From positions 248,001 through 312,000 of the forward strand of contig JAUSJA010000033.1 of assembly GCA_030647905.1 (NCBI GenBank): a stretch of DNA of 64,000 nt, given 5' to 3'. Numbering within the stretch: the stretch's first letter is position 1; the number at the start of each line of letters is the position of its first letter. This stretch comes from Gemmatimonadaceae bacterium (lineage in GTDB: Bacteria; Gemmatimonadota; Gemmatimonadetes; Gemmatimonadales; Gemmatimonadaceae). The notes beneath the pieces were generated by a model. That model made no database searches and was not told where the DNA came from. It saw only the letters and a program-made list of their open reading frames with translations. This document shows positions 1-64,000 of the stretch, piece after piece. The position numbers and the translations under genes are program-made.

Positions 1-490
1 CGATGTTACGGTCGCGCAGCAGCGCGATGACTCCCTCGTTGATCCATCCGCGGTGGCGGAATTCGATCGTGAAGCGCAGATCGGACGGAACCCTGCTCAC
101 GAAGTCCACCAGCGCGGGAAGCTCGGCCGGATCGAAGTCGGGGCTGAGCTGCACGAGGATCGGCCCGAGCTTGTGTCGCAGCTCGCGCGCTCTCTCATAG
201 AACACTTCACCGACGCCGAGCGAGTCGCGGAGACGCTGTTCGTGGGTGATCTCCTGCGGCAGCTTGAGCGTGAAGACGAAGTCGTGCGGCGTGCGGTCGT
301 ACCAGCCCTTGAATGTTGCCGGCGAGGGCACGCCGTAGAAAGTCGAGTCCACTTCTACCGAGCCGAACGCGCGCGAGTACACGGAGAGGAAATCGGCCGG
401 CCGCGTGTTGACGGGAAAGAACGGACCAACCCAGGCGTCGTAGTTCCACCCCTGGGTGCCGATGTGAATCGCTGGCTTTCTGTCCGTCAC
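1..490 (-). CDS. DUF72 (YecE-like) family protein, partial
   Basis: The 3' end of the gene lies beyond the window start, so about 163 residues are visible. The N-terminus carries the family signature IHIGTQGWNYDAWVGPFFP, followed by conserved stretches EVDSTFYGVP and FVFTLKLPQEITHE, which match DUF72/YecE TIM-barrel-like proteins. The function of the family is unproven. The start is a GTG at 490; the frame has no good upstream ATG. The gene is divergent from the glycine-zipper gene at 592. Family assignment is firm; no function is claimed. Confidence 0.8.
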   Translation of the reverse strand, partial: MTDRKPAIHIGTQGWNYDAWVGPFFPVNTRPADFLSVYSRAFGSVEVDSTFYGVPSPATFKGWYDRTPHDFVFTLKLPQEITHEQRLRDSLGVGEVFYERARELRHKLGPILVQLSPDFDPAELPALVDFVSRVPSDLRFTIEFRHRGWINEGVIALLRDRNI

Positions 491-591
491 TGTGCGCGGC
501 GCATTTTGTTCCGGCTCGTGAGATCTGGTCTCAAAATTGCCCTTTTAAGGCTGAAAGCAACACACCCGCGAATTTGATTCCAGGAGGAACG

Positions 592-1263
592 ATGGATCGC
601 AACGATCAGAACGGGCATCAGCACGGCGGCGTTCTGCGCCATGACGACAATCCGAGCATAAGCGAAGAAGTTGGCCATGCGGTGGGAGGAGTTTCGGGCG
701 TCGTGATGGGAGCCGCGGTCGGCTCGGCCGGCGGCCCCATCGGCACGATCATCGGCGGAATCGCCGGCGCGGTAGGCGGATGGTGGGCGGGACGCACAGT
801 CGCCGAAGCCGCCTCGAAGTTCAATGACCACGTCGACAACAACTACCGCCAGACGTACGAATCGCGCCCGGACCGCCTCGCCGACAGAACGTACGAGGAT
901 GTGCGCCCCGCATATCAGCTCGGCCACCTCGCCAGCGAGAACCCCGACTACAACGGCAAGAGCTTCGAGACAATCGAGTCGGACCTGCAACGCGGCTGGG
1001 GCAACGACCTCCGCGCGCGTCACGGCGATTGGGCCGCAGTGCGCCCGTACGCCGAGGAAGCGTACACGAGCCGCAGATCCGTCTCGATGCGCGAAGCGAC
1101 CAACCGCATCCAGAACAGCGGCGAGAATCTCGCTGACCGGGCATCGGATACGACCCGCAACCTCGCCAACAGGGCGATTGATGCGGTGGACAACATCGAG
1201 GCTCGCGTTGATGGCAGTCCGGCGTCGGTGCCGGGACCCGATCCAACGGATCGCCGAATGTAA
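592..1263 (+). CDS. glycine-zipper protein of unknown function
   Basis: I chose the ATG at 592 because an AGGAGG ribosome site sits at 582-587; an upstream TTG would include this site in the coding region. The 223-residue protein has a glycine/alanine-rich hydrophobic segment at about residues 35-65 (GxxxG repeats such as GAAVGSAGGPIG and GGIAGAVGGWWAG) typical of glycine-zipper membrane-interacting segments. A hydrophilic region follows with conserved-looking SENPDYNGKSFETIESDL and a helical C-terminal tail. There is no signal peptide. I do not know its role; envelope association is an inference from the glycine zipper. Confidence 0.7.
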   Translation: MDRNDQNGHQHGGVLRHDDNPSISEEVGHAVGGVSGVVMGAAVGSAGGPIGTIIGGIAGAVGGWWAGRTVAEAASKFNDHVDNNYRQTYESRPDRLADRTYEDVRPAYQLGHLASENPDYNGKSFETIESDLQRGWGNDLRARHGDWAAVRPYAEEAYTSRRSVSMREATNRIQNSGENLADRASDTTRNLANRAIDAVDNIEARVDGSPASVPGPDPTDRRM

Positions 1264-1333
1264 AAAGGGAGAAAGCAGGAAGAACGAGGAGGCCGCGACA
1301 CGCGACACACCGCGACACGCGGCCTCTTTCGTT

Positions 1334-2863
1334 TCAGCGATACGTTTCGAAGAATCCAGTGCCCGACCCACTCACGAGCTCGCCTCCAAGCCTGCCGGAG
1401 ATTCTCGCGACGCCCTTCATCTGAATGAAATATGGATGCGCGAAGCCGGCATCACGCTGTGGATCGCCCCGTTCACCGCCTGGCTCGCGATTGGCAAACG
1501 GGCTCTGATCGCGCGACTGGCGGCGTGTGTCGGTCGCGATCGCGTCCTCGATGTCGAGCTCGACTCGCAGCGTGTCGGCGCCGCGGACGTCGGCGAACGA
1601 TGCGCGAGCCGGCACTCTGACGGTCCTGCCGTCCACCAGAGCGGACCGGCCATCCTCATAAGTGATTCGTGCCGGGCGCATCACGGCGCGGAATCCGAGC
1701 GAGTCCACGAGGTACACGAAGAGCGGCGTCTCCCGTCCCTGTTGTTCGGGTCCCCGAACGCGGCCATATAGAATGGTATAAGCTCCTGCCCGCGCCGCGC
1801 CCCAGTCCCACGTCACGCCGCGCCAAACGCCCCAGTTGTGATCGTGATAGGATTGCGCGGCAGCGTACTGCTCGCACTTCGCGCCGACGCACACCTTGCC
1901 GGTCGCGCTCGCTCGCAATGCGGGCACGGCGTAACCGGAAACGAACTCCTCGGAGCCCAGCGAAGCGCCCGGGAAATAGGCGCGCGGCGCCGGAGCGACG
2001 ACGAGATCCACGCCGATTGGTTCTCCGCCATCCCGGGCCTCGGCGACAGCATGGACCTTGTAGCTCCCGTCCGATTGAACCTCGACCGTCGAGCCGCCGA
2101 GCGTCAGGTTCGCGGACGTCGTCGAGAATCTCACCGCCTGGCGCGGCACGAACGATTCGAATTTCCGCGATTCCCTGCCTTCCTCGCGCAGGGTAATCGC
2201 GACACTGCCGCCCCAGCGCTCGGTGCGCACGTCCCCGGCGACGATGAACGAGATGAACGCCCACCGCTTTCGATCGGGCGAGAGAACGTTGAAGTAATGC
2301 CACTCCGCCCAGCTCGCACGGTTGGCAGCGCTGTCCGGCGGGAGATGGAAATGATCTGTCTCGTGCCGAAGCTCCTCGAGGGACGGTGCGATCCATCTCC
2401 TGTCGCCATCGTCGTCGCGCCAGATGCCCGCACTTATCGAAACCGGGCCGCGAACAGCCATCGTTCGGCTCGGTATCTCACCACTCGCGCGCACCGGATA
2501 CTCCACGCCATTCACCGTGCGCAGATAAACGAGCCGATCGTCAATCTGCGGAGCTACCGCGCTCACCGACGACGCGAGTCGCGGGGATGCGAGCAGCTGG
2601 TCGTACACGAATCGGCCGTGGTCTATCGAGAAAAAGAGCCCGCCGACGCCTCCCGTCTTCATCACCTCCACGTCGAGACCCTGTGGAAGCACCGTGATCG
2701 AGCCGCCGCCCACGAGCTTCTCGTCGCGCGCCTGCGTCAGCAGCGCTTCGCCGACCGAGAGCAGCACGATCATCACGCCGACGCCAATGCCGAACCCGAA
2801 GAAGAGAAGCGCCGACCGCCACGGACGGTAGACGATGTTCCTGAAGGCGAGAAGCGTGATCAT
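1334..2863 (-). CDS. ABC permease N-terminus fused to AttH/CrtC lipocalin-like domain
   Basis: Residues 1-45 look like the start of a MacB/FtsX-type permease (FRNIVYRPWRSALLFFGFG, one membrane helix), followed by a periplasmic segment to about residue 160. From about 170 onward the protein is a lipocalin-like AttH/CrtC domain: AEWHYFNVLS, YHDHNWGVWRGVTWDWG and a C-terminal GRLGGELVSGSGTGFFE. The three C-terminal membrane helices of a normal FtsX permease are absent. The ATG overlaps the stop of the upstream ATPase gene (ATGA), so it is the last gene of an ABC operon. In AttEFGH-type loci the AttH protein is a separate exporter-linked gene; here it is fused. Substrate unknown. Confidence 0.75.
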   Translation of the reverse strand: MITLLAFRNIVYRPWRSALLFFGFGIGVGVMIVLLSVGEALLTQARDEKLVGGGSITVLPQGLDVEVMKTGGVGGLFFSIDHGRFVYDQLLASPRLASSVSAVAPQIDDRLVYLRTVNGVEYPVRASGEIPSRTMAVRGPVSISAGIWRDDDGDRRWIAPSLEELRHETDHFHLPPDSAANRASWAEWHYFNVLSPDRKRWAFISFIVAGDVRTERWGGSVAITLREEGRESRKFESFVPRQAVRFSTTSANLTLGGSTVEVQSDGSYKVHAVAEARDGGEPIGVDLVVAPAPRAYFPGASLGSEEFVSGYAVPALRASATGKVCVGAKCEQYAAAQSYHDHNWGVWRGVTWDWGAARAGAYTILYGRVRGPEQQGRETPLFVYLVDSLGFRAVMRPARITYEDGRSALVDGRTVRVPARASFADVRGADTLRVELDIEDAIATDTRRQSRDQSPFANREPGGERGDPQRDAGFAHPYFIQMKGVARISGRLGGELVSGSGTGFFETYR

Positions 2864-3531
2864 CCGTCCACGATGCTGCCGTCGCGCATGTGGATCTTCC
2901 GATGCGCCGTGGCCGCCAGCTCTTCGTCGTGCGTGACGACGATGATCGTCGTACCATCCGCGTTCAGCCGCTCGAACAGCGCGATTATCTCGGCACCCGT
3001 CTTCGCGTCGAGCTCACCCGTCGGCTCATCGGCGAGAAGGATCGCCGGCTTGTTCGCGAGCGCACGCGCGACCGCTACGCGTTGCTGCTCTCCGCCCGAC
3101 AGCTCCGACGGTCTGTGCCTCTCGCGATGCCCGAGCCCGACGTATCGCAGCAGCTCCCTCGCGCGCCCGGCGCGCTCCTCCTTCCCCAGCCCCGCTTCCG
3201 CCATCGGCAGCTCTACGTTCTCGCGCGCGGAGAGCGTCGGCATCAGATAGAACCGCTGAAACACGAAGCCGATGTTCCGTAGGCGGAATTCAGTCGCTTC
3301 GCGATCGCGCATGCCCCCCAACGCGTGCCCGCGAATCCGCACGCTCCCGCGCGTCGGCTGATCAATCGCGCCAAGCAGGTTGAGAAGCGTTGATTTGCCG
3401 CAGCCCGATGGCCCCACGATCGCCACGTACTCACCGTCGGAGATGTCGAAGCTCACTCCGCGCAGCGCGTGCACGTGCTCCGCGCCGAACCGATAGTCCC
3501 TCGCCAGATCGCGCGCTTCCACGACCGTCAC
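2860..3531 (-). CDS. ABC transporter ATP-binding protein (MacB/LolD type)
   Basis: This 223-residue ATPase has Walker A GPSGCGKST, Q-loop VFQRFYLMPTLS, signature LSGGEQQR, Walker B ILLADEPTGELDA and the H-loop histidine in VVTHD. It belongs to the MacB/LolD/FtsE group, which drives export or lipoprotein release with FtsX-type permeases. I place the start at the GTG 3531, whose GTGA overlaps the stop of the permease at 3528; an upstream in-frame ATG would add a low-complexity extension inside the permease gene. It sits between two permease genes and the fused permease-AttH gene, all translationally coupled. Confidence 0.9.
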   Translation of the reverse strand: MTVVEARDLARDYRFGAEHVHALRGVSFDISDGEYVAIVGPSGCGKSTLLNLLGAIDQPTRGSVRIRGHALGGMRDREATEFRLRNIGFVFQRFYLMPTLSARENVELPMAEAGLGKEERAGRARELLRYVGLGHRERHRPSELSGGEQQRVAVARALANKPAILLADEPTGELDAKTGAEIIALFERLNADGTTIIVVTHDEELAATAHRKIHMRDGSIVDG

Positions 3532-4715
3532 GCGATCGCCTCCTGCCTGAGCGTCGTCGCTATCGGAAGCGACGCGGCGCGGAATGACGGATACACCCCC
3601 GCCGCTATCCCGGAGAGCGTCAGCAGACCCAGCGCCGTCCACGCCGCGCGCGGCTGAAACAGAAAGAAGTCAATCGCCACCGGGAGTCCCGGGAAGCTTG
3701 AAAGAATTCCATTGAGATAACGCGCGGTTACGAGACCAAGACCAAGTCCGCCGATGGCGCCGGCGATCGTGATGGCGATCCCTTCCAGCACGACCTGTTG
3801 CACGACGTGGGTACGCGACACGCCAAGCGCGCGCATGACGGCGATTTCACCGATTCTCTCGTTCACCGACACGGTCATCAGAGTCGTCACGAGGAGAAAT
3901 CCGACGAACAGACTGACCGTGCCAAGGATGATGGCGAGCTGGCGGAAGTAGCTGAGCCGCTGGTCAACCTGCGCCAGCGCCGTCGCGGTAGAGATCGCGC
4001 TCACTCCGGGAATCGCACGCTCGATCCACGCCCGCGTGCTCTCGACCTCCGAATCGTTCCGAACCTTGATCATGAACAGCGATGCGTCGTCGGCGCGCGA
4101 CGGCCCGCCCATCTCCTGAAGCGTGGCGAGGCGCATCACCGTCGCAAGCTGGTTCGCCGCCCCGTACAGGAATCGAACGCGGCCGGTAATCACCAGCCTC
4201 CGCGATCCCGAGTATGTCCGAAGCTGCGGGTCATATCCGGTCGCGACGTCGAGCGTGTCGCCGATCTTCGCGCCCGTCGCTCTCAGGAAATCGTCGTTCA
4301 CCGCGAGCGCGTCCGCAGCGGTGGGATCGCGACCGGAGAGCAGCTCGTAATCGCCCTGCACCGCCGGATTCACGCCCAGCGCCGCGCTGGTGACGACCCT
4401 GCCGCCGATCGGAATGTGAATCGTACCACCAAGCACCGGGCTGATCGTCACGATCGCCGGATTGTGACGAAGAAGGGACGTGATCCCGCTCGCGTTCTCG
4501 ATGGTCGCGTCGGTATCGAACGGAAGCGTTCCCTTGGGCGCGAGTCTCAACTGGAATCCGCGCGACAGCAGCAGCTCGCGGAACGACTCGCGCATCCCGG
4601 TGGACATCATCACCATGTCCAGCAGCATCGCCGCCGCAACCGCAACTCCGAGAATCGCCAGCAGCGTGCGCGTCGAATGCCGTTTGAGCGAAGCCCACGC
4701 CAGCGCGAGTCGCAT
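3528..4715 (-). CDS. FtsX/MacB-like ABC permease
   Basis: The 395-residue protein begins with an amphipathic stretch and one membrane helix (LAILGVAVAAAMLLDMVMM). A large periplasmic MacB_PCD-like domain follows, then three C-terminal helices with the FtsX signature VNERIGEIAVMRALGVSR. This is the standard four-helix MacB/LolC layout. The ATG at 4715 overlaps the stop of the preceding permease gene (TGATG), a better choice than the longer reading frame that runs back through that gene. It probably forms a heterodimer with the product of 4715-5524 and is energised by the ATPase at 2860. Confidence 0.88.
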   Translation of the reverse strand: MRLALAWASLKRHSTRTLLAILGVAVAAAMLLDMVMMSTGMRESFRELLLSRGFQLRLAPKGTLPFDTDATIENASGITSLLRHNPAIVTISPVLGGTIHIPIGGRVVTSAALGVNPAVQGDYELLSGRDPTAADALAVNDDFLRATGAKIGDTLDVATGYDPQLRTYSGSRRLVITGRVRFLYGAANQLATVMRLATLQEMGGPSRADDASLFMIKVRNDSEVESTRAWIERAIPGVSAISTATALAQVDQRLSYFRQLAIILGTVSLFVGFLLVTTLMTVSVNERIGEIAVMRALGVSRTHVVQQVVLEGIAITIAGAIGGLGLGLVTARYLNGILSSFPGLPVAIDFFLFQPRAAWTALGLLTLSGIAAGVYPSFRAASLPIATTLRQEAIA

Positions 4716-5524
4716 CAGCGCCCGAACAGCGTCAAAGGTGGCGTGCGCACCAGCCGCAGCGATGCGAGCAGCCCCGCACCGATCCCGAGCACGAGTGACA
4801 ATCCAATGGCAAGGGTCACGATGGATGGCGTGATCAACGAGAAATACAGCGGCGTCCGGTACACGCCCTGGTAGTACCAGTTGATGAACTGCGACGAGAC
4901 CCAGCCCACCCCCACGCCCAGCGCACATCCGACGAGCGCCAGCACCGCCGCCTCGGCGACGATTCCCTTCACCACGGTCGCGCGAGAGATCCCCATCAAT
5001 CGCAACGCGGCGACGTCGCGGCGTCGCTCCTCCACCTTGAGGAGCATGACGCAGAGGAGAAAGATCGCGCTGGCGACGATGGTGATCACGCCGATCGCCT
5101 TGTGGAAGCGGCTCACGACCTGGAAAGTCCGCGAGGTTTCCACCGCGATGTCGCGCGAGCGGTGCGCCTGGAATCCGAACGCCGCCGCGTTGATGTCGGC
5201 GAGCGCGCGCTCGGTCGCCGCGGGACCACGCGTCGCGACGGCGAAGCGATCCACCCGGTCGCCATATCCCGCAACTTTCTGAAGCTGGTCGAGGTGCATC
5301 CGCACGCGGTACTCGCTGCGTACGATCTCCGCCGGATCGGCGCCGGGCTTCACGATCGCCGAGACGATCACGGTATCTCCCGACGCGGCGCCGGGTCGCA
5401 CCGAGACGACGAGCCGGTCGCCAATCGAGATGCCGGCGTCGGCGGCGAGGCGCTCGTCTATCGCGATGGTGCGCGTGGATGGCTGCTGCAGCAACAACAG
5501 CGCGGCAAGGAAGTGTGCGATCAC
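4715..5524 (-). CDS. FtsX-like ABC permease, short
   Basis: The protein is 269 residues. It starts with a short hydrophobic segment (MIAHFLAALLLLQQ) that resembles a signal peptide more than the usual first permease helix. A soluble region follows, then three helices with the FtsX core VEERRRDVAALRLMGISR. Compared with the 395-residue partner downstream it has a reduced periplasmic domain. It is the first gene of the four-gene exporter operon and follows the dtxR gene by 70 bp on the same strand, so read-through from the mntH-usp-dtxR unit is possible. Role as second permease half is inferred. Confidence 0.8.
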   Translation of the reverse strand: MIAHFLAALLLLQQPSTRTIAIDERLAADAGISIGDRLVVSVRPGAASGDTVIVSAIVKPGADPAEIVRSEYRVRMHLDQLQKVAGYGDRVDRFAVATRGPAATERALADINAAAFGFQAHRSRDIAVETSRTFQVVSRFHKAIGVITIVASAIFLLCVMLLKVEERRRDVAALRLMGISRATVVKGIVAEAAVLALVGCALGVGVGWVSSQFINWYYQGVYRTPLYFSLITPSIVTLAIGLSLVLGIGAGLLASLRLVRTPPLTLFGR

Positions 5525-5594
5525 TTCCTGAAGTTAGCGTCCAACCGGTTCGTGAGAGTGCACGTGGTGATACGCCGTCCGGCGCCCCCCGGAT

Positions 5595-6329
5595 CTAGTG
5601 CGCCGGGGCGTCCATGTCGGTGAGCGGCGCGACCAGCACCTGCGACGCAAGCGCTGGTCCGATCGAAAGAACCGATCCGGCCACCCGGAGAGAAATCGGC
5701 CCCTCGTACGGCGCCTTCGAGATGACCACGAGCTCGGCGCCCGGCGTGATCTCGAGCTCGCCAAGGTAGCGAAGCATCTCAGGGTCGTCGTCGCTCACAC
5801 GCACGACGCGCGCGCCGTACCCCGCGCCAAGCTCGGCCAACGAGAAGTACTCCGTCTCGTCCACTTGCCCTTCGCGCGACGGAATCGGCGCACCGTGCGG
5901 ATCCACGACCGGCTCGCCTATGGCGGCTGCCATTCTGTCCACGAGCTCGTCCGACGCCGCGTGCTCCAGACGTTCGGCCTCGTCATCCACGCGATCCCAT
6001 GGGTAGTGCAGCGCGCCGGAGAGATACGCTTCGATCACGCGGTGGCGGCGGAGCGTCCTGAGTGCGGCTCGGCGGCCGGACTCGGTGAGTGTCACTCCGC
6101 GATACGGCTCGTACGAAACGAGACCCTGATCGGCGAGACGGCGCACCATTCCGCTCACCGACGCCGGGGTCAGGCTCAGCCGCTGCGCGATGTCATTGGT
6201 GGCGACGGAGACGCTCCCCCGCCCCACCTCATAGATCGCCTTGAGATAGTCCTCGACCGGACCGGTTAGCGCCTCCTCAGGCGAGGGAGAATTCTCCAGT
6301 CGCAGGTGCGCGCGCTTCCCCCCTTTCAT
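5595..6329 (-). CDS. DtxR/MntR-family metal-dependent repressor
   Basis: The 244-residue protein contains a winged helix (VEDYLKAIYEVGRGS, DIAQRLSLTPASVSGMVRRL), the DtxR dimerisation/metal-binding region (LRRHRVIEAYL, EHAASDELVDRM) and a C-terminal FeoA/SH3-like domain (ELEITPGAELVVISKAPYEG). This is the full three-domain DtxR/IdeR/MntR layout. The ATG at 6329 overlaps the usp stop (ATGA), giving an operon mntH-usp-dtxR. Since the first gene is a manganese/iron importer, the regulator most likely responds to Mn2+ or Fe2+ and represses its own operon through the palindrome at 8196-8209. That link is inferred. Confidence 0.88.
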   Translation of the reverse strand: MKGGKRAHLRLENSPSPEEALTGPVEDYLKAIYEVGRGSVSVATNDIAQRLSLTPASVSGMVRRLADQGLVSYEPYRGVTLTESGRRAALRTLRRHRVIEAYLSGALHYPWDRVDDEAERLEHAASDELVDRMAAAIGEPVVDPHGAPIPSREGQVDETEYFSLAELGAGYGARVVRVSDDDPEMLRYLGELEITPGAELVVISKAPYEGPISLRVAGSVLSIGPALASQVLVAPLTDMDAPAH

Positions 6330-6778
6330 TTCGCCTCTCCGCTCCGTCCGTGAGAGCTTCCGCGCACGAGAAGCACCGGCACGGTAGACGCGTGGCGCAC
6401 GGTGTTCGAGACGCTGCCATGAATCATGTCGCCGATGAACTTGTGGCCATGCGTGGACATCGCGATCAGATCGCACCCCTCGCGCACAGCCGCCTGCGCG
6501 ATCTCCTGCGCCGGATCGCCGGACGCCAGCACCGCCTCGGCGTCGACCCCTTCGTCCTCGAGCTCCGTCGCCAACCGCTCGATGTATTCCCGATCCTTCT
6601 TCATCTCCTCGCTCTCACGCAGCTCGAGCTGGGAGATGTTTCGCGCCGCCCATCCATCGGCGACGTGAATCAGCACGACGGAAGACTTTCCACAGACACG
6701 CGCCAGCTCGCGCACGTGATCTATGATCGCGTCGTCATACGGTGAGTTCTCCACCGGTACCAGAATCTTCCGATACAT
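6326..6778 (-). CDS. universal stress protein (UspA family)
   Basis: This is a 150-residue single Usp domain: N-terminal MYRKILVPVENSPYDDAI and a C-terminal ATP-binding type signature (MSTHGHKFIGDMIHGSVSN, then TVPVLLV). The G-2x-G-9x-G(S/T) pattern predicts nucleotide binding. It lies 2 bp after the mntH stop and overlaps dtxR. Usp proteins next to Nramp transporters have been suggested to modulate transport or stress responses, but nothing in the sequence proves a partner. Confidence 0.9.
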   Translation of the reverse strand: MYRKILVPVENSPYDDAIIDHVRELARVCGKSSVVLIHVADGWAARNISQLELRESEEMKKDREYIERLATELEDEGVDAEAVLASGDPAQEIAQAAVREGCDLIAMSTHGHKFIGDMIHGSVSNTVRHASTVPVLLVRGSSHGRSGEAK

Positions 6779-6780
6779 GA

Positions 6781-8139
6781 TCAGGCCCCCGCGAAGAACT
6801 GTACGAGCAGCCAAATGTTGAGCCCCGCGATTACGGCCGCAACCAGATACGCCAGCGCCTTGAGCCATACCGGATTCACGAACTGTCCCATCTTCACCTT
6901 GTCCGACGTGAATCTCACGAGCGGAACGACGGCGAACGAAAGCTGCATGCTGAGAATCACCTGGCTCAGGATCAGGAGCCGCGCTGTCCCGCTCTCGCCG
7001 TACATGATGGCGACGATCGCTGCCGGAATGATCGCGATCGAACGAGTGATCAGCCGCCGCATCCACGGCCGCAGGCGGATGTTGAGGAATCCCTCCATCA
7101 CTATCTGGCCGGCGAGCGTTCCCGTCAACGTCGAGTTCTGTCCCGACGCGAGCAGCGCGAGCGCGAACATCGTACTCGCCCCGGCGCCGAGCAGCGGCGT
7201 GAGAAGCTTGTACGCGTCCTGGATCTCGGCGACGTCGTTGTGACCGCTCTTGTGGAAGGTCGCCGCCGCCACGATCAGGATCGCGGCGTTGATGAACAAC
7301 GCGAACGACAGCGCAATCGTCGAATCAATGAACGCGAACTTGACCGCTTCCTTCTTCCCTTCCGCCGTCTCCTCGTATCTCCTCGTCTGAACGATGGAGG
7401 AGTGCAAATAGAGGTTGTGCGGCATCACCGTAGCGCCGAGTATGCCGACCGCCACGTACAGCATCGCCGGATTCGTCACCACCTGCGCGGATGGGATGAA
7501 CCCGCGCAACACTCCGCCGAGCGGCGGGCCAGAGAGAACGATCTCGAAGAGGAAGCAGATGCCGACGGTCGCCACCAGCGTGATCACCAGCGCCTCGAGA
7601 AGACGGAATCCCTTGTTCTGCAGGTACAGAACGACCATCACGTCAAGCGCGGTAAGCATGATTCCGAGCGTAAGCGGAATCCCGAAGAGCAGGTTGAGCG
7701 CGATGGCAGATCCGATCACCTCTGCCAGATCGCAGGCGGCGATGGCGAGTTCGCAGATGACCCACAGGAACCACGCGACCGGCGTCGGATAATGGTCGCG
7801 GCACGCCTGGGCGAGATCGCGGCCGGTCACGATGCCGAGCTTGGATGACAGACCCTGGAGAAGGATCGCCATCATGTTCGACATCAGAATCACCGTCAGC
7901 AGCGTGTAGCCGAACTGGGATCCGCCGGCGAGGTCGGTCGCCCAGTTTCCGGGGTCCATGTAACCGACCGCGACCAGGTATCCGGGCCCGGCGAACGCCA
8001 GAATCTTCCTCCACCACGGCCCGGAGGTCACGGGAACACTCCGGTACACCTCGGCCAGTGACGGCGTTATGCGAGCCCGCCTCCATCCCGCGCCTGGATG
8101 CGGTAATTCCCTCTTTGGAGGAGCAAATCGAGTGGCCAC
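6781..8139 (-). CDS. mntH: Nramp-family Mn2+/Fe2+ transporter MntH
   Basis: The protein has 452 residues and about eleven membrane helices. It has the two Nramp metal-site motifs: DPGNW in helix 1 ([12 protein letters not shown]) and MPHNLYLHS in helix 6. These residues coordinate the divalent metal in characterised Nramp proteins, so proton-coupled Mn2+ (and Fe2+) import is expected. The start is a GTG at 8139 without a clear ribosome site. It is the first gene of an operon with usp and a DtxR-type repressor, and its promoter overlaps a palindrome (8196-8209), which suggests metal-dependent autoregulation. Confidence 0.93.
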
Positions 8140-8168
8140 AGTGAGTCTATTTGGTTGACACGAAGTAC

Positions 8169-8209
8169 ATTATATGGGATACCATCAATTGCATATTAGG
8201 ATATCCTAA
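8169..8209 (-). promoter_or_regulatory. mntH promoter with DtxR/MntR-like operator palindrome
   Basis: On the minus strand a perfect TATAAT (plus 8169-8174) sits about 30 bp before the mntH GTG. About 17 bp upstream, overlapping the expected -35 position, is the perfect 14-bp palindrome TTAGGATATCCTAA (8196-8209). The half site TTAGG resembles the TTAGGTTAG half site of known DtxR/IdeR operators. Position over the -35 element fits repression by the DtxR-family protein at 5595. Binding is inferred. Confidence 0.65.
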
Positions 8210-8249
8210 CTTTTGGCGCAATAGTACTCCCCGGGCACGACTGCCCGGC

Positions 8250-8864
8250 CTAGTCAGATTCGTCGTCGAAGAATGCCAGCAGCCCCGAGAGAATCCTCTC
8301 GGTCATCCCCCAGACGACGTAGCCCCGATGATGGAAAGCGAACCGGCTCATCTCGATGCCTCGGGCCGTGACTGTCGTATCCCGCCAGACCGAGCGGTCG
8401 AGGAGAACGGAAAGGGGAACCCAGAAGGAATCCGCCACTTCCGGGCTCAGCACTGGCGGGGGCGGTTCGGAGATCAGAAACACGAACGGCCTTACGAGAA
8501 CGTCGGGCAGATGGACGGTCCAGGGCCTGAGATCGTTCAGAACGCCGAGGGGATACGCGTGATTGCGGAGATCCATCTGCGTCTCCTCGAACGTCTCCCG
8601 CATCACCGTCTCGAGCAGCGAGGTGTCCGACGGTTCCTCGCGCCCGCCGGGAAACGCAACCTGCCCGCTCCAGGGATCGCCGTCGTACACGGCTCGCTGA
8701 ATGAAAAAAACCTCGGGCTCACTTTCGGCCCCCAACCGGATCAGGATCGCCACCGCCGCACGCCAGGCGACGGGATCATGGACCTCGACAGGATTGTGCG
8801 ACGATAGCGCGGCCTCGAGCCGCACGATCCGCGGGTCACTGCGCAGCGGATCCACCACGCTCAC
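8250..8864 (-). CDS. NUDIX hydrolase, CoA pyrophosphatase-like
   Basis: The 204-residue protein has the layout of the NudL/YeaB CoA-pyrophosphatase group: FIQRAVYDGDPWSGQVAFPGG followed by the metal-binding nudix helix MRETFEET. As in that subfamily, the spacing before the RE...EE core differs from the canonical nudix box. The likely reaction is hydrolysis of CoA-type dinucleotides; other nucleoside diphosphate-X substrates are possible. A GTG start at 8864 overlaps the stop of the hydrolase gene. It is the last gene of a rhodanese-hydrolase-nudix operon. Confidence 0.85.
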   Translation of the reverse strand: MSVVDPLRSDPRIVRLEAALSSHNPVEVHDPVAWRAAVAILIRLGAESEPEVFFIQRAVYDGDPWSGQVAFPGGREEPSDTSLLETVMRETFEETQMDLRNHAYPLGVLNDLRPWTVHLPDVLVRPFVFLISEPPPPVLSPEVADSFWVPLSVLLDRSVWRDTTVTARGIEMSRFAFHHRGYVVWGMTERILSGLLAFFDDESD

Positions 8865-9694
8865 ATCAAATGCTTCGTAAAAAAGTCCACGGTCTCGCGC
8901 GTCACCAATTCCAGTGTCGGCGTCACCACTCCGAGCGGGTGCTTCCCGCCGAAGGAATGGTTGACGCCATCGAGCACCCTGAGCTTGCTGACCCCGTCGG
9001 AGAGCGCGGACAGGCGCTCGCCCTCGGTGACAGGCACGGTCTCGTCATCGGATCCGTGCAGAATCAGCCACGGCACGCGAATTCGCGAAGCGGCGAACGC
9101 GATGTTGAGACGGGTCTCGCCCAGTTGCTCGACCTCGTGCAGCAGCTCGATGCTGAGCGGGATCACGTCGCCGGTGCGCGAATTGGCGATGTCTATGTAC
9201 CCGCGCTGTCTCCAGTCGGCGACGATCTCCGGCGGCCACCGATTGGTGCTCGAGATCGCCGCCCACGTCACCAGCGCTTTCACATCCGGATCGCGCGAGG
9301 CACGAAGAATCGCCACCCCTCCGCCGCGTGAATGCCCGAATAGCCCGTATCCGCCCTCGATCCAGTCGCGCACGCGTGCTTCCTCTACCACGGCCTCCAG
9401 ATCGTCGAGCTCCTGGAGATACGTGTTGTGCGTGAACACGTCGCGATTGGTGAAGCTCTCGCGGTCCTCGCCCACGCCACTGCCGGAGAAATCGAACGTG
9501 ATGGCGCGAAGCCCCGCCTCCGCCAGCTCCTCGGCCACATGCGGAAAGAACGAGAAGTGGGCGAATCCCTTGAATCCGTGGCAGATGACGACAGTGCCGG
9601 CCGGCTTGTCGGGCAGGCGCGCCTCGCCGCGGATGATGAGAGGTGCTTCGTCACCCCGCTCCCGCCATAGCTCGAATTGCTCGAGCTCGATCAT
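8861..9694 (-). CDS. alpha/beta hydrolase (serine esterase-like)
   Basis: The 277-residue protein shows an alpha/beta hydrolase fold: oxyanion region VVICHGFKGF, nucleophile elbow GHSRGGG (serine in GxSxG), the acid region LILHGSDDETVP and the catalytic histidine in GVNHSFGG. No signal peptide is seen, so it is cytoplasmic. The ATG at 9694 overlaps the rhodanese stop (ATGA); longer frames run into the rhodanese gene. Substrate not deducible. Confidence 0.88.
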   Translation of the reverse strand: MIELEQFELWRERGDEAPLIIRGEARLPDKPAGTVVICHGFKGFAHFSFFPHVAEELAEAGLRAITFDFSGSGVGEDRESFTNRDVFTHNTYLQELDDLEAVVEEARVRDWIEGGYGLFGHSRGGGVAILRASRDPDVKALVTWAAISSTNRWPPEIVADWRQRGYIDIANSRTGDVIPLSIELLHEVEQLGETRLNIAFAASRIRVPWLILHGSDDETVPVTEGERLSALSDGVSKLRVLDGVNHSFGGKHPLGVVTPTLELVTRETVDFFTKHLM

Positions 9695-10047
9695 GACTCG
9701 ACTTCCCCTCCCGCGTCCACCCATCCGCGGATCCCGCCGACCATCGAGGCCACGTCGGTGTATCCCATCTGCTGCATCGTGTCGGCGGCGAACGCTGACC
9801 TGTTGCCGCTCGCGCAGTAGATCACAACCGACTTGTCGCGAGGAATCGCGGCCTCGATCTTCGTCTCGAGGTTGCCGCGCGGAATGAACACCGCGCCCGG
9901 AATATGGCCGAGGTTCCACTCCTGCGGCTCGCGGCAATCGAGATACACGAGGTTCGGATTGTCGTCCGCCATCGCCTCGGCCGCAGTCACCTGGCGGATG
10001 CGCGACTTGGCTTCGTCAATAAGCTCGGTGGCTGTCTTTTGCGGCAT
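9691..10047 (-). CDS. rhodanese-domain sulfurtransferase
   Basis: This is a single-domain rhodanese of 118 residues: DCREPQEWNLGHIPGA and the active-site loop YCASGNRSAFAA with the sulfur-carrying cysteine. It is predicted to carry sulfane sulfur as a persulfide. The ATG at 10047 is preceded by an AGGAGA ribosome site. It is the first gene of a three-gene operon with the hydrolase and nudix genes; no common pathway is evident. Confidence 0.9.
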   Translation of the reverse strand: MPQKTATELIDEAKSRIRQVTAAEAMADDNPNLVYLDCREPQEWNLGHIPGAVFIPRGNLETKIEAAIPRDKSVVIYCASGNRSAFAADTMQQMGYTDVASMVGGIRGWVDAGGEVES

Positions 10048-10122
10048 GACGTTCTCCTGAAGTTTCGCGTGCCGCTCGCTGTCGCCGGACGCTCCTAATC
10101 ATACAGAATCAGCGCCCGCTCA

Positions 10123-11037
10123 TTAGCCGCTCACGACGTGGAGCGACAGGTCACTCGTGTCCACCTCGGCGATTGCGCCGAGTGGAATCGTCCATTGGTC
10201 GTGGATGTGTCCGAACGGCGCGCCGGCGAGGCACGGAATCCCCGCCGCGTCGGCCGCTTCGGCGATGACATCGTCCACCGCCCGGTTGTCCGCCGCCATT
10301 GCCACCGATAGCGGCTTGAAATCGCCGGCGACGACCGCCACGCACCGCTGGAGCGCGCCCGCGAGGAGAAGCTGCCGCATCATCCGGTCCACTCGGTACA
10401 CGGCTTCGTCTACGTCCTCGAGAACGAGAATCGCCCCCTCGAAATCCACCGACCATGGGGTGCCCATGAGGGACGAGATGAGCGCGAGGTTGCCCCCGGC
10501 GAGGCGCCCCCGGGCGCGTCCCCCGCGCAGCACGCGGCCGTGTGAAGCGACGCCGCAGGAGTCGGTCTGGTCAACGACCGCGCGGACGAGCGAGTCGCGG
10601 GAGAAATCGCTCAGCTCTACTCGCGCGGTGGGACCGTGGAACGACACAAGCCCGCACTCGCGGTGGATCGCCGCGTGAAACGCGGTGATGTCGGAGAAGC
10701 CGATGAGGGGGCGGGGATGTGCGCGAAGCGATGCGTAATCGAGATCGGGCAGGAGCCGCATGGCGCCGTAGCCGCCGCGGATGCACCAGATCGCATCTAT
10801 GGTTTCGTCGGCCAGCGCGCGATTGAGGTCGGCGAGGCGCTCGGTGTCGCTGCCGGCGAGGTAGCCATGGAGCGAAGCGACGTTCGCTCCGGTCACCGGA
10901 GTCCAGCCGAGCGAGCGCGCGTTCTCCTCAGCGCGCCGGATGTGAGTGGGGTCCGGGAGAATTCCGGCTGGCGCGATGAGCGCGACTCGCGCGCCGGGCC
11001 CCAGAGGCGTTAGAGCGCCGAAGAGATTCGTTTTCAT
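10123..11037 (-). CDS. LD-carboxypeptidase, peptidase family S66
   Basis: The 304-residue protein has the S66 (LdcA/MccF) signatures: N-terminal GARVALIAPAG, substrate loop AIWCIRGGYGAMRLLP, nucleophile in GFSDIT, a glutamate in VLEDVDE and a histidine in GAPFGHIHDQ, giving the Ser-Glu-His triad. The family removes the terminal D-Ala from murein tetrapeptides during cytoplasmic muropeptide recycling, or inactivates microcin C7-like compounds. No signal peptide, consistent with recycling. It is divergent from the glycosyltransferase at 11127. Confidence 0.9.
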   Translation of the reverse strand: MKTNLFGALTPLGPGARVALIAPAGILPDPTHIRRAEENARSLGWTPVTGANVASLHGYLAGSDTERLADLNRALADETIDAIWCIRGGYGAMRLLPDLDYASLRAHPRPLIGFSDITAFHAAIHRECGLVSFHGPTARVELSDFSRDSLVRAVVDQTDSCGVASHGRVLRGGRARGRLAGGNLALISSLMGTPWSVDFEGAILVLEDVDEAVYRVDRMMRQLLLAGALQRCVAVVAGDFKPLSVAMAADNRAVDDVIAEAADAAGIPCLAGAPFGHIHDQWTIPLGAIAEVDTSDLSLHVVSG

Positions 11038-11126
11038 GTGTGGGTCGCAAACGTAGAAAGCGCGGGGGCGACCGTCAACGCGCCAAGGGAAAGTCAGCGT
11101 GGGCTCCGCCGGCGTAGGTTTGTGGC

Positions 11127-12287
11127 GTGAACGGAACTTTCATCGCCGTCCTCGCCGCCATCCCGTGGGGATTGAGCGCGCTCGTCACGGGCATCCGCTT
11201 CAGGAATTCCAGGTCGCTCGGCGAAGAGAGTCCCGAGCCGCCGGCTGACGCGCCTCTGGTGAGCGTGGTGATTCCGGCGCGGAACGAGGCGCGGAACATC
11301 GAGCGCTGCGCGCGGTCGGTGCTGACGGCGACCTGGCCGAATCTCGAGGTGATCGTGGTGGACGACCAGTCCACTGACGGCACCGGCGACATCGCGCGGG
11401 CAATCGCGAAGGACGACGCGAGATTGCGCGTAATCGGGAACGATCCGCTCCCCGCGGGCTGGTTCGGCAAGCAGTGGGCGTGCACCACCGGCGCGCGCGC
11501 GTCGAGCGGCGCAATCATCCTCTTCGCCGACGCCGACACCACGCACTCGAGCGATCTCGTCACACGCTCGGTGAACGCGATGATTCGGCGGAAGGCCGAT
11601 CTGTTCTCGGTGGCCGGCACGCAGGAGCTGGGCAGCTTCTGGGAGAAGCTGGTGCAGCCGCAGGTATTCGGGCTGCTCGCGGTGCGCTACGGCGGGACGG
11701 AGAGCGTGACGCAATCGAGACATGCAACGAACAAGATCGCCAACGGGCAGTGCCTGTTCGTGAGGCGCGCGGCATACGAAGAGCTTGGCGGCCACGAGCT
11801 CGTGAAGTCGCACGTGGCCGAAGACATGATGATGGCGCAGCGTTTTTTTGCCCGTGGAAAGAACGTCGTTCTCGCCGAGGGGCTGGAGCAGCTCTCGACG
11901 CGCATGTATACGTCGCTTGGCGAGCTGATCGCCGGGTGGGGGAAGAACGTCTTTGCCGGCGGGCGGGATGCGATTCCACTCGGCTGGTTCGGCCGGCTTC
12001 TCTATCCGTTCATTCTGCTGAGCGCGCCGCTCTCGGGTCTAGTGCCCGCTCTCGTTCTGGTTGCGAGCGTAGTCGCTCCGGTGCCGGGTGCATTGATTCT
12101 CTGGGCGGCGCTCACGCAGGGGATTCTTCTGGTCTGGTGGGCTTACGCGTACTGGATCATAGGCCAGTCGCCACTCTATGCGCTTCTCTCCCCGCTCGGC
12201 GCGGCGATGGTGTTCTGGATTTTTCTCCGCGCGATTCTCAGGGGGCGGCGAGTGATGTGGAAGGGCCGAGAGTACGTCTCGGGCTAG
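11127..12287 (+). CDS. membrane glycosyltransferase, family 2
   Basis: The 386-residue protein has an N-terminal helix, a GT-A domain (VSVVIPARNEARNIERC, VVDDQSTDGT, FADADTTHS with the DxD metal site, acceptor loop EDMMMAQRF) and three to four C-terminal membrane helices after residue 285. It resembles hopanoid/carotenoid-type GT2 enzymes, which glycosylate lipid acceptors at the cytoplasmic membrane. The GTG at 11127 is the first codon of the frame near the divergent gene. The acceptor cannot be told from the sequence. Confidence 0.85.
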   Translation: MNGTFIAVLAAIPWGLSALVTGIRFRNSRSLGEESPEPPADAPLVSVVIPARNEARNIERCARSVLTATWPNLEVIVVDDQSTDGTGDIARAIAKDDARLRVIGNDPLPAGWFGKQWACTTGARASSGAIILFADADTTHSSDLVTRSVNAMIRRKADLFSVAGTQELGSFWEKLVQPQVFGLLAVRYGGTESVTQSRHATNKIANGQCLFVRRAAYEELGGHELVKSHVAEDMMMAQRFFARGKNVVLAEGLEQLSTRMYTSLGELIAGWGKNVFAGGRDAIPLGWFGRLLYPFILLSAPLSGLVPALVLVASVVAPVPGALILWAALTQGILLVWWAYAYWIIGQSPLYALLSPLGAAMVFWIFLRAILRGRRVMWKGREYVSG

Positions 12288-12307
12288 AGGGCGTTTCGGG
12301 TTCAATC

Positions 12308-12526
12308 ATGACCTTACGTGGCGGTAACGTCGATCGCGAGTTCGTGGTAGGGACGGGGGGCCGGGCGCTTTACACGCTGGGCACTCTACGGGCGAACAGC
12401 CAGGTCTTCAACTCGGCGACTTACGGCGTGCTCAAGCTCACGCTCTCGGCGAGCTCTTACTCCTGGCAGTTCGTTCCGATCGCCGGCCAGTCATTCACGG
12501 ATGCAGGATCCGGAAGCTGCCACTAG
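12308..12526 (+). pseudogene. 3' remnant of a metallophosphoesterase (purple-acid-phosphatase-like) gene
   Basis: The 72-codon frame from the ATG at 12308 encodes REFVVGTGGRALYTLGT, then NSATYGVLKLTLSASSYSWQ and FTDAGSGSCH. This is the C-terminal strand-rich end seen in secreted calcineurin-like/purple acid phosphatases (GTGG..., TYGVLKLTL, FTDSGS..CH). The metal-binding body of the enzyme is absent upstream, where the glycosyltransferase gene ends at 12287. It is best read as a severed gene tail, probably inactive. Identification rests on recognised similarity of this tail only. Confidence 0.55.
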
Positions 12527-12670
12527 CGGTGTGACAGCGCCGGGGGGTTACTGCCTCCCGGCCGCCCTGTCCTCCACCATGTCGCGCGGCGAGTGACGCG
12601 GTGAAAGGAATGTCTGCCACGCGACGCCGAATGATGTCCTCCTGCGCGCCCCGGGGTCTAGCCTCGGAAG

Positions 12671-15600
12671 GTGCGTTCTCTCGCTTCAGCGGCGCGGCTT
12701 CTCGACAGGTGCGTAAGCGCGCTGGCGGCCAGTCCATTGCTTGCCGAGCTCGGCTTCGCCGCGCCCATCCCGATCAACGCGGAGATGACCGCATCGCTTG
12801 GCGTGGCCGGCATCGCCGGGCGCGCGATGGTGGCGCGGGGTGCCGGATCGTCTAGAGCTCTCGTTTTCGAGATCCTCCCATCGGCCGATCTGCGCCATGA
12901 GATGGGACGCATCGCGTCACGGCTTTCGTCGCGAGCCCCGCATCTGCTGTGGATCCTCGTCGGCATTGACTCACATGGCGATGAAGTCGGAGTCGCCTCG
13001 TTCGACGTCAGCCGGCCGCGTCCGCGTGTCGTCGCGCTCATCGCGCGGCGCGGACACATCGTGGACAGCGACTCCGAGACCGTGTGCGCCCTGGCCGCGG
13101 CGATCGGCGAATCGGACGTCCACACGCACTGCCGCTGGCTCGAGATACTCGGCAGGGAGTCGGTCGGCCGACGGTTCTTCCGCGCGCTCGAGCAATCCGT
13201 CAGGCACCTGGCGGACAGTCTTGCGCCACCAATCAACCGCGCAGATGCATCGGAGTTGTCACTCCTGTATGTATCGCGACTGCTCTTTCTTTCCTTTCTG
13301 GAGACGAAGGGATGGCTCGACTGCGATCACGGCTTCCTTGGGAACCGCTATGCCGGCTGCATGGTGCAGGGCGGCGGATATCATCGCCGCGTGCTCGCCC
13401 CGCTGTTCTTCGGCACGCTCAACACGCATCCGCGAAACCGCGCTGCGCGCGCCCGCGCATTCGGTCGAATCCCTTTTCTCAACGGCGGCCTCTTCGCGCG
13501 CTCGCCGCTCGAGACGCGCACCGCCGGGGCGACATTCACCGACGAAGCGCTTGGCGATGTCTTCGCCAATCTCCTGACCCGCTACAGATTCACCGCGCGG
13601 GAGGACAGCAGCACGTGGTCCGAAGCCGCGATAGACCCGGAGATGCTCGGCAAGGCGTTCGAGTCGCTCATGTCGTCATCGAACCGAAAGACGACGGGTG
13701 CGTTCTACACGCCGCAGTCGCTGGTTTCCGACGTCTCACGCAGCGCGCTCGCGGACGGCCTCGAGTGTCGCACTGTCGGATTCGCGTGCGTGACAGAGGC
13801 GCTCTCCGGCGGAATTCCCCGCCCCCACCAGCGCTCGGCGCTGCTCGCAGGAATATCCGCGCTGCGCGTGCTCGACCCCGCGTGCGGCTCAGGATCATTC
13901 CTCGTCCACATCCTCGAGCAGCTGTCATCACTCCGCACGCGGCTCGGCGATCTACGCCCTCTTCACGTGATCCGCAGGGAGATTCTGACCACGTCCATCT
14001 TCGGGGTGGATATCAGTCCGACCGCCGTGTGGCTCTGCGAGCTCCGGCTCTGGCTGTCCATGGCGATCGAGGATCCGGAGTCCGATCCGGTGAAGGTGAC
14101 GCCTCTTCCGAATCTCGACCGTAACATCCGTGTCGGCGATTCGCTGGGCGGGGAGGCATTCGTCGAGACCGCGTTCAGGAGCGGCGGACGAAAGCTCGCC
14201 GCCGTGAGATCCCGCTACACGCGCGCGACCGGCCCGAAGAAGCGCTCGCTCGCCCGGATGCTCGACAGGATGGAGCGCGAGCTCGCACTCTCGGCGTTCA
14301 CCGCAACCACGGTCCGGTTAAGGGGCGAGCGATCGGAGTTGCTCGCCGCCCTGCGGTCACGCGACCTGTTCGGGGAGCGGCTCGCGCCGAACGCGGAGAC
14401 AAGGACGCGGCTCGCGCGACTGCGCGACGAGCTGCGCGCGTCGGCGAAGGAATCGCGACGCCTGAACGGTGGAGGCGCGCTGCCATTCTCCTTCGCGACG
14501 CAATTCGCGGACGTCGCTGCCGCCGGAGGATTCGACGTGATCGCGGGAAATCCACCGTGGGTTCGAACGCATAACTTCGACCCCCGGTCGCGACTGAGGT
14601 TGAAGCAGTCGTTCGCGGTATATCGGAATTCCGCCTGGAAGGCGGGGAGCGACGCGGCCGCTGCGGGCCGTGGGTTCGGATCGCAGGTGGATGTCTCCGC
14701 TCTCTTCATCGAGCGCAGTGTAGAGCTGCTGCGTCCTGGGGGCACGATGGCCCTTCTCGTCCCGGCCAAGCTCTGGCGTTCGCTCGCCGGCGGAGGCGTG
14801 CGCTCGTTTCTCCTCGAGAATACGGATCTGAGAAAGATCCGGGACCTCGGCAGCTCGACGAATGTGTTCGACGCCGCGGTGTATCCGTCTATCGTGGTCG
14901 CGAACCGCCGCGCTCACACGTTGAATGACGATCGGCGCGACCGTCCGCCTGTCGCGGTGTGTGTCGGCGAAGAAGCAAGTCGGAACAACGAATGGATGAT
15001 GTGCGCCGACAGGCTTCCGCTGGACGCTTCACGCGGAGCGCCGTGGCTGCTCCTTCCCGCTGAAGTCCGCGCCGCATTCGACCGCGTGCGCGGGGCTGGT
15101 GACCCGATGGCGGAGAGTATCTTTGGCCGCCCGTTGCTGGGAGTGAAGACCGGCTGCAACGACGCGTTTTTCGTTTCAGGATTCGAAGGAAGCATCGAGC
15201 GCACGATGCTGCGCGCGCTTGTGCGCGGCGATCGCGTGATGAAATGGGCTCTGGGACCATGCGACGCATCCATCATCTGGACGCACGATTCAGCGGGAGC
15301 ACCACTGCGATCACTTCCTCCGGCGGCAATGCGATGGCTGTCTGGATGGCGGCGCGATCTCGAGGCGCGCAGCGACGCCCGCGGGCGCGCGCGATGGTGG
15401 ATGCTCTTTCGCACCGAAGCCGCCGACGCGTCCCTTCCCCGCGTCGTCTGGTCCGATATCGGCCGATCTCCCAGGGCAGCGGTCATCCTTCAAGGCGATA
15501 CCGCGGTGCCGATCAACAGCTGCTACGTCGCTCGCTGTCCGACGCTGACGGACGCACACGCATTGACGGCGTTGCTCAACTCGCCTCTGATCGCCGCATG

Positions 15601-15835
15601 GCTTGGTGTCGTCGCGGAGCCGGCGCGGGGCGGATACCGGCGCTATCTGGGGTGGACCATGTCACTGCTTCCCATTCCCCACAATTGGGAGAGGGCGCGG
15701 GCGATCCTCGCGCCGATCGGACTTGCGGCATTCGGCGGCGACGAGCCGAGTGATTCCGACCTGTTGCAGTCGGCTCTCGACGCATACGGCCTCAATGAAT
15801 CAACGGTGGCGGCCCTCCTCCAGTGGACCGCCTGA
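12671..15835 (+). CDS. Eco57I/PglX-like adenine-N6 DNA methyltransferase
   Basis: The 1054-residue protein contains an N-terminal region of unknown fold (1-160). A helical coupler-like region follows (LLYVSRLLFLSFLETKGWL, about 200). The methylase core has TTGAFYTPQSLV, motif I VLDPACGSGSFLVHILEQL (SAM binding) and motif IV GNPPWVRTHN (catalysis). A TaqI/Eco57I-like specificity domain starts at GVKTGCNDAFFVSG. This is the gamma-class layout of type IIG, BREX PglX and DISARM DrmMI methylases. The stop overlaps the helicase start by 13 bp, so the two proteins probably act together. No PD-ExK nuclease motif was recognised by eye. The start is a GTG. Confidence 0.88.
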   Translation: MRSLASAARLLDRCVSALAASPLLAELGFAAPIPINAEMTASLGVAGIAGRAMVARGAGSSRALVFEILPSADLRHEMGRIASRLSSRAPHLLWILVGIDSHGDEVGVASFDVSRPRPRVVALIARRGHIVDSDSETVCALAAAIGESDVHTHCRWLEILGRESVGRRFFRALEQSVRHLADSLAPPINRADASELSLLYVSRLLFLSFLETKGWLDCDHGFLGNRYAGCMVQGGGYHRRVLAPLFFGTLNTHPRNRAARARAFGRIPFLNGGLFARSPLETRTAGATFTDEALGDVFANLLTRYRFTAREDSSTWSEAAIDPEMLGKAFESLMSSSNRKTTGAFYTPQSLVSDVSRSALADGLECRTVGFACVTEALSGGIPRPHQRSALLAGISALRVLDPACGSGSFLVHILEQLSSLRTRLGDLRPLHVIRREILTTSIFGVDISPTAVWLCELRLWLSMAIEDPESDPVKVTPLPNLDRNIRVGDSLGGEAFVETAFRSGGRKLAAVRSRYTRATGPKKRSLARMLDRMERELALSAFTATTVRLRGERSELLAALRSRDLFGERLAPNAETRTRLARLRDELRASAKESRRLNGGGALPFSFATQFADVAAAGGFDVIAGNPPWVRTHNFDPRSRLRLKQSFAVYRNSAWKAGSDAAAAGRGFGSQVDVSALFIERSVELLRPGGTMALLVPAKLWRSLAGGGVRSFLLENTDLRKIRDLGSSTNVFDAAVYPSIVVANRRAHTLNDDRRDRPPVAVCVGEEASRNNEWMMCADRLPLDASRGAPWLLLPAEVRAAFDRVRGAGDPMAESIFGRPLLGVKTGCNDAFFVSGFEGSIERTMLRALVRGDRVMKWALGPCDASIIWTHDSAGAPLRSLPPAAMRWLSGWRRDLEARSDARGRARWWMLFRTEAADASLPRVVWSDIGRSPRAAVILQGDTAVPINSCYVARCPTLTDAHALTALLNSPLIAAWLGVVAEPARGGYRRYLGWTMSLLPIPHNWERARAILAPIGLAAFGGDEPSDSDLLQSALDAYGLNESTVAALLQWTA

Positions 15836-18102
15836 GCACTCTCGAGGCTCCGCTCAGCATCGTTCACCTTGATAAAGCGCGGCACGCAATCGCCGCAGCG
15901 CTTCTCGGCGACGAAGCGGATCGGGATCCGCATGCCACCGCTGGCTCGCTTGGACGCATACGGCTGCGACCCCATCAGATCGAAGCGATTGGCCGGCTCC
16001 GGCAGGCGATTGAAGAATTCGGCGGCGCTTTGCTGGGCGATCCTGTCGGAACGGGTAAGACTTTCGTCGCACTCGCGCTGGCATCGAGTACCGAGCGAAT
16101 TCTCGTCGTCGCGCCGGCGGTGCTGCGGACGATGTGGACGCAGGCCGCGCTCGCCGCGGGCCGCACCATCCGACTCACGTCGTTCGAATCACTGAGTCGG
16201 GGAAACAACGATGTCGCAGCGCACGATCTCCTGATCGTGGACGAAGCACATCACGCGCGGAATCCACGTACTCGCCGTTACGCGGCGCTGGCGCGGCTCG
16301 CCTCGCGGGGACGCGTACTCCTCCTCTCAGCGACGCCGATCCATAACCGCCGCCACGAGTTGACGAGGCTGCTTTCCCTCTTTCTCGGCGAGCGGGCGAC
16401 ATCGCTCACGGACGCGGAGCTGGGCCGGTGTGTAGTGCGCCGAGCGCACGTGGTTGGCGCTGCAGATGAGGCAATGCCGCGAATCGAGCCATTGCGCTGG
16501 TGCGACCAGCCCGACGACGACTCGGTTCCGCGCATACTGCTGGCTCTTCCGCCGCCGCTTCCGCCCCGTGAGGGCGGCGACGGCGGCGCGCTCGTTGCGC
16601 ATTCGCTGATCAGGCAATGGGCATCGAGCAACGCGGCTCTCGAGGGCGGTCTCACGAGGCGTTTGCACAGAGCGATTGCGCTCACCGCCGCTCTCGAGGA
16701 CGGAACGTATCCGTCGCGCACGGAGCTGGCGGCATGGAGCAGCGCCGAGGATTCCGTGCAGCTCGCGTTCTCGTCGCTCCTCGCGCCGGCTGAGTCGGGG
16801 ACGGCGCAGCTGCTGCCGGTGATCCGCAAACATCGTCACGCCGTGGCATCGCTCCTCGATCGCATTCGTCTTGACAGGCGCCGCGATGACGAGCTCGCCG
16901 CAACGATACGCCAGCTGCGCCAATCGCATCACGGCGTACCCATAGTCGCGTTCTCGCAATACGAGGATACGATTCAAGCGCTGTTCGGCCGTCTCGCGAA
17001 CGATGGCGAGGTAGCGGCTCTGAGCGGTTCCGGCGCACGTGTCGCGGGTGGAAGCATTTCCCGCGGTGACGCCATCAGCCGGTTCGCACCGGTCGCTTCG
17101 GGGTGCCCTGCTCCGCCCCGATCGGAGAGAGTCTCGCTTCTGCTCACGACTGATCTGCTGAGCGAAGGAGTCAATCTTCAGGACGCCGGCGTGATCGTGC
17201 ATCTGGATCTTCCATGGACGCCCGCGCGCATGGAGCAGCGCCTTGGCAGAATTGCGCGGATCGGCTCGCCGTATTGTCGCGTGTTCGCGTACGCAATGCG
17301 GCCACCGGCGAACGCCGACGCGATCGTGCGCATCGAGAGGATCCTGCACGAGAAGATGAAGGCTGCGGCCACGGTGATCGAATCGTTCCCTTCCCTGATG
17401 ACTGTGGCGACGGACTTCGCGGATACATCCACGAACGGGCCGCGGATGATCGAGTCCGCCCGCCGGCTCATCTCCGAATGGTTGAATGATGCGTCCATCG
17501 GATTGACCGGCGCGCCGCTTGTCGCGGCAGCAGTCGCACCGATCGACGGCTTTCTCGCGGCGTGCAGAATCAACGGCCAGGTCTTTCTCTTCGGCTGTCT
17601 CGACGGTCGCATCACTGACGAGCCGGAGATGATCCTTCGCTGCGCTCGATACTGTCGGGGCAGGCCGACGCGAATCTGCGAAACGGAGGCATCCGTGTGT
17701 CTGGATTTACTCAGCGCGCATGTCGAAGCGGCGCACCTGCTTCGCGGCGTGAAGCCCGCCGCGGCTGCGACCAATCACGTGCGCCGCAGTGCGCTCCGGC
17801 ACATTGCCGTCGCCGCGGCTCGGTCGCGCCCTCACATGCGCGCGCGTGTTTCCGTGCTCGCGAAAAGCGCTCGAAACGTGGTGACAGGCAATTTTGGCAG
17901 CCACGCCGAGCTCGAGCTTGCGACGCTCGATTCCCTGGACCTGAGCGATGAAAAGTGGCTCGAGCGCGTGATCGAGTTCGGATCGAGATTCGGCGCCGCA
18001 ACCTCGCCTCGCGCCGAAGATGCCGGCGTCGTGGTCATCGCGATGATCGTCTTTCGCTGTCGTCGTGACGCGATTGTGTTGTCGTCCGCAACGGAACGCT
18101 GA
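15823..18102 (+). CDS. SNF2-like superfamily 2 helicase paired with the methyltransferase
   Basis: The 759-residue protein has SF2/SNF2 motifs: Q-type LRPHQIEAI, Walker A GDPVGTGKTF, Walker B LLIVDEAHHARN, motif III LLLSATPIHN, motif V LSEGVNLQDAGVIVHLDLPW and motif VI EQRLGRIARIG. An insertion of about 170 residues separates the two RecA lobes. The last 250 residues match nothing I recognise; no nuclease motif is evident. It starts with GTG 15823 inside the 3' end of the methylase gene. Together they resemble the helicase/methylase pair of DISARM or split type ISP enzymes, without their other partners. Confidence 0.85.
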   Translation: MDRLSTLEAPLSIVHLDKARHAIAAALLGDEADRDPHATAGSLGRIRLRPHQIEAIGRLRQAIEEFGGALLGDPVGTGKTFVALALASSTERILVVAPAVLRTMWTQAALAAGRTIRLTSFESLSRGNNDVAAHDLLIVDEAHHARNPRTRRYAALARLASRGRVLLLSATPIHNRRHELTRLLSLFLGERATSLTDAELGRCVVRRAHVVGAADEAMPRIEPLRWCDQPDDDSVPRILLALPPPLPPREGGDGGALVAHSLIRQWASSNAALEGGLTRRLHRAIALTAALEDGTYPSRTELAAWSSAEDSVQLAFSSLLAPAESGTAQLLPVIRKHRHAVASLLDRIRLDRRRDDELAATIRQLRQSHHGVPIVAFSQYEDTIQALFGRLANDGEVAALSGSGARVAGGSISRGDAISRFAPVASGCPAPPRSERVSLLLTTDLLSEGVNLQDAGVIVHLDLPWTPARMEQRLGRIARIGSPYCRVFAYAMRPPANADAIVRIERILHEKMKAAATVIESFPSLMTVATDFADTSTNGPRMIESARRLISEWLNDASIGLTGAPLVAAAVAPIDGFLAACRINGQVFLFGCLDGRITDEPEMILRCARYCRGRPTRICETEASVCLDLLSAHVEAAHLLRGVKPAAAATNHVRRSALRHIAVAAARSRPHMRARVSVLAKSARNVVTGNFGSHAELELATLDSLDLSDEKWLERVIEFGSRFGAATSPRAEDAGVVVIAMIVFRCRRDAIVLSSATER

Positions 18103-18181
18103 CGGCCGTTGGCGGCGTCGCGTTTAGGGTTCGCATCCGGACGGGATGTGCTCGTCCGACTCCCCATGAAAGGAGGCAAGA

Positions 18182-19105
18182 ATGCGAACGCGATTCACGT
18201 ACGTCGCACTTCTGCTGGCCATCGCGGCTGGTACGACGCTCACCATCGTGAGCTGCGCACCAGACTCGACTGCGCCCGGCGTTGTGGCCGGCGCCCCCGA
18301 TCCCCTCATCACGCGTCAGAAGGTCGAAGACCTCCGCGAGAAATACGGCTGGATCGGCAAGTACCATACGGACGGGCTCGAGTACATCTATTCCCAGCTC
18401 GTCAGGAACAGCAGCAGGCTGACGAGCAAGGCGGAGGTCTGCAAAGTCGCGGCGAAGGCGCTCAAGGAGTTCCATCGGACCGCGCGGCACGGCGATCTCC
18501 CGGCAGGCCTCGTGGATCCATCGCTTTCCGCCGAGGTTTGCGCGGCGTCGCAGGATCCCAGTCCGATCAAGCGATCGCTGTTCGCGAACGTGTCTCCCGG
18601 ATCTGTACGCGCCGACCTGTCGGCGACGGCCGTGGGGTACATGAGCCAGATCGCATACCTGTCTGAGAACGCAACTTCGAGAACCGGACTGTTGAACGAC
18701 ATTTATAGTGTCGAGTCACAGTCTGCAGCAGTGCTCCCGGAAGCAGAGGCGGGAGCCGTGACCGCGGTTGCGTCCATCGCCGTCAGCTCGATTTACTACT
18801 GGGAACCCAACCTCAGCTCGTGGACTTCGGTGTCCGTCGGCACCGAGACAGCGTACTCGCGCGCCTCTGAATTCGGATCACCAGCCACGTCGAGCTCGGT
18901 GGGAGCACTCCCCGACAAGGTGAGCGCCACGGACTGGTGGTCGAATCCCTACATTCGCGGATTCGGCAAAGTTCTCGGCGCCGACGCGCTCGCGGGAGGG
19001 AGGACGATCTATACGACGTGGGCACTCGGGCCCATCGGCTGGGACGCGGCCGCCGCGAGCGCCGTGTGGGGTTCAGCAACCACCGCGTTGGCACTCATTT
19101 TCTGA
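18182..19105 (+). CDS. lipoprotein of unknown function
   Basis: The start at 18182 follows a strong AAAGGAGG site. Residues 1-24 form a lipoprotein signal peptide ending TIVSC, with Cys25 as the predicted lipidation site. The remaining 280 residues are acidic to neutral, have two further cysteine-containing segments (EVCKVAAKAL, EVCAAS) and a small-residue-rich C-terminal third with hydrophobic stretches (TAVASIAVSSIYYW, AAAASAVWGSATTALALIF). No family recognised. It is followed by a hairpin at 19138-19172 and is unlikely to be cotranscribed with the 19269 gene. Confidence 0.7.
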   Translation: MRTRFTYVALLLAIAAGTTLTIVSCAPDSTAPGVVAGAPDPLITRQKVEDLREKYGWIGKYHTDGLEYIYSQLVRNSSRLTSKAEVCKVAAKALKEFHRTARHGDLPAGLVDPSLSAEVCAASQDPSPIKRSLFANVSPGSVRADLSATAVGYMSQIAYLSENATSRTGLLNDIYSVESQSAAVLPEAEAGAVTAVASIAVSSIYYWEPNLSSWTSVSVGTETAYSRASEFGSPATSSSVGALPDKVSATDWWSNPYIRGFGKVLGADALAGGRTIYTTWALGPIGWDAAAASAVWGSATTALALIF

Positions 19106-19137
19106 GGATCCGGTTCCGGAACATTCGCGGAATTCGT

Positions 19138-19172
19138 TCGACGCCGTCTGGCGATGCGTCAGACGGCGTCGA
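19138..19172 (+). terminator. strong hairpin after the lipoprotein gene
   Basis: A perfect 13-bp inverted repeat (arms 19138-19150 and 19160-19172, beginning TCGACGCCGTCTG) with a 9-base loop lies 33 bp after the stop at 19105. There is no U-tract, so intrinsic termination is uncertain. Confidence 0.5.
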
Positions 19173-19268
19173 GATCATGCGGGAAAATGATCTGGGTTGC
19201 GGACTCCACAGTCTCTGGCAGTTTTCGTTTCTGGGTTTTTGGATCGGCACCTTTTCGCAGGAGCATAG

Positions 19269-19487
19269 ATGCGGGAGAAGCTGCGCAATTTGTCACCGGA
19301 AGCATTCACTCTCTTCAGCGCACTCGTCGGAATCGCTCTGGCGGCAGCTTTGGCGCTGACGCGCGTTGTGGCTTTCGGCTCGTTCCGAATGATGGTCGCT
19401 GTCTTCCTGGTCACCGACCTCGCGCTGTACGTCATGATGAAGGCCGGAATCATCAAGTCGCCGCGCGACCGGCGGGCGAACACCTAG
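19269..19487 (+). CDS. small two-helix membrane protein
   Basis: The 72-residue protein starts at an ATG with an AGGAG site 7 bp upstream. It contains two hydrophobic segments (LFSALVGIALAAALALT and MMVAVFLVTDLALYVMM) and a basic C-terminus. No family is recognised. It converges on the Mg2+ ATPase gene, whose stop lies 14 bp away. Confidence 0.55.
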   Translation: MREKLRNLSPEAFTLFSALVGIALAAALALTRVVAFGSFRMMVAVFLVTDLALYVMMKAGIIKSPRDRRANT

Positions 19488-19500
19488 GCCGCCGTCGCCA

Positions 19501-22017
19501 CTACAGCGACACATGCCTCAGCAGCGCGCGCTTGCTGACTTCGGACCCGATGACATACAGCGCCACGATTCCGATGACGATGCCAACGACACTCGGCGGC
19601 AGAGGCGCGAATCCGAGCACCTCGCTCAACGGAGTGTACGGTAGCACAATCGCCGAGGCGCCCACGGCAACGCTCGTCCAGAAGAGCACCGGTCCCACGC
19701 GACTGTGGAAGAACGCACGTCGCGTGCGGATCACGAGGAGGATGAAGATCTCCGACAACACCGACTCCATGAACCACGCCGTGCGGAATACCGGTGGCGA
19801 TACGTGCATCGCGAGCAGCGTGCCGAACGTCAGAAAGTCGAACAGCGAGCTCACGAGACCGAACGCCAGCATGAACCTTCGGATGTTCCGGTTGTCCCAA
19901 CGGCGCGGCTTCTCCACGAGCTCCGGATCGAGGCGATCGGCGGCGAGCGACATCGCGGGCAGATCAGTGAGCACGTTGATGAGCAGGATCTGTTTCGGCA
20001 GCAGAGGAAGAAAGGACGCGAACAGCGAAGCGCCCGCCATGCTGAACATGTTGCCGAAGCTCGCGCTCGTCGTGATGAACACATACTTGAGTGTGTTCGC
20101 GAATGCCGCGCGCCCCTCGCGCACGCCGGCCGCAAGCACTCGCAGATCCTTGTCCAGCAGCACGATGTCGGCGGCTTGCTTCGTCACGTCCGTGGCGGAG
20201 TCAACGCTGATGCCTACATCGGCGGCGTGGAGGGCGGTGGCATCGTTGATCCCATCGCCGATATAGCCGACGGCGATACCTGTCTTCTTGAGCGCCAGGA
20301 TGATGCGCTCCTTCTGGTTCGGTTCGATCTCGGCGAACACGCCCACCTTCGGTGCGGCAGCGACGAGCGCATCTTCGGTCATCGCGCGGAGGTCACTGCC
20401 CGACAACACAGTTGACGTATCGAATCCGGCTTGCGCCGCTATGTGCGCGGCGACGTGCCGATTGTCGCCGGTGATGAGCTTGACCCGAATGCCGAGCGTT
20501 CCCAGCTCCTCCAGAATCTGCCTGGCGTGTGACTTGAGCGGGTCGGCCAGACTCAGGATGCCAAGGAAGATCAGCCCGCGCTCCGTATCGCGGTCAATAG
20601 GTCCTGTGCCGATCTCGCGATATGCGACGCCGAGGCACCGAAAGCCGTCGCGGCTCAGCGCTTCGTAACGTGCGGTGATCGCGACGCGCACCTGCTCCAC
20701 CGGCACCACTTGCCCATTGGCGTATTCCGCGCGATCACACACGTCGAGCACCGCCGTGAGCGCGCCCTTCGTCAGCAGCAGTTGTTTGTCGCCGGCGTTC
20801 ACGGCCACGCTCAGTCGCCTACGGATGAAATCGTACGGGACCTCGTCGCGCTTCGTGTATCGCGCAGCATCCGGCGGAGGAAGTGCCCGCAGCGCATCGT
20901 CAATGGGGTTCGCCATACCCGTCTCGAATGCCGCATTGAGGTAGCAGAACAGCCGCACTCGCTCGCTCGCCGCTCCGGTCCAGTCTTCAGCGGCATTGAC
21001 GGCGACGACTCCCTCGGTGATCGTCCCCGTCTTGTCCATGCAGAGGATCTCCATCCCGCCAAGGTCTTCGATGCTCGCCAGGCGCCGGACGATGACACGC
21101 TGCTTGGACATCCGTCGAGCACCGTGCGCCAGCGTCACGCTGACGATGGCAGGCAGCAGTTGCGGCGTCAGCCCGACGGAGAGCGCAAGGGTAAAGAGCA
21201 GCGCTTCGAGCACGGGCCGATGCAGGGCGACGTTCACGGAGAAGATGCCGATCGCGAATACGGTGGTGATCTGCAGCAGCAGATATCCGAAGTGGCGAAC
21301 GCCGATCTCGAATTCCGTCTCCGCCGGATGCTGTTCCAGCCGCCGGGCGATCTCACCAAACATCGTGGCGGGACCGGTGCGCATCACGAGCGCTGTGGCG
21401 GTGCCGCTGATCACGTGCGTGCCGAGATACAGGGCGTTGGTGCGGTCGGCGAGCTCGGCGCTGGCGGGAGCGACGACGGTGGATTTCTCCGCGGGGTAAC
21501 TCTCTCCCGTCAGCGCCGCCTGATCCACGAACAGATCGTTGACCTCCAGCAGCACGGCATCTCCGGGTACATTGGAGCCGGCGCTCAGTTGAACGATATC
21601 GCCCGGCACGATCTCGGCGAGCGGCACCTCGCGAGGCTTTCCATCGCGCACCGCCGTGGCCGTCGTGCGGATGAGCGACAAGAGCTCTTCGACGGCGTTG
21701 GCGGCCCGATGTTCCTGCCAGAACGCGAGGGCCCCGCTCGCGACGAGGATCGCGAGAATAATCGATCCATCCACCCCTTCCCCGACGACGATCGAGAGCA
21801 CCGCTGCGATGAACAGCAGGATCGTGATCGGGTTGCCGAGCTGGGAGCCGACCTGTTGCCAGATTCCCGCGTGCCGCTGGGGCGCTGCGACGTTCGGACC
21901 GTACGTCGCCAATCGCCGCGTTGCCTCCGCACTGCTCAGCCCGACGCGTGAAGAGTGTACGCTATCGAAGAGGCGGTCAGGCGGTAACGACCAGAACTCG
22001 GCGGGATCCGGATTCAT
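19501..22017 (-). CDS. P-type Mg2+-transporting ATPase (MgtA/MgtB-like)
   Basis: The 838-residue protein has the P-type ATPase motifs: TGES in the actuator domain, phosphorylation site CMDKTGTIT, the nucleotide-domain KGAL, and hinge GYIGDGINDATALHAADVGIS. The N-terminal cation-ATPase domain, SVGLTPQLLPAI in helix 4 and KYVFITTSASFGNMFS before helix 5 match type IIIB magnesium importers such as MgtA. It is expected to import Mg2+ into the cytoplasm. It ends convergently with the 72-residue gene; no leader riboswitch was recognised upstream, where only 58 bp separate it from the kinase gene. Confidence 0.88.
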   Translation of the reverse strand: MNPDPAEFWSLPPDRLFDSVHSSRVGLSSAEATRRLATYGPNVAAPQRHAGIWQQVGSQLGNPITILLFIAAVLSIVVGEGVDGSIILAILVASGALAFWQEHRAANAVEELLSLIRTTATAVRDGKPREVPLAEIVPGDIVQLSAGSNVPGDAVLLEVNDLFVDQAALTGESYPAEKSTVVAPASAELADRTNALYLGTHVISGTATALVMRTGPATMFGEIARRLEQHPAETEFEIGVRHFGYLLLQITTVFAIGIFSVNVALHRPVLEALLFTLALSVGLTPQLLPAIVSVTLAHGARRMSKQRVIVRRLASIEDLGGMEILCMDKTGTITEGVVAVNAAEDWTGAASERVRLFCYLNAAFETGMANPIDDALRALPPPDAARYTKRDEVPYDFIRRRLSVAVNAGDKQLLLTKGALTAVLDVCDRAEYANGQVVPVEQVRVAITARYEALSRDGFRCLGVAYREIGTGPIDRDTERGLIFLGILSLADPLKSHARQILEELGTLGIRVKLITGDNRHVAAHIAAQAGFDTSTVLSGSDLRAMTEDALVAAAPKVGVFAEIEPNQKERIILALKKTGIAVGYIGDGINDATALHAADVGISVDSATDVTKQAADIVLLDKDLRVLAAGVREGRAAFANTLKYVFITTSASFGNMFSMAGASLFASFLPLLPKQILLINVLTDLPAMSLAADRLDPELVEKPRRWDNRNIRRFMLAFGLVSSLFDFLTFGTLLAMHVSPPVFRTAWFMESVLSEIFILLVIRTRRAFFHSRVGPVLFWTSVAVGASAIVLPYTPLSEVLGFAPLPPSVVGIVIGIVALYVIGSEVSKRALLRHVSL

Positions 22018-22075
22018 TCTTCAATACGCTACGGCGGCAGCGAGGACGGCCGAAGGCGCACGGCTCTCCGCCACG

Positions 22076-23233
22076 TTATCGTCTCGTGCTCCCGGCGAGT
22101 CGCTGCTCGAGCTCCGGTAGCCAATTGGGCACGACGATCAACTGATAATCGTCCTTGTTGGAAACGAGCCCGAGGAATCGGCCGTCCTTCGCGACGTCGT
22201 AATTGCTGACCGGGCCCCCGGTCGCCATCGAGCCGGCCTGCGTCACTGCCGTGTCGCGAGAGAGCACACGCAGGCTGGGCGTGGTGGCCAGCTTCGCCGA
22301 CATGATGACATCTCCGAACCGATAGAAAATCCGAGTGCCGTCTGCGGACCACGCCGGTTCACCGCCGCCGCCAGCGGAGAACAATCCCGCTGTGCCAAGT
22401 GCGCCGCGGCCCAGCAACGCTTCGGCGAATTCGTGTGCGGTCGAGAACCGATCGGCGGGAAGCTTTTCCAGCGCATGTTGTACAGCTGCCTCGACGTGCT
22501 CCGGAATTGCGGGGCGCGTGCTACGCATCGAGCGCGGCTTGTCTATCAGCACACGGGCGATGATCGCTTGCGCCGTGGTCCCCGTGTGCGGCGCCTCGCC
22601 GGTGAGCATCTCGTAGGTCACAGCGCCGAGAGAGTAGATATCGCTGCGGCCGTCGATCACGCGGTCACCCGTGGCTTGCTCGGGGCTCATGTACTGCGGC
22701 GTGCCCAGCGAAAGGCCGGTTTGCGTGATGCGATTGCCGCCCGCCTTGCTGACTGCGAGGGCGATACCGAAATCGGCGATCACGGGCTGTCCCGCCTGAA
22801 GGAGAATGTTCTCCGGTTTGAGATCACGGTGGATGACGCCGTGCGAGTGCGCGTAATCGAGCGCGTTGGCGATGGCGACTGCGATTCTCACCGCCTCATC
22901 AATCGGGAGCTGCTTCTCACGCGTGAGCCGGGCACGCAGGGACTCGCCCTCGACAAACGGCATGACGTAGAACAGCAGCCCATCCGCCGTGCCCGAATCG
23001 AAGAGCGGAAGGAGATTGGGATGCTGGAGATTCGCCGTAACCTTTATCTCGGCGAGGAATCGTTCTACGCCGAGCACCGCGCCGAGCTCGGGGTTGAGCA
23101 GCTTGAGGGCGACGTGTCGGTCGTGGCGAAGGTCACGCGCGAGGTAGACGGTGGCCATCCCGCCGGCCCCAATCTCACGCTCGATGTCGTAGCGTTCGGA
23201 AAGCGAAGCTTTGAGCTGCGCCAATGCGTCCAC
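22076..23233 (-). CDS. Ser/Thr protein kinase with internally deleted sensor region
   Basis: Residues 1-275 form a complete Hanks kinase: GAGGMATVYLARD, VALKLL, IHRDLKPENILL, IADFGIAL and GTPQYMSPEQATGD, so activity is expected. In related bacterial kinases a membrane helix and a roughly 500-residue beta-propeller sensor follow. Here the kinase passes within about 20 residues into a last blade-like piece (EPAWSADGTRIFYRFGD) and the usual C-terminal end VVPNWLPELEQRL. The membrane helix and most of the propeller are missing, consistent with an in-frame deletion. The start is GTG 23233. It is divergent from the S9 peptidase gene. Confidence 0.88.
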   Translation of the reverse strand: MDALAQLKASLSERYDIEREIGAGGMATVYLARDLRHDRHVALKLLNPELGAVLGVERFLAEIKVTANLQHPNLLPLFDSGTADGLLFYVMPFVEGESLRARLTREKQLPIDEAVRIAVAIANALDYAHSHGVIHRDLKPENILLQAGQPVIADFGIALAVSKAGGNRITQTGLSLGTPQYMSPEQATGDRVIDGRSDIYSLGAVTYEMLTGEAPHTGTTAQAIIARVLIDKPRSMRSTRPAIPEHVEAAVQHALEKLPADRFSTAHEFAEALLGRGALGTAGLFSAGGGGEPAWSADGTRIFYRFGDVIMSAKLATTPSLRVLSRDTAVTQAGSMATGGPVSNYDVAKDGRFLGLVSNKDDYQLIVVPNWLPELEQRLAGSTRR

Positions 23234-23423
23234 AGTTCCTCGGAAGAAGCGGACGCGAGAATATGTGGCCGGCGGCAGCTATCCCGAAAGCAGCCGGAGG
23301 GAGTGCGAGGCGGTAGGGGTCGGGGCTGCGGCCAACTGGACACGACGCTCGCAACGCATAACGTTGAAGAACTGGACCTTCACGGGCTCCGCACCACATA
23401 CCCTCTCCGCTCGAGCGCATCCC

Positions 23424-25883
23424 ATGCTCATGTTTGACACTCGTCCGGCTCGTCCCATCTGGGCACCTGTCACCATCGCGCTCATGGTTCTCTGCGCGAC
23501 CGTTGCTTCGCGCTCACTCGCTCAGATGCCGAATACCACAGCCGTCGCCAGGCGGCCGTGGACGTTCCTGGATCAACAGCAGCTTCGGCTAATCGGCTCG
23601 CCGACACCCACCCTCGATGGGAAGTGGATGCTCTACACGATCTCGGTGATGGATTGGAAGGAGGCGCGACGGCAGACCGACATCTACCTCGTTTCCACCG
23701 ACAAGGGTTTCAAGTCGGCGAAGCAGCTGACGTTCACACGAGAGAAGAACGAGGTGCAGCCGACCTGGTCGCGCGACGGCTCGTTCTTCGTCTTCGCCTC
23801 CAATCGCGATGCCCAAGCCGGCGTGGCCGCTGGCGGAGGAACCGGCGGAGGCACGGGCGGCGTGACCGGCGGTGCCGGAGGTTCGCAGAATCAGCTCTAC
23901 CTCATGCGCCCGGACGGTGGCGAGGCACGAAAGATCACAGACGCAAAAGAGGGCGTGTCGAACTTCGCGTTCAGCAAGGACGGAAAATGGCTCGCGTATC
24001 GCAGCGGCAAGGCTGGCGAGGAGCAGCTTTATCGAATGCCAGTCGCCGGTATCGACTCGGCGAAGGCGGAGCAGCTCACGAAGCAGCCAGCGGGAGTCGG
24101 CATCTGGCAATGGGCTCCCAGCAGCCGGCGAATCTATCTCGCCACCGCCGACACCGCTGACCAGGACGAAAAGCTGCGCCGTGAGAAGAAGTTCACGGTC
24201 AGCATTCGAAATGCCGAGCTGCCGACCTCCAGCCTCTGGGCGCTCGATCTGGATCCCGTGAAGACCACACGCCTGACGCGCGACACTACCATCACCGTCA
24301 ACAGCTTCACGATCTCCGACGACGGGGAATGGGTCGGTTTCCGTGCCATCTCGTCCAACCGCTACAAGAGGAATGTCACCGAACAGAACATCAACGGCGA
24401 TCTTTTTCTTCTCGATGTGGCAAGCGGACACATCGAGCGTCTCACGAACAACAACGAAGTTCCCGAAGACAGCCCGAGCTTCTCACCGGACGGTCAGTGG
24501 ATCGCCTTCTCCGCTCCCGACGATCTCACGCAGTACAGCATGACCAACAAGCGCGTTTATCTCCGTCGCACGAGCGACCGCGGCGGGCAGTGGCGCAAAC
24601 TCGGCAGTGATTTCGACGGCGATGTCTCGGTTGGCTTCTGGTCGTCCGACGGCAAGACCATCTACTTCAATGAAGGAATCCGCGCCACTCGCCAGGTCCT
24701 CGCGCTGGACGTCACGAAGGGAACGGTGCGCCAGATCACGAGCGAGAAGGCATCGTTGAGCGTCGACCGCGACGACGACTCGAAGCGCATCATCATCTCG
24801 TACAGCGACCCCACCGCGCCCAGCACGCTGTACACCGTCGCATCAGTCGATCAGATGGCGAACCGCGCGGCGTGGCGGCAGCTGACCGATGCGAACCCGC
24901 AGGTTCGCACCTTCGCTCTCGGCGAGGAAGAGGAGATCAGCTGGACGTCGAAGGACGGATGGAAGGTCGGCGGAATTCTTCTCAAGCCAATCGGCTATCA
25001 AAAGGGAACGCGCTACCCGCTCATCGTCGCCATCCATGGCGGGCCCGCTGGTGCGGATGTGCTCGGCTTCAACGGCGGTTACGGATCGCAGGCTTATGCC
25101 AGCGCCGGCTACGCGGTTCTGATGCCCAACTATCGCGGCTCGACCAACTACGGTTTCACGCACAAGACCGGCATCGTCGGCAACTATTTCGATCCTGGCT
25201 ACCAGGACATCATGACCGGTGTCGACTATCTGATCGCACAGGGAATCGCCGACAGCACGAAGATGGGCGTGCTTGGCTGGAGCGCCGGCGGGCACTGGTC
25301 GAACTGGATCCTTACCCACACCAATCGCTTCAAGGCGATCAGCACGGGAGCGGGAACGACGAACTGGATCTCGATGTACGCCGAGAGCGATGTGCAGCGG
25401 AACCGCCAATTCTACCTCGGCAACAAGCTTCCGTACGAGGACTTCGACGCTTACTGGAACCAGTCGCCGATCAAGTACATCAAAAATGCCAAGACGCCGA
25501 CGATGATTCACGTCGTGGAGGGTGATCCGCGCGTGCCGCGGCCGCAGTCGGAGGAGCTGCACATGGCGCTCAAGCAGCTCGGCGTACCGACGGAGTTCTA
25601 CGTCTACCCCGGCTCGACTCACGGCATTCCCGATCCGCGCAACCAGTTCCTCAAGTCGACCGCAGAGATGGCGTGGATGGACTACTGGGTACGCGGCATG
25701 GGGAAAAAGTTCGCCTGGCGCGACGTACTGAAGACGCTCGAGGACGAGGCGGAGCAACAGAAAGCGGGAGAGGCAAAGAAGCTGCCGGGCAGCATACCGG
25801 ACGGCTCGGCGCCGACGGCTCGAGGAAGGGTGATGGCCTTCACACCACGAGCCGCCCATGCGCGGGAGCCATGTGCGCGCTGA
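23424..25883 (+). CDS. S9 family dipeptidyl/prolyl oligopeptidase, secreted
   Basis: I placed the start at ATG 23424 (a second ATG is at 23430), because the following 30 residues form a signal peptide (IWAPVTIALMVLCATVASRS); longer frames overlap the divergent kinase. The mature part has a TolB/PD40-like beta-propeller (FSPDGQWIAFSA) and a C-terminal alpha/beta hydrolase: nucleophile GWSAGG, the acid region in VEGDPRVP, and histidine in GSTHGIP. Predicted periplasmic exopeptidase of the DPP/acylaminoacyl group. A glycine-rich insert (residues about 130-150) sits in the propeller. Its last 44 bp overlap the convergent tryptophanase gene. Confidence 0.88.
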   Translation: MLMFDTRPARPIWAPVTIALMVLCATVASRSLAQMPNTTAVARRPWTFLDQQQLRLIGSPTPTLDGKWMLYTISVMDWKEARRQTDIYLVSTDKGFKSAKQLTFTREKNEVQPTWSRDGSFFVFASNRDAQAGVAAGGGTGGGTGGVTGGAGGSQNQLYLMRPDGGEARKITDAKEGVSNFAFSKDGKWLAYRSGKAGEEQLYRMPVAGIDSAKAEQLTKQPAGVGIWQWAPSSRRIYLATADTADQDEKLRREKKFTVSIRNAELPTSSLWALDLDPVKTTRLTRDTTITVNSFTISDDGEWVGFRAISSNRYKRNVTEQNINGDLFLLDVASGHIERLTNNNEVPEDSPSFSPDGQWIAFSAPDDLTQYSMTNKRVYLRRTSDRGGQWRKLGSDFDGDVSVGFWSSDGKTIYFNEGIRATRQVLALDVTKGTVRQITSEKASLSVDRDDDSKRIIISYSDPTAPSTLYTVASVDQMANRAAWRQLTDANPQVRTFALGEEEEISWTSKDGWKVGGILLKPIGYQKGTRYPLIVAIHGGPAGADVLGFNGGYGSQAYASAGYAVLMPNYRGSTNYGFTHKTGIVGNYFDPGYQDIMTGVDYLIAQGIADSTKMGVLGWSAGGHWSNWILTHTNRFKAISTGAGTTNWISMYAESDVQRNRQFYLGNKLPYEDFDAYWNQSPIKYIKNAKTPTMIHVVEGDPRVPRPQSEELHMALKQLGVPTEFYVYPGSTHGIPDPRNQFLKSTAEMAWMDYWVRGMGKKFAWRDVLKTLEDEAEQQKAGEAKKLPGSIPDGSAPTARGRVMAFTPRAAHAREPCAR

Positions 25884-27234
25884 AGTGGCGAAGAACGGGC
25901 GGAGCTTCCACGATTCGCACTCCACGGATGCGCGCCGCCAGACCATTGACGTGCTGCACCACCTCGGCTACGTAATCCACGTGACTCTGGGTGTACACGC
26001 GCCGCGGAAACGCGAGACGCACAAGCTCGAGATCCGCCGGACGCTCGCTCCCATCGGGCCTGCGGCCGAACATCACCGATCCTATCTCGGCGGCGCGAAT
26101 TCCTCCCTCAATGTAGAGCACGAGCGACAGCGCCCACGCCGGATATTCGCTCTGAGGTATGTGCGGCAGCATCCGCTTCGCGTCGAGATAAATCGCATGC
26201 CCGCCGGTCGGCGTTACTATCGGCACGCCGGCGGCCAGCAGTTTCTCGCCGAGGTATTCGATGGAGCGAATGCGATACCGGAGATAGTCCTCGTCGAGCG
26301 CCTCGTTGAGTCCCACGGCGATCGCCTCGAGATCGTAGCCCGCGAGACCGCCGTAGGTGGGGAACCCCTCCGTCAGAATGAGACGCGTGCGGCACTTGAG
26401 CGCGAGCGACCCGTCGTTCATCGCGAGGAAGCCGCCGATGTTCGCCATTCCGTCCTTCTTCGCGCTCATCGTGCATCCGTCCGCGAGACTGAACATCTCC
26501 TGAGCGATCGACCGCGCTGAGCGATCCGATACCGACGCCTCGCGGGTCTTGATGAACCACGAATTCTCGGCGAATCGGCACGCGTCTATGAAGAGCGGAA
26601 CTCCGTAGCGTCTGCAGAGCGCGCTCACTTCGCGGACGTTTGCGAGACTCACCGGCTGTCCGCCCTCGGAGTTGTTCGTGACCGTCAGCATCACCACCGG
26701 AACCTTGTCGCCGTGCCGCTCGAGCGTCTCTTCCAGCGCAGCTACGTCCATGTTCCCCTTGAACGGATGCGTCGACTCGGCCTGCCTTCCCTCCTCAATC
26801 GGCAGGTCGAGGGCGATTCCCCCCACGTCCTCGACGTTGGCGCGCGTCGTGTCGAAGTGGGTGTTGTTGGGGACGATGTCTCCCGGCCGGACGAGTGCGC
26901 GGAAGAGAATGTGCTCCGCCGCCCGCCCCTGGTGCGTCGGCATCACATGAGTGAATCCCGTTATGTCGCGCACCGATTTCTCGAACACGTCGAACGACCG
27001 CGCGCCGGCGTACGATTCGTCTCCCTTCATCATTCCGGACCATTGGAAGACGGACATCGCGCCCGTTCCGGAGTCGGTGAGCAGATCTATCAGCACGTCG
27101 CGGGACTTCAGTAGAAAGACGTTGTTGTGCGCGGCCTCGATGGCGGCCCGCCGCTCATCCTCCGTCGTCTGTCTTATCGGCTCGACGGTCTTGATTCGAA
27201 ACGGCTCGATGATGGTCTGGAACTTCATGCTCAT
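25840..27234 (-). CDS. tnaA: tryptophanase (PLP beta-eliminating lyase)
   Basis: The 464-residue enzyme matches the tryptophanase/tyrosine phenol-lyase family: QWSGMMKGDESYAG, MPTHQGRAAE, FIDACRFAEN, the PLP lysine in MSAKKDG (about 259-260) and EGFPTYGGLAG. Two positions favour tryptophanase: the C-terminal LRHF histidine (Phe in tyrosine phenol-lyases) and GIRAAEIG instead of an Arg-containing MERG. Reaction: L-tryptophan to indole, pyruvate and ammonia. The start overlaps the DUF302 stop (ATGA), so the two are translationally coupled. No tnaC-like leader was seen. Confidence 0.88.
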   Translation of the reverse strand: MSMKFQTIIEPFRIKTVEPIRQTTEDERRAAIEAAHNNVFLLKSRDVLIDLLTDSGTGAMSVFQWSGMMKGDESYAGARSFDVFEKSVRDITGFTHVMPTHQGRAAEHILFRALVRPGDIVPNNTHFDTTRANVEDVGGIALDLPIEEGRQAESTHPFKGNMDVAALEETLERHGDKVPVVMLTVTNNSEGGQPVSLANVREVSALCRRYGVPLFIDACRFAENSWFIKTREASVSDRSARSIAQEMFSLADGCTMSAKKDGMANIGGFLAMNDGSLALKCRTRLILTEGFPTYGGLAGYDLEAIAVGLNEALDEDYLRYRIRSIEYLGEKLLAAGVPIVTPTGGHAIYLDAKRMLPHIPQSEYPAWALSLVLYIEGGIRAAEIGSVMFGRRPDGSERPADLELVRLAFPRRVYTQSHVDYVAEVVQHVNGLAARIRGVRIVEAPPVLRHFSAHMAPAHGRLVV

Positions 27235-27614
27235 TTCGCCTCGTCAACCATCTGGATAGTCTTGTCCTCAACCTCCTCGGCAACCCGAGCCAAGGATGCA
27301 TCCTGAGATAGCGCCGAAAGCATTTGCGTTGGCTTGATCAGGCCGATCTTCGTCTTGCCTTTCTCCGTAAACACCGAGATGCGGCACGGTAACGCCATGT
27401 TCAGGCGCATATCGATGGACAAGACCTTTGCAGCCTGCCCCGGATTGCAGACTTCAAAAACCTTGCACTCCTCATCAAAGGCAATGCCTTTATTGCGAAG
27501 GGTGGCCCCCAGGTCGTGGACATATAGAACCCCGAAGCCGTGGCGCATGACCGCTGATTCAAGGTCTGCGGACGCCTGGGTGAATGATTTGTTCGTTTCA
27601 ATCAGGTAATACAT
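27231..27614 (-). CDS. DUF302 domain protein
   Basis: A 127-residue protein composed of a single DUF302 domain (SFTQASADLESAVMRHGFGV, CKVFEVCNPGQAAKVL, PCRISVFTEKGKTKIG). DUF302 proteins are small alpha/beta proteins of unknown biochemical role, often near redox or sulfur genes. A GAGGTGAT ribosome site precedes the ATG at 27614. It is coupled to tryptophanase by an ATGA overlap. Confidence 0.88.
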   Translation of the reverse strand: MYYLIETNKSFTQASADLESAVMRHGFGVLYVHDLGATLRNKGIAFDEECKVFEVCNPGQAAKVLSIDMRLNMALPCRISVFTEKGKTKIGLIKPTQMLSALSQDASLARVAEEVEDKTIQMVDEAK

Positions 27615-27673
27615 GACATCACCTCGATGTTTGTGGTTGGCGCATTATGCCGTCGCAGCGCGAGAGGAGATCA

Positions 27674-28951
27674 TCAAGTTGCAGGCCGAGACGCTGCCGC
27701 CGAATGGCTGATCGACCGAACGCCCTCGACGAGGCACAAGACTTCCTCTGTCGTCGTGTAGATCGCGCAGCCTGCACGCACCAGTCCCGCTTCGGAAAAC
27801 CCCAGTCGCTCGACAACAGTACTCGCATAGAAGTCACCGTGTGAGACGAACACACCGCGATCTGCCAGCAGGCGCGCCACCTCGCGGGAATTCATCCCAT
27901 CGATGGTGAATGCGATTGTCGGCGTGCGCGGCAGCCCCGGTGGTGAACCGTAGAGACTCACGCCATCGATGGCGGAGAGCTTTTCCCAGAGTGTCCTGAT
28001 CAGGATGGCGCCGCGTGCGTGAACTTCATCGAACGTCGCTTTCAGACGCTGGCGTCTCGTCTCGCCGGAGTTGTTCAAGGATGCGAAGAAGTCCACCGCC
28101 GCGGCGGCGCCTACGATCCCCTCATGGTTGAGCGTCCCTGTTTCTCCCCTCTCCGGGGCAGTGTCATGCGCGGGCCGCAGCCTGGGGAAGTCGAGCGACT
28201 GAAGCAGATCATGTCTGCCGTATAGGATACCGACGTGCGGCCCGTTGAATTTGTATGCCGAGCAGGCGAGGAAATCGCAGTCAAACGCGCGAACGTCGGG
28301 AAGCGAGTGTGGAGCGTAGTGAACCGCATCCACGAAAATCAACGCGCCAGCCCGATGCGCCATCTCCGCGGCGGCGCGCACATCGCTGATAGTGCCGAGC
28401 GCGTTCGAAGCCGCGCCCACGGCGACCAGCTTTGTCCTGCCGTTGATGCGGCGGTTGAAATCATCCCAGTCGAGCTGGCCGGTCTCTGGTATCATCCTCA
28501 CCGTGCGCAAGCGAAGGTCACGGTCCCGGGCCAGCTCTCGCCACGGGTCAATGTTCGCATGGTGGTCGAGTTCGGTGACGATGATTTCATCCCCTGGGGA
28601 GAGTCCGCGACCGAGCGCTCTCGAGAGATGAAAGGTGAGCGTTGTCATGTTCGCGCCGAAGACGATTTCGTCAGGCGACGCGTTCACAAAATCAGCGAAA
28701 GCCTGGCGGGCAGACGTCAGCGCCGCGTCTGTTTCGGCGCTCGTCGGGTACGCCCAGTCGGTGTTGGCGTTGTGGTGATAGAGGTAATCCACCATCGCTT
28801 CGCCGACACATCGAGGCACCTGAGTACCGCCGGGCCCATCGAAATAGGCGACAGGCTGACCCTTGTGCGCGCGCTCAAGCGCGGGGAAATGGGCTCGGAT
28901 CTCGGCGGTGGTCGCAACGCGTGCGCAATCTTGATGGTGCGTGTCAGTCAT
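27674..28951 (-). CDS. cysteine desulfurase-like class V aminotransferase
   Basis: The 425-residue PLP enzyme has the class V fold: YFDGPGGTQVP near the N-terminus, ELDHHANIDPW, the PLP aspartate in IFVDAVHYAPH and lysine in CSAYKFNGPHVG. It fits the cysteine desulfurase-like subfamily (VC1184 type). The mobile-loop region that holds the catalytic cysteine in SufS/IscS reads VFVSHGDFYAST, with no cysteine, so classical desulfuration is doubtful; selenocysteine-lyase-like or other activity is possible. Upstream lies the 368-bp spacer before the cytochrome region. Confidence 0.8.
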   Translation of the reverse strand: MTDTHHQDCARVATTAEIRAHFPALERAHKGQPVAYFDGPGGTQVPRCVGEAMVDYLYHHNANTDWAYPTSAETDAALTSARQAFADFVNASPDEIVFGANMTTLTFHLSRALGRGLSPGDEIIVTELDHHANIDPWRELARDRDLRLRTVRMIPETGQLDWDDFNRRINGRTKLVAVGAASNALGTISDVRAAAEMAHRAGALIFVDAVHYAPHSLPDVRAFDCDFLACSAYKFNGPHVGILYGRHDLLQSLDFPRLRPAHDTAPERGETGTLNHEGIVGAAAAVDFFASLNNSGETRRQRLKATFDEVHARGAILIRTLWEKLSAIDGVSLYGSPPGLPRTPTIAFTIDGMNSREVARLLADRGVFVSHGDFYASTVVERLGFSEAGLVRAGCAIYTTTEEVLCLVEGVRSISHSAAASRPAT

Positions 28952-29319
28952 CCTCTCTCTGGATCAAACATGATTCATCAATTTGCAGACGCCGCTTCGG
29001 TTCTGCACCACCGGCAACGCGCAACCAAGTGTCATGCATGACGACTGTCAGCAGCCGTAGGGGCAAAACCTGCGGAGAGCAGGCAGATGTCCGACAAGAA
29101 GCCCGGCCCCTGGATTTCATTTTGCTCTCAGGCAAGCCCCTGTCCAGACGATTGACCTATTGCCAGCCTGGTTGTGACCAAGTACCGTCCAATCCCGGAA
29201 CGACGTTTTGGTTAGGGGCTCTTGTGCCGGTCCGCCATCGCAATGACCCAGTTATCTTGTCGCGGCGGATTGCCCTAAGCTGATCTGTGTTGAAACACGA
29301 ACCTATGGAGGTTTCCTTG
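28952..29319 (+). promoter_or_regulatory. long spacer before the cytochrome region, possible sigma-54 promoter
   Basis: No gene is seen in this 368-bp stretch. At 29111-29126 the sequence TGGATTTCATTTTGCT has the sigma-54 spacing (GG, ten bases, GC) with a good TTGCT -12 element but a poor -24 extension. It would give a leader of about 180 nt before the ATG at 29320. A TGGAGG ribosome site is at 29306-29311. The promoter is a weak candidate. Confidence 0.35.
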
Positions 29320-30735
29320 ATGAAGAACCTGTTTGCGAAGATCTCGCGGAATCCCATCAGCCTGGCGGGCGTGGTGGTCACCACCATCAGCGCGATCATC
29401 TTCCTGACGCTGTTCGCCATCGAGTTGGTGGGCTTCAGCGGCGGGCCCTACGTCGGTATCATGGCCTTCCTGATCGTCCCCGCCTTCTTTGTGGGCGGCC
29501 TGCTCCTCATCCCCTTCGGGATCTGGCGCGCCGGGCGAAAGGCCAAGCTCGCGGCCGAGAAGGGTGAAGAGCCAGCGCCCGAAAACTTCCCGGTCATCGA
29601 CCTGAACGTGGTCCGGGTTCGCAAGACCGTGCTTTTTTTTGCGGCGCTCACGGTCATCAACGTGGTCATCATCGCCACCGCCACCTACAAGGGCGTAGAA
29701 GTGATGGGATCCACGAAATTCTGCGGCGCCGCCTGCCATAGCGTGATGACGCCGGAGTACACCAGCTACCAGCGCTCCCCGCACGCCCGCGTGAAGTGCG
29801 TGGAATGCCACATCGGGTCGGGCGCGAGCTGGTTCGTGAAGTCGAAACTCTCCGGCTCCTGGCAGCTGGTGTCGGTCGTGTTCAAGCTCTACGAACGACC
29901 CATTCCTACTCCCGTCCACGATCTGCGCCCGGCGCGGGAGACCTGCGAACAGTGCCACTGGCCCACCAAGTTCGTCGGCGACCGCCTGAAGGTCATCACC
30001 AAATTCGACGAGGACGAGCAGAACACCGAGAAGAAGACTGCCCTCCTGGTCCACGTGGGCGGAACCATGGGGTCCACCTCCCGGGGCATTCACTGGCACG
30101 TCGACCCCGGTGTCCGCGTGAGCTATGTGTCCGACGAGAAGCGCGAAACCATCGGCGATGTGGACCTGATCCTGCCCGACGGCACCCACCGGGTCTACAA
30201 GGCTTCCACTGCGCTCGCAACGCCTGCGAAAGCCGTGCGGAACATGGAATGTGTCGATTGCCACAACCGACCCTCGCACATCTACCGACTGCCGGATGAG
30301 GAGGTCAACGCCGCCCTCCTTGATGGCCGCATCGACCGCACCCTGCCCTTCATTCGCCGCGAGGCAGTGAAGGCACTCGAGGCCACCTACGCTACCCGGG
30401 AAGAGGCCAGCGAGAAAATCCGCCAAGCTGTTCAGGGCTTCTACTCGGCCTCATATCCCGACTTGGCTAAGACGAAGGCCCAGTCCATCGCCGCGACGGT
30501 GAAGAGCGCGCAGGGCATCTACAATTCCAATGTCTGGCCCAGCATGAGGATCGCGTGGGGCGCCTACCCGAGCTTCCTCGGCCACACCGCGGCGACCGGC
30601 TGCTTCAGGTGTCACGACGACGAGCACAAGACCTCCGATGGCCGCGCGATCTCCCAGGACTGCGCGCTCTGCCATTCGGTGCTGGCAGAGGATGAGGCCG
30701 ACCCGAAGATTCTGAAGGACATGATCCAGCACTGA
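29320..30735 (+). CDS. NapC/NirT-type (ImcH-like) inner-membrane multiheme cytochrome c
   Basis: The ATG at 29320 follows TGGAGG by 8 bp. The 471-residue protein has three membrane helices (about 17-38, 43-68 and 102-121) and a periplasmic heme domain. There are six heme sites: FCGAACH (135-140, a CX3CH spacing) followed by CVECH, CEQCH, CVDCH, CFRCH and CALCH. The block SPHARVKCVECHIG and the helix-heme order match NapC/NirT quinol dehydrogenases, including Geobacter ImcH-like proteins, which pass electrons from menaquinol to periplasmic cytochromes. It leads the cytochrome region, 52 bp before a lipoprotein gene. Confidence 0.88.
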   Translation: MKNLFAKISRNPISLAGVVVTTISAIIFLTLFAIELVGFSGGPYVGIMAFLIVPAFFVGGLLLIPFGIWRAGRKAKLAAEKGEEPAPENFPVIDLNVVRVRKTVLFFAALTVINVVIIATATYKGVEVMGSTKFCGAACHSVMTPEYTSYQRSPHARVKCVECHIGSGASWFVKSKLSGSWQLVSVVFKLYERPIPTPVHDLRPARETCEQCHWPTKFVGDRLKVITKFDEDEQNTEKKTALLVHVGGTMGSTSRGIHWHVDPGVRVSYVSDEKRETIGDVDLILPDGTHRVYKASTALATPAKAVRNMECVDCHNRPSHIYRLPDEEVNAALLDGRIDRTLPFIRREAVKALEATYATREEASEKIRQAVQGFYSASYPDLAKTKAQSIAATVKSAQGIYNSNVWPSMRIAWGAYPSFLGHTAATGCFRCHDDEHKTSDGRAISQDCALCHSVLAEDEADPKILKDMIQH

Positions 30736-30787
30736 ACCGAGCCATCCTCGAGCACCACACCACACACGTAATTATGGAGACTTCAGT

Positions 30788-31255
30788 ATGAGGAGTTTTG
30801 CAGTGTCACGCCTCGGCTTCTGCTTCGCCGCCGCGGTCACGATCTGGGGCTGTAGCGGGAGCAATGGCGAGCCGCCGAAAACACCACTCGGTCAGGCACA
30901 ACCCGGGAGCATGGGCGCGAGCGACGCGGCCACCCCAGGGGCGATGGGGGACGAGGCAAAGACGGCCCTCGATAGCGGCAACATCCTGTTCAGGGCGAAG
31001 GCTTATGACCGAGCGCTCGTGCAATACCGCCGCTCAGCGCAGCTGGCCCCGACCGAGCCGGCACCGCTCCTCGGCATTCTCATGGTCGCCGACGTGACAA
31101 AGAACGCGAAGCTTGCCGACAGCACGCTCGCGCGCATACGCGCGCTGAATCCGGGGGCGGCGGATTCTTCGGCCGCCATGTCGCAGGCCGAGATCCTCGA
31201 CATTCATTCCGGCGCCAGGAAGGCCCCACCTCCGCCACCCGCGAAAAAGCAGTGA
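30788..31255 (+). CDS. small TPR-like lipoprotein
   Basis: The 155-residue protein has a lipoprotein signal peptide ending IWGCSG with Cys22 as lipidation site, then a proline/glycine-rich linker and one or two tetratricopeptide-like helices (ALDSGNILFRAKAYDRALVQ, SAQLAPTEPAPLLGIL). The C-terminus is a polyproline-lysine tail. It contains no heme motif. It follows the NapC-type gene and may assist assembly or interaction in the periplasm; this is inferred from position only. Confidence 0.7.
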   Translation: MRSFAVSRLGFCFAAAVTIWGCSGSNGEPPKTPLGQAQPGSMGASDAATPGAMGDEAKTALDSGNILFRAKAYDRALVQYRRSAQLAPTEPAPLLGILMVADVTKNAKLADSTLARIRALNPGAADSSAAMSQAEILDIHSGARKAPPPPPAKKQ

Positions 31256-31263
31256 CACAGGGG

Positions 31264-31338
31264 CGCGAGTTGTATATACCGACTCGCGTACCCCCGACAC
31301 CACACGGCGCCAGAGGGGAAACCACCCCGCTGGCGCCG
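31264..31338. terminator. paired hairpins between convergent genes
   Basis: Two inverted repeats lie between the lipoprotein stop (31255) and the MtrB stop (31379). The first has 7-bp arms at 31264-31270 and 31282-31288. The second has CGGCGCCAG at 31305-31313 pairing with CTGGCGCCG at 31330-31338, extended by GGGG/CCCC inside the loop. There is no U-run, so a bidirectional terminator is likely but not certain. Confidence 0.55.
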
Positions 31339-31378
31339 CATATTCCACCGAGTCAACCGCTATTGCGGGAAACTCACG

Positions 31379-33715
31379 CTAGAACATGAAGATCAACCGC
31401 ACCGTGCCGGTCTGGCCTTTATACGGGCGGTTGCCGTAGCCCGTCGTGATCGCGCCGAGCGGATCAATGCGCGGCGTGCCATCCGCCAGGTCCCTCGTGG
31501 CGAAGTCGGTGATATCGAATTTCTCGTACCAATAGCCCACGCCCACGCCCACCTTCGGTCGGAACATGCGCTTCACATCCACCTTCATCTGATGCCACGT
31601 GTTGGTCACATGCGGCAGCGCTTCGAAGCAGGACGTGAGACCCGCCGCGCATGGCTTGCTGTCGCCGGCCGTGAGCGCCGTGTTGGTCGACAGGGCCTGG
31701 ATGCGCGGCCCGCTGTGGATGAACGCGTTGTCCGAGTCGCTGTAGTCGTAGCTGAATCGGATGTCGGTGTTCGGCATCGCCTTGATCAGGTCGAGATAGA
31801 GGCCGGCGTTTTTGACCTTCTCGTCGTTGTCGAGGTTCCAGTCGCGGTTCGGATCCAGCCAGCTCTCATACCTTCCCGCCACGCCCGAGAACGGGTTGGC
31901 GTTGCGCGCCTTTTGCATCGAGCTGAACTTCTCGTAGCCGAAGTTGCCGCCGATGTTGATCGCGTCGGTGGGATAGAACGCGAGCGTGACGCTGTACGCC
32001 GAGTTGGTGTTGTCCAGCAGGCCGAAGTCGTGGCCTTCGCCCTTGTAGACATCCTTGCCGGCCGCCAGCGAGAAGCCGAGTTCCATCTTTTCGTTCGGCG
32101 TCACGGACAGAATCAGTGTGCCCTTGTTGCGGTCGCTATCGGCCTCGTCGTAGAAGCGGAGGCCCGGTTGCGCGCCGCCCTCTTCGATCCTCTCTTCGGA
32201 GAACCCGTTGCCGACGCGGCGGGTGTTCTCGTAGAGGCCGCGGAGCATCGCGTACTGATTCCCATAGGTGTCCACTGACACGCGGAACGTGTAGTCGGTC
32301 ATGTCGCTGAACGCCCGGCCGTCGCGCTTCACGTCGTCGAGAATGTAGCCCAGCTTGATCGCCGCGTTACGCAGCATCGTGAACGTGGCGCCCGTCTCGA
32401 ACGTGTTCCGGCGGATGTTGAAGTGCTCCGTCTCGGTGCCCGTTTCCTCCGGGACCGCGTCGAAGCGCACGTACTCCACCGCGTCGAAGTGCGGCGTCAG
32501 GTTCTGGTGATCGTTGTAGCGATACCGCATGTCGAACGCGAAGTAATCGTTCGGCCGCGTGGTGTAGTTGAGCAGGGCGTTAATGCCGCGGACTTCCGCT
32601 TCCGCGGTCGAGCGCTCCAGCGACTTGAGGGCCGGGAACACCGCGTACACCGCGGCGTTCGCGATCATGGGGTTCGTCGTCCACGGAATCAGCTCCTCGT
32701 TCTGCTTCATCGTCGTCAGCGACAGCTGCCCGTTGAGGGTGCTGTGGCCCGGCATCTTGAAGAGGCCGATGGCGCTCAATGTGTTGAGGCTGTTGCTCGG
32801 CGGCAGCGCCAGCCGGCCGAAAGCCGGGCCGTTGCCGTTACTGTAGCCACTCGGGTCGTACGGACCGAGTGGGGGCAGCTTACCGTTGGTGAAGTTGGTG
32901 GCCCGCAGCGGGTTGTCCCACGTGAGTGACTGGAACTGGTTCTTGAACCAGGAGCCATCCCACGCCACGCGGAGCATGCCGGTGCTGGCCCTGGCCCATT
33001 CGAACCCGGCCGTCAGGTCGTTCGTCCGGTTGTCGAGCGTCATCGGCAGTTCGTTGCCGTCGTTGAATGCGAACGACGCGCCGTAGGGCTGGTTGCCGCT
33101 CTTCTTCGTGGAGCTGAACGCCAGGTTCAGGCCCGCCACATCGGTCAGCCGGTACTTCATCCCGATGCTCATGACGTCGCGACGCGACTGCATCGGGAAC
33201 ACGGTGGCGAGGCCGCGGTAGATCGAGGCCTGGTTGTAGGCCGCCGCGTTGGTGCCGATGCCGAGCACGCCGGCCGCCTTGTTCTGCACCTGAGTGCGCG
33301 CCGCCGCGTCCAACGTCCAGACGTTGCCGCCCTGGTCCTTCCACGGCGTCAGCGTGTTGTAGCCGTAGTTCAGTGGAGTCGAATTCCACATCGCCGTCAC
33401 CTTCAACTTGCCGTAGTTGTTGTAGTCGGCCACGTATTGCTGATCGTGGTAGCCGATGTTCGCGGCGCTGAACCGGAGCGCGGACTTCTCGTTCTCCTTG
33501 CCGGCATCCATTCTAGTCAGGAGGCCGTCCCGCAAATCGCGGTAACGCTCCCATCGAGCTTTGTCGCCGTCAACGGACGAGCCGCGATACCCGAGATCGA
33601 ACCATCCGGAGATCGCCGGAGCCGTGTCCGGAGCTGCGGCGGTTTGCTGTGCGCGCGCCACGCCTGTGAAGGCGAGCACGAGCGCCGCGGTCGAAAGCAT
33701 TAGTCTGTTGCCCAT
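31379..33715 (-). CDS. MtrB/PioB-family outer-membrane beta-barrel
   Basis: The ATG at 33715 is preceded by a GGAGGGAG site and opens a signal peptide (MGNRLMLSTAALVLAFTGVA, cleavage near ARAQQ). The 778-residue protein is a string of amphipathic beta strands with aromatic girdles (DMRYRYNDHQN, FRVSVDTYGNQY, SVTLAFYPTDAINIGG) and ends in LIFMF, the C-terminal phenylalanine expected for outer-membrane barrels. Length and features fit the MtrB/PioB family, which sheathes a decaheme cytochrome across the outer membrane. It lies 16 bp behind the decaheme gene. Confidence 0.88.
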   Translation of the reverse strand: MGNRLMLSTAALVLAFTGVARAQQTAAAPDTAPAISGWFDLGYRGSSVDGDKARWERYRDLRDGLLTRMDAGKENEKSALRFSAANIGYHDQQYVADYNNYGKLKVTAMWNSTPLNYGYNTLTPWKDQGGNVWTLDAAARTQVQNKAAGVLGIGTNAAAYNQASIYRGLATVFPMQSRRDVMSIGMKYRLTDVAGLNLAFSSTKKSGNQPYGASFAFNDGNELPMTLDNRTNDLTAGFEWARASTGMLRVAWDGSWFKNQFQSLTWDNPLRATNFTNGKLPPLGPYDPSGYSNGNGPAFGRLALPPSNSLNTLSAIGLFKMPGHSTLNGQLSLTTMKQNEELIPWTTNPMIANAAVYAVFPALKSLERSTAEAEVRGINALLNYTTRPNDYFAFDMRYRYNDHQNLTPHFDAVEYVRFDAVPEETGTETEHFNIRRNTFETGATFTMLRNAAIKLGYILDDVKRDGRAFSDMTDYTFRVSVDTYGNQYAMLRGLYENTRRVGNGFSEERIEEGGAQPGLRFYDEADSDRNKGTLILSVTPNEKMELGFSLAAGKDVYKGEGHDFGLLDNTNSAYSVTLAFYPTDAINIGGNFGYEKFSSMQKARNANPFSGVAGRYESWLDPNRDWNLDNDEKVKNAGLYLDLIKAMPNTDIRFSYDYSDSDNAFIHSGPRIQALSTNTALTAGDSKPCAAGLTSCFEALPHVTNTWHQMKVDVKRMFRPKVGVGVGYWYEKFDITDFATRDLADGTPRIDPLGAITTGYGNRPYKGQTGTVRLIFMF

Positions 33716-33731
33716 CGTAGTCTCCCTCCAG

Positions 33732-34688
33732 TTAGCGTAGTAAAGCCTTGCCATTGGGCGAATTGGATCCATGGATCTGCGAGTGGCAGATCACGCATCC
33801 ACGGCCCGTGATCTTGTTGGCGTTCGACGAGGTCTTGATGACGAACCCGTCGTACACCGTTGGTGGGTGTCGCGAGGTGACGTGGCAACGCTGGCAGAGG
33901 AAGGGCACTTTCGACACGAGCATGCGTTCGTTGCTCGATCCGTGCGGATCGTGGCAGGTCACGCAGGAGTTGCTGACCGGCGCGTGTTCCCAGAGGGTCG
34001 GTCCGCGCTTTTCGGTGTGACAGCTCGCGCAGGCCTGATCAATCGTGGTGCCGGTCTTCAGCATCTTCACGTTGGCCGAGCCGTGCGTGTTGTGGCACGA
34101 CGAGCACACCAGCTTGTCTTCGCGAACCGGCATGTGGTTGAACCGGTTCAGCTTGCTGACGATGTTCTGGTGGCAGGTTGCGCAAAGCTTCGGCTGCGTC
34201 TCCGTCTTCATCAGCTTCGCGCCCTTCGAGTTGTGCACGCTATGGCACGCCGTGCAGGACACGCGGCGGGCTTCGTGCTTGCTGCCCGCCCAGAGGGCGT
34301 GCTCGCCTGACGCGTGACAGGTCGTGCACACCGCCGACGCCTCGTCGGCGCTGATCTTGTTGAACTGGCGCGGCTTGAACTTCTCCGGATCATCGGCGTG
34401 TTTGCTGCCCGGGCCGTGACAGGACTCGCAGCCCTGCCCCGCGGCCGGTGTCCTGGGGTCGGCGGCCTTGCTATGAAGGGTCTTGCGGAAGCTTGCCATC
34501 TTGTCATCGTGACACTCCAGGCAGGCTTCCGTGCCGACAATCGTCGCGCCGGCTGCCGAAGCCGGAGGCTCAGGCACCTGCGCTCCCGCCCGTGCGAACG
34601 CCACCGCCCACATCAGCACGCTGCATACGAGCCAAAACGTTGGCCCCATTGAGCGAATTCCACTACTCCGACCCGTACTAAATGTCAT
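33732..34688 (-). CDS. decaheme cytochrome c, MtrA/PioA/DmsE family
   Basis: The ATG at 34688 follows CAGGAGGG. The 318-residue protein has a signal peptide (residues about 15-36) and ten CXXCH sites: CLECH, CESCH, CTTCH, CTACH, CATCH, CSSCH, CASCH, CVTCH, CQRCH and CVICH. The pattern ACHSVHNSKG, SCHNTHGSANVKML and TCHDPHGSSNERML is the MtrA/DmsE repeat. Together with the MtrB-like barrel it should form a porin-cytochrome conduit moving electrons between periplasm and cell exterior. No MtrC-like surface cytochrome is encoded in the window. Confidence 0.92.
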   Translation of the reverse strand: MTFSTGRSSGIRSMGPTFWLVCSVLMWAVAFARAGAQVPEPPASAAGATIVGTEACLECHDDKMASFRKTLHSKAADPRTPAAGQGCESCHGPGSKHADDPEKFKPRQFNKISADEASAVCTTCHASGEHALWAGSKHEARRVSCTACHSVHNSKGAKLMKTETQPKLCATCHQNIVSKLNRFNHMPVREDKLVCSSCHNTHGSANVKMLKTGTTIDQACASCHTEKRGPTLWEHAPVSNSCVTCHDPHGSSNERMLVSKVPFLCQRCHVTSRHPPTVYDGFVIKTSSNANKITGRGCVICHSQIHGSNSPNGKALLR

Positions 34689-34798
34689 GGCACCCTCCTG
34701 AGATGCGCCAACCAGAATGAGCCGCTACATCAACCCGCCCGCGAATCCTCACGCCGCCGTGACACAACGGCACCACTAATAATGGTAGTCGTAGGTAT

Positions 34799-34867
34799 TC
34801 GCCGCCTGTCGGGCATTCTGATCGCCGTTTGTCAGGCATTCTGGTCGCCGTTTGTCAGGCATTCACG
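34799..34867. repeat. three tandem 23-bp repeats in a divergent promoter region
   Basis: Three adjacent 23-bp units start at 34799, 34822 and 34845. They share TCGCCG, then TGTCAGGCATTC (unit 1 has CTGTCGGGCATTC). They lie in the 284-bp spacer between mtrA (minus) and the tetraheme cytochrome gene (plus). The core TGTCAGGCAT recurs at 50332-50341 upstream of the sensor kinase. Tandem regulator-binding sites are the likeliest reading; no array of spacers exists, so this is not CRISPR. Confidence 0.75.
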
Positions 34868-34972
34868 GACAGCGGGTCCCCCGCACGCACACGTAGATTA
34901 AGACAGGCGAAACTCATCTTCGGCGTGAGTTCAATTTCACCTTCACCACAAGGCCGACAAGGGGAGCAATTC

Positions 34973-35512
34973 ATGAAGCGCACACTTTCACTTCTCGCGC
35001 TGGCGGCGAGTGTGGTCTCCACGGCGAACATGGCCGGAGCACAGGCGGGGGGCCACACATATGTTGGCGCCAAAGCATGCGGCCTGTGCCACAAGGCCGA
35101 AAAGAAGGGGAACCAGCTCGGCGTCTGGCAAAAGTCGAAGCACGCGAAAGCATATACGACGCTGACGACGGAGGCGGCGAACGACATCGCCAAGGCAAAA
35201 GGGATCACGACGCCCGCCGCTGAAGCACCAGCGTGCCTCAAGTGCCACGCCATCGTCGGCGATGCCAAGGCGGACATCAAGGACGGCGTGCAGTGCGAAA
35301 CGTGCCACGGTCCCGGTTCGGATTACAAGAGCCTGACTGTGATGAAGGCCAAGGGCAAGGCCGTCGCGGCCGGGATGAAGGAGTACAAGGACAAAGCGGC
35401 GATCGAAAAGCAGTGCCGCACATGTCACAACGAGAAGAGCCCGACGGCGAAGGAGTTCAAATTCGAAGAGCGCTGGGCGAAGATCAAGCATCCTGTACTG
35501 ACGAGTCCGTAA
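34973..35512 (+). CDS. periplasmic tetraheme cytochrome c (c554-like)
   Basis: The 179-residue protein starts at ATG 34973 after a GGGGAGC site. A signal peptide (residues 1-23, MKRTLSLLALAASVV) is followed by four heme sites: CGLCH, CLKCH, CETCH and CRTCH. The spacing and YVGAKACGLCHKAEKKG start resemble cytochrome c554-type/tetraheme electron shuttles. It is the first gene of an operon with the two cytochrome c-b fusions, 33 bp apart each, and could carry electrons from them to MtrA. Confidence 0.85.
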   Translation: MKRTLSLLALAASVVSTANMAGAQAGGHTYVGAKACGLCHKAEKKGNQLGVWQKSKHAKAYTTLTTEAANDIAKAKGITTPAAEAPACLKCHAIVGDAKADIKDGVQCETCHGPGSDYKSLTVMKAKGKAVAAGMKEYKDKAAIEKQCRTCHNEKSPTAKEFKFEERWAKIKHPVLTSP

Positions 35513-35545
35513 GGTCCACCGCTCAGTTGAGAGAGCAGCCTGCAT

Positions 35546-37717
35546 ATGAAGCAACGCGTATTTGTTCTTGCGTTGTTCGCTGGAGGCCTCTTTCAACTGA
35601 GTGCAACGTCGGCTCTCGCACAGACGAGAGCCGATTGCCTCACCTGTCACAGCGATTCAGCCCTTTCCAAAGAAGGCCCCGGCAAGAAGACGATCTCGCT
35701 TCATACCGACGAAGCGGTTCTCAACAAGTCGACGCACGCGCGCCTCGCGTGCGTCGCTTGTCATACGGGGTTCAACCCGGACGACCTGCCGCACAAAGCC
35801 AGGATTGAGCCGGTCGCGTGCGTGCGTTGCCACGCCGGCGCGGTGTCCAGGCATCCGTTTCACCCGGAGCTCGCGAAGGCCGTCAGCAGCCACCAGGAAC
35901 CGGGCGTGGCGTGCAAGGATTGCCACGGCACGCACGACGTCGAGTCACTCAAGATGGCCGGCTCGAAGTTCTCCGCGGGGCGTCTCACCGAATCGTGCGG
36001 ATCGTGCCACGAGCTCGAAGCGCAGCACTTTCCAGTATCCGCGCACGGCAAGGCGCTCGCGGCAAGTGTCAAAGGCGCGCCAAACTGCCTGACGTGCCAT
36101 CGCGGCGCGATCGCCTTCGTCGCTGGCACGGCCGATTCGCTCTCGGTCAAACGGGCCCAGGAGCAGCTCTGCCTGTCGTGTCATCTCGACAATCCCGATG
36201 TGCGGGCGCGGACATCGCCGACGGCGGGGTTCATTGGCGCCTACGACAACAGCGTGCATGGCGCCGCGCTGCAAAAAGGCAATGCCAGGGCCGCGAACTG
36301 CGTGAGCTGCCACGGCAGCCACGACATGAAGAAGGGCACCGACCCCGGCTCGTTCGTCAACCGAGCCAACATTCCGGCGACGTGCGCGCAGTGCCACGCC
36401 GACATCGCGAAAACGTTCGGGCAGAGCGTCCACGGCGTGGCGGTGGCGAAGGGCAATTCCGACGCCCCCGTCTGTACGACGTGCCACGGCGAGCACACGA
36501 TTCTTGGCCCGTCCGATCCCCGGTCCCGCGTCGCGGCGAAAAATGTCTCCGCGCAGGTCTGCTCGCCCTGTCATGCGTCGGTCCTGCTGTCGGCCAAGTA
36601 CGGGCTCAATAGCGACCGGTTTCGTACGTTCACCGACAGCTATCACGGGCTGGCGAGCCGCGGTGGGTCCGTCGCGGTCGCCAACTGTGCCAGCTGCCAC
36701 AGCGCCCACGACATCAAGCCGTCGAGCGATCCGACGTCGAGCGTCAACAAGGCGAATCTCGCCGTCACGTGCGGCAGGTGCCACCCGGGTGCCAACGAGC
36801 GATTCGCGATTGGCTCCGTGCACATCTCGCTGACCGCGCAAAAGGAGCCGCTTCTCTACTGGGTCGCGACGGCATACATCATTCTCATCGTCGTGATCGT
36901 CGGCGGCATGCTCGTGCACAACGCCCTCGACTTTGTCAAGAAGTCAAAGCGACTACTGATGGTGCGCCGCGGCCTGGCCGAAGAGGAGCGCGTGGGACAT
37001 GCGCTGTATCTCCGCATGTCACTCGGCGAACGACTACAACACGGGATACTGCTGGTGAGTTTCATCACGCTCGTCATCACGGGGTTCGCGTTGAAGTTCC
37101 CCGAGGCATGGTGGGTGGCGCCGCTGCAGCGCGTCAGCCCGTCGATATTCTCCGTCCGGAGCATCGTGCATCGCATCGCCGGCGTGGTGATGGTCCTCGT
37201 GAGCATCTATCACTGCTACTATCTGTTCTTCGTCCCGCGCGGAAAGCAGCTGCTGCGCGACCTGCTGCCGACGCGCCAGGATTTCCGCGACGCGTTCACC
37301 GTGATGCGTTTCAACCTTGGCATGTCGACGGTCCGAGCGCGATTCGGGCGCTTCAGCTACATCGAAAAGACCGAGTACTGGGCTCTCGTGTGGGGCACCA
37401 TTCTCATGGGAGCCACCGGGGCGATCCTCTGGTTCGACAACACCTTCATCGGCTTGCTCACGAAGCTTGGATGGGACGTCGCGCGCACAATCCACTACTA
37501 CGAGGCCTGGCTCGCGACGCTCGCGATCATCGTGTGGCACATGTACTTCGTGGTTTTCAACCCCGATGTGTACCCGATGAACCTGGCGTGGTGGAAGGGA
37601 ACGCTGACGGAACGGGAGATGCACGAGGAACATCCGCTCGAACTGGAGCGGCTGAAAGAAAACGATGCTGCGCGCGCGAACGCCGGGGATGACGATCCGG
37701 ACGATCGTTCGGCGTGA
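35546..37717 (+). CDS. 13-heme cytochrome c fused to membrane cytochrome b (CbcL-like)
   Basis: A signal peptide (1-26) precedes a periplasmic domain with thirteen CXXCH sites. Their first cysteines are at residues 31, 69, 92, 123, 151, 181, 209, 252, 280, 310, 339, 381 and 409. After one helix (about 436-458) comes a four-helix cytochrome b561/FdnI-like domain with candidate heme-b histidines in ERLQHGILL, IVHRIAG, SIYHCYY and WHMYFVVFNPDVYP. The architecture matches Geobacter CbcL, a menaquinol-oxidising inner-membrane protein needed for low-potential extracellular electron transfer, but has more hemes than the nine reported there. It is middle gene of a three-gene operon. Confidence 0.88.
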   Translation: MKQRVFVLALFAGGLFQLSATSALAQTRADCLTCHSDSALSKEGPGKKTISLHTDEAVLNKSTHARLACVACHTGFNPDDLPHKARIEPVACVRCHAGAVSRHPFHPELAKAVSSHQEPGVACKDCHGTHDVESLKMAGSKFSAGRLTESCGSCHELEAQHFPVSAHGKALAASVKGAPNCLTCHRGAIAFVAGTADSLSVKRAQEQLCLSCHLDNPDVRARTSPTAGFIGAYDNSVHGAALQKGNARAANCVSCHGSHDMKKGTDPGSFVNRANIPATCAQCHADIAKTFGQSVHGVAVAKGNSDAPVCTTCHGEHTILGPSDPRSRVAAKNVSAQVCSPCHASVLLSAKYGLNSDRFRTFTDSYHGLASRGGSVAVANCASCHSAHDIKPSSDPTSSVNKANLAVTCGRCHPGANERFAIGSVHISLTAQKEPLLYWVATAYIILIVVIVGGMLVHNALDFVKKSKRLLMVRRGLAEEERVGHALYLRMSLGERLQHGILLVSFITLVITGFALKFPEAWWVAPLQRVSPSIFSVRSIVHRIAGVVMVLVSIYHCYYLFFVPRGKQLLRDLLPTRQDFRDAFTVMRFNLGMSTVRARFGRFSYIEKTEYWALVWGTILMGATGAILWFDNTFIGLLTKLGWDVARTIHYYEAWLATLAIIVWHMYFVVFNPDVYPMNLAWWKGTLTEREMHEEHPLELERLKENDAARANAGDDDPDDRSA

Positions 37718-37750
37718 CCGTTCAGCCACGTGTCAATCTGGAACCGTGAC

Positions 37751-40531
37751 ATGACAACGCTGAAGTTGGTCATTCCCGCCTTCGCGCTGGCGCTCCTGCT
37801 TGGTCACCCCGGGAGCGCCGCCGCGCAGGCGAATGATGACTGCTTCACGTGCCATACCGACAAGGCTCTCACCAAGAAGCGTGGCGGCAGGACGGTTTCG
37901 TTGTACGTGGACCAGGCCAGGTTCGAAGCTACGATCCATGGGAAGAAATCCTGCATCGACTGCCACGCGGACCTGAAGGGCAAGGAACTCCCGCACGACG
38001 AGACGCTCAAGCCGGCCGCATGCGGCAGCTGCCACGCGGACGAGCAACGGCAGCACACCGCGTCGCTCCATGGCAGGGCGATCGCCCGCGGCGACCAGTT
38101 GGCGCCGCATTGCATCGACTGCCACGGCAGCCACCAGATCGTAGCGGGAAAAGATCCGCGCTCTCCGGTGCAACCCGCCCGCATTCCGTATCTGTGCGGC
38201 AAGTGCCACTCCGAAGGCACGCCGGTTCAGAAGCAGCGCGAGATCCACCAGTCCAACATCGTGAGCAACTATTCGGAGAGCATGCACGGCGATGCACTCA
38301 TGAATAAGGGGCTGGTGGTGGCGGCGACGTGCGTGTCCTGCCACACCGCGCACTCGATACTCCCGCACACCGACCCCAGGTCGTCGATCGCGCGCGCGAA
38401 CATCGCGGCGACTTGCTCGCAGTGCCACGCGCAAATCGAGGCGGTCCACCGCAAAGTCATCCAGGGCCAGCTGTGGGAAAAGGAGGCGCACGTCCTCCCC
38501 GCCTGCGTCGACTGCCACGAACCACACAAGGTCCGCAAGGTCTTCTACGACCAGGGAATGGCGGATCGCGATTGCCTGCGCTGCCACGAACGACGTGACA
38601 TCAAGGCGTCCAGGGACGGACGGTCGCTCTACGTCGATAGCATTGCAATGGCCGGCTCGATCCACGTCAAGCAAGCCTGCAGCCAGTGCCACACCGGCGT
38701 CACCCCCTCGCGCATGCGCCCGTGTGAGACGCTGACACAGAAAGTGAATTGTGCATCGTGTCACGCCGAGATCGGAACGCAGTACCAGAAGAGCACGCAC
38801 GGCCAGCTGGAGGCGAAGCGCGACAACAACGCACCGACCTGCAAGCAGTGCCACGGCACGCACGGAGTGCTCGGCAAACGCGATCCGAGGTCGGCGTCGT
38901 TCCCGACACGTGTCCCCACGTTGTGCGCACAGTGCCACCGCACCGGGCAAAAGGCCGCCCTTCGCTACACCGGCACCGAAACCGAGATCGTGGAGCGGTA
39001 CACCGAGAGCATCCACGGCAAGGGACTAATCGAGAGCGGGCTCGTCGTCACCGCCACGTGCACGAGTTGCCACACCGCGCACAGCGTGCTCCCGCGCGAT
39101 AGCACGCAGTCGAGCGTCAACCGCAAGAACCTCCCCGCGACGTGCGGAGCCTGTCACGCCGGCATTGAAAAGCAGTTCGAGCGCAGTGTGCACTCGGCGA
39201 GCGTCACGAAGACCGGCCAGAAGCTGCCCGTGTGCGATGACTGCCACACCGCCCACACCATCAGCCGCACCGACGCGGCGGGCTTCAAGCTCCGCATCAT
39301 GAATCAGTGCGGCAACTGCCACGAAGCGATTGCCAAAACGTATTTCGAGACCTATCACGGCAAGGTCTCGCGTCTCGGGTACACCAAGACGGCGCAGTGT
39401 TACGACTGCCACGGTTCGCACGACATCCTGCCGGTCACCGATGCGCGATCTCACCTGAGTCGCGGCAACGTGGTGGCCACGTGCAAGAAGTGCCATGCGG
39501 GCGCCACGCGGCGCTTCGCGGGGTACCTGACGCACGCGACCCACCACGACCCCGGCAAGTACCCCGTGCTCTTCTGGGTCTTCTGGGCAATGACCAGCCT
39601 GCTGGTCGTGACCTTCACCGTTGCCGGAGCACATACGCTGCTCTGGCTGCCGCGTGCGCTGAAGATGCGCCGCGAGTTCGGCAGGCATCCGGCCGCGGTC
39701 GAGGGGGAACTCGAGTACGAAAGGTTCTCGCGGCTGAATCGCGCGCTGCACGTGACCATGATCGTCAGCTTCATCAGCCTCGCCCTCACCGGAATGACGC
39801 TGAAGTTCGCGTACACCAAGTGGGCGTCGGTGCTCTCACACCTGCTCGGTGGATTCGAGACGGCCGGCTACATCCACCGCACGGCGGCGGTGGCGATGGT
39901 CGGTGTGTTCATCGCGCACATCGTCGATGTGATACGCGGCAAACGCCGCGAAAAAACCCCGTGGAAGGATCTGCTCTTCGGGCCGAAGTCGATGATGTTC
40001 GGGCCCAAAGACCTCGCGGACTTCGTGGGGTCCATCAAGTGGTTCCTCGGACTCGGCAAGCGTCCGCACTATGGCCGCTGGACCTACTGGGAAAAATTCG
40101 ACTACTTCGCGGTGTTCTGGGGCATCGCGGTGATCGGCACGACCGGATTGTCGCTGTGGTTCCCGACGTTCTTCGCGTGGTTCCTGCCCGGCTGGTTCGT
40201 CAACGTGGCGACCATCATCCACAGCGACGAGGCGTTGCTCGCGACCGGGTTCATTTTCACGATTCACTTCTTCAACACGCACCTGCGTCCTGAGAAGTTC
40301 CCGATGGACATCGTGGTCTTCACCGGTCGCATGACCGTTGAAGAGCTGATGCACGACAAGCCCGCCGAGTACGAGGAACTGGTCGCGAATGGCGAACTGG
40401 AGAAACACCTCGTCGTACCCTATCAGCCGATCGTGATCAGGACGATTCGCGCATTCGCGTGGACGGCGCTCGCCGTCGGATTCATGATGGTGCTGTGGAT
40501 TGTCTATGCGATGCTGTTCTCGTACGCATGA
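37751..40531 (+). CDS. 19-heme cytochrome c fused to membrane cytochrome b
   Basis: I chose ATG 37751, which opens a signal peptide ([18 protein letters not shown]); an upstream GTG adds seven residues. The 926-residue protein has nineteen CXXCH sites between residues 31 and 582. Hemes 1-8 (C31, 68, 91, 121, 149, 194, 222, 252) and 9-16 (C275, 310, 334, 364, 392, 437, 465, 495) are a tandem duplication offset by about 243 residues; hemes 17-19 form a partial third copy. A helix near 605-630 leads to a cytochrome b561-like domain ([48 protein letters not shown]). It is a paralogue of the upstream 13-heme protein and a likely quinol:cytochrome oxidoreductase. Confidence 0.88.
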
Positions 40532-40569
40532 TGCGTTCACGGTTAGAGACGCGCCCCTCCTGCGGTCAC

Positions 40570-40632
40570 GGTGATTTGCCCCACTACCCAGGTATGTTCG
40601 AATGCGCGTGTGGGTGATTTCACCCACACGCG
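40570..40632 (+). promoter_or_regulatory. paired palindromic activator sites (putative UAS) for the Rieske operon
   Basis: A perfect 12-bp inverted repeat (arms 40605-40616 and 40621-40632, four-base loop ATTT) has the core GGGTGATTTCACCC. Forty-three bp upstream is a related core GGTGATTTGCCCC (40570-40582). Both lie 70-135 bp before a sigma-54 promoter candidate, the usual position for bacterial enhancer sites. A hairpin role in ending the upstream operon is possible too. Confidence 0.55.
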
Positions 40633-40702
40633 TATCGAATCATGGACGGAAGACGCGATCTAACATATTCACCAGCAATGTGTTGGACGTTTCGATGAGG
40701 AG

Positions 40703-40718
40703 TGGAACGGCCCTTGCC
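40703..40718 (+). promoter_or_regulatory. sigma-54 promoter (-24/-12) for the Rieske operon
   Basis: TGGAACGGCCCTTGCC matches the sigma-54 consensus TGGCACG-N4-TTGCW at 10 of 12 fixed positions with the exact GG-N10-GC spacing (GG 40704-40705, GC 40716-40717). Transcription should begin near 40729, giving a 90-nt leader to the ATG at 40819. Confidence 0.65.
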
Positions 40719-40818
40719 AACTATGTATATATTTATGGGTTCACGATCAGCAACGGGGTGCGCACGGTTGGCGAACATCGACTCACAGCACGGCACGGGA
40801 AGCCCTGATCAAGGGCCG

Positions 40819-41337
40819 ATGGATGCGCCGCAGGTTGGGCGGCGCAGATTCCTTCATATAGTCAGCGGCATCGGCGCGGCGCTCTCCGCCGTCGTCGTCG
40901 GGTTTCCCGTCGTTCGGGCCTTTGTCTCGCCGACGCTTCCGTCGCCGCCGAAGGACGACTGGATCAAAGTGGCCGAAGACACGGCACTGCTCGACGTGGG
41001 CGTCCCCATCCAGCTGAACTTCGTCGTGTCAGAACAGGATGCGTGGATCGAGAGCCGGACGGTCAAAAACGTGTGGCTGTTCAGCGAGGACGGGGAGAAG
41101 TTCAAGGCGTATAACGGTCGTTGCACGCACCTCGGGTGCGGCTTCGTCTGGGACAAGGACGCAAACAACTTCCTCTGTCCCTGCCACCGCGGGCGATTCG
41201 ACCTCAGGACCGGCGCGGTGCTCAGCGGACCTCCTCCCCGTCCGCTCGACGAGCTCGAGGTGGAGATCCGCGACAGCGTCGTCTTCGTGAAGTACAAGGA
41301 GTTCCGGTTGGGCATTCCCGCACGCATCGAAGCCTGA
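40819..41337 (+). CDS. Rieske 2Fe-2S protein of a bc-type complex
   Basis: The start at ATG 40819 gives 172 residues with a twin-arginine-like N-terminus (GRRRFLHIVSGIGAAL) and one membrane anchor. The cluster ligands are C102-T-H104 and C120-P-C-H123, with C107/C122 as the expected disulfide, in CTHLGCGFVW and CPCHRGRFD. This is the quinol-oxidising Rieske subunit of a cytochrome bc/b6f-type complex. The next gene, 4 bp downstream, encodes the cytochrome b subunit. Expression is probably from the sigma-54 promoter at 40703. Confidence 0.92.
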   Translation: MDAPQVGRRRFLHIVSGIGAALSAVVVGFPVVRAFVSPTLPSPPKDDWIKVAEDTALLDVGVPIQLNFVVSEQDAWIESRTVKNVWLFSEDGEKFKAYNGRCTHLGCGFVWDKDANNFLCPCHRGRFDLRTGAVLSGPPPRPLDELEVEIRDSVVFVKYKEFRLGIPARIEA

Positions 41338-41341
41338 GGCC

Positions 41342-42832
41342 GTGAACCCGATCTTCCGCTGGCTCGACGAGCGCGTTGACCTTCGCGCCATCAAGGAGCA
41401 GTTGCTCGACCGCAAGATGCCGGGCAACCTCACGTGGGCGCACACGCTCGGAAGTGCGACGCTCGCAGTCTTCCTCGTTCAGGTCGTTACCGGCGTAGTG
41501 CTCGCGATGTACTACGCGCCATCGCCGGACCACGCGTACGACAGCATCCGCTACTTGCAGGAACACGTGCTGAGCGGCTCTCTCCTGCGCGGCATCCACC
41601 ATTGGGCCGCTTCGGCGATGGTCGTGCTCGTGCTCGCCCACATGATCCGCGTGTTCTCGACGGGTGCGTACAAATACCCGCGTGAGATCAACTGGCTGCT
41701 CGGCGTCGTGCTCCTGTTCCTGGTGCTCGGCTTCAGCTTCACCGGCTACCTGCTGCCGTGGGACCAGAAGGCCTATTGGGCGACGCAAGTGGGCACCAAC
41801 ATTGCCGGCACGACGCCAGTTGTCGGCGGGATGTTGGTGAAGCTGCTTCGTGGTGGCTCGCAGCTTGGCGCGGCCACACTGTCGCGCTTCTTCGCGCTGC
41901 ACGTATTGCTGATGCCGCTGTTGCTCGCAGTGGTGGTCTTTCTGCACCTCGCGATCGTCGTTCGCCAGGGCATCGCGGCGCGAACGGGAGCACTCGAAGA
42001 GGGAGCGCCGCCGCGCACCAGTGATCCGGAGTACCCCGCGTACTACAAACAGGCGTACGAAAGGAGCAAGGGCGCCGGCGTCCGCTTCTATCCTGACCTC
42101 ACCACGAAGGACATCGTGGTGGCGACGGCGATCATCCTGGTCCTCGTGCTGCTTGGTAGCTTCGTTGGAGCCGGACTCGAACCGCCGGCGGACCCGACGG
42201 ATAACACCTATGTCCCGCGCCCGGAATGGTATTTCCTGCCGTTCTTCCAGCTGCTGAAACTGGTCCCCGGGTCGATGGAAGGCGTAGTTGCGGTCGGCAT
42301 TCCGGCCGCGCTGGTGATCATGCTGGTGGCGCTGCCATTCTTCGACCGCGGCAGCGCGCGCGCATTCTCCAAGCGCCCGATCGCCCGTTTCTCGCTGTTC
42401 TTCCTGCTTGGCAGCTCCGCCCTCTTGCTGGGAGCATCGTTCACCGGTGAGCAGCCGGGGGCCGTTGTGGCTGAAGCCGGGCGACCACTCTCGAACATCG
42501 AGCGCTCGGGCAAGGCGATGTTTGGCGCTCAGCAATGCGGGAGCTGTCATGCCGTCACGGGCAAGGGAGGCGGGAGCAAGGAAAACGCGCCCAACCTCTC
42601 GATGATCGGCCTGAAGCATTCCGGCGCGTGGATTCACAGCTTCATCGAGAATCCACTCCGGTTCCACCCCCACTCGACGATGCCAAGTTACGGCCCGCCG
42701 ACGATTTCCCACCAGGACATCGAAGAGCTCACGCGCTACCTCATGACGCTGCGCGGCCCCAATGGCGAACTCACGAAGCCCGAGTTCGTTGACACGTTCC
42801 CTGAGTTCCCCAAATCCAAGGAGAAGTTGTGA
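41342..42832 (+). CDS. cytochrome b fused to a C-terminal c-type heme domain
   Basis: The 496-residue protein contains a full cytochrome b: candidate heme ligands H86/H87, H100, H187 and H202, GTTP at 156-159 and the quinol-site motif PEWYFLPF (294-301) in the subunit-IV-like part. After a helix (351-366) comes a monoheme cytochrome c domain with C399-G-S-C402-H403 and a likely Met447 ligand. So one chain supplies cytochrome b and the c1-equivalent acceptor. It starts with GTG 41342. With the Rieske protein it forms a compact quinol:cytochrome c oxidoreductase. Fused b-c proteins occur in some Gram-positive and deep-branching bacteria. Confidence 0.9.
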   Translation: MNPIFRWLDERVDLRAIKEQLLDRKMPGNLTWAHTLGSATLAVFLVQVVTGVVLAMYYAPSPDHAYDSIRYLQEHVLSGSLLRGIHHWAASAMVVLVLAHMIRVFSTGAYKYPREINWLLGVVLLFLVLGFSFTGYLLPWDQKAYWATQVGTNIAGTTPVVGGMLVKLLRGGSQLGAATLSRFFALHVLLMPLLLAVVVFLHLAIVVRQGIAARTGALEEGAPPRTSDPEYPAYYKQAYERSKGAGVRFYPDLTTKDIVVATAIILVLVLLGSFVGAGLEPPADPTDNTYVPRPEWYFLPFFQLLKLVPGSMEGVVAVGIPAALVIMLVALPFFDRGSARAFSKRPIARFSLFFLLGSSALLLGASFTGEQPGAVVAEAGRPLSNIERSGKAMFGAQQCGSCHAVTGKGGGSKENAPNLSMIGLKHSGAWIHSFIENPLRFHPHSTMPSYGPPTISHQDIEELTRYLMTLRGPNGELTKPEFVDTFPEFPKSKEKL

Positions 42833-43167
42833 TGAAACGCGTTATCCTCGCAGGCCTGGCGTTCGCGGCCTCTGGCGCCATATCGAACGCCAGCGCCCAG
42901 GCAGTGGACGCAAAGGCCGTCTACGATGCGAACTGCAAGAAATGCCACGGGGTGGTGGGCAAACCACCGAAGGCGATGGCGACGAAGTTCCCCAAGATCG
43001 CCGCGTTTGACGCCGCGTTTTTCGCGAAGCGATCCGACGATTCAGTTGTCAAGGTCCTCACGAAGGGAAAGAGCGCGGGTATGAAGTCGTTCAAGGACAA
43101 GATGACACCGGCGGAGATGGCCGCCGTCGCCAGGTACGTGCGCGCGTTTGCAACGAAGGCGAAGTAA
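42832..43167 (+). CDS. periplasmic monoheme cytochrome c
   Basis: The ATG at 42832 overlaps the stop of the cytochrome b-c gene (TGATG). A signal peptide (1-23) is followed by a class I type c domain of about 88 residues with CKKCH (heme), PKIAAFD and the methionine-bearing KSAGMKSFKDKMTPAEM. It is a soluble one-heme carrier that probably accepts electrons from the fused b-c protein. It ends the operon, ahead of the terminator at 43261-43331. Confidence 0.9.
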   Translation: MKRVILAGLAFAASGAISNASAQAVDAKAVYDANCKKCHGVVGKPPKAMATKFPKIAAFDAAFFAKRSDDSVVKVLTKGKSAGMKSFKDKMTPAEMAAVARYVRAFATKAK

Positions 43168-43260
43168 GCACCAACACTGGAGACTGGGGTGCATCACGGC
43201 CGTGTGAACCCCGTGTAGTGCGTCTCTGAAGCCGTGCGGCGGAACTGCGCGTCGCCACAG

Positions 43261-43331
43261 GCACAACACCGCAACACAAAGGGCTCCGGGAGTCGAACCC
43301 CGGGGCCTTTTGCGGTTTTCGTTTGTTGTGC
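43261..43331. terminator. extended bidirectional terminator between two convergent operons
   Basis: A central hairpin (GGCTCCGGG 43282-43290 with CCCGGGGCC 43298-43306, one G-U pair) is followed by TTTT and a second TTTT on the plus strand. Outer arms CCGCAA/TTGCGG and GCACAAC/GTTGTGC extend the symmetry. It separates the Rieske-bc operon from the oppositely transcribed NrfD operon. Confidence 0.75.
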
Positions 43332-43400
43332 ACCTGCCTGGTGGCCCGCTCCCTTGTCAGCTGCTGGTTGGGGCGGGCCACGACGTTCGCGGTGGTGCGC

Positions 43401-44195
43401 TCAGCTGCCCGCGTCTGCGGGCAGGACCTCGGCCTCGCGCGGCGCGCGGGTCAGCGCACTCCTCAGGCCGTCCATCATGTCCATCGGCAACGGAATGATC
43501 GTGCTGTTCCCTTCGCCAGCGATTTCCACGAGCGTCTGGAGATACCGCAACTGCAACGCCGGCGGCTCGTTCCGAATGATGTGCGCGGCCTTGGCGAGTG
43601 TCGTCGCCGCGAGGAATTCGCCGTCGGCGCGAATGATCTTCGCGCGTTTCTCGCGCTCCGCCTCAGCCTGCGCCGCCATCGAGCGCTGCATCCCTTCCGG
43701 CAACAGAACATCTTTCACTTCGACGACCGAGACCTTCACGCCCCACGGTTCGGTCTGCCCGTCAATGATCTGCTGCAGCGTGTGATTGATCTTCTCGCGG
43801 TGGGCGAGCAGTTCGTCGAGCTCTGACTGGCCCAGTACGCTACGGAGCGTCGTCAGAGCGATCTGCGATGTCGCCCTGGCGAAATCCACTACCTGCAGGA
43901 GCGCTTTCGCTGGATCGATCACGGCGAAATACACCACCGCGTCCACCTTGATCGTCACGTTGTCCCGCGTGATGATCTCCTGGGGCTCGACCGTGAGGGT
44001 CACGGTTCGCGTGTCGATCTTGTACAGGCGGTCGACCAGCGGAATGATCAGATTGAAGCCCGGCGATCGGATGCCGGTCAACCGACCGAGGCGCAGCAGC
44101 ACTCCGCGTTCATACTGCTGCACGATCTTCACGCCAAACCTGAGGGCAACGACGACGATTGCTGCGACGATCCACGGCACATAGGTGCTACTCAT
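43401..44195 (-). CDS. SPFH/stomatin-like (slipin) membrane protein
   Basis: The 264-residue protein has one N-terminal membrane helix and an SPFH/band-7 domain: YERGVLLRLGRLTGIRSPGFN, VTLTVEPQEIITRDNV, ALTTLRSVLGQSELDELLA, then a charged coiled-coil (MAAQAEAEREKRAKIIRADGE, about 175-195). Slipins organise membrane microdomains or scaffold membrane complexes. It is the last gene after NrfD, 34 bp away, so it might stabilise the redox complex or the local membrane; this is an inference. The NfeD partner often found with slipins is not present here. Confidence 0.85.
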   Translation of the reverse strand: MSSTYVPWIVAAIVVVALRFGVKIVQQYERGVLLRLGRLTGIRSPGFNLIIPLVDRLYKIDTRTVTLTVEPQEIITRDNVTIKVDAVVYFAVIDPAKALLQVVDFARATSQIALTTLRSVLGQSELDELLAHREKINHTLQQIIDGQTEPWGVKVSVVEVKDVLLPEGMQRSMAAQAEAEREKRAKIIRADGEFLAATTLAKAAHIIRNEPPALQLRYLQTLVEIAGEGNSTIIPLPMDMMDGLRSALTRAPREAEVLPADAGS

Positions 44196-44229
44196 CTCAG
44201 TGTCTCCTTATGGTGGCGGTATGAAAAAA

Positions 44230-45468
44230 TCACTTGAACTTCGTGAGATTCTTCAGTGGCACGTACTCGGGCGGCTTGTCTCTCAGCCACCGCGTTGGAA
44301 AGGTCGAGATGGGTCCCCAGAGCGGCAGGACCCGCGAGAAGACCAGCATTGCAACAAATGGAAGCGTGAAAAGGAAGAGCACGGCGAGCAGGCCTTCGCG
44401 CCCATAGATGTCGATCTGAAAATCCAGAAATCCGCGGAAGCTCTTTGAGAACATCTGCCCGCCCATGACCACGTTCCAGCGCATGGCAAGCACCTGCACC
44501 AGGAGCAGGATACCCGACACGAAGCCCATCACGTTGCGCACGCCGGCGGGGATCCTGTTCCTGAACACCACGGCCGCACCCAACAGAAGGAATGGAACGA
44601 CCGATCCGATCAGGAACTGCACCACGAAAAGGCTCACCAGGAGCTTGTCGAGGATCAGGTGTTTCATGATGTCCCAGTCGTGGTTGGCCATATACGCGTG
44701 GTTCAGCAGCTCCAGCCCTTCGAGCGCGACGTCGACCATCACGAAGTACCAGGCCGATTCCATCATCGACTGCGTGCACTCCGAGTCGACGGGCCTTTTG
44801 TTGAACCACTGCACGATGAGGTAACACACCATCACCATCGCGATGCCGGAGACGATCGCGCTGAGGAGGAAGATCACCGGCATCAGTGGGCTTGCCCACC
44901 AGGGGTTCGCCTTGATCGCGCCGAACAGAAACCCCACATATCCGTGCAGGAAGCACGCCGCCGGAACGCCGATGGCGGCGAGGAACAGCATCACCTTGCG
45001 GTCGAGCGCCTTGGCTTCTTCCGAGATGTCGGTCACGCCGAGCGCCAGAATCCAGTACAGGCGGCGCATCATTTCAGACTTGGCGTTGCTCGCCAGGAAG
45101 ACGATGTCGACCCGGTACAACAACCAGATCTCGACCACGAGAATGAGCAGGTAAATGGTGTAGATGAATCCGAATCCCGCCATCGCCGACGTCACGTTGG
45201 GCGTGAACATGATGTTCAGGGCTCGCTCCGGATGCCCGAGGTGCGCCAGCAACGGGAGAGGGGCACAGAGCAGAAAGGCCAGCGCCATCAGCATCGCGAA
45301 GCGGCTGACCGGCTTCAGCTCATCCCTGTCAAAGACGTGGTGGAGCGACGAGATGATGAATGCGCCGGCGACGATGCCGGTGATGTATGGATACAGGACG
45401 ATCATCATCGTCCAGTAGATGTGCGCCTGGTTCGGCAGGACGTAACCTTGGGTGACGTAATGATGCAT
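44230..45468 (-). CDS. NrfD-family membrane quinone-interacting subunit
   Basis: The ATG at 45468 lies 2 bp after the FeS gene stop; longer frames enter that gene. The 412-residue protein has about ten membrane helices and NrfD/PsrC-family stretches (IYWTMMIVLYPYITGIVAGAF, LLAHLGHPERALNIMF, ACFLHGYVGFLFGAIKANPWW). Such subunits exchange electrons between the quinone pool and an attached iron-sulfur subunit. Neighbours are a 4Fe-4S protein and a tetraheme cytochrome, giving the composition of Geobacter Cbc4 (cytochrome, FeS, NrfD). No molybdopterin subunit is nearby. Confidence 0.9.
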   Translation of the reverse strand: MHHYVTQGYVLPNQAHIYWTMMIVLYPYITGIVAGAFIISSLHHVFDRDELKPVSRFAMLMALAFLLCAPLPLLAHLGHPERALNIMFTPNVTSAMAGFGFIYTIYLLILVVEIWLLYRVDIVFLASNAKSEMMRRLYWILALGVTDISEEAKALDRKVMLFLAAIGVPAACFLHGYVGFLFGAIKANPWWASPLMPVIFLLSAIVSGIAMVMVCYLIVQWFNKRPVDSECTQSMMESAWYFVMVDVALEGLELLNHAYMANHDWDIMKHLILDKLLVSLFVVQFLIGSVVPFLLLGAAVVFRNRIPAGVRNVMGFVSGILLLVQVLAMRWNVVMGGQMFSKSFRGFLDFQIDIYGREGLLAVLFLFTLPFVAMLVFSRVLPLWGPISTFPTRWLRDKPPEYVPLKNLTKFK

Positions 45469-45470
45469 GC

Positions 45471-46361
45471 TTACATGACCTCCGAATCGAGCCCGATGTA
45501 GCGGGTTCTCGGATTCGTTCCGAGGTATGACTTCAGGACCTGCACGCGGTTGTTTGCCAGGATCTGGCTGATCTCGCTGTTCGGGTCGCTGACGCTGCCG
45601 AAGATCCTCGCTTTGGCCGGGCACGCCTGCACACACGCCGGCACCATCCCCTTTGTGATCCGGTGGTAGCACCACGTGCACTTGTCAGCGGTGTTCGTTT
45701 GGGGATTGATGTACCGTGAGCCGAAGGGGCAGGCCTGCACGCAGTAGCCGCATCCGATGCAGCGCTCTTGATCGATCAGCACGACGCCTTCCCTGGTCAC
45801 ATAGGACGCGCCGACCGGGCAAACCTGAATGCAGGGGGTGTTGATGCAGTGGTTGCACAGCTTGGGAACGAAGAAGCCACGCACCGGGAGCTGACCAAGT
45901 TCCTCGGGCATGTTGCGGCTTGGAAGATCCTCGCCGAAGCCGTCTGCCCCGCCACTTGGCGAATTGACGATGACCTCGCCGTTCGGGAAGAACGTGTACT
46001 GTTCGACCCACGTCCGACAGAAACCGTCGGGTACGTTGTTTTCGTCACGGCAGGCGCGGACGCACGACCCGCATCCAATGCATTTCATCGTGTCGACCAC
46101 GAATCCGTAGATCGGGCCCTTCGCGGCCTCCTTCGGCGCTCCTTCCGCGCGCGCGCGTACGTCCCCAAGTCCGGTATCGTGCAATCGGCTTTCCACGGCT
46201 CCTTCCGCGCGCGCGCGTACGTCCTCCGGGTCCTGCGCCAGAAGCAGATTGGCGGTGGTGACCACGAGCCCGCCGAAGACGAAGGTTTTCGCGCCGGCCT
46301 CGGCGCACTTCTCGAAGAATTCACGCCGGCTGATCTCGGGTTTGTTCCAGAGGGTCGTCAT
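45471..46361 (-). CDS. four-cluster 4Fe-4S ferredoxin subunit (HybA/NrfC/PsrB-like), Tat-exported
   Basis: The ATG at 46361 overlaps the cytochrome stop. The 296-residue protein starts with a twin-arginine signal (ISRREFFEKCAEAGAKTFVFG). It carries ferredoxin-type cysteine clusters KCIGCGSCVRACRDEN, LCNHCINTPCIQVCPVGA, RCIGCGYCVQACPFG and KCTWC...CVQACPAKAR, predicting four [4Fe-4S] clusters on the periplasmic side. It should wire the tetraheme cytochrome to the NrfD membrane subunit. A short linker contains DVRARAEGA twice, encoded by a 27-bp direct repeat. Confidence 0.9.
   Translation of the reverse strand: MTTLWNKPEISRREFFEKCAEAGAKTFVFGGLVVTTANLLLAQDPEDVRARAEGAVESRLHDTGLGDVRARAEGAPKEAAKGPIYGFVVDTMKCIGCGSCVRACRDENNVPDGFCRTWVEQYTFFPNGEVIVNSPSGGADGFGEDLPSRNMPEELGQLPVRGFFVPKLCNHCINTPCIQVCPVGASYVTREGVVLIDQERCIGCGYCVQACPFGSRYINPQTNTADKCTWCYHRITKGMVPACVQACPAKARIFGSVSDPNSEISQILANNRVQVLKSYLGTNPRTRYIGLDSEVM
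46138..46224. repeat. 27-bp direct repeat inside the FeS-subunit gene
   Basis: Identical 27-bp copies (46138-46164 and 46198-46224, both containing CCGCGCGCGCGCGTACGTCC) lie exactly 60 bp apart. They encode the repeated linker DVRARAEGA just after the Tat signal. The spacing keeps the frame, so copy number could vary without breaking the protein. Confidence 0.75.
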
Positions 46362-46876
46362 TTGACCGCGGTCGTGTGAGGGTTGTGGCAGTCGGTGCAC
46401 TTCGACGCGGGAGTGAACGTTCCTCCCGTCGCCGTGATGTGCTCGCCGACGGACTTGATGGACTTGAGGGTGCTGGGACGTTCGAATGTCTTCAGGTGGC
46501 ACCACTCGCACTCCCGAATGCCGGTCGTCGGCCGGAGCGCGTTCTTGTTCTGTTTGATCGGGTCGGGGTACGCGTCCACCGAATCCTCGCTCACAACTTT
46601 CACGTGCAGCATGCCCGGGCCGTGGCAGTTCTCACACTGGGGGACGGAGTGCTTTCCCTTCGACCAGGGATCGCTGATTTCGGAGTGACATTCGGCGCAC
46701 GTCACGCTGCCGAGGTGTCGCGGTTCGCGCGCCGCAGCGTCAGTGATTGCCGACGCTCTGAAGTGTCCGAGCTTGCCGAAATCCGCAGGCACAACCATCG
46801 ACCTGGCTTTGAAAAAGGCAGCAGCTGCGATAGCGAGCAGCGCCAGCAGTCTGATGAAGTGCCTGGCCGAGTTCAT
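46358..46876 (-). CDS. membrane-anchored tetraheme cytochrome c
   Basis: From ATG 46876 the protein has 172 residues: an N-terminal helix (FIRLLALLAIAAAAFFKA) acting as anchor or signal, then four heme sites CAECH, CENCH, CEWCH and CTDCH. It is the first structural gene after the activator gene (39-bp gap) and precedes the FeS and NrfD genes with an ATGA overlap. It is probably the periplasmic electron exit of the NrfD-type complex. It is cytochrome c3-like in density but not clearly assigned to one family. Confidence 0.85.
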   Translation of the reverse strand: MNSARHFIRLLALLAIAAAAFFKARSMVVPADFGKLGHFRASAITDAAAREPRHLGSVTCAECHSEISDPWSKGKHSVPQCENCHGPGMLHVKVVSEDSVDAYPDPIKQNKNALRPTTGIRECEWCHLKTFERPSTLKSIKSVGEHITATGGTFTPASKCTDCHNPHTTAVK

Positions 46877-46915
46877 GGGTTGGACCACCGTGCTGACGTG
46901 GTCGGACTATGTGCT

Positions 46916-48280
46916 CTAGTGAATTCCATATTTCTCCAACCGGTATCGCAGAGTGTCACGTGAAAGTCCGAGCAGCCGCGCCGCTCCGGTCTTGTTTCCC
47001 TCGGCGCGGGCGAACGCCTGGCAGATCAGATCGCGCTCGAGTTCTTCGAGATCGAGCCCGTTCGCGGGGAGTACCATGCCCTTGGGATTCCGCGTCCCCG
47101 TTCCGCGAATCTCCGCCGGTAAATGATCCGCCTGAATGGCGTCAGAATCCTCGAGCAGGAGCACGCGTTCGATGACGTTGCGCAATTCGCGAGCATTGCC
47201 GGGCCAGGAGTACGCCTCGAGCGTGCGGAGCGCCTCCTTCGTCACCTCCCGCACGGGCTGTCGCAGATCGTGGCACAACAATTCGACAAAGTGCACGGCC
47301 AGCGGCGCGATGTCTTCGGGGCGCTCGCGCAGGGACGGAATGACGATCGGCACGACATTGAGCCGATAGAAGAGATCCTCACGGAAGTCGCCGACGGCCA
47401 CCGCCGCCTCGAGGTTGCGGTTCGTGGCCGTGATGACATGCACGTCGACCTCGATGCTGCGCACGCCCCCGACTCTGCGGAACTCGTACGTCTCCAGGAA
47501 GTGCAGCAACTTGGCTTGCATCGGCTTCGGCACGTCTCCGATTTCGTCGAGGAACACGGTGCCGTGGTGCGCGATCTCGAAGAGGCCGGGTTTCGCTTCG
47601 CGCGCGTCGGTATACGCGCCCGCTTCATGGCCAAACAGCTCGCTTTCGACCAGTTGCTCCGGGAGCGAGGTGCAATTGACGCTGACGAACGGCTGTGTGC
47701 GACGAGGTCCGCGCGCGTGGATCGCTCGTGCGACAACGTCCTTGCCGGTGCCGCTTTCCCCTCGCAGGAGCACGTTCATGGTGCTTCCCTTCTCACCGAG
47801 TCGGGTGATCAGCTCGGCGATCTTCCGCATCGCGGGCGAACGTCCCACGAGGGAGACGTCGGCGAACTGCCACCGGTAGCCATCGCGGAATCGCTCGACC
47901 TCGCTTCGGAGTTCCCGGGCTTCGAGCGCTTGCTCGATCAAGAGCAGCAGCTCGGGAAGATTGATCGGCTTCTCGAGGAAATGGTGCGCCCCGGCTCGCA
48001 CGGCGGCCACGGCCGTTTCGACTTCCCCGTATGCCGTCATCATGATCACCGGGAGCGTCGCGTCGAGCGCCTTGATGCGCGGCAGCAGTTCGAGTCCGGT
48101 AGCGTCGGGGAGTCGCAGGTCGAGGAGCACGAGATCCGCGGGTTCGCGCGCGAGCGCCGCAAGCAGGCTCTCGCCGTCGGCGACCTCCTCGGTGACAAGG
48201 CCAGCCTCGTTGAGCCGCTCCGCCAGCCAGAGACGAATGAGCATCTCGTCGTCACAGATCACGACGCGGGCTTTTTTCAT
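46916..48280 (-). CDS. NtrC-family sigma-54-dependent response regulator
   Basis: The 454-residue protein has a receiver domain (VVICDDEMLIRL, phospho-acceptor Asp in LVLLDLRLPD, lysine in HHFLEKPINL). The AAA+ activator domain has Walker A RGESGTGKD, the sigma-54 contact loop GAYTDA in place of GAFTGA, Walker B GTVFLDEIGD and the sensor FREDLFYRLNVVPI. The C-terminal Fis-type helix-turn-helix is NKTGAARLLGLSRDTLRYRL. The start overlaps the kinase stop (ATGA), so the two form a two-component pair. It probably activates the sigma-54 promoters at 40703 and 50190. Confidence 0.93.
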   Translation of the reverse strand: MKKARVVICDDEMLIRLWLAERLNEAGLVTEEVADGESLLAALAREPADLVLLDLRLPDATGLELLPRIKALDATLPVIMMTAYGEVETAVAAVRAGAHHFLEKPINLPELLLLIEQALEARELRSEVERFRDGYRWQFADVSLVGRSPAMRKIAELITRLGEKGSTMNVLLRGESGTGKDVVARAIHARGPRRTQPFVSVNCTSLPEQLVESELFGHEAGAYTDAREAKPGLFEIAHHGTVFLDEIGDVPKPMQAKLLHFLETYEFRRVGGVRSIEVDVHVITATNRNLEAAVAVGDFREDLFYRLNVVPIVIPSLRERPEDIAPLAVHFVELLCHDLRQPVREVTKEALRTLEAYSWPGNARELRNVIERVLLLEDSDAIQADHLPAEIRGTGTRNPKGMVLPANGLDLEELERDLICQAFARAEGNKTGAARLLGLSRDTLRYRLEKYGIH

Positions 48281-50127
48281 TCTGCAACCTCTTGTGACGC
48301 GGCGGCAGCGCCGCTTGCGTGTGCGGGCAGCCGAATCGTCACCGTCGTTCCTTCGCCGAGCCGGCTGCGCAGCGCGACGGTGCCGCCGTGACGCTGAATA
48401 ATCTCGCGGGTGATTGGGAGCCCAAGCCCCGTGCCGGTGTGGCGTGTGGTGAAGAACGGTTTGAAGACCGACTCGAGGTGTTCCGGTGCGATGCCGCGCC
48501 CCGTGTCAGTGATTTCGATCTCGATCCAGTCCCCTGACGTTCGCGTGTACACGTCGACGCGGCCGCCGTGCGGCGTCGCCTCGATGGCGTTCATGAGAAG
48601 GTTGATGAACGCCTGGTGGATCATTTCGGCGTCCGCGAGGACGCTCGCGTGCGAGGGATCGAGACGGATCTCAATGCGCACGCCGCCCTTGTCGGCGGTG
48701 GGCTGCACGAGACGGATTGCCCGTTCCGCGAGATCGTTTGCGCTCACGGGAGCGAGCGCCGGTGTCGCCGGCCGCGCGAAGGTCAGCAATTCCTGGATCG
48801 CGTCCTGCACGCGCCGCATCTGCCGCTCCATCTCGTCGATGATGGGCAGCAGCGTCGCATCGTTGCCCGCGCGGCGACGCACAATGTCGAGACCGTTGGC
48901 GACGCCGACCACCGGATTCTTGATCTCGTGCGCGATTCCACTCGCCAACTCGCCAACCGTGGCGAGCTGCGAGGCACGCTCGATCTCTCGCTGGTGCAGC
49001 TCGCGCACGTCACTGGTCGTCTCGGCGAGCGCGGTGGTCATCTCGTTGAACGCGCGACCGAGCTCTCCGATCTCGTCGCCGGCGTCGTCATTCACGCGAA
49101 CGCTGAGATCGCCTCGCGCGACGCGCCGGCTCGCATGCACGAGGCGGCTCAAGGGCGCGACGACGCTGCGGGACACAACGACCGCCGTTCCGATGAGTAC
49201 GGCCACAAGCAGCAACTCGAGCAGCAGCGACAGGCTGCCGAGACGCCGTAGCGCCCCAAACGCCTCATCGGCCGGTACCTCTGCAATCAACCGCCACTCA
49301 TAGTCTGGCAGCGCCACAATCGTGCCGAGCACGCGTGCGCCGTCGCCGGCGCGATACTGCTCGTGAGCGCCGCCAGGCAGCGCGAGTAGTGGTGTGACGA
49401 GGGGTACGGCGTAGTCCACACTGTCGTGCGGATGCGATACAAACAGCGGCCGCCCGCCAGCGTCAACGATGAAACTCTCGACGTGTCCGGCGATCTGGTC
49501 GGGGATCTGCAGCATGTCGCTGAACCCGTCGAGGCTCAGGGTCCCTGCGAGAAACGCTACGGGTACGCTTTCACGCCCATGAACCGGGACTACGAGGCGG
49601 AATATCGGTCGCACGCCGCGCGGTGTGGACAGCAGCATCGCCGAGAGCGAACCGGTCGCTTCGTGCGCGGGAAGGGCGGTACTGAGGTTTTCGCGGAGGC
49701 CGACTGACGCGGCGATCCCCCCGTCGGGGGTGAACAGATACAGCGCGTCAAACAGTTTGAGCTCGTCGAGCTTGCGGCGTAACAGGCGTTCCATTTCGGT
49801 GCGACTTGCGGCCTCGCCCATCACGCCCGCTGGAAGTCCCTGTGATCGCTGAGCCCCCGCCGCGAGAAACTCGTTGCCGGTAGCGACCGCCTGCAGGAGG
49901 AGCAGCGCACGGTCAGTCCGATCCCGGACGTGCTGCGCCTGGACCTGCGCAATCGCGCTGAGGTACCGCTCGATCAGCTGAGTGATGATCCCTTCGCTCC
50001 GGCGATAGCCGATGGCGTTGGTGACCAGGAGCGGGAGGAGCGAGAAAACCAGGAACCAGGCGAGCAGCCGACGGCTGAGACGGCCGCGCCGTCCAATCTC
50101 CGTCCTCGTCGGTTTCGGCGGCGTCAT
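48277..50127 (-). CDS. membrane sensor histidine kinase (NtrB-like, Cache-HAMP)
   Basis: The 616-residue kinase has helices at about 20-42 and 300-322 flanking a periplasmic sensor domain of about 255 residues (Cache-like, DALYLFTPDGGIAASVGL). A HAMP domain, HisKA with GELASGIAHEIKNPVVGVA (phospho-acceptor His) and an ATPase domain (NLLMNAIEAT, DTGRGIAPEHL, GTGLGLPI) follow. There is no heme or FeS motif in the sensor. It is translated together with the downstream activator. What it senses is unknown; a respiratory or extracellular electron acceptor cue is suggested by the operon. Confidence 0.92.
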   Translation of the reverse strand: MTPPKPTRTEIGRRGRLSRRLLAWFLVFSLLPLLVTNAIGYRRSEGIITQLIERYLSAIAQVQAQHVRDRTDRALLLLQAVATGNEFLAAGAQRSQGLPAGVMGEAASRTEMERLLRRKLDELKLFDALYLFTPDGGIAASVGLRENLSTALPAHEATGSLSAMLLSTPRGVRPIFRLVVPVHGRESVPVAFLAGTLSLDGFSDMLQIPDQIAGHVESFIVDAGGRPLFVSHPHDSVDYAVPLVTPLLALPGGAHEQYRAGDGARVLGTIVALPDYEWRLIAEVPADEAFGALRRLGSLSLLLELLLVAVLIGTAVVVSRSVVAPLSRLVHASRRVARGDLSVRVNDDAGDEIGELGRAFNEMTTALAETTSDVRELHQREIERASQLATVGELASGIAHEIKNPVVGVANGLDIVRRRAGNDATLLPIIDEMERQMRRVQDAIQELLTFARPATPALAPVSANDLAERAIRLVQPTADKGGVRIEIRLDPSHASVLADAEMIHQAFINLLMNAIEATPHGGRVDVYTRTSGDWIEIEITDTGRGIAPEHLESVFKPFFTTRHTGTGLGLPITREIIQRHGGTVALRSRLGEGTTVTIRLPAHASGAAAASQEVAE

Positions 50128-50189
50128 TGAGTACCCTCGCTCGGTTGACCTTGCAAACAGGATCTCTGATCGCTACGTCGGTCCGCATA

Positions 50190-50205
50190 TGCAAGATGAA
50201 CGCCG
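50190..50205 (-). promoter_or_regulatory. sigma-54 promoter candidate for the kinase-activator-NrfD operon
   Basis: On the minus strand CGGCGTTCATCTTGCA has the GG-N10-GC spacing with a perfect TTGCA -12 box and GGC at -24. Transcription would start near 50179, about 50 nt before the kinase ATG. The -24 extension is poor, so confidence is moderate; the paired palindromes upstream support it. Confidence 0.5.
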
Positions 50206-50266
50206 CCCGAGCCAGCTATATAAGAGCAAGCACTGCAACGAGTTACGCGAATAGCGCAGATATGGA

Positions 50267-50326
50267 ATGGGGCATATACCCCATAATCGCCAAACCTGTC
50301 GGCTGATGATAGGGTGATTTCCCCTA
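50267..50326 (-). promoter_or_regulatory. paired palindromic activator sites upstream of the sensor kinase
   Basis: ATGGGGCATATACCCCAT (50267-50284) and TAGGGTGATTTCCCCTA (50310-50326) are centred about 42.5 bp apart, 60-120 bp upstream of the sigma-54 candidate. The second shares TGATTT flanked by GGG and CCC with the sites at 40570 and 40605, which are 43 bp apart. TGTCAGGCAT at 50332-50341 matches the 23-bp repeats at 34799. The rest of the 50128-50477 spacer holds no gene. Confidence 0.55.
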
Positions 50327-50477
50327 CTCTCTGTCAGGCATGCACAACCTCTTGTGAATCGCAGGCTTGCGCGACGGGCGAGGTTCGCAGGAATGCAAAC
50401 GGTGGCGACGTGAAAACGCGCGTCGCCACCGTCGGTCACCAGTTCAGGCCGGTTTTCGCCGACCCGGCTTCATGGGG

Positions 50478-50921
50478 TCAGGTCGACGGGGTTTCCGGGG
50501 GTTTGGTCCAACGCCGCATCGCTACGACTATCACGGCGAGTCCGCCAAGGACCGCCAGCACTGGGAGCGCATAGACCAGGAGGTTGAACCCTGACGCGCG
50601 TGGCTGGAGGAGAATCCACTCGCCGTACTTGGACACGAAGTAGGCCTTGACCTCGTCGGGACTCTTGCCGGTGCGGAGCTGCTCCCGAACCAAGCCGCGC
50701 ATCTGCTGGGCGAGTTCGGCCGGCGAATCCTGGATGGAGACTCCCTGGCAAACCGGGCAACGCAACTGCGCAGCCACCGCGTTTGTCCTGGCCTCGAGGA
50801 CGGGGTCGGCCGCCGCCTGCTGAGCGACCGGGGCTGCGCTTGCTCCGGCGGCTTGTGCGCTGGCGCGACCGGAAATCGCCGCGAGCAGCGCCGCGGATAT
50901 GAGCAACGTGTTGCGCTTCAC
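50478..50921 (-). CDS. ccmH: cytochrome c maturation protein CcmH
   Basis: A 147-residue protein with a signal peptide, the redox motif RCPVCQGVSIQDSPAELA and a C-terminal membrane helix (LLVYALPVLAVLGGLAVIVV). CcmH reduces or holds the apocytochrome CXXCH thiols for heme ligation together with CcmF. Only the redox half is present; no CcmI (TPR) part is fused or adjacent. Start GTG 50921 overlaps the ccmG stop. It is the last gene of the ccm operon. Confidence 0.92.
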   Translation of the reverse strand: MKRNTLLISAALLAAISGRASAQAAGASAAPVAQQAAADPVLEARTNAVAAQLRCPVCQGVSIQDSPAELAQQMRGLVREQLRTGKSPDEVKAYFVSKYGEWILLQPRASGFNLLVYALPVLAVLGGLAVIVVAMRRWTKPPETPST

Positions 50922-51514
50922 GATCCACTCTTCGTTGCGGGGGCTGCCGGCTTCGGGGGGAGCGCCGCGATCAGCGAATCCACGAGGTGTGCGAGACGCA
51001 CTTCAGTCACGGGGCCGAGTTGTTTGTAGGCCACGCGGCCGCTGCCGTCGATGAAAAAAGTCTCTGGTACGCCGTAGAGGCCGTAGTCGATTGCCGTGCG
51101 CGCGCCAGGGTCTTGCACCGAGGGATAGCTCTGTCCCCCCATTTCTGCGATCCATGCCTCTCCCGCCGCCGCGCTATCGTTGTACAACACGCCGAGAAAA
51201 TGCACCGGGCGTCCCGCGTACAGGCGAGCAGTCGCTGAGAGCACCGCGTGTTCGTCGCGGCAGGCCAGGCACCACGAAGCCCAGAAGTTGAGCACGACGA
51301 CCTGTCCGCGAAGGTCAGCCAAGCGAACAGTGTCTCCGACGGGGCGACTCAGCGGCGGTTGTCCCGGCGCGAACACGTCGAGCGCAAACTGTGGCGCAGG
51401 GTGTCCGGGCAGGGGTGACGGAATCTCCCCAGGGTCACGCGTGAATCCCCACGCGAACAGCAGGATCACTGGAACCGCCGCGAACGCGGCGATGAGGGAG
51501 CGTTTCCAGTTCAC
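50918..51514 (-). CDS. ccmG: thiol:disulfide oxidoreductase CcmG/DsbE
   Basis: The GTG at 51514 overlaps the ccmF stop (GTGA) and gives 198 residues: a membrane anchor (LIAAFAAVPVILLFAWGF), a thioredoxin fold with WASWCLACRDEH as the CXXC active site, and the cis-proline region YGLYGVPETFFIDGSG. It supplies reducing equivalents for apocytochrome c thiols in the periplasm. Confidence 0.92.
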   Translation of the reverse strand: MNWKRSLIAAFAAVPVILLFAWGFTRDPGEIPSPLPGHPAPQFALDVFAPGQPPLSRPVGDTVRLADLRGQVVVLNFWASWCLACRDEHAVLSATARLYAGRPVHFLGVLYNDSAAAGEAWIAEMGGQSYPSVQDPGARTAIDYGLYGVPETFFIDGSGRVAYKQLGPVTEVRLAHLVDSLIAALPPKPAAPATKSGS

Positions 51515-53532
51515 GGGCCGGCTTCCGCAGCGATCGCCCCTGGGACGACAGGCGCGACGTTCGCGTCGGCCAGTGAGCCGTCGGTTCGGCGGCGCGGGGG
51601 CAACATGCCAATGATCGCGCCGAGTACGATAATGCCCCCTCCGATCCAAATCCACGACACAAGCGGCTGCACGATCGCTCTGATGGTTGCGTGCGCTCCG
51701 TTCGGATCGAACGCCATCAGCGTCAGATACAGGTCGCCGCCGATGGTGCTGCGTACGTGCGGTGTGGGGACAGGCTGATCCGACGTCGGGTAGTAGTTCA
51801 TGCGCGGTTCAATCACGCCCACGACTCGCCCGTTCTTCAGTACCTCGAGGGTCGCGCCGATCACCGAGCGCTGTACCTCCTCTCGTCCCCACACCCCCTT
51901 CAGGCGAATGGTCTGTCCGGCGACGGTCAGTGTGTCGCCTGGCTTCATTGTCATTTCGCGATCGCTGCGGAACAACGACGAACCGGCGATTCCGAGCGCC
52001 ACGAGCAGGAGGCCAAGATGAGCCAGATAGCCACCGTATCGACGCGGGTTGCCTCGTATGAGGCGATAGAGCGTCGTGGCCCAGCCTTCCCCGTGCGCGT
52101 TGCGGCGAGCGCGCATCCCGATCCAGTACTCGCGAAGGTTCGCCATCGCTGCATAGCCGATGAAGCTGAACGCCACAACGCCGTAGAAACTTCGCGTCCC
52201 TGCCACGAGCGCTCCTACGCAAAACAGCAACGCGCCAACCAGGGGCGGTAGCAGCTTCGAACGCATCTCCGCCGCCGTCGCGCTCCGCCAGGGGAGCGCA
52301 GGTCCGACGCCCATCAGGAAGAGCAGCATCACAATCATCGGGAGCGTCATTCGATTGAAGAACGGTGCCCCGACGCTGACCTTCACCCCGCGGATCGCTT
52401 CGGCGATCAACGGGAACAGCGTGCCAATCAGCACCGTGAACATGAATGCTGTCAGGAACAAGTTGTTGAGCAGGAAAACGCTTTCGCGTGACGCCACCGA
52501 GTCCATTCTGCCCGACGTGCGAAGCCGGTCGGAATTTCCCGCGACCATCACCAGCGCACCAATGAGCACGAGCGCGATGAAGGCGAGGAAATAGTAGCCG
52601 ATCACACCGACTGTGAACGCGTGCACCGACGAGATGATACCCGAGCGTGTGAGGAACGTCCCGAGCACCGTGAGGACGAACGTCCCGACGACGAGGTTGA
52701 TGTTCCAGAGCCGGAGCATGCCGCGCCGCTCCTGCAGGATCATCGAATGCAGGTACGCCGTGGCCGTGAGCCACGGGAGAAACGATGCGTTCTCAACCGG
52801 ATCCCACGCCCAGTAGCCGCCCCAGCCGAGCACCTCGTACGACCACCACATTCCGGCGACGATCGCGGCAGTAAGGAAGCCCCACGACAAAAGGGTCCAG
52901 CGATGACTCAGCTTGATCCAGGCATCGCCGGTAACTTCGCCGGACAGCATCGCCCCAACAGCGAATGCGAACGGCACCGTCATCCCGACGTACCCGAGAT
53001 AGAGGAGGGGAGGGTGCACTCCCATCAGGATGTGGTTCTGCAGCAGCGGATTCGGGCCCGGTCCGTCAGCAGGGACGGGAAAGACCTGGTGAAACGGATT
53101 GGCTGGCCCAACGAGCAGAATGCCGAAGAACAGCGAGACTGCGAGAAGCGCCAACGCGGTGTACGGGATGAGGTTGCCTGGCCGGTTGCGATTCAGCCGC
53201 ACGACCACGGTGCCGTAGAGCGCGAGGACCCACGCCCAAAACAGAATCGATCCTTCGAGCGCGCCCCACAGGGAAATCACGGTGTAAAAGAGGGGCGTGG
53301 CACGGCTGCCGACCTGCGCAACGTACGACACGGAGAAGTCGTGCGTGACGAGGGCGACGACCATCGCGACCGTCGCAATGGTCACGAGCAGAAAATTCGT
53401 GTAGAGCGCACTATACACGATTGGAATCCACTCGCGGCGGCCTGTACGAACGGCGACTGGTGCCAGCACGATGCCCAACACCATGATGGGCAGCGCGACG
53501 AGCAACGCGTCATGCCCGAGAAGGCCAATCAC
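51511..53532 (-). CDS. ccmF: heme lyase CcmF
   Basis: The 673-residue polytopic protein has the tryptophan-rich heme-handling motif WGGYWAWDPVENASFLPWL, LWGALEGSILFWAW, and conserved histidines in GVHPPLLYLGYVG and GYLAHLGLLLVALG. It joins heme from CcmE to apocytochromes. It starts with GTG 53532 overlapping the ccmE stop, in a tight ccmABCDEFGH order. Confidence 0.95.
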   Translation of the reverse strand: MIGLLGHDALLVALPIMVLGIVLAPVAVRTGRREWIPIVYSALYTNFLLVTIATVAMVVALVTHDFSVSYVAQVGSRATPLFYTVISLWGALEGSILFWAWVLALYGTVVVRLNRNRPGNLIPYTALALLAVSLFFGILLVGPANPFHQVFPVPADGPGPNPLLQNHILMGVHPPLLYLGYVGMTVPFAFAVGAMLSGEVTGDAWIKLSHRWTLLSWGFLTAAIVAGMWWSYEVLGWGGYWAWDPVENASFLPWLTATAYLHSMILQERRGMLRLWNINLVVGTFVLTVLGTFLTRSGIISSVHAFTVGVIGYYFLAFIALVLIGALVMVAGNSDRLRTSGRMDSVASRESVFLLNNLFLTAFMFTVLIGTLFPLIAEAIRGVKVSVGAPFFNRMTLPMIVMLLFLMGVGPALPWRSATAAEMRSKLLPPLVGALLFCVGALVAGTRSFYGVVAFSFIGYAAMANLREYWIGMRARRNAHGEGWATTLYRLIRGNPRRYGGYLAHLGLLLVALGIAGSSLFRSDREMTMKPGDTLTVAGQTIRLKGVWGREEVQRSVIGATLEVLKNGRVVGVIEPRMNYYPTSDQPVPTPHVRSTIGGDLYLTLMAFDPNGAHATIRAIVQPLVSWIWIGGGIIVLGAIIGMLPPRRRTDGSLADANVAPVVPGAIAAEAGP

Positions 53533-53972
53533 GAGCCCGTTCCTTTCATGAGGGACTTGTACATGTTCTGGGGTTTTTGGCCAGCCTTTGGCGGACGGTA
53601 TTCGTTCGAGTGCTTGACCAGCAGGTTCGTCGCCTGGAAGAGGCCACTGCGCTCATAGCGCCCCTCGACAACGACGCCCATTCCATCGCGAAACATCTGC
53701 GGCGGCGCGCCTTTCGAGCGAGTCGCAATCTCGCCCGTGCCGTCGGTTATCACGAATCGAAGGTCGAGCGTTTTCGCGTCCCATTGCACCGATCCTGGCT
53801 TTACCTGCCCACCAAGCCGAACCGGGACTTCATACCCGTCGACGCCCTTGGCGAGCAATTCCTGCGGCGTCAGGAAGAAGACGATGTTCTTGTCGAGATT
53901 CCCGTACAGGAGCCATGCGAATGCGCCGAGCGCCACGATGACCGCCACGAGGGCTGATTGGCGGCGGGTCAT
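53529..53972 (-). CDS. ccmE: heme chaperone CcmE
   Basis: The 147-residue protein has one membrane anchor and a beta-barrel (OB-type) periplasmic domain (VRLGGQVKPGSVQWDAKTL). The heme-attachment histidine lies in LVKHSNEYRPPK, corresponding to the KHDENYTPPE type motif. It shuttles heme from CcmABCD to CcmF. ATG 53972 overlaps the ccmD stop. Confidence 0.93.
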   Translation of the reverse strand: MTRRQSALVAVIVALGAFAWLLYGNLDKNIVFFLTPQELLAKGVDGYEVPVRLGGQVKPGSVQWDAKTLDLRFVITDGTGEIATRSKGAPPQMFRDGMGVVVEGRYERSGLFQATNLLVKHSNEYRPPKAGQKPQNMYKSLMKGTGS

Positions 53973-54118
53973 CGGGCGCGCTCCATTTCCTTTGACGCGC
54001 TCTCGAACTCCGCGCGGGCCTGTCCGAGGGCGCGATGCACGCGGAACCAGTAGCCCAGGAACACGCCCCAGGTTATTGCGTACGCCGCGCCGATGAATGC
54101 CCAGTTCTGGTCTTGCAT
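53969..54118 (-). CDS. ccmD: small membrane protein CcmD
   Basis: A 49-residue protein in the ccmC-ccmE gap: one helix (FIGAAYAITWGVFLGYWF) followed by a charged cytoplasmic tail. Size, topology and position match CcmD, which helps release holo-CcmE from CcmC. Confidence 0.88.
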   Translation of the reverse strand: MQDQNWAFIGAAYAITWGVFLGYWFRVHRALGQARAEFESASKEMERAR

Positions 54119-54120
54119 TT

Positions 54121-54828
54121 TCACGTACCCCCGAGTGCAGCCGCGTCGGCCAGGAGCTCGGTCGCCCGGCGAAGGCGCGCAAGCTCGTACCGGCGGCGGA
54201 TGAAGTAGATCATGATGAGCAGAAACGCTATCGCATTCGTTCTGAGCCCCAGCACGTACGTGGAATCCAGCGTGGAGGGGCTCGATTGTATCTGGTGAAT
54301 GGTGCGCCACCACCGCACCGACATGTAAACGATTGGGACATTGATGGCACCAAACACACCGACTGCGGCACTCCACTGCGCCCGTCGCTCTGGGTCGTCG
54401 ACGAACGATCGCAACGCAAGGTAGCCGACGAAGATCATGAACAGGACGAGGGTCGAGGTGAGGCGGGCGTCCCACACCCACCACGCGCCCCACGTCGGTT
54501 TCCCCCAAATCATGCCCAGCACCAACGTCAGTCCGTTGAAGGTAGCCCCGACCTCGGCGGCGGCAGCCGCCAGAAGATCGTCCTTCTCCCGCCCGTACAG
54601 CATGTAAAGAATGCTGTACACCAGAACCACCGCAAAGGCCAGGAACGTGATCCACGCAGCGGGCACGTGCACGTACAGGATTTTTTGCAGGTGCCCCATG
54701 TTTTCATCCGCCAGCGAGTTCCTCACCGCGTACGCCTGCGCCGCGATCAGGGCGACGAACGCGAAGACGCCAAAGAGCGACCAGGCGCGCGATCGAGGAA
54801 CGTTCATGGTGTCAGCGGATTCATTCAT
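54121..54828 (-). CDS. ccmC: heme-handling protein CcmC
   Basis: A 235-residue six-helix protein with the tryptophan-rich motif WGKPTWGAWWVWDARLTS and histidines in ILYVHVPAAW and RTIHQ. CcmC presents heme to CcmE. Starts at ATG 54828, 9 bp after ccmB. Confidence 0.94.
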   Translation of the reverse strand: MNESADTMNVPRSRAWSLFGVFAFVALIAAQAYAVRNSLADENMGHLQKILYVHVPAAWITFLAFAVVLVYSILYMLYGREKDDLLAAAAAEVGATFNGLTLVLGMIWGKPTWGAWWVWDARLTSTLVLFMIFVGYLALRSFVDDPERRAQWSAAVGVFGAINVPIVYMSVRWWRTIHQIQSSPSTLDSTYVLGLRTNAIAFLLIMIYFIRRRYELARLRRATELLADAAALGGT

Positions 54829-54837
54829 GCGAGACCC

Positions 54838-55524
54838 TCAGGCTTCAATGACGTGCTCGAACGCGAGCAATGTGGCGGCGACGAAGATAACGTCGTACGC
54901 AATGAGCAACCGAATCCACGCACCGGCCTCATGCATCAGGTCGCCGGTCAGGAGCGCTTTCGACCCAGAGATCGCCGCGAGCAGCACCGGGACCAGCATT
55001 GGAAAGAGGAGCAAGGGGAGGAGCACTTCGCGCGCGCGAGTCCGGCTCGACATCGCGGCGTAAAATGTGCCGAGTACCACGAGACCAACCGCACCGAGCG
55101 CGAACAGGCCGAGCAGGGACGGCCACGCCCTGGGAATCGTCACCTGAAAGAGCGTCACACCCACGATGATGACGATGGCGAGCATGAGCCCCACGAACAG
55201 CGCATTCGCCAGGAGCTTACCGGCGAGGATTGTCCAGCGCGAACCGGGATACAGCAACAGCGGCTCGATGGCGCCGCTTTCGAGCTCGACCTGAAACGAA
55301 CGATTGAACGCAAGGACTCCGGCAAAGAGGGCGGCGAGCCACACCGCCCCGGCCGCGGCATCGCGCAACGCTTGTGCCTCTGGTCCAAGCGCAAAGCCAA
55401 AGAGAACGAGTATCGTCACCGCCAGCGCCACTACGCTGTTGAAACCGGCTTTCGAGCGACGCTCCGTGGTGATGTCTTTCCACGCGATCACACGGACGCG
55501 ACGCAAGTCCTCTCGCCAAGCCAT
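54838..55524 (-). CDS. ccmB: heme exporter membrane subunit CcmB
   Basis: A 228-residue, six-helix ABC-2-type membrane protein with CcmB sequence features (KDITTERRSKAGFNSVV, ESGAIEPLLLYPGSRW, LLPLLLFPMLVPVLLAAI). It pairs with CcmA; the complex uses ATP to release holo-CcmE. Its ATG overlaps the ccmA stop. Confidence 0.93.
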   Translation of the reverse strand: MAWREDLRRVRVIAWKDITTERRSKAGFNSVVALAVTILVLFGFALGPEAQALRDAAAGAVWLAALFAGVLAFNRSFQVELESGAIEPLLLYPGSRWTILAGKLLANALFVGLMLAIVIIVGVTLFQVTIPRAWPSLLGLFALGAVGLVVLGTFYAAMSSRTRAREVLLPLLLFPMLVPVLLAAISGSKALLTGDLMHEAGAWIRLLIAYDVIFVAATLLAFEHVIEA

Positions 55525-56243
55525 CAGCGTGCTCCAGCGGCCGACGCGAGCGCCGGCGCAGTCGCTGCCGGAGCGTTCGCGACCGATCCATCTCCCTCGG
55601 CGGCGATGCGACCATCGACGAGCGTTAGTACGCGATCGAGCATGCCCGCCGCCGGAGCGAGTTCGTGAAGGACGAGGAGCGCCGCGCCGCCGCCATTCCG
55701 CACCTCGGTGATGACCGCGTTCATGATGTCAATGCCGGCGGCATCGAGGTTGGCGTATGGTTCGTCGAGGAGGAGCAACCGCGGGCGCACGAGCATCAGG
55801 CGCGCGAGCGCCAACCGGCGCTGCATGCCGGCGGAAAAGCCACGCACCCGATCGTTTGCGACGCGGGCGAGACCGACGCGATCGAGCGACGCCTCAAGAC
55901 CCTCGGGCGATCGACCCAACATCTCCGCGGCGAACCGCAGATTCTCGAGCGCCGTCAGGTCTTCGTACAACCCGGCCGTGTGCGCGAGAAAACCCACGTG
56001 CCGGCGCACGTCATCCGCGGCCCGCGTGACGTCGTGTCCATAAACCCAGGCCGCACCAGCGTTTGGCTTGAGCAGGGTTGAGAGGACACGCAGGAACGTG
56101 GTCTTGCCGCTCCCATTGGCACCCGCCAACCCGACGACCTCGCCGGGCCGGACCTGAAGTGACACTCCACGCAGACACCAGCGGGCGCCGAACCGACGCG
56201 CAATTCCCTGGGCGTCTACCGCGAGCGATGACTCTGCATTCAT
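55524..56243 (-). CDS. ccmA: heme exporter ATP-binding subunit CcmA
   Basis: A 239-residue ABC ATPase with Walker A GANGSGKTT, signature FSAGMQRRL, Walker B LLLLDEPYANLD and H-loop VLHELA. It is the first gene of the eight-gene ccm operon, whose promoter should lie in 56244-56468, a stretch in which I see no gene or clear box. Ccm is needed for every CXXCH protein in the window. Confidence 0.93.
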   Translation of the reverse strand: MNAESSLAVDAQGIARRFGARWCLRGVSLQVRPGEVVGLAGANGSGKTTFLRVLSTLLKPNAGAAWVYGHDVTRAADDVRRHVGFLAHTAGLYEDLTALENLRFAAEMLGRSPEGLEASLDRVGLARVANDRVRGFSAGMQRRLALARLMLVRPRLLLLDEPYANLDAAGIDIMNAVITEVRNGGGAALLVLHELAPAAGMLDRVLTLVDGRIAAEGDGSVANAPAATAPALASAAGAR

Positions 56244-56468
56244 TAGTCCGTCGGGTGCGTCTGGGTACGATTGGATGAGAAGCGTCCATTGGTTGCCGGA
56301 TCGGCGCCGCGCGAGCCGACGGCTCGCCGTGCTGCTGCTCAGGAGCCTGGGCCTGATGCGGCTGACGTGCCGTCAGAGGCTGCAAACAATGTAGTCCTTT
56401 CGCTGGCAAGCGGGAGTGGCCTGGCGACCGGGTTGCCGCGTCGCACGGGACCACCTTTTTCGAAGCGG

Positions 56469-56933
56469 TTACTGCCGCGTGCCTTCGGTGCGAAGCATAA
56501 CCAGCGAATCGGCACCCTTCGTGTTGTAGTGAGCGATCGTCTTCCCTACGAGCTTGCCGCCGTCCATGTGCATCGAGCTATGCGTGGTCACCATCACGTT
56601 CTTCCGCAGAGCGCTCGCGTATGGGCCGTTGTCGACGACGATGCTGTCGTTGTCCATGGAGACGACGCGGAGTTCCATCGGTTCGCGATTCGGCAGGGAC
56701 ATCTTCCAGCCCGTCATCTCGTTCGTTGCATCGAGCATGTAGGTCAGGAGCGTGGTGTCCTTCCCTTCGGGCATGACCGTGACGGTCCACTTGCCGGCGA
56801 CATTCATCGGGGCCGGGGCGGCGGGCTCCGGAGCGGCGGCCATTGCCGCCGACGTGTCGGCGGGCGGCACATCCTTCTTCGAACAGGCAAGCATTACCGG
56901 TAGAACCAAGAGCAGTGCAGCGCGCGACATCAT
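56469..56933 (-). CDS. small lipoprotein of unknown function
   Basis: Two adjacent ATGs (56933 and 56930) follow an AGGAGG site; the second has the better spacing. The signal peptide ends VMLACS, a lipobox. The mature part is an alanine/proline-rich linker and a lipocalin-like beta domain (AGKWTVTVMPEGKDTTLLT, DSIVVDNGPYAS, KLVGKTIAHY). No family name can be given. It is separated from ccmA by 225 bp. Confidence 0.75.
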   Translation of the reverse strand: MMSRAALLLVLPVMLACSKKDVPPADTSAAMAAAPEPAAPAPMNVAGKWTVTVMPEGKDTTLLTYMLDATNEMTGWKMSLPNREPMELRVVSMDNDSIVVDNGPYASALRKNVMVTTHSSMHMDGGKLVGKTIAHYNTKGADSLVMLRTEGTRQ

Positions 56934-57265
56934 CGTGCCTCCTGAGTTAGTGACTCTGTCCTGCATGCGGCCAAGGGCCGCTAACGTACGGAGGACGAAG
57001 GCAATCTGCAACATCGCCCGAACCGCACGCGTGGTCGCTCTGGTGAAGCGGCGAACTTATTTGGCAGGCGCCGCCGCCGAAGCAGCCGTCGCGAGCAAGA
57101 GGATTTTTCTTAACATGTGCCGCTCCCTGTTTGGTCGTTTTTGTGTCGGCCGCGGTGCTGGCGGTGGCAACTCGCAGAAGAACCTACCTCGCCGCGGCGG
57201 ATGCGCTAGGACCAACGCCGGTTACTCTGCGGGGTCGAGTTCGGTGAAGGAGCCGGTAGCTCCGT
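56934..57265. other. spacer with a signal-peptide-only mini frame
   Basis: This 332-bp stretch lacks a normal gene. On the minus strand at 57057-57116 there is a 19-codon frame, MLRKILLLATAASAAAPAK then stop, preceded by CAGGGAG. It looks like a cleavable signal peptide without a mature protein and may be a decayed gene start. I see nothing else in the spacer. Confidence 0.4.
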
Positions 57266-58422
57266 TCAGAACCACTGCCTGAGCCAGCGCTTCTCGAGGA
57301 GAACCTTCACAAGGTGCCAGCGGCGCCCAGGTGGGCGGATCTTTACCTGTGGTACTGGCTCCGCGTAGAAGTTGCCCTTCCCCAAGCCCGCCTTGCCATC
57401 CCCCGTCTCGATGAAGCACGCACCCTCTCCCTCGAAGGATGCCCGCTCTCCCTTCCCGGTGATGCTGCGCACGATGTTGCGCGCAACGATCTCGGCTTCG
57501 GCGTGGGCGAACACGCCTGCCTTAGGCAGCGGCTTGCCGAGCTTCAAGGGAATGGCAACGACATCGCCGAGAGCGTAGACGCCGTCGTACTGCGTCTCGA
57601 GCGTGTGACGATCGACCGAAACCCAGCCGCTCTCGCCAACGAGGCCTGACTCGCGCACGACCTTCGGGGCTCTGTGCGGCGGGACATAGGCGAGAAGGTC
57701 GAAGAACGCCTCCGAACCATTCGTGAACTTGAGTCGCTGGCCGCTGTCGTCCACTTCCTTGATCTGGTGCTCGGGGTGGTAGGCGATACCCTTTGCCTCG
57801 ACCATCCCGCGAACAGCCTTGGAAACCTCGGGGCCAGCCACCCCCATTGGACCCGGCTCGGCCGCGTAGAGGTCGATCTGCGTCCTGTCACGAATCCTTC
57901 GCTTTCGGCATGCGTACTCGAGCAGCATCGCGGCCTCGTACGGTGCTGCGGGGCACTTATAGGCCGGAGCGGCCGTCAGCACGATCAGCTTCCCGCCGGT
58001 GAACCCGGCAAAGGCATCCCGCAGCGCCTCGGCGCCGGCGAGCGTGTAGAAGTTGTGACCCGCTTCCCTCGGCCCGGTACGGCCTCCGTTGCGAGTTCCG
58101 CCCCGAGGGCGATGATGAGGTAGTCGCCGGTCAGAGTGCGACCCGAGACGACGATCTCTCGCTTCCCGGGTTCGATGCGCTCGATCTCACCTCGCACGAC
58201 TTCGACACCGTGTTTCTCGAGTCGGGTCATGGGGCGTGAGATCTGCTCGGCGGTGCGACTCCCCGTTATCAGCCAGAGCAAGGAAGGAGCAAACACGAAG
58301 GACGATTCGCGCTCGACGAGCACCACTCGGTGCCGCGGCGGCAGGGCCTTGCGGAGTTCGGTCGCCGCCGCCAGTCCACCGACCCCTCCACCAAGTATGA
58401 GTACCGTCTTTGATGTCATCAC
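57266..58422 (-). pseudogene. sulfide:quinone-oxidoreductase-like FAD enzyme, frameshifted
   Basis: The 5' part (57985-58422) encodes the FAD-binding start LILGGGVGGLAAATELRK and a region to GAELATEAVPG. The reading then continues in another frame from about 58070, giving HNFYTLAGAEALRDAF, LTAAPAYKCPAAPYEAAML (a cysteine typical of type SQR active sites) and a C-terminal part to 57266 with YALGDVVAIPL. One missing base near 58070-58071 explains the break. Intact, it would oxidise sulfide or another reductant and reduce quinone. It could be a true pseudogene or an assembly error. It is next to DsrE and ArsR-rhodanese genes. Confidence 0.75.
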
Positions 58423-58428
58423 GTGTCC

Positions 58429-58779
58429 TCAGAAGATCAGGGTCTTGTCGGCTTCGATCGTCCAGGCCGTCCACTCGTCGAGGGAACTCCGATGTGTGCC
58501 CTCAGCGAGCTCCGCTTCGGTGATTCCACGCGCGTCCATGCAGGTGCCGCAGACACCGACCCTGCCCCCGCGACGCGTCACCGCGGCGAGCATGGTCTGG
58601 ACGTTGTAGTAGCCTTGCGGCACTTTCTGGCCGCTCTTGGCACAGCTGGCGGCATCGCCGGCGAGGAAGACTTTCACTTCGATACCGTCCTGCTTCGCGA
58701 GCGAGGCCGCGAGGCGGAGCCCGTTGTAGGAGCGCTCAGAGCCATAGGGAGGGTCGTTTAAGATGACCAGTGCTTTCAT
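58429..58779 (-). CDS. DsrE/DsrF-like sulfur-relay protein
   Basis: The ATG at 58779 overlaps the regulator stop (ATGA). The 116-residue protein is a DsrE-fold domain: ALVILNDPPYGSERSYNGLR, VKVFLAGDAASCAKSG, and a conserved cysteine pair in GRVGVCGTCMDARGI. Such proteins bind or move sulfane sulfur. Together with the rhodanese-bearing regulator and the broken SQR-like gene it forms a sulfide/persulfide module. Confidence 0.88.
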   Translation of the reverse strand: MKALVILNDPPYGSERSYNGLRLAASLAKQDGIEVKVFLAGDAASCAKSGQKVPQGYYNVQTMLAAVTRRGGRVGVCGTCMDARGITEAELAEGTHRSSLDEWTAWTIEADKTLIF

Positions 58780-59456
58780 GCTGCTTCCTCCGTCGTGGAT
58801 ACTTCGATGGGGAGTCCGGCGGCCCGCCACTCGGGGAAACCATCCATGAGCCGCCTGGCGTAATGACCGCGCGCCCGAAGAATCTCGACCGCGCGGAAGG
58901 CAAGGACGCAATACGGCCCCCGGCAGTAGGCCACAACCTCCTTCCCAGTGGGCAGCTCGCTGATGCGATTCTCGAGTTCCTCGACGGGAACCGACACGGC
59001 ACCCGGAATGTGGCCGGCCCGGTACTCGTCTGAAGGGCGCACATCGAGCACGAGGACGGCGCCCGCGCGCGCTCTCTCAAGGAGGTCTTCTCGTGCAACC
59101 GGCTCAAGTTGATCTCGCGCGGTGAGAAAGGTTTCGACGATCCTGCTCACCTCGGCCAGGTGGCGCTCGGCGATTTCGCGAATCAGCCGCGACAAGTCGT
59201 AAATGTTGGGGTCAGTGAGCCGGTAGAACACATAGAGGCCAGCCTTTCGGGAATCGACCAATTGTGCCTGCCGAAGCACGTGCAGGTGATGCGAGGCGTT
59301 GGCGACCGAAAGACCCGTCTCCCGGGCGAGTTTCTCTACCGTTCGCTCACCCTGGGCGAGGATTTCAAGCAACTCCAGGCGGCGACCGCTTCCGACAGCC
59401 TTTCCGATTCTGGCAAGTTGGTCGTACAGACGGTCCTTCAGTCTTCGGCGGGACAC
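58776..59456 (-). CDS. ArsR-type repressor fused to a rhodanese domain
   Basis: I use the GTG at 59456, where homologous proteins begin (SRRRLKDRLYDQLARIGKAV); a TTG at 59483 would place the start inside an inverted repeat. Residues 1-110 are an ArsR winged helix (KLARETGLSVANASHHLHVL), residues 125-226 a rhodanese with active-site loop YCRGPYCVLA. The DNA-binding part has no cysteine, so sensing may go through the rhodanese cysteine. It probably controls the sulfur genes downstream and itself. Confidence 0.85.
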   Translation of the reverse strand: MSRRRLKDRLYDQLARIGKAVGSGRRLELLEILAQGERTVEKLARETGLSVANASHHLHVLRQAQLVDSRKAGLYVFYRLTDPNIYDLSRLIREIAERHLAEVSRIVETFLTARDQLEPVAREDLLERARAGAVLVLDVRPSDEYRAGHIPGAVSVPVEELENRISELPTGKEVVAYCRGPYCVLAFRAVEILRARGHYARRLMDGFPEWRAAGLPIEVSTTEEAA

Positions 59457-59472
59457 GGCAGAGACCCCATTA

Positions 59473-59500
59473 GAGTATTCCAATGGTTACTTGAATACTC
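59473..59500. promoter_or_regulatory. inverted-repeat operator of the ArsR-rhodanese regulator
   Basis: GAGTATTC (59473-59480) and GAATACTC (59493-59500) are perfect 8-bp arms with a 12-bp centre, 17 bp upstream of the regulator start and in front of the divergent aldehyde dehydrogenase. The ATTC/GAAT arms recall operators of persulfide-responsive ArsR proteins (SqrR/BigR group), though the spacing differs. Confidence 0.6.
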
Positions 59501-59694
59501 TGCCCTGTCAAGTGCCAGACAGAACTGGATCCTCGGCGAACCGGTAGAGACTGACGCGCATGATGGTGCTCGTGGACTTGATCCCTGAATCCTGCAACCT
59601 GCTGCCAAGCTGCGACCCAATCGTTATTCTGCAAGCGCATACTCGCTCTCAACAAGGCCGCTACCAGAAGTTGATAGCTGCAGGAGATGATTGG

Positions 59695-61410
59695 ATGAAC
59701 CCGTCCGAAATTGACAACACGGTCGCGACGCTGGCTCGCCACAAGGACGAATGGGCGACGTTGCCCATTCGCCGGAAAACAGCCCATCTCAAAGAGCTCC
59801 GGACAAAGGCGGACGAAATCGCCGAGCGCTGGGTGAACGCGGCGGTCGAGGCGAAGCGCATTCCGAGGGATTCGCCACTCGTCGGCGAGGAATGGATCTC
59901 GGGACCCTGGGCATTGTTGAGAGGGTTGAACGTCCTGATCGGAACGCTCGAGAAGCTCGATAAAGGCGAGGCGCCTTTTTCGGACGGAGCCGTGCACACG
60001 CGACTGGACGGCCAGGTTGTCGTGGATGTCTTTCCAGGGAGCCTCTTCGACCGCCTGCTGCTCAGCGGAACTTCGGCGCAGGTCTGGATGCAGCCGGGTG
60101 TGACCGCGGAAAATCTCGCTGACCATACAGCGTCGTTCTATCGGCAGCCGTCGCCTCAGGGAAAAGTGGCGCTCGTTCTGGGTGCAGGGAACATCGCCAG
60201 CATCGCCCCGCTTGACATGCTTTACAAGATGTTCGCCGAAGGGATGGTGTGCATGCTCAAGATGAATCCGGTGAACGATTACCTCGGTCCGTTCTTCGAG
60301 GAGATTTTTTCATCCCTCGTCGCTGGCGGTTTCGTCGGCTTTGCCTATGGCGGTGCGGATGTCGGCGCGTATCTGGTCGCCCACCAAGGAGTGGACGAAG
60401 TCCACATCACGGGAGATTATCGAACGTACAATGCGATCGTATTCGGTGGCGGTGAGGAAGGAGAGAAGCGGCGCCGTCGCGACGAGCCCGTGGTCAGCAA
60501 GCGCGTGACCGCCGAGCTGGGAAACGTGTCGGCGACGATCGTGGTGCCGGGTCCGTGGAGCGATGCGGACCTCGCGTACCAGGCCGAGCATGTGGTGGCG
60601 CAGAAGTCACACAACGGCGGATTCAATTGCGTTGCCGCGCAGGTTCTGGTACTGCCGGAGGAGTGGAACCGCTCGAATGATTTCATCGCGTCCGTGCGCA
60701 GGACGATGCAGAGCATTCCGGCGCGCGAGTCGTACTATCCGGGCGCAGCGCAGCGACAGGGCGCGGCGGTGGCGGCACATCCAGAGGCCGAGCTGCTCGA
60801 CGAGCCATCCGCGATCGATGCGCCGCGAGCACTCATTACAGGGCTCGATGCGGCGAAGAAAGACGAGTACTGCTTCACGCATGAATTCTTTTCCAACGTT
60901 CTTTCGGTAACCAGTCTCCCTGGAAAGAGCGCCGCCGAATTTCTTCGGGCGGCAGTGAGTTTCGCCAACGAGAATCTGTGGGGGACGCTCGGTGTCAACC
61001 TCATCGTTCATCCACGGACGATGAAAGAGCTGGGCCCGGCGTTGGACGAGGCGATCGCCGAGCTGCGCTACGGATGCATCGGGATCAACGCGTGGATCGG
61101 CGTCGGCTTTCTCCTGGCAGAGACACCATGGGGCGCGTTCCCGGGACACGCGCGGAACGACATCCAGAGCGGCACCGGCGTGGTGCACAACTCGCTGCTG
61201 TTCGACAAACCGCAGAAAGCCGTGGTTCGACAGCCGTTCTTTCCGTTCCCCAGGAATCTGCTGCACGGCGAGATGCACGTGTCGCCCAAGCCACCGTGGT
61301 TCGTGACGAACAAGCAGGCGCACACCGTGGGACGGCGCATTGCCCGCTTCGAGGCTCGCCCAGGCTGGAGACGCCTGCCCGGAATCTTTCTCGCGGCGCT
61401 GAGGGGGTAA
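59695..61410 (+). CDS. aldehyde dehydrogenase family protein
   Basis: The ATG at 59695 is preceded by AGGAGA 7 bp upstream; the frame is open 135 bp further but lacks a ribosome site. The 571-residue protein shows an ALDH Rossmann region (VALVLGAGNIASIAPLDML), a glutamate in TAELGNVSATIVV, the catalytic cysteine in HNGGFNCVAAQ and FANENLWGTLGVNLIVHP. It is longer than standard ALDHs (about 480-500) and the nucleophile context GFNC differs from GQ.C. Substrate unknown. It is divergent from the sulfur regulator. Confidence 0.8.
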   Translation: MNPSEIDNTVATLARHKDEWATLPIRRKTAHLKELRTKADEIAERWVNAAVEAKRIPRDSPLVGEEWISGPWALLRGLNVLIGTLEKLDKGEAPFSDGAVHTRLDGQVVVDVFPGSLFDRLLLSGTSAQVWMQPGVTAENLADHTASFYRQPSPQGKVALVLGAGNIASIAPLDMLYKMFAEGMVCMLKMNPVNDYLGPFFEEIFSSLVAGGFVGFAYGGADVGAYLVAHQGVDEVHITGDYRTYNAIVFGGGEEGEKRRRRDEPVVSKRVTAELGNVSATIVVPGPWSDADLAYQAEHVVAQKSHNGGFNCVAAQVLVLPEEWNRSNDFIASVRRTMQSIPARESYYPGAAQRQGAAVAAHPEAELLDEPSAIDAPRALITGLDAAKKDEYCFTHEFFSNVLSVTSLPGKSAAEFLRAAVSFANENLWGTLGVNLIVHPRTMKELGPALDEAIAELRYGCIGINAWIGVGFLLAETPWGAFPGHARNDIQSGTGVVHNSLLFDKPQKAVVRQPFFPFPRNLLHGEMHVSPKPPWFVTNKQAHTVGRRIARFEARPGWRRLPGIFLAALRG

Positions 61411-61428
61411 TCGACGGCGGTCGGTTGG

Positions 61429-61845
61429 CTAGTTGAATTCAAGTGGCGTCAGCACCCCATCCTTCTTCACCCCGAGCCGAATCGGCCGTGGCGCACCGCG
61501 GCGGGGGATCGTGACCTCGACCCATAGCTCTTCCCTGGCGGCGCGGCGCGATGGGTCGGTCACGTGCTCGGGAATGAAGTACGCGAGCGGCTGCTCGAGC
61601 ACTGCCACGCGCTGGTCGCGCTGGGACGCCCGCGCGTATAGGCCGCTTGAGCGAGGCGAAGGCAGGGCAACGAGTTGATGATCCCGTACGGACAGTGCAA
61701 TCGGGATTGGCTGCGGTGGAGGAGTCCGGGTGCTGCCGTTGGGATTGACTATGGTGTGTGAGACTGGAAGATCGAGGTCTTGGCCAACGGCGGCCTCAAT
61801 CCGAAGGCTGACGTATCGCCCGCGGATCGGCAGGTTCGGATCCAC
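61429..61845 (-). CDS. GDYXXLXY-family protein lacking its N-terminal helix
   Basis: The 138-residue frame starts at GTG 61845 with VDPNLPIRGRYVSLR, a variant of the GDYXXLXY motif, and continues to a family-like end with VEVTIPRRGAPRPIRLGV. Family members normally have an N-terminal membrane helix of about 30 residues before this motif. Here the same frame upstream runs straight back to the stop of the oxidase gene (61894) without such a helix. It is probably a truncated gene; function of the family is unknown. Confidence 0.6.
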   Translation of the reverse strand: MDPNLPIRGRYVSLRIEAAVGQDLDLPVSHTIVNPNGSTRTPPPQPIPIALSVRDHQLVALPSPRSSGLYARASQRDQRVAVLEQPLAYFIPEHVTDPSRRAAREELWVEVTIPRRGAPRPIRLGVKKDGVLTPLEFN

Positions 61846-61893
61846 CGGCGCCGCTGCTCGACGCGATCGTCGCGGCCCGATCTCGCCAGGCCG

Positions 61894-63519
61894 TCAGAAG
61901 GGCTTGAAGCCGGGACTGCCGTACCGCGTCAGATGCATGAGGTCGTAAACCGGCACCGCGTACGCCAGAATCACCAGCACCACCGCCACTACAAACCAGA
62001 GTTCGAGTCGGTCCCAGATGCCTTTCCTGAAACCACCCGCTGGCGGGGATAGCGGCTCGGCCCATTCGATCGGCACGACGGCGGTGCGCTTGCCGGTCAG
62101 CAGCGTGGCGATCATCACGACCACGAAGCATCCCGCACTGGCAAAGAGCACGATGCCTCCCAGGGCTGAGACGCTGGTGAGTGTGTGCCACATCTCCGCC
62201 TGGGGCGCACCGGCGTAGTCGGTGGCGAAGACGCGTCGGGGCAGTCCCATGAGACCGGCGATGTGCCCGGTGAACGAGAAAAGGACCATCCCCAGGAACC
62301 AGAGGAACGGCTGCACCTTGGCCAGCAGGCCAAGCTCGAGCTCCCGCCCGGCGATCCGCGGAACCAGGTAGTAGCATGCCCCCATGAAGGTCAGCGCCGC
62401 GGCGCTGCCGACGGTCAAATGGAAGTGCGCCGGAATCCACGCCGTGTTATGAACCACCGAATTGAGTACGTACGCCGCGTTGATCGCCCCGCCAAAGCCG
62501 CCCACCATGAAGAGCAGTCCCGCGAACAGCACCGAGGACACCACCGGGTTCCCCCAAGGCAGCGCGCGAATCCAGCCGAATAGACCCTTGCCACCCCGCA
62601 ACCGGCCCGCCACCTCGAGCGAAGCGACCACCGTGAAGGCGGTCACCAGGCTCGGGAAGGAGATCGCCATCGTATTGAAGGTGTGGAACAGCTTCCACGC
62701 GGCGGGGATGCCCGGATCCTGGTACTGATGGTGGAATCCCACCGGTGTGGAGAGAATCAGGAACAGGGAAAAGGTGACCCGGGCCAGCGGTTCCGAAAAC
62801 AGTTTGCCCCCTGCTTCCCTGGGCACCAGCGCATACCAGATCACATAGGCGGGAAGGAGCCAGAAATACACCAGCGGGTGACCGAAGAACCAGAACAGTG
62901 TTCGTGCCAGGAGCGGATCCACCGTCTTCACCCACCCGAGCGACCACGGGATGAGCTGGAACAGCATCTCCGACGCCACTCCAATCGTCGCCAGCAGCCA
63001 TAGCATTGCATTGGCGGTCGTCCCATGCATCGCGAGACTGACCGGTGACTCACCTCGCCGGCGGCGCGATTCCCGCCAGGACGCGATGATGCTCGCGCAC
63101 CATCCCCACGACGCCACCACCACGAGCGTCAGACCGATGTAAAACGCCGGATGGGCCTGGAGCGGGGGGTAGAATGTGTACAGCACGCTCGCCCGGAAGG
63201 TGAGGATCGCCCAGGCGGCCATCACGGTGCCGGTGACGGCAATCCCATACATGATCCACCCGAACCGCAGCCACCTGATCTCGCCATTCTCGCGCTGGGC
63301 GACGGCATAGCCCAGCGCCATGATGAAGAAGGTGGTGAAGACCAGCGCCATCAGCACGCCGTGGGCCGTCACCGACATGTAATACATCCGCGCCGACCGG
63401 TAGGGCACTTCGAGGTTCGCGCGGGAGAGCGCCTGCATGACCGCCATCGCTGCGGCGACGCCGAACGCGAGCACCGCAACCCAGATGTGGGCCAGGATGA
63501 GCCGGTTAGCGCGCGGCAT
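61894..63519 (-). CDS. ba3-type cytochrome c oxidase subunit I
   Basis: The 541-residue protein has about thirteen membrane helices and heme-copper oxidase ligands. These are the heme a histidine in SVTAHGVLMALVF, the CuB His-Tyr pair in FFGHPLVYFWLLPAY, CuB histidines in GFHHQYQDPG and heme ligands in IPAHFHLTVGS. The sequence around the CuB site (HPLVYFWLLPAYVIWY) is the B-type (Thermus ba3) pattern rather than A-type. It reduces O2 with electrons from cytochrome c and pumps protons. It overlaps the subunit II gene by 14 bp. Confidence 0.92.
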   Translation of the reverse strand: MPRANRLILAHIWVAVLAFGVAAAMAVMQALSRANLEVPYRSARMYYMSVTAHGVLMALVFTTFFIMALGYAVAQRENGEIRWLRFGWIMYGIAVTGTVMAAWAILTFRASVLYTFYPPLQAHPAFYIGLTLVVVASWGWCASIIASWRESRRRRGESPVSLAMHGTTANAMLWLLATIGVASEMLFQLIPWSLGWVKTVDPLLARTLFWFFGHPLVYFWLLPAYVIWYALVPREAGGKLFSEPLARVTFSLFLILSTPVGFHHQYQDPGIPAAWKLFHTFNTMAISFPSLVTAFTVVASLEVAGRLRGGKGLFGWIRALPWGNPVVSSVLFAGLLFMVGGFGGAINAAYVLNSVVHNTAWIPAHFHLTVGSAAALTFMGACYYLVPRIAGRELELGLLAKVQPFLWFLGMVLFSFTGHIAGLMGLPRRVFATDYAGAPQAEMWHTLTSVSALGGIVLFASAGCFVVVMIATLLTGKRTAVVPIEWAEPLSPPAGGFRKGIWDRLELWFVVAVVLVILAYAVPVYDLMHLTRYGSPGFKPF

Positions 63520-64000
63520 CAGCGACTCCCGCCGTCGAGGTCAGCGCGCCGGGCTGCTGCCAGCTGCCCTTCGGCACCACCTTGAGTTTGCTCGCCATGG
63601 TGTGGTGGCCCACCCCGCAATACTCGTTGCACGCGATCAGGTAGTCACCCGGCTTGAACGAGGTGGTGAACTGGCTCACATAGCCCGGGATGACCATTGA
63701 CTGGCCGTTGGTGCGCACAATCTGAAAGCCGTGGATTACATCCACGGTCGTCATGTGGAACGTGACGGGGGTCTCCGCGGGGAGCACCATCTCACCAGGC
63801 AGCCAGGCGAACATCATCCCGACAACCGACACGTGAACCGCACCACCGGCATCGACCGTGACGCCCTGGCGGCTGAACAGAGGATTCTGAAACACCTTTT
63901 TCGGGTCAATCGTCTCGACGTGGGACGGGGGGTGGAACCCGTGCCGGATGGAGGCGTTGGCGAGCGAGCCGAAAAACAGCGCCAGCATCACCCCGACCCC
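63506..64000 (-). CDS. ba3-type cytochrome c oxidase subunit II (CuA), partial
   Basis: The frame is open to the right end of the window, so the 5' end is missing. The visible 164 residues include the end of a membrane helix and a cupredoxin domain with the CuA ligands: first histidine in DVIHGFQIV, then CNEYCGVGHHTM (C-x3-C, His, Met). N-terminal VETIDPKKVFQNPLF and the short length match subunit II of B-type oxidases. It accepts electrons from a soluble cytochrome c and passes them to subunit I. Confidence 0.9.
   Translation of the reverse strand, partial: GVGVMLALFFGSLANASIRHGFHPPSHVETIDPKKVFQNPLFSRQGVTVDAGGAVHVSVVGMMFAWLPGEMVLPAETPVTFHMTTVDVIHGFQIVRTNGQSMVIPGYVSQFTTSFKPGDYLIACNEYCGVGHHTMASKLKVVPKGSWQQPGALTSTAGVADAAR

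What the first reader, a model, noticed from the sequence alone, without database searches (positions are those of the whole stretch)
12671..18102. Two-gene methyltransferase-helicase unit, candidate minimal anti-phage system
A 1054-residue gamma-class adenine methylase with a target-recognition domain overlaps by 13 bp a 759-residue SNF2-type helicase. This pairing is the core of DISARM class 1 (DrmMI/DrmD) and of split type ISP enzymes, yet no PLD nuclease, DUF1998 protein, or PglZ-like partner is nearby and no nuclease motif was recognised. Either the uncharacterised N-terminal 160 residues of the methylase or the last 250 of the helicase hold a new effector, or the system acts without cutting. 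A severed gene tail directly upstream suggests insertion into a variable site.
Basis: partly seen in the sequence, partly recalled or inferred. Interest (0 to 1): 0.68.

Follow-up and report, generated by a model that had tools for sequence, protein, structure and literature searches.

The report
Core nuclease-free methylase–helicase pair
Two overlapping genes, a DNA adenine methylase and a DNA-pumping motor, look like part of an anti-phage system, but nearly every relative carries them at the same chromosomal spot and without any DNA-cutting part, so they are more likely a built-in DNA-marking system that descended from a defence system and has not been described before in the papers I could search.

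Summary
In detail: a 1054-aa gamma-class (Eco57I-type) adenine methylase at 12671-15835 overlaps by 13 bp a 759-aa SNF2/RapA-type helicase at 15823-18102. No nuclease was found in either protein.

The interpretation mostly fails. The pair is not an accessory island in a variable site. In >=90%-complete genomes the methylase occurs in 96/106 Gemmatimonadaceae and 49/54 members of sister families, single copy, usually beside the helicase and usually in the same gene neighbourhood. The upstream stub is a decayed metallophosphoesterase; a longer copy sits in the same place in a congener. The same pair is core in an Acidobacteriota order (19/19 genomes, its own fixed locus) and in a class of Myxococcales-labelled MAGs (39/57). 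All 89 such methylases form one clade (support 0.92), keep NPP[WFY], and none of 77 helicases has the PLD/HKD nuclease found in their mobile plasmid cousins.

Best reading: a restriction/BREX-related pair without its cutter that became a vertically inherited chromosome-marking module. The methylase marks; the translocase is inferred to help it scan. Gemmatirosa kalamazoonensis keeps the methylase without the helicase; its published methylome contains ATGCAC, a plausible but unproven target. A fixed, non-cutting defence role is not excluded.

The parts
12671..15835 (+). Gamma-class (Eco57I/type IIG/BrxX-like) adenine DNA methyltransferase, 1054 aa: N-terminal alpha/beta domain 1-160, helical spacer 161-395, catalytic domain 396-750, target-recognition domain ~790-1005
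   Evidence: AlphaFold model pLDDT 89.9
13874..13894 (+). SAM-binding motif I (DPACGSG, residues 402-408), kept in 86 of 89 homologues
14549..14560 (+). Catalytic motif IV (NPPW, residues 627-630); NPP[WFY] in 89/89 homologues
15823..18102 (+). SNF2/RapA-type helicase (dsDNA translocase), 759 aa: motor 41-525, fast-evolving C-terminal region 526-759; overlaps the methylase by 13 bp
12335..12526 (+). Remnant 3' end of a metallophosphoesterase gene, homologous to the longer copy directly upstream of the same methylase in congener G013
11127..12287 (+). Family-2 glycosyltransferase, conserved syntenic neighbour (cluster c2), not part of the module
10123..11037 (-). LD-carboxypeptidase (Peptidase_S66), conserved syntenic neighbour (c4), not part of the module
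9691..10047 (-). Rhodanese-domain protein in the position of conserved neighbour c5, not part of the module
8250..8864 (-). NUDIX hydrolase, conserved syntenic neighbour (c3), not part of the module
6781..8139 (-). Nramp-family transporter, conserved syntenic neighbour (c7), not part of the module

Best explanation
The pair is a core, vertically inherited DNA-marking module related to restriction/BREX-type systems but without their nuclease. The methylase uses SAM to put m6A on one strand of a short asymmetric motif throughout the host chromosome. The co-translated SNF2/RapA-like protein is a double-strand DNA translocase that moves along DNA with or ahead of the methylase, helping it reach and scan sites occluded by nucleoid proteins, RNA polymerase or replication. 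Shown: both genes, intact catalytic motifs across three clades, tight coupling, fixed locus, largely vertical descent, no nuclease in either protein, and a helicase-free natural variant. Inferred: that methylation is the selected function, that the target is asymmetric (ATGCAC in Gemmatirosa is the candidate), that the helicase assists methylation, and that the ancestor carried a nuclease.
For: Near-universal in its order: methylase in 96/106 Gemmatimonadaceae and 49/54 of two sister families at >=90% completeness; helicase in 91/99 relatives. Mostly the same gene neighbourhood in the family, the same divergence rate as ordinary neighbours (48.7% versus 46.9-55.4% for several), and 10 of 22 tree splits shared with neighbour genes against 0.33 by chance. 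Core in two further groups: 19/19 of an Acidobacteriota order, with its own fixed locus, and 39/57 of a Myxococcales-labelled class. Motifs kept: NPP[WFY] 89/89, Walker A and DEAH 77/77; HKD nuclease 0/77. The recognition domain is as conserved as the catalytic domain (49% versus 50% within Gemmatimonadota). No match covering >=80% of either protein on 72,556 plasmids, or of the methylase on 50,697 phages. The genome matching Gemmatirosa KBS708 keeps the methylase without the helicase, and that strain has three motifs methylated at >99% of sites, one of them a plain asymmetric hexamer (PMC3974934). CamA, a lineage-conserved methylase, is among the closest solved structures (its role is from my knowledge).
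Against: No methylation data for this genome. The ATGCAC assignment is incomplete, because the RGATCY enzyme of KBS708 was not identified, and ATGCAC is neither depleted nor enriched in the sampled DNA. All close functionally studied relatives (DISARM, ARMADA, BREX-related) are defence systems. The pair is lost in some genomes (all six Gemmatimonadaceae under 2.5 Mb), so it is not essential. Recognition-domain conservation is similar in the mobile cousins (34% versus 37%), so it does not by itself separate housekeeping from defence. Some supported tree conflicts exist.
Confidence: 0.58

Rival explanations
1. A fixed innate defence that does not cut. The methylase marks self; the helicase translocates on unmarked phage DNA and blocks its replication or transcription, as BREX is thought to do, and it has simply become core in these lineages.
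For: The helicase core resembles DpdE, DrmD and a PLD anti-phage helicase; the methylase resembles DrmMI, PglX and type IIG enzymes. In ARMADA the helicase and methylase motifs are both needed for protection (PMC12458937). The helicase C-terminal region evolves fast.
Against: Fixed locus and near-universal presence are unusual for defence systems; no third gene (sensor, ATPase, PglZ, DUF1998, nuclease) is conserved beside it; the methylase persists without the helicase in one complete genome.
Confidence: 0.27
2. A split restriction system whose nuclease is encoded elsewhere and recruited in trans.
For: Mobile cousins fuse a PLD/HKD nuclease to the helicase, and a minority of type-2 BREX-related systems use separate auxiliary nucleases (PMC12839542).
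Against: No conserved nuclease neighbour in about 80 loci from three clades. Nucleases elsewhere in the genome were not surveyed.
Confidence: 0.07
3. A recently inserted minimal anti-phage island with a new effector in the methylase N-terminus or helicase C-terminus.
For: Both terminal regions lack Pfam matches, and the methylase N-terminus has no significant PDB relative by profile.
Against: Locus fixed across the family; upstream stub explained by decay of a neighbour gene; no conserved catalytic-looking residues in the N-terminus; the C-terminus is missing in nearly all sampled Acidobacteriota homologues.
Confidence: 0.03
4. The helicase has an independent role (transcription recycling like RapA, or repair), and the operon only co-regulates two unrelated functions.
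For: RapA is the best solved relative of the helicase; the methylase can occur without it.
Against: The two genes are adjacent and co-oriented in three clades and paired in the BREX/DISARM/ARMADA cousins (PMC12458937), which argues for a joint function.
Confidence: 0.05

Closest known systems
BREX-related (BR) type-2 systems (PMC12839542) and the plasmid methylase + PLD-helicase systems seen here (Nostoc pn2, Deinococcus pRadio5, Thermus pTHEOS02)
   Same: N6-adenine methylase paired with a SNF2 helicase; these are the nearest nuclease-bearing relatives found.
   Different: The cousins carry an N-terminal PLD/HKD nuclease (and in BR systems DUF499 and DUF3780) and those seen here sit on plasmids, one beside viperin; the core pair has none of these, forms a separate clade (0.92 support, stem 0.77) and is fixed in the chromosome.
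DISARM class 1 (DrmMI/DrmD) and ARMADA (ArmA/ArmB)
   Same: Same two-protein pairing: SNF2/RapA-like helicase plus PglX-like methylase.
   Different: No YprA/DrmA helicase, DUF1998 protein or PLD protein beside it or (for MZB/DUF1998) anywhere in the genome; scores far below the curated cut-offs (DrmD 98.8 versus 610 bits).
CamA (Clostridioides difficile) and other lineage-conserved orphan methylases such as CcrM and Dam
   Same: Lineage-wide, vertically kept adenine methylase without a cognate nuclease; CamA is among the closest solved structures.
   Different: Those act without a dedicated SNF2 translocase partner, and their biology is established experimentally (from my knowledge).
Type IIG / type ISP restriction enzymes (MmeI, BsaXI, LlaGI class)
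   Same: Same methylase fold, helical spacer and C-terminal recognition domain; type ISP also combines a translocase and a methylase (from my knowledge).
   Different: No nuclease residues recognised; two proteins instead of one.

Membership tests
DISARM class 1 | DrmMI-type methylase and DrmD-type SNF2 helicase at curated score | tested here: not met
   DrmD 98.8 bits versus cut-off 610; no DISARM methylase model among the NCBIfam hits; PADLOC DrmMI 91.7 bits
DISARM class 1 | DrmA helicase, DrmB (DUF1998) and DrmC (PLD) in the operon | tested here: not met
   No third conserved gene; no MZB/DUF1998 anywhere in the genome
ARMADA | YprA-like helicase (ArmC) with the ArmA/ArmB pair | tested here: not met
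   None adjacent; MZB (DUF1998) absent from the genome. YprA-like helicases without MZB were not searched separately.
BREX | PglZ and BrxC with a PglX/BrxX methylase | tested here: not met
   PglX models far below cut-off (48.2 versus 900 bits); none of the neighbours scanned is PglZ or BrxC, and no gene is conserved in that role. The rest of the genome was not searched for them.
BREX-related type-2 system | HKD/PLD nuclease at the helicase N-terminus | tested here: not met
   HKD in 0 of 77 core-clade helicases, HKD motif or PLDc_2 match in the cousins
BREX-related type-2 system | DUF499 ATPase and DUF3780 gene in the locus | tested here: inconclusive
   No conserved neighbour in ~80 loci, but not every neighbour was scanned by profile
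Type IIG / type ISP restriction enzyme | Nuclease domain (D-ExK type) at the methylase N-terminus | tested here: not met
   No conserved acid/acid/lysine set in residues 1-160; fold library search could not be run
Lineage-conserved orphan (housekeeping) adenine methylase | Near-universal, vertically inherited, no cognate nuclease, intact catalytic motifs | tested here: met
Lineage-conserved orphan (housekeeping) adenine methylase | Methylates the host chromosome and affects the host | not testable with these tools
   Only indirect: KBS708 methylome (PMC3974934), motif-to-enzyme assignment incomplete

The most novel reading that the evidence does not exclude
Deep bacterial lineages (Gemmatimonadales, an Acidobacteriota order, a Myxococcales-labelled class) share a translocase-assisted methylation system, a bacterial analogue of SNF2 remodellers such as DDM1/HELLS that enable DNA methylation on protein-coated DNA, domesticated from a restriction system and used for heritable chromosome marking.
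Probability: 0.22. Interest if true: 0.85.

Novelty: new variant of a known kind. Interest (0 to 1): 0.56.

Why it matters
Methylases kept by nearly a whole bacterial order are rare and tend to be regulators (CcrM, Dam, CamA; from my knowledge). One paired with its own SNF2 motor, in three little-studied groups, would be a new epigenetic system. It would also show how a restriction system can be disarmed and kept. It is directly testable: cultured Gemmatimonadota exist, one published methylome (KBS708) already lists three motifs, and that strain is a natural helicase-loss variant.

Tried and rejected
Insertion scar: the upstream stub was traced to a metallophosphoesterase with a longer copy in the same place in a congener. 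The intact ~705-aa gene between glycosyltransferase and methylase in L062/L066 was checked as its source; its sequence looks like a TonB-type receptor and it is unrelated to the stub. Hidden nuclease in the methylase N-terminus: no conserved residues, no PDB profile match. Effector in the helicase C-terminus: low conservation, missing in Acidobacteriota. YprA/DUF1998 partner elsewhere: none. Motif signature of ATGCAC by 6-mer bias: neutral. Assigning the KBS708 motifs by elimination: incomplete. Recognition-domain conservation as a discriminator between housekeeping and defence: not discriminating. Literature on the pair in these phyla: none found.
Full report
Observation. The methylase runs 12671-15835 (+, GTG start, 1054 aa) and the helicase 15823-18102 (+, GTG start, 759 aa), overlapping by 13 bp. 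Pfam finds Eco57I and N6_Mtase in the first, SNF2-rel_dom and Helicase_C in the second. PADLOC and NCBIfam place the methylase near type IIG, DrmMI, PglX and MAD2, and the helicase near DpdE, DrmD and a PLD anti-phage helicase. All NCBIfam hits are far below curated cut-offs, for example DrmD 98.8 versus 610 bits. By profile the closest solved methylases are M.BseCI and CamA, then MmeI, BsaXI and BrxX; the closest solved helicase is RapA (the name CamA for 7lni is from my knowledge). AlphaFold models are good (methylase pLDDT 89.9, helicase 81.3).

Distribution. The window lies in a 3.1-Mb genome whose named near relatives are Gemmatimonadaceae. Of 99 relatives, 91 have the helicase and 91 the methylase, in 55 of 57 genera. 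In a phylum-wide draw of 295 genomes at least 90% complete, the methylase (E <= 1e-40) is in 96 of 106 members of the family and 49 of 54 members of two sister families, but in only 15 of the remaining 135 (the split is my count of the table). All six family members below 2.5 Mb lack it; 96 of the 100 larger ones have it. As a rough control, strong Type I HsdM matches occur in only 3 of 5 Gemmatimonadales genomes tested, while the core methylase is in all five.

Locus. Around the pair in 41 loci, the same genes recur in most family members: glycosyltransferase, LD-carboxypeptidase, rhodanese, alpha/beta hydrolase, NUDIX and Nramp, in the same order as in the window. No third gene is conserved as a partner. 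The methylase diverges at the same rate as most neighbours (48.7% mean identity against 46.9-55.4% for several; Nramp is slower), and pairwise distances correlate with the helicase and with several neighbours. Its tree shares 10 of 22 splits with a tree of neighbour genes, where random relabelling gives 0.33 on average and 4 at most; some supported conflicts remain. This is largely vertical inheritance at a fixed site.

The severed tail. Window 12335-12526 matches the end of a metallophosphoesterase. In congener G013 a copy of at least 269 aa with the Metallophos domain lies directly upstream of the same methylase. The stub is therefore a decayed neighbour, not an insertion scar of the pair.

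Outside the phylum. Homologues occur in Acidobacteriota, in MAGs labelled Myxococcales or Proteobacteria, and more distantly in Nitrosomonadaceae, Syntrophaceae and cyanobacteria. The helicase was found with the methylase in nearly all of these loci. In an Acidobacteriota order the methylase is in 19 of 19 genomes and, in the loci with enough flank, sits in one conserved neighbourhood different from the Gemmatimonadota one. In the order and class around a Myxococcales-labelled MAG it is in 24 of 26 and 39 of 57 genomes. In nearly all sampled Acidobacteriota the helicase ends shortly after the motor, so the C-terminal 250 residues cannot be a required effector.

Nuclease. The distant relatives in Nitrosomonadaceae, Syntrophaceae and Hyella, and the plasmid-borne ones in Nostoc (beside viperin), Deinococcus and Thermus, carry an N-terminal PLD domain on the helicase. 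None of 77 core-clade helicases has an HKD motif; all keep Walker A and DEAH, and all 89 methylases keep NPP[WFY]. The 89 form one clade (support 0.92, stem 0.77) apart from the nuclease-bearing cousins. Because the tree was rooted on those cousins, loss of the nuclease is an inference; gain in the cousins is possible. Residues 1-160 of the methylase show no conserved nuclease-type residues. MZB/DUF1998 is absent from the genome and found in 5 of 61 relatives. No plasmid record matches 80% or more of either protein, and no phage record 80% or more of the methylase.

Target. G. kalamazoonensis KBS708 has published m6A motifs RGATCY, ATGCAC and CCAGN7TCA, each >99% methylated (PMC3974934). Genome G033 fits it by size (7.5 Mb, 4 contigs, chromosome 5,311,527 bp against 5,312 kb). 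It has the core methylase but no helicase hit. By Pfam its detected adenine methylases are the core enzyme and one Type I HsdM; families PF02086 and PF01555 gave none. CCAGN7TCA fits the Type I enzyme. ATGCAC, asymmetric, fits the core enzyme, but the RGATCY enzyme was not found, so I put this at about 60%. ATGCAC shows no depletion or enrichment in the sampled DNA.

How it probably works. The methylase marks chromosomal sites with m6A; the SNF2 motor, made from the same message, translocates on duplex DNA and helps the methylase scan. The methylase is the constant part: it survives without the helicase in KBS708, whereas the clearest relative with a helicase match but no methylase match (G006) has its helicase at a contig end. 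That fits selection for methylation. A non-cutting defence role, as in BREX, remains the main rival, because all functionally studied relatives defend and because conservation alone does not exclude it. Recognition-domain conservation did not discriminate: the mobile cousins show a similar ratio.

Known or new. DISARM class 1 and ARMADA (PMC12458937) and BREX-related systems (PMC12839542) use the same pair with more parts. None of the papers I could search describes the stand-alone pair or its near-universal presence in these groups; the library holds open-licence papers only. I file it as a new variant of a known kind: a lineage-conserved orphan methylase with a dedicated SNF2 partner.

Noticed in passing
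G033 (fits Gemmatirosa kalamazoonensis KBS708), L074:8334-12089: Methylase present without the helicase in a complete genome with a published methylome; a natural helicase-loss variant.
   Followed up: partly
L250, L251, L157, L158: In one family of the class (named member Kutchimonas) the helicase carries a 155-190 aa N-terminal extension; no Pfam match in the two scanned (L157, L158).
   Followed up: partly
L281, L282, L285: Plasmid cousins: methylase, an accessory gene (GmrSD/DUF262-like in Deinococcus) and a PLD-SNF2 helicase; beside viperin in Nostoc. They look like a mobile defence system.
   Followed up: partly
window 22076-23233: Protein-kinase-like gene of 385 aa whose relatives in L054 and L082 are 859-882 aa; it looks shortened, with a short TolB-like tail.
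   Followed up: no
window 34799-34864: 23-bp tandem repeat, 2.9 copies, 90% matches.
   Followed up: no
family f1 (no window coordinates): All six Gemmatimonadaceae genomes under 2.5 Mb lack the methylase while 96 of 100 larger ones keep it; possible loss with genome reduction.
   Followed up: no
window 18182-19105: Downstream 307-aa ORF that looks like a lipoprotein, no Pfam match; a homologue also lies downstream of the pair in congener L070.
   Followed up: no

What the first reader, a model, noticed from the sequence alone, without database searches (positions are those of the whole stretch)
31379..34688. MtrAB conduit without a surface cytochrome
A decaheme MtrA-family protein and an MtrB/PioB-family barrel are adjacent, but no MtrC/OmcA-type extracellular multiheme cytochrome is present. 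This resembles PioAB of iron-oxidising phototrophs or the MtoAB systems, in which electrons may flow inward from Fe(II). The direction of electron flow in this locus is therefore open.
Basis: partly seen in the sequence, partly recalled or inferred. Interest (0 to 1): 0.6.

Follow-up and report, generated by a model that had tools for sequence, protein, structure and literature searches.

The report
MtrAB conduit wired into ImcH/CbcL cassette
A bacterium of the phylum Gemmatimonadota carries a protein wire through its outer membrane with no large heme protein on the cell surface, and the wire's genes sit inside a gene set that normally feeds electrons out of the inner membrane, which suggests that it respires outward and that such wires can be swapped between bacteria like modules.

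Summary
33732-34688(-) is a decaheme MtrA and 31379-33772(-) a 26-strand MtrB-type barrel. No MtrC-class protein was found in the unit or in a genome-wide survey (98.6% complete). The reading 'like PioAB/MtoAB, direction open' is only partly supported: MtrA is outside the MtoA and DmsE clades (AU p 0.0008, 7e-7); PioA is not excluded by MtrA (p 0.13) but disfavoured by MtrB (p 0.0145; one reference); RuBisCO is absent. The pair lies inside a cassette of an ImcH-like and two CbcL-like quinol oxidases plus a tetraheme cytochrome, beside a Rieske/cytochrome b operon, an NrfD complex, a sigma-54 two-component system and ccm genes. That points to outward flow.

New here: against a same-genus genome the window has a 4.15-kb insert carrying a different MtrAB between ImcH and the tetraheme gene, whose upstream block is inverted to face MtrA (three 23-bp repeats). 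The relative instead has a distinct MtrAB behind its Rieske/cytochrome b genes, where the window has none. MtrAB near ImcH recurs in several phyla; a 2018 survey reported none. An MtrC-less conduit with Geobacter-type inner-membrane partners: new variant of a known kind. Direction and function remain inference.

The parts
29287..30735 (+). ImcH-like quinol oxidase: three N-terminal membrane segments, CX3CH and 5 CX2CH (a start within the first 30 codons is possible)
   Evidence: NapC/NirT PF03264; hydropathy and CGAACH at residue 146; 89% identical to G002
30788..31255 (+). small putative lipoprotein, no heme; lies inside the inserted stretch, a homologue lies upstream of imcH in G002
   Evidence: no Pfam match
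30759..34907 (.). inserted stretch relative to G002 (4.15 kb against 178 bp)
   Evidence: blastn with L214
31379..33772 (-). MtrB-type 26-strand outer-membrane barrel (likely start 33715); no N-terminal CXXC
   Evidence: PF11854; model and fold match to 6r2q_B
33732..34688 (-). MtrA-type decaheme cytochrome c
   Evidence: TIGR03508 over cut-off; 6r2q_A; trees
34753..34867 (-). upstream block: three 23-bp direct repeats (34799-34867) plus 46 bp, inverted relative to G002 so that it faces mtrA
   Evidence: the only three sites with 0-1 mismatch in the genome
34973..35512 (+). tetraheme cytochrome c554-like (listed ORF 34829-35512)
   Evidence: PF13435; 4 hemes
35546..37717 (+). CbcL-like: 13 hemes plus b561-type membrane domain
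   Evidence: PF14522, PF01292; 13 CXXCH
37730..40531 (+). CbcL-like: 19 hemes plus b561-type membrane domain
   Evidence: PF14522, PF01292; 19 CXXCH
40538..40541 (.). junction between the ImcH/CbcL cassette and the Rieske/cytochrome b operon
   Evidence: G002 homology on contig C45 ends at 40538, on C79 begins at 40541
40702..43167 (+). Rieske protein, cytochrome b with c-type heme domain, monoheme cytochrome c
   Evidence: PF00355, PF00033, PF00034; 92% identical DNA to G002
43171..43459 (.). site where G002 carries its own MtrAB; none in the window
   Evidence: L055 3.7 kb against 290 bp here
44230..46888 (-). tetraheme cytochrome (46358-46888), 4Fe-4S protein (45471-46511), NrfD (44230-45681)
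46916..50127 (-). NtrC-type sigma-54 response regulator and dCache/HAMP histidine kinase
   Evidence: kinase homologue near MtrA in L182, kinase and regulator beside MtrA in L056
51511..56243 (-). cytochrome c maturation genes (CcmF, CcmE, CcmC-type, CcmB, CcmA)

Best explanation
This is an MtrC-less MtrAB conduit that carries respiratory electrons outward. Menaquinol is oxidised by ImcH- and CbcL-like proteins, possibly also by the Rieske/cytochrome b and NrfD complexes. Electrons pass through the tetraheme cytochrome (and other small c-type cytochromes) to the inner end of MtrA, cross the outer membrane inside MtrB, and leave at the outermost MtrA heme to soluble or small acceptors such as chelated Fe(III), humics or shuttles. 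Shown: the genes, folds, trees, absence of an MtrC-class protein, and the insertion/inversion relative to a same-genus genome. Inferred: that the inverted block is a promoter/operator, that it co-regulates MtrAB with the cassette, the electron path, the direction, the acceptors.
For: Domains and folds. ImcH architecture and two multiheme-b561 proteins in the same cluster. In Geobacter ImcH works above -0.1 V, CbcL at lower potential, CbcBA near -0.2 V (PMC12307469, passages). [quoted passage not shown] Insert and inverted block facing mtrA at 110 bp, against 113 bp from the tetraheme gene in G002. Nearest MtrAB relatives lie beside 2-oxoacid:ferredoxin oxidoreductase genes (L058, L060; by eye in several g26 loci), which fits an electron sink for catabolism. 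ImcH near MtrA in 5 of 80 named loci and in one row with CbcL and MtrAB in L175. No RuBisCO in 9 of 9 genomes.
Against: No expression or physiology. CbcL-type proteins also occur in Fe(II) oxidisers, and MtrCAB has been run in both directions (PMC8805035, passages). PioA is not excluded by the MtrA data. In genus g26 the ImcH/CbcL cassette and MtrAB lie on different contigs, so their union here could be coincidental. The oxidoreductase neighbours of the nearest relatives are not kept here (1.85 of 3.1 Mb examined). G002 contigs are short (4.1, 3.6 and 8.9 kb). Cyc2 and reaction-centre genes were not searched.
Confidence: 0.6

Rival explanations
1. Inward conduit (PioAB/MtoAB-like): Fe(II) or another outside donor reduces MtrA, and electrons enter the quinone pool through CbcL- or bc-type complexes.
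For: MtrC-less architecture; no N-terminal CXXC in MtrB, as in the PioB and MtoB rows; CbcL-type proteins occur in Fe(II) oxidisers; MtrA does not reject a clade with PioA (p 0.13).
Against: No RuBisCO in 9 of 9 genomes; MtoA clade rejected; MtrB disfavours PioB; ImcH known only from Fe(III) reducers in the 2018 survey; relatives beside 2-oxoacid oxidoreductases.
Confidence: 0.22
2. DmsEF-like: a terminal reductase on or outside the outer membrane is fed through MtrAB.
For: The DmsE family model TIGR03508 is over cut-off, though it covers MtrA-type proteins in general (my reading).
Against: DmsE clade rejected (p 6.7e-7); no molybdopterin reductase among the neighbours scanned, while true DmsE loci have one next door.
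Confidence: 0.04
3. The MtrAB insert is a passenger, or a relocated paralogue with no functional tie to the ImcH/CbcL cassette, which feeds another acceptor.
For: In g26 genomes the two sets lie on separate contigs; mtrAB is on the opposite strand; the operator repeats are absent from the g26 loci read.
Against: Inverted upstream block at nearly the same distance facing mtrA; it is the only MtrAB of the genome; ImcH/CbcL with MtrAB recurs elsewhere.
Confidence: 0.14

Closest known systems
MtrCAB of Shewanella (PDB 6r2q)
   Same: Decaheme MtrA (E 3e-61) in a 26-strand MtrB
   Different: No MtrC found anywhere; no MtrB CXXC; separate clade; inner-membrane partners ImcH/CbcL, not CymA
MtoAB of Sideroxydans/Gallionella
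   Same: MtrAB without MtrC
   Different: MtrA clade rejected; the Mto cluster has tetraheme CymA/ImoA and MtoD (PMC12016527, passages)
PioAB of Rhodopseudomonas
   Same: MtrAB without MtrC; position relative to PioA not resolved by MtrA
   Different: MtrB disfavours it; no RuBisCO
ImcH/CbcL/CbcBA pathway of Geobacter
   Same: ImcH-like and CbcL-like quinol oxidases plus a bc-type operon in one stretch
   Different: Outer-membrane step is MtrAB, not a porin-cytochrome (Pcc) conduit or OmcS-type filaments (recalled)
Desulfuromonas acetexigens Mtr with ImcH and CbcL (PMC12133095, passages)
   Same: ImcH, CbcL and MtrAB in one organism, mtrC away from mtrAB
   Different: It has MtrC and a CymA homologue; here no MtrC was found, and MtrAB lies inside the ImcH/CbcL cassette
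Rieske/cytochrome b-linked MtrAB of other Gemmatimonadota (L051, L053-L055, L057)
   Same: Same phylum, MtrC-less, next to cytochrome b genes
   Different: MtrA only 38-42% identical; same-genus monophyly rejected (p 1.6e-5 and 4e-52)
Geobacter GSU2203/GSU2204 families (NCBIfam)
   Same: MtrA scores 269 bits to NF041028
   Different: Below its cut-off of 325; MtrB only 19 bits to NF041027

Membership tests
MtrAB core conduit | decaheme MtrA/DmsE family (TIGR03508) | tested here: met
   261.8 bits against 192.2
MtrAB core conduit | MtrB/PioB barrel, Pfam PF11854 | tested here: met
   243.3 bits against 23
MtrAB core conduit | NCBIfam TIGR03509 MtrB/PioB subfamily cut-off | tested here: not met
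   178.4 bits against 240.05
MtrAB core conduit | 26-strand barrel like 6r2q_B | tested here: met
MtrCAB | MtrC/OmcA-type surface cytochrome | tested here: not met
MtrCAB | N-terminal CXXC in MtrB (feature recalled) | tested here: not met
   6 of 48 MtrB rows have it, all MtrC- or DmsA-linked; window has none
MtoAB | MtrA in the MtoA clade | tested here: not met
   p-AU 0.00079
MtoAB | MtrB in the MtoB clade | tested here: inconclusive
   test did not finish; the free tree separates them
PioAB | MtrA and MtrB group with PioA and PioB | tested here: inconclusive
   MtrA p 0.13, MtrB p 0.0145, one reference row
PioAB | autotrophic carbon fixation through RuBisCO | tested here: not met
PioAB | photosynthetic reaction centre | not tested
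DmsEF | MtrA in the DmsE clade | tested here: not met
   p-AU 6.7e-7
DmsEF | adjacent DMSO reductase | tested here: not met
   none among neighbours scanned
ImcH | 3 N-terminal TM, CX3CH, and 5 to 9 CX2CH (PMC6295460, passages) | tested here: met
CbcL/MtrH/MtoC | 3 to 23 CX2CH followed by a HydC/FdnI-like b-type domain (PMC6295460) | tested here: met
   13 and 19 CX2CH, PF01292
CbcL/MtrH/MtoC | six TM helices | tested here: inconclusive
   simple hydropathy shows about four or five segments

The most novel reading that the evidence does not exclude
Natural rewiring of respiration: a Gemmatimonadota lineage swapped its outer-membrane conduit. The Rieske/cytochrome b-linked MtrAB was lost, and a distantly related MtrC-less MtrAB landed inside the ImcH/CbcL cassette and took over the upstream control block of the tetraheme-CbcL genes. 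That made a compact hybrid of Geobacter-type inner-membrane oxidases and a Shewanella-type outer-membrane wire, with up to five quinol-linked modules feeding one wire that needs no surface cytochrome.
Probability: 0.4. Interest if true: 0.68.

Novelty: new variant of a known kind. Interest (0 to 1): 0.52.

Why it matters
MtrC-less MtrAB pairs are usually taken as hints of inward flow. This locus ties one to quinol oxidases of outward respiration and gives a clean comparison, two same-genus genomes with two different conduits at two different sites, that makes the modularity of outer-membrane wires testable. It also shows MtrAB beside ImcH in several phyla, which the 2018 survey (PMC6295460, passages) reported as not found.

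Tried and rejected
DmsEF membership: rejected. MtoAB membership: rejected for MtrA; MtrB test unfinished and not repeated. PioAB: left open. A surface cytochrome elsewhere in the genome: none of 9 or more hemes outside the window. Sequence search of MtrB against solved structures found nothing; the fold search did. Keeping the 2-oxoacid oxidoreductase link in the window: only distant homologues, 30-41% identical, were seen in the 1.85 Mb examined. A wider regulon of the repeats: no other site with 0-1 mismatch in the genome; 39 against 21 control sites at up to 3 mismatches. A sigma-54 promoter at the block: looked for by eye, not convincing. I first took L060:11730-14585 for RnfC; Pfam shows an oxidoreductase. 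Lateral transfer against differential loss for the window-type MtrAB is unresolved: the window is sister to, not inside, the g26 group, and g26 genomes hold both types. AU groups were chosen after seeing the trees. L117 was counted among 30 'large multiheme' loci only because its PioA ORF is long. Literature: eight searches listed no paper that, by title and abstract start, describes this arrangement; that is no proof of absence.
Full report
WHAT IS THERE. The window is G000:C33:248001-312000 of a 3.1-Mb, 37-contig genome, 98.59% complete. It belongs to the Gemmatimonadota: the same-genus genome G012 and the named record L066 (Gemmatimonadetes bacterium palsa_1239) share an identical MtrA row on contigs of the same length. 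On the minus strand lie mtrA (33732-34688, 10 CXXCH) and mtrB (ORF 31379-33772, likely start 33715). Family scans, a PDB sequence match for MtrA, and a model and fold search for MtrB agree that this is an MtrAB pair. MtrB stays below the stricter NCBIfam cut-off.

NO SURFACE CYTOCHROME. Only one MtrA and one MtrB exist in the genome. PF22113 (MtrC-type domain) gives no own-genome match over cut-off. The CXXCH DNA motif has 244 places against 175 for the reversed control. Reading the first 100 places and then the stretches of C26-C37 leaves, outside the window, an 8-heme protein (C25), a 5-heme ActA-like protein (C23), two 4-heme proteins (C33 end, C27) and dihemes. None has 9 or more hemes. 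The 4-heme protein at C33:329.6 kb may be a lipoprotein; a small surface role for it is not excluded.

SURROUNDINGS. The plus strand has an ImcH-like protein (29287-30735), a heme-free lipoprotein, a tetraheme cytochrome (34973-35512), CbcL-like proteins with 13 and 19 hemes (35546-37717, 37730-40531), then Rieske, cytochrome b-c and cytochrome c (40702-43167). On the minus strand follow an NrfD-type complex (44230-46888), a sigma-54 regulator with its kinase (46916-50127) and ccm genes (51511-56243).

PHYLOGENY. In a tree of 89 MtrA and one of 53 the window joins a well-supported clade. In the larger tree this holds L058 (Gemmatimonadetes nzgw229), L059, L060 (both Acidobacteriota) and L061 (titled Acidimicrobiia), support 100/97; in the smaller, the g26 genomes of the same family as well, 99/94 for all 13 rows. 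MtrB gives the same clade (100/100). Same-genus sequences (L053-L055) belong to another clade; holding them with the window is rejected for MtrA (p 1.6e-5) and MtrB (4e-52). MtoA is rejected (0.00079), DmsE rejected (6.7e-7), PioA not rejected by MtrA (0.13) but rejected by MtrB (0.0145). The DmsE references were checked by their molybdopterin neighbour.

DISTRIBUTION. In a phylum sample 28 of 395 genomes have MtrA at E <= 1e-40. The window type (60-72% identity) was seen in 8 of the 10 g26 genomes with any match, and in 0 of 18 other genomes of the window's genus. ImcH was found in 22 of 395, the CbcL-like query in 68 of 395, many of them partial or distant matches. In L216-L218 and L222 ImcH lies next to and divergent from tetraheme-CbcL13-CbcL19, without MtrAB between.

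THE REARRANGEMENT. Genome G002, same genus, has ImcH, tetraheme and CbcL13 contiguous (L214). Window DNA matches it up to 30758 and again from 34908 (87-91% identity), with 4.15 kb between in the window against 178 bp in G002. The mtrAB homology to g26 fills 31377-34721. The block 34753-34841 is the reverse of the G002 block upstream of the tetraheme gene, 80% identical; it carries three 23-bp repeats with its 3' neighbour (two in G002) and lies 110 bp from the mtrA ATG (113 bp from the tetraheme ATG in G002). These repeats have no other site with 0-1 mismatch in the genome. At the second site G002 carries its own MtrAB between cytochrome c and an SPFH gene, 3.7 kb against 290 bp in the window; L051, L053, L054 and L057 also have MtrAB beside cytochrome b, so that order is probably ancestral (inference). 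The cassette and the Rieske operon meet at 40538/40541 in the window; in G002 they lie on different contigs with other neighbours. G002 contigs are short, so these junctions need a better assembly.

RECURRENCE. ImcH lies within about 10 kb of MtrA in 5 of 80 named loci (L061, L067, L079, L107, L133; only 38 of 80 have full flanks). In L061 it directly precedes mtrA; in L067 and L175 MtrA, MtrB, CbcL and ImcH follow each other on one strand. L107 and L133 also have large MtrC-like cytochromes. The 2018 survey found no mtrAB next to imcH (PMC6295460, passages). ImcH, CbcL and Mtr in one organism is already in print for Desulfuromonas acetexigens (PMC12133095, passages). MtrCAB in Gemmatimonadetes is also in print, one species in Group 3 (PMC8805035, passages).

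MECHANISM. ImcH, CbcL and CbcBA of Geobacter oxidise menaquinol at different potentials (PMC12307469, passages); this locus holds counterparts of the first two and a different bc-type operon. Without MtrC the exposed outer heme of MtrAB can reduce soluble substrates (PMC7198977, passages). I therefore infer outward flow to soluble or small acceptors. Against this, MtrAB is reversible, CbcL-type proteins occur on both sides of the iron cycle, and nothing here was measured. No RuBisCO was found in 9 genomes; other carbon-fixation routes, Cyc2 and reaction centres were not searched.

VERDICT. Observation confirmed; interpretation partly supported; a new variant of a known kind, with an unusually readable case of conduit exchange.

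Noticed in passing
L167 9877-14500 and L169 9302-14090: Tandem duplicated window-type MtrAB in genus g26, next to ferredoxin oxidoreductase-like genes.
   Followed up: partly
L175 6419-14180: The Vicinamibacteria genome of L060 has a second, distant MtrAB type in one row with a CbcL-like and an ImcH-like gene.
   Followed up: partly
L180 5063-11400: A bc-type MtrAB lies directly upstream of the tetraheme/FeS/NrfD genes homologous to window 44230-46888.
   Followed up: no
L061: Record titled Acidimicrobiia carries an outer-membrane MtrB barrel; the taxonomic label is doubtful.
   Followed up: no
L072: Record titled Sulfotelmatobacter has an MtrA very near the Gemmatimonadota L054: misbinning or transfer.
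   Followed up: no
window 29287-30735: The window ImcH is 51% identical to that of Rubrivivax L133 but only about 42% to those of g26 in the same cassette position, so this gene too may have been exchanged.
   Followed up: partly
window 37730-40531: The 19-heme CbcL is 85% identical to that of G297, of another family, against 75-79% to g26 of the same family.
   Followed up: no
MtrB rows: An N-terminal CXXC occurs in 6 of 48 MtrB rows, all next to MtrC-type cytochromes or a DmsA-like reductase.
   Followed up: partly
G000:C23 about 15-20 kb (L047): Alternative complex III-like genes (5-heme protein, molybdopterin/FeS protein) in the same genome.
   Followed up: no
window 25840-27234: A beta-eliminating lyase (tryptophanase-like) lies 4 kb from mtrB; a similar-looking gene follows mtrB in L054.
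   Followed up: no
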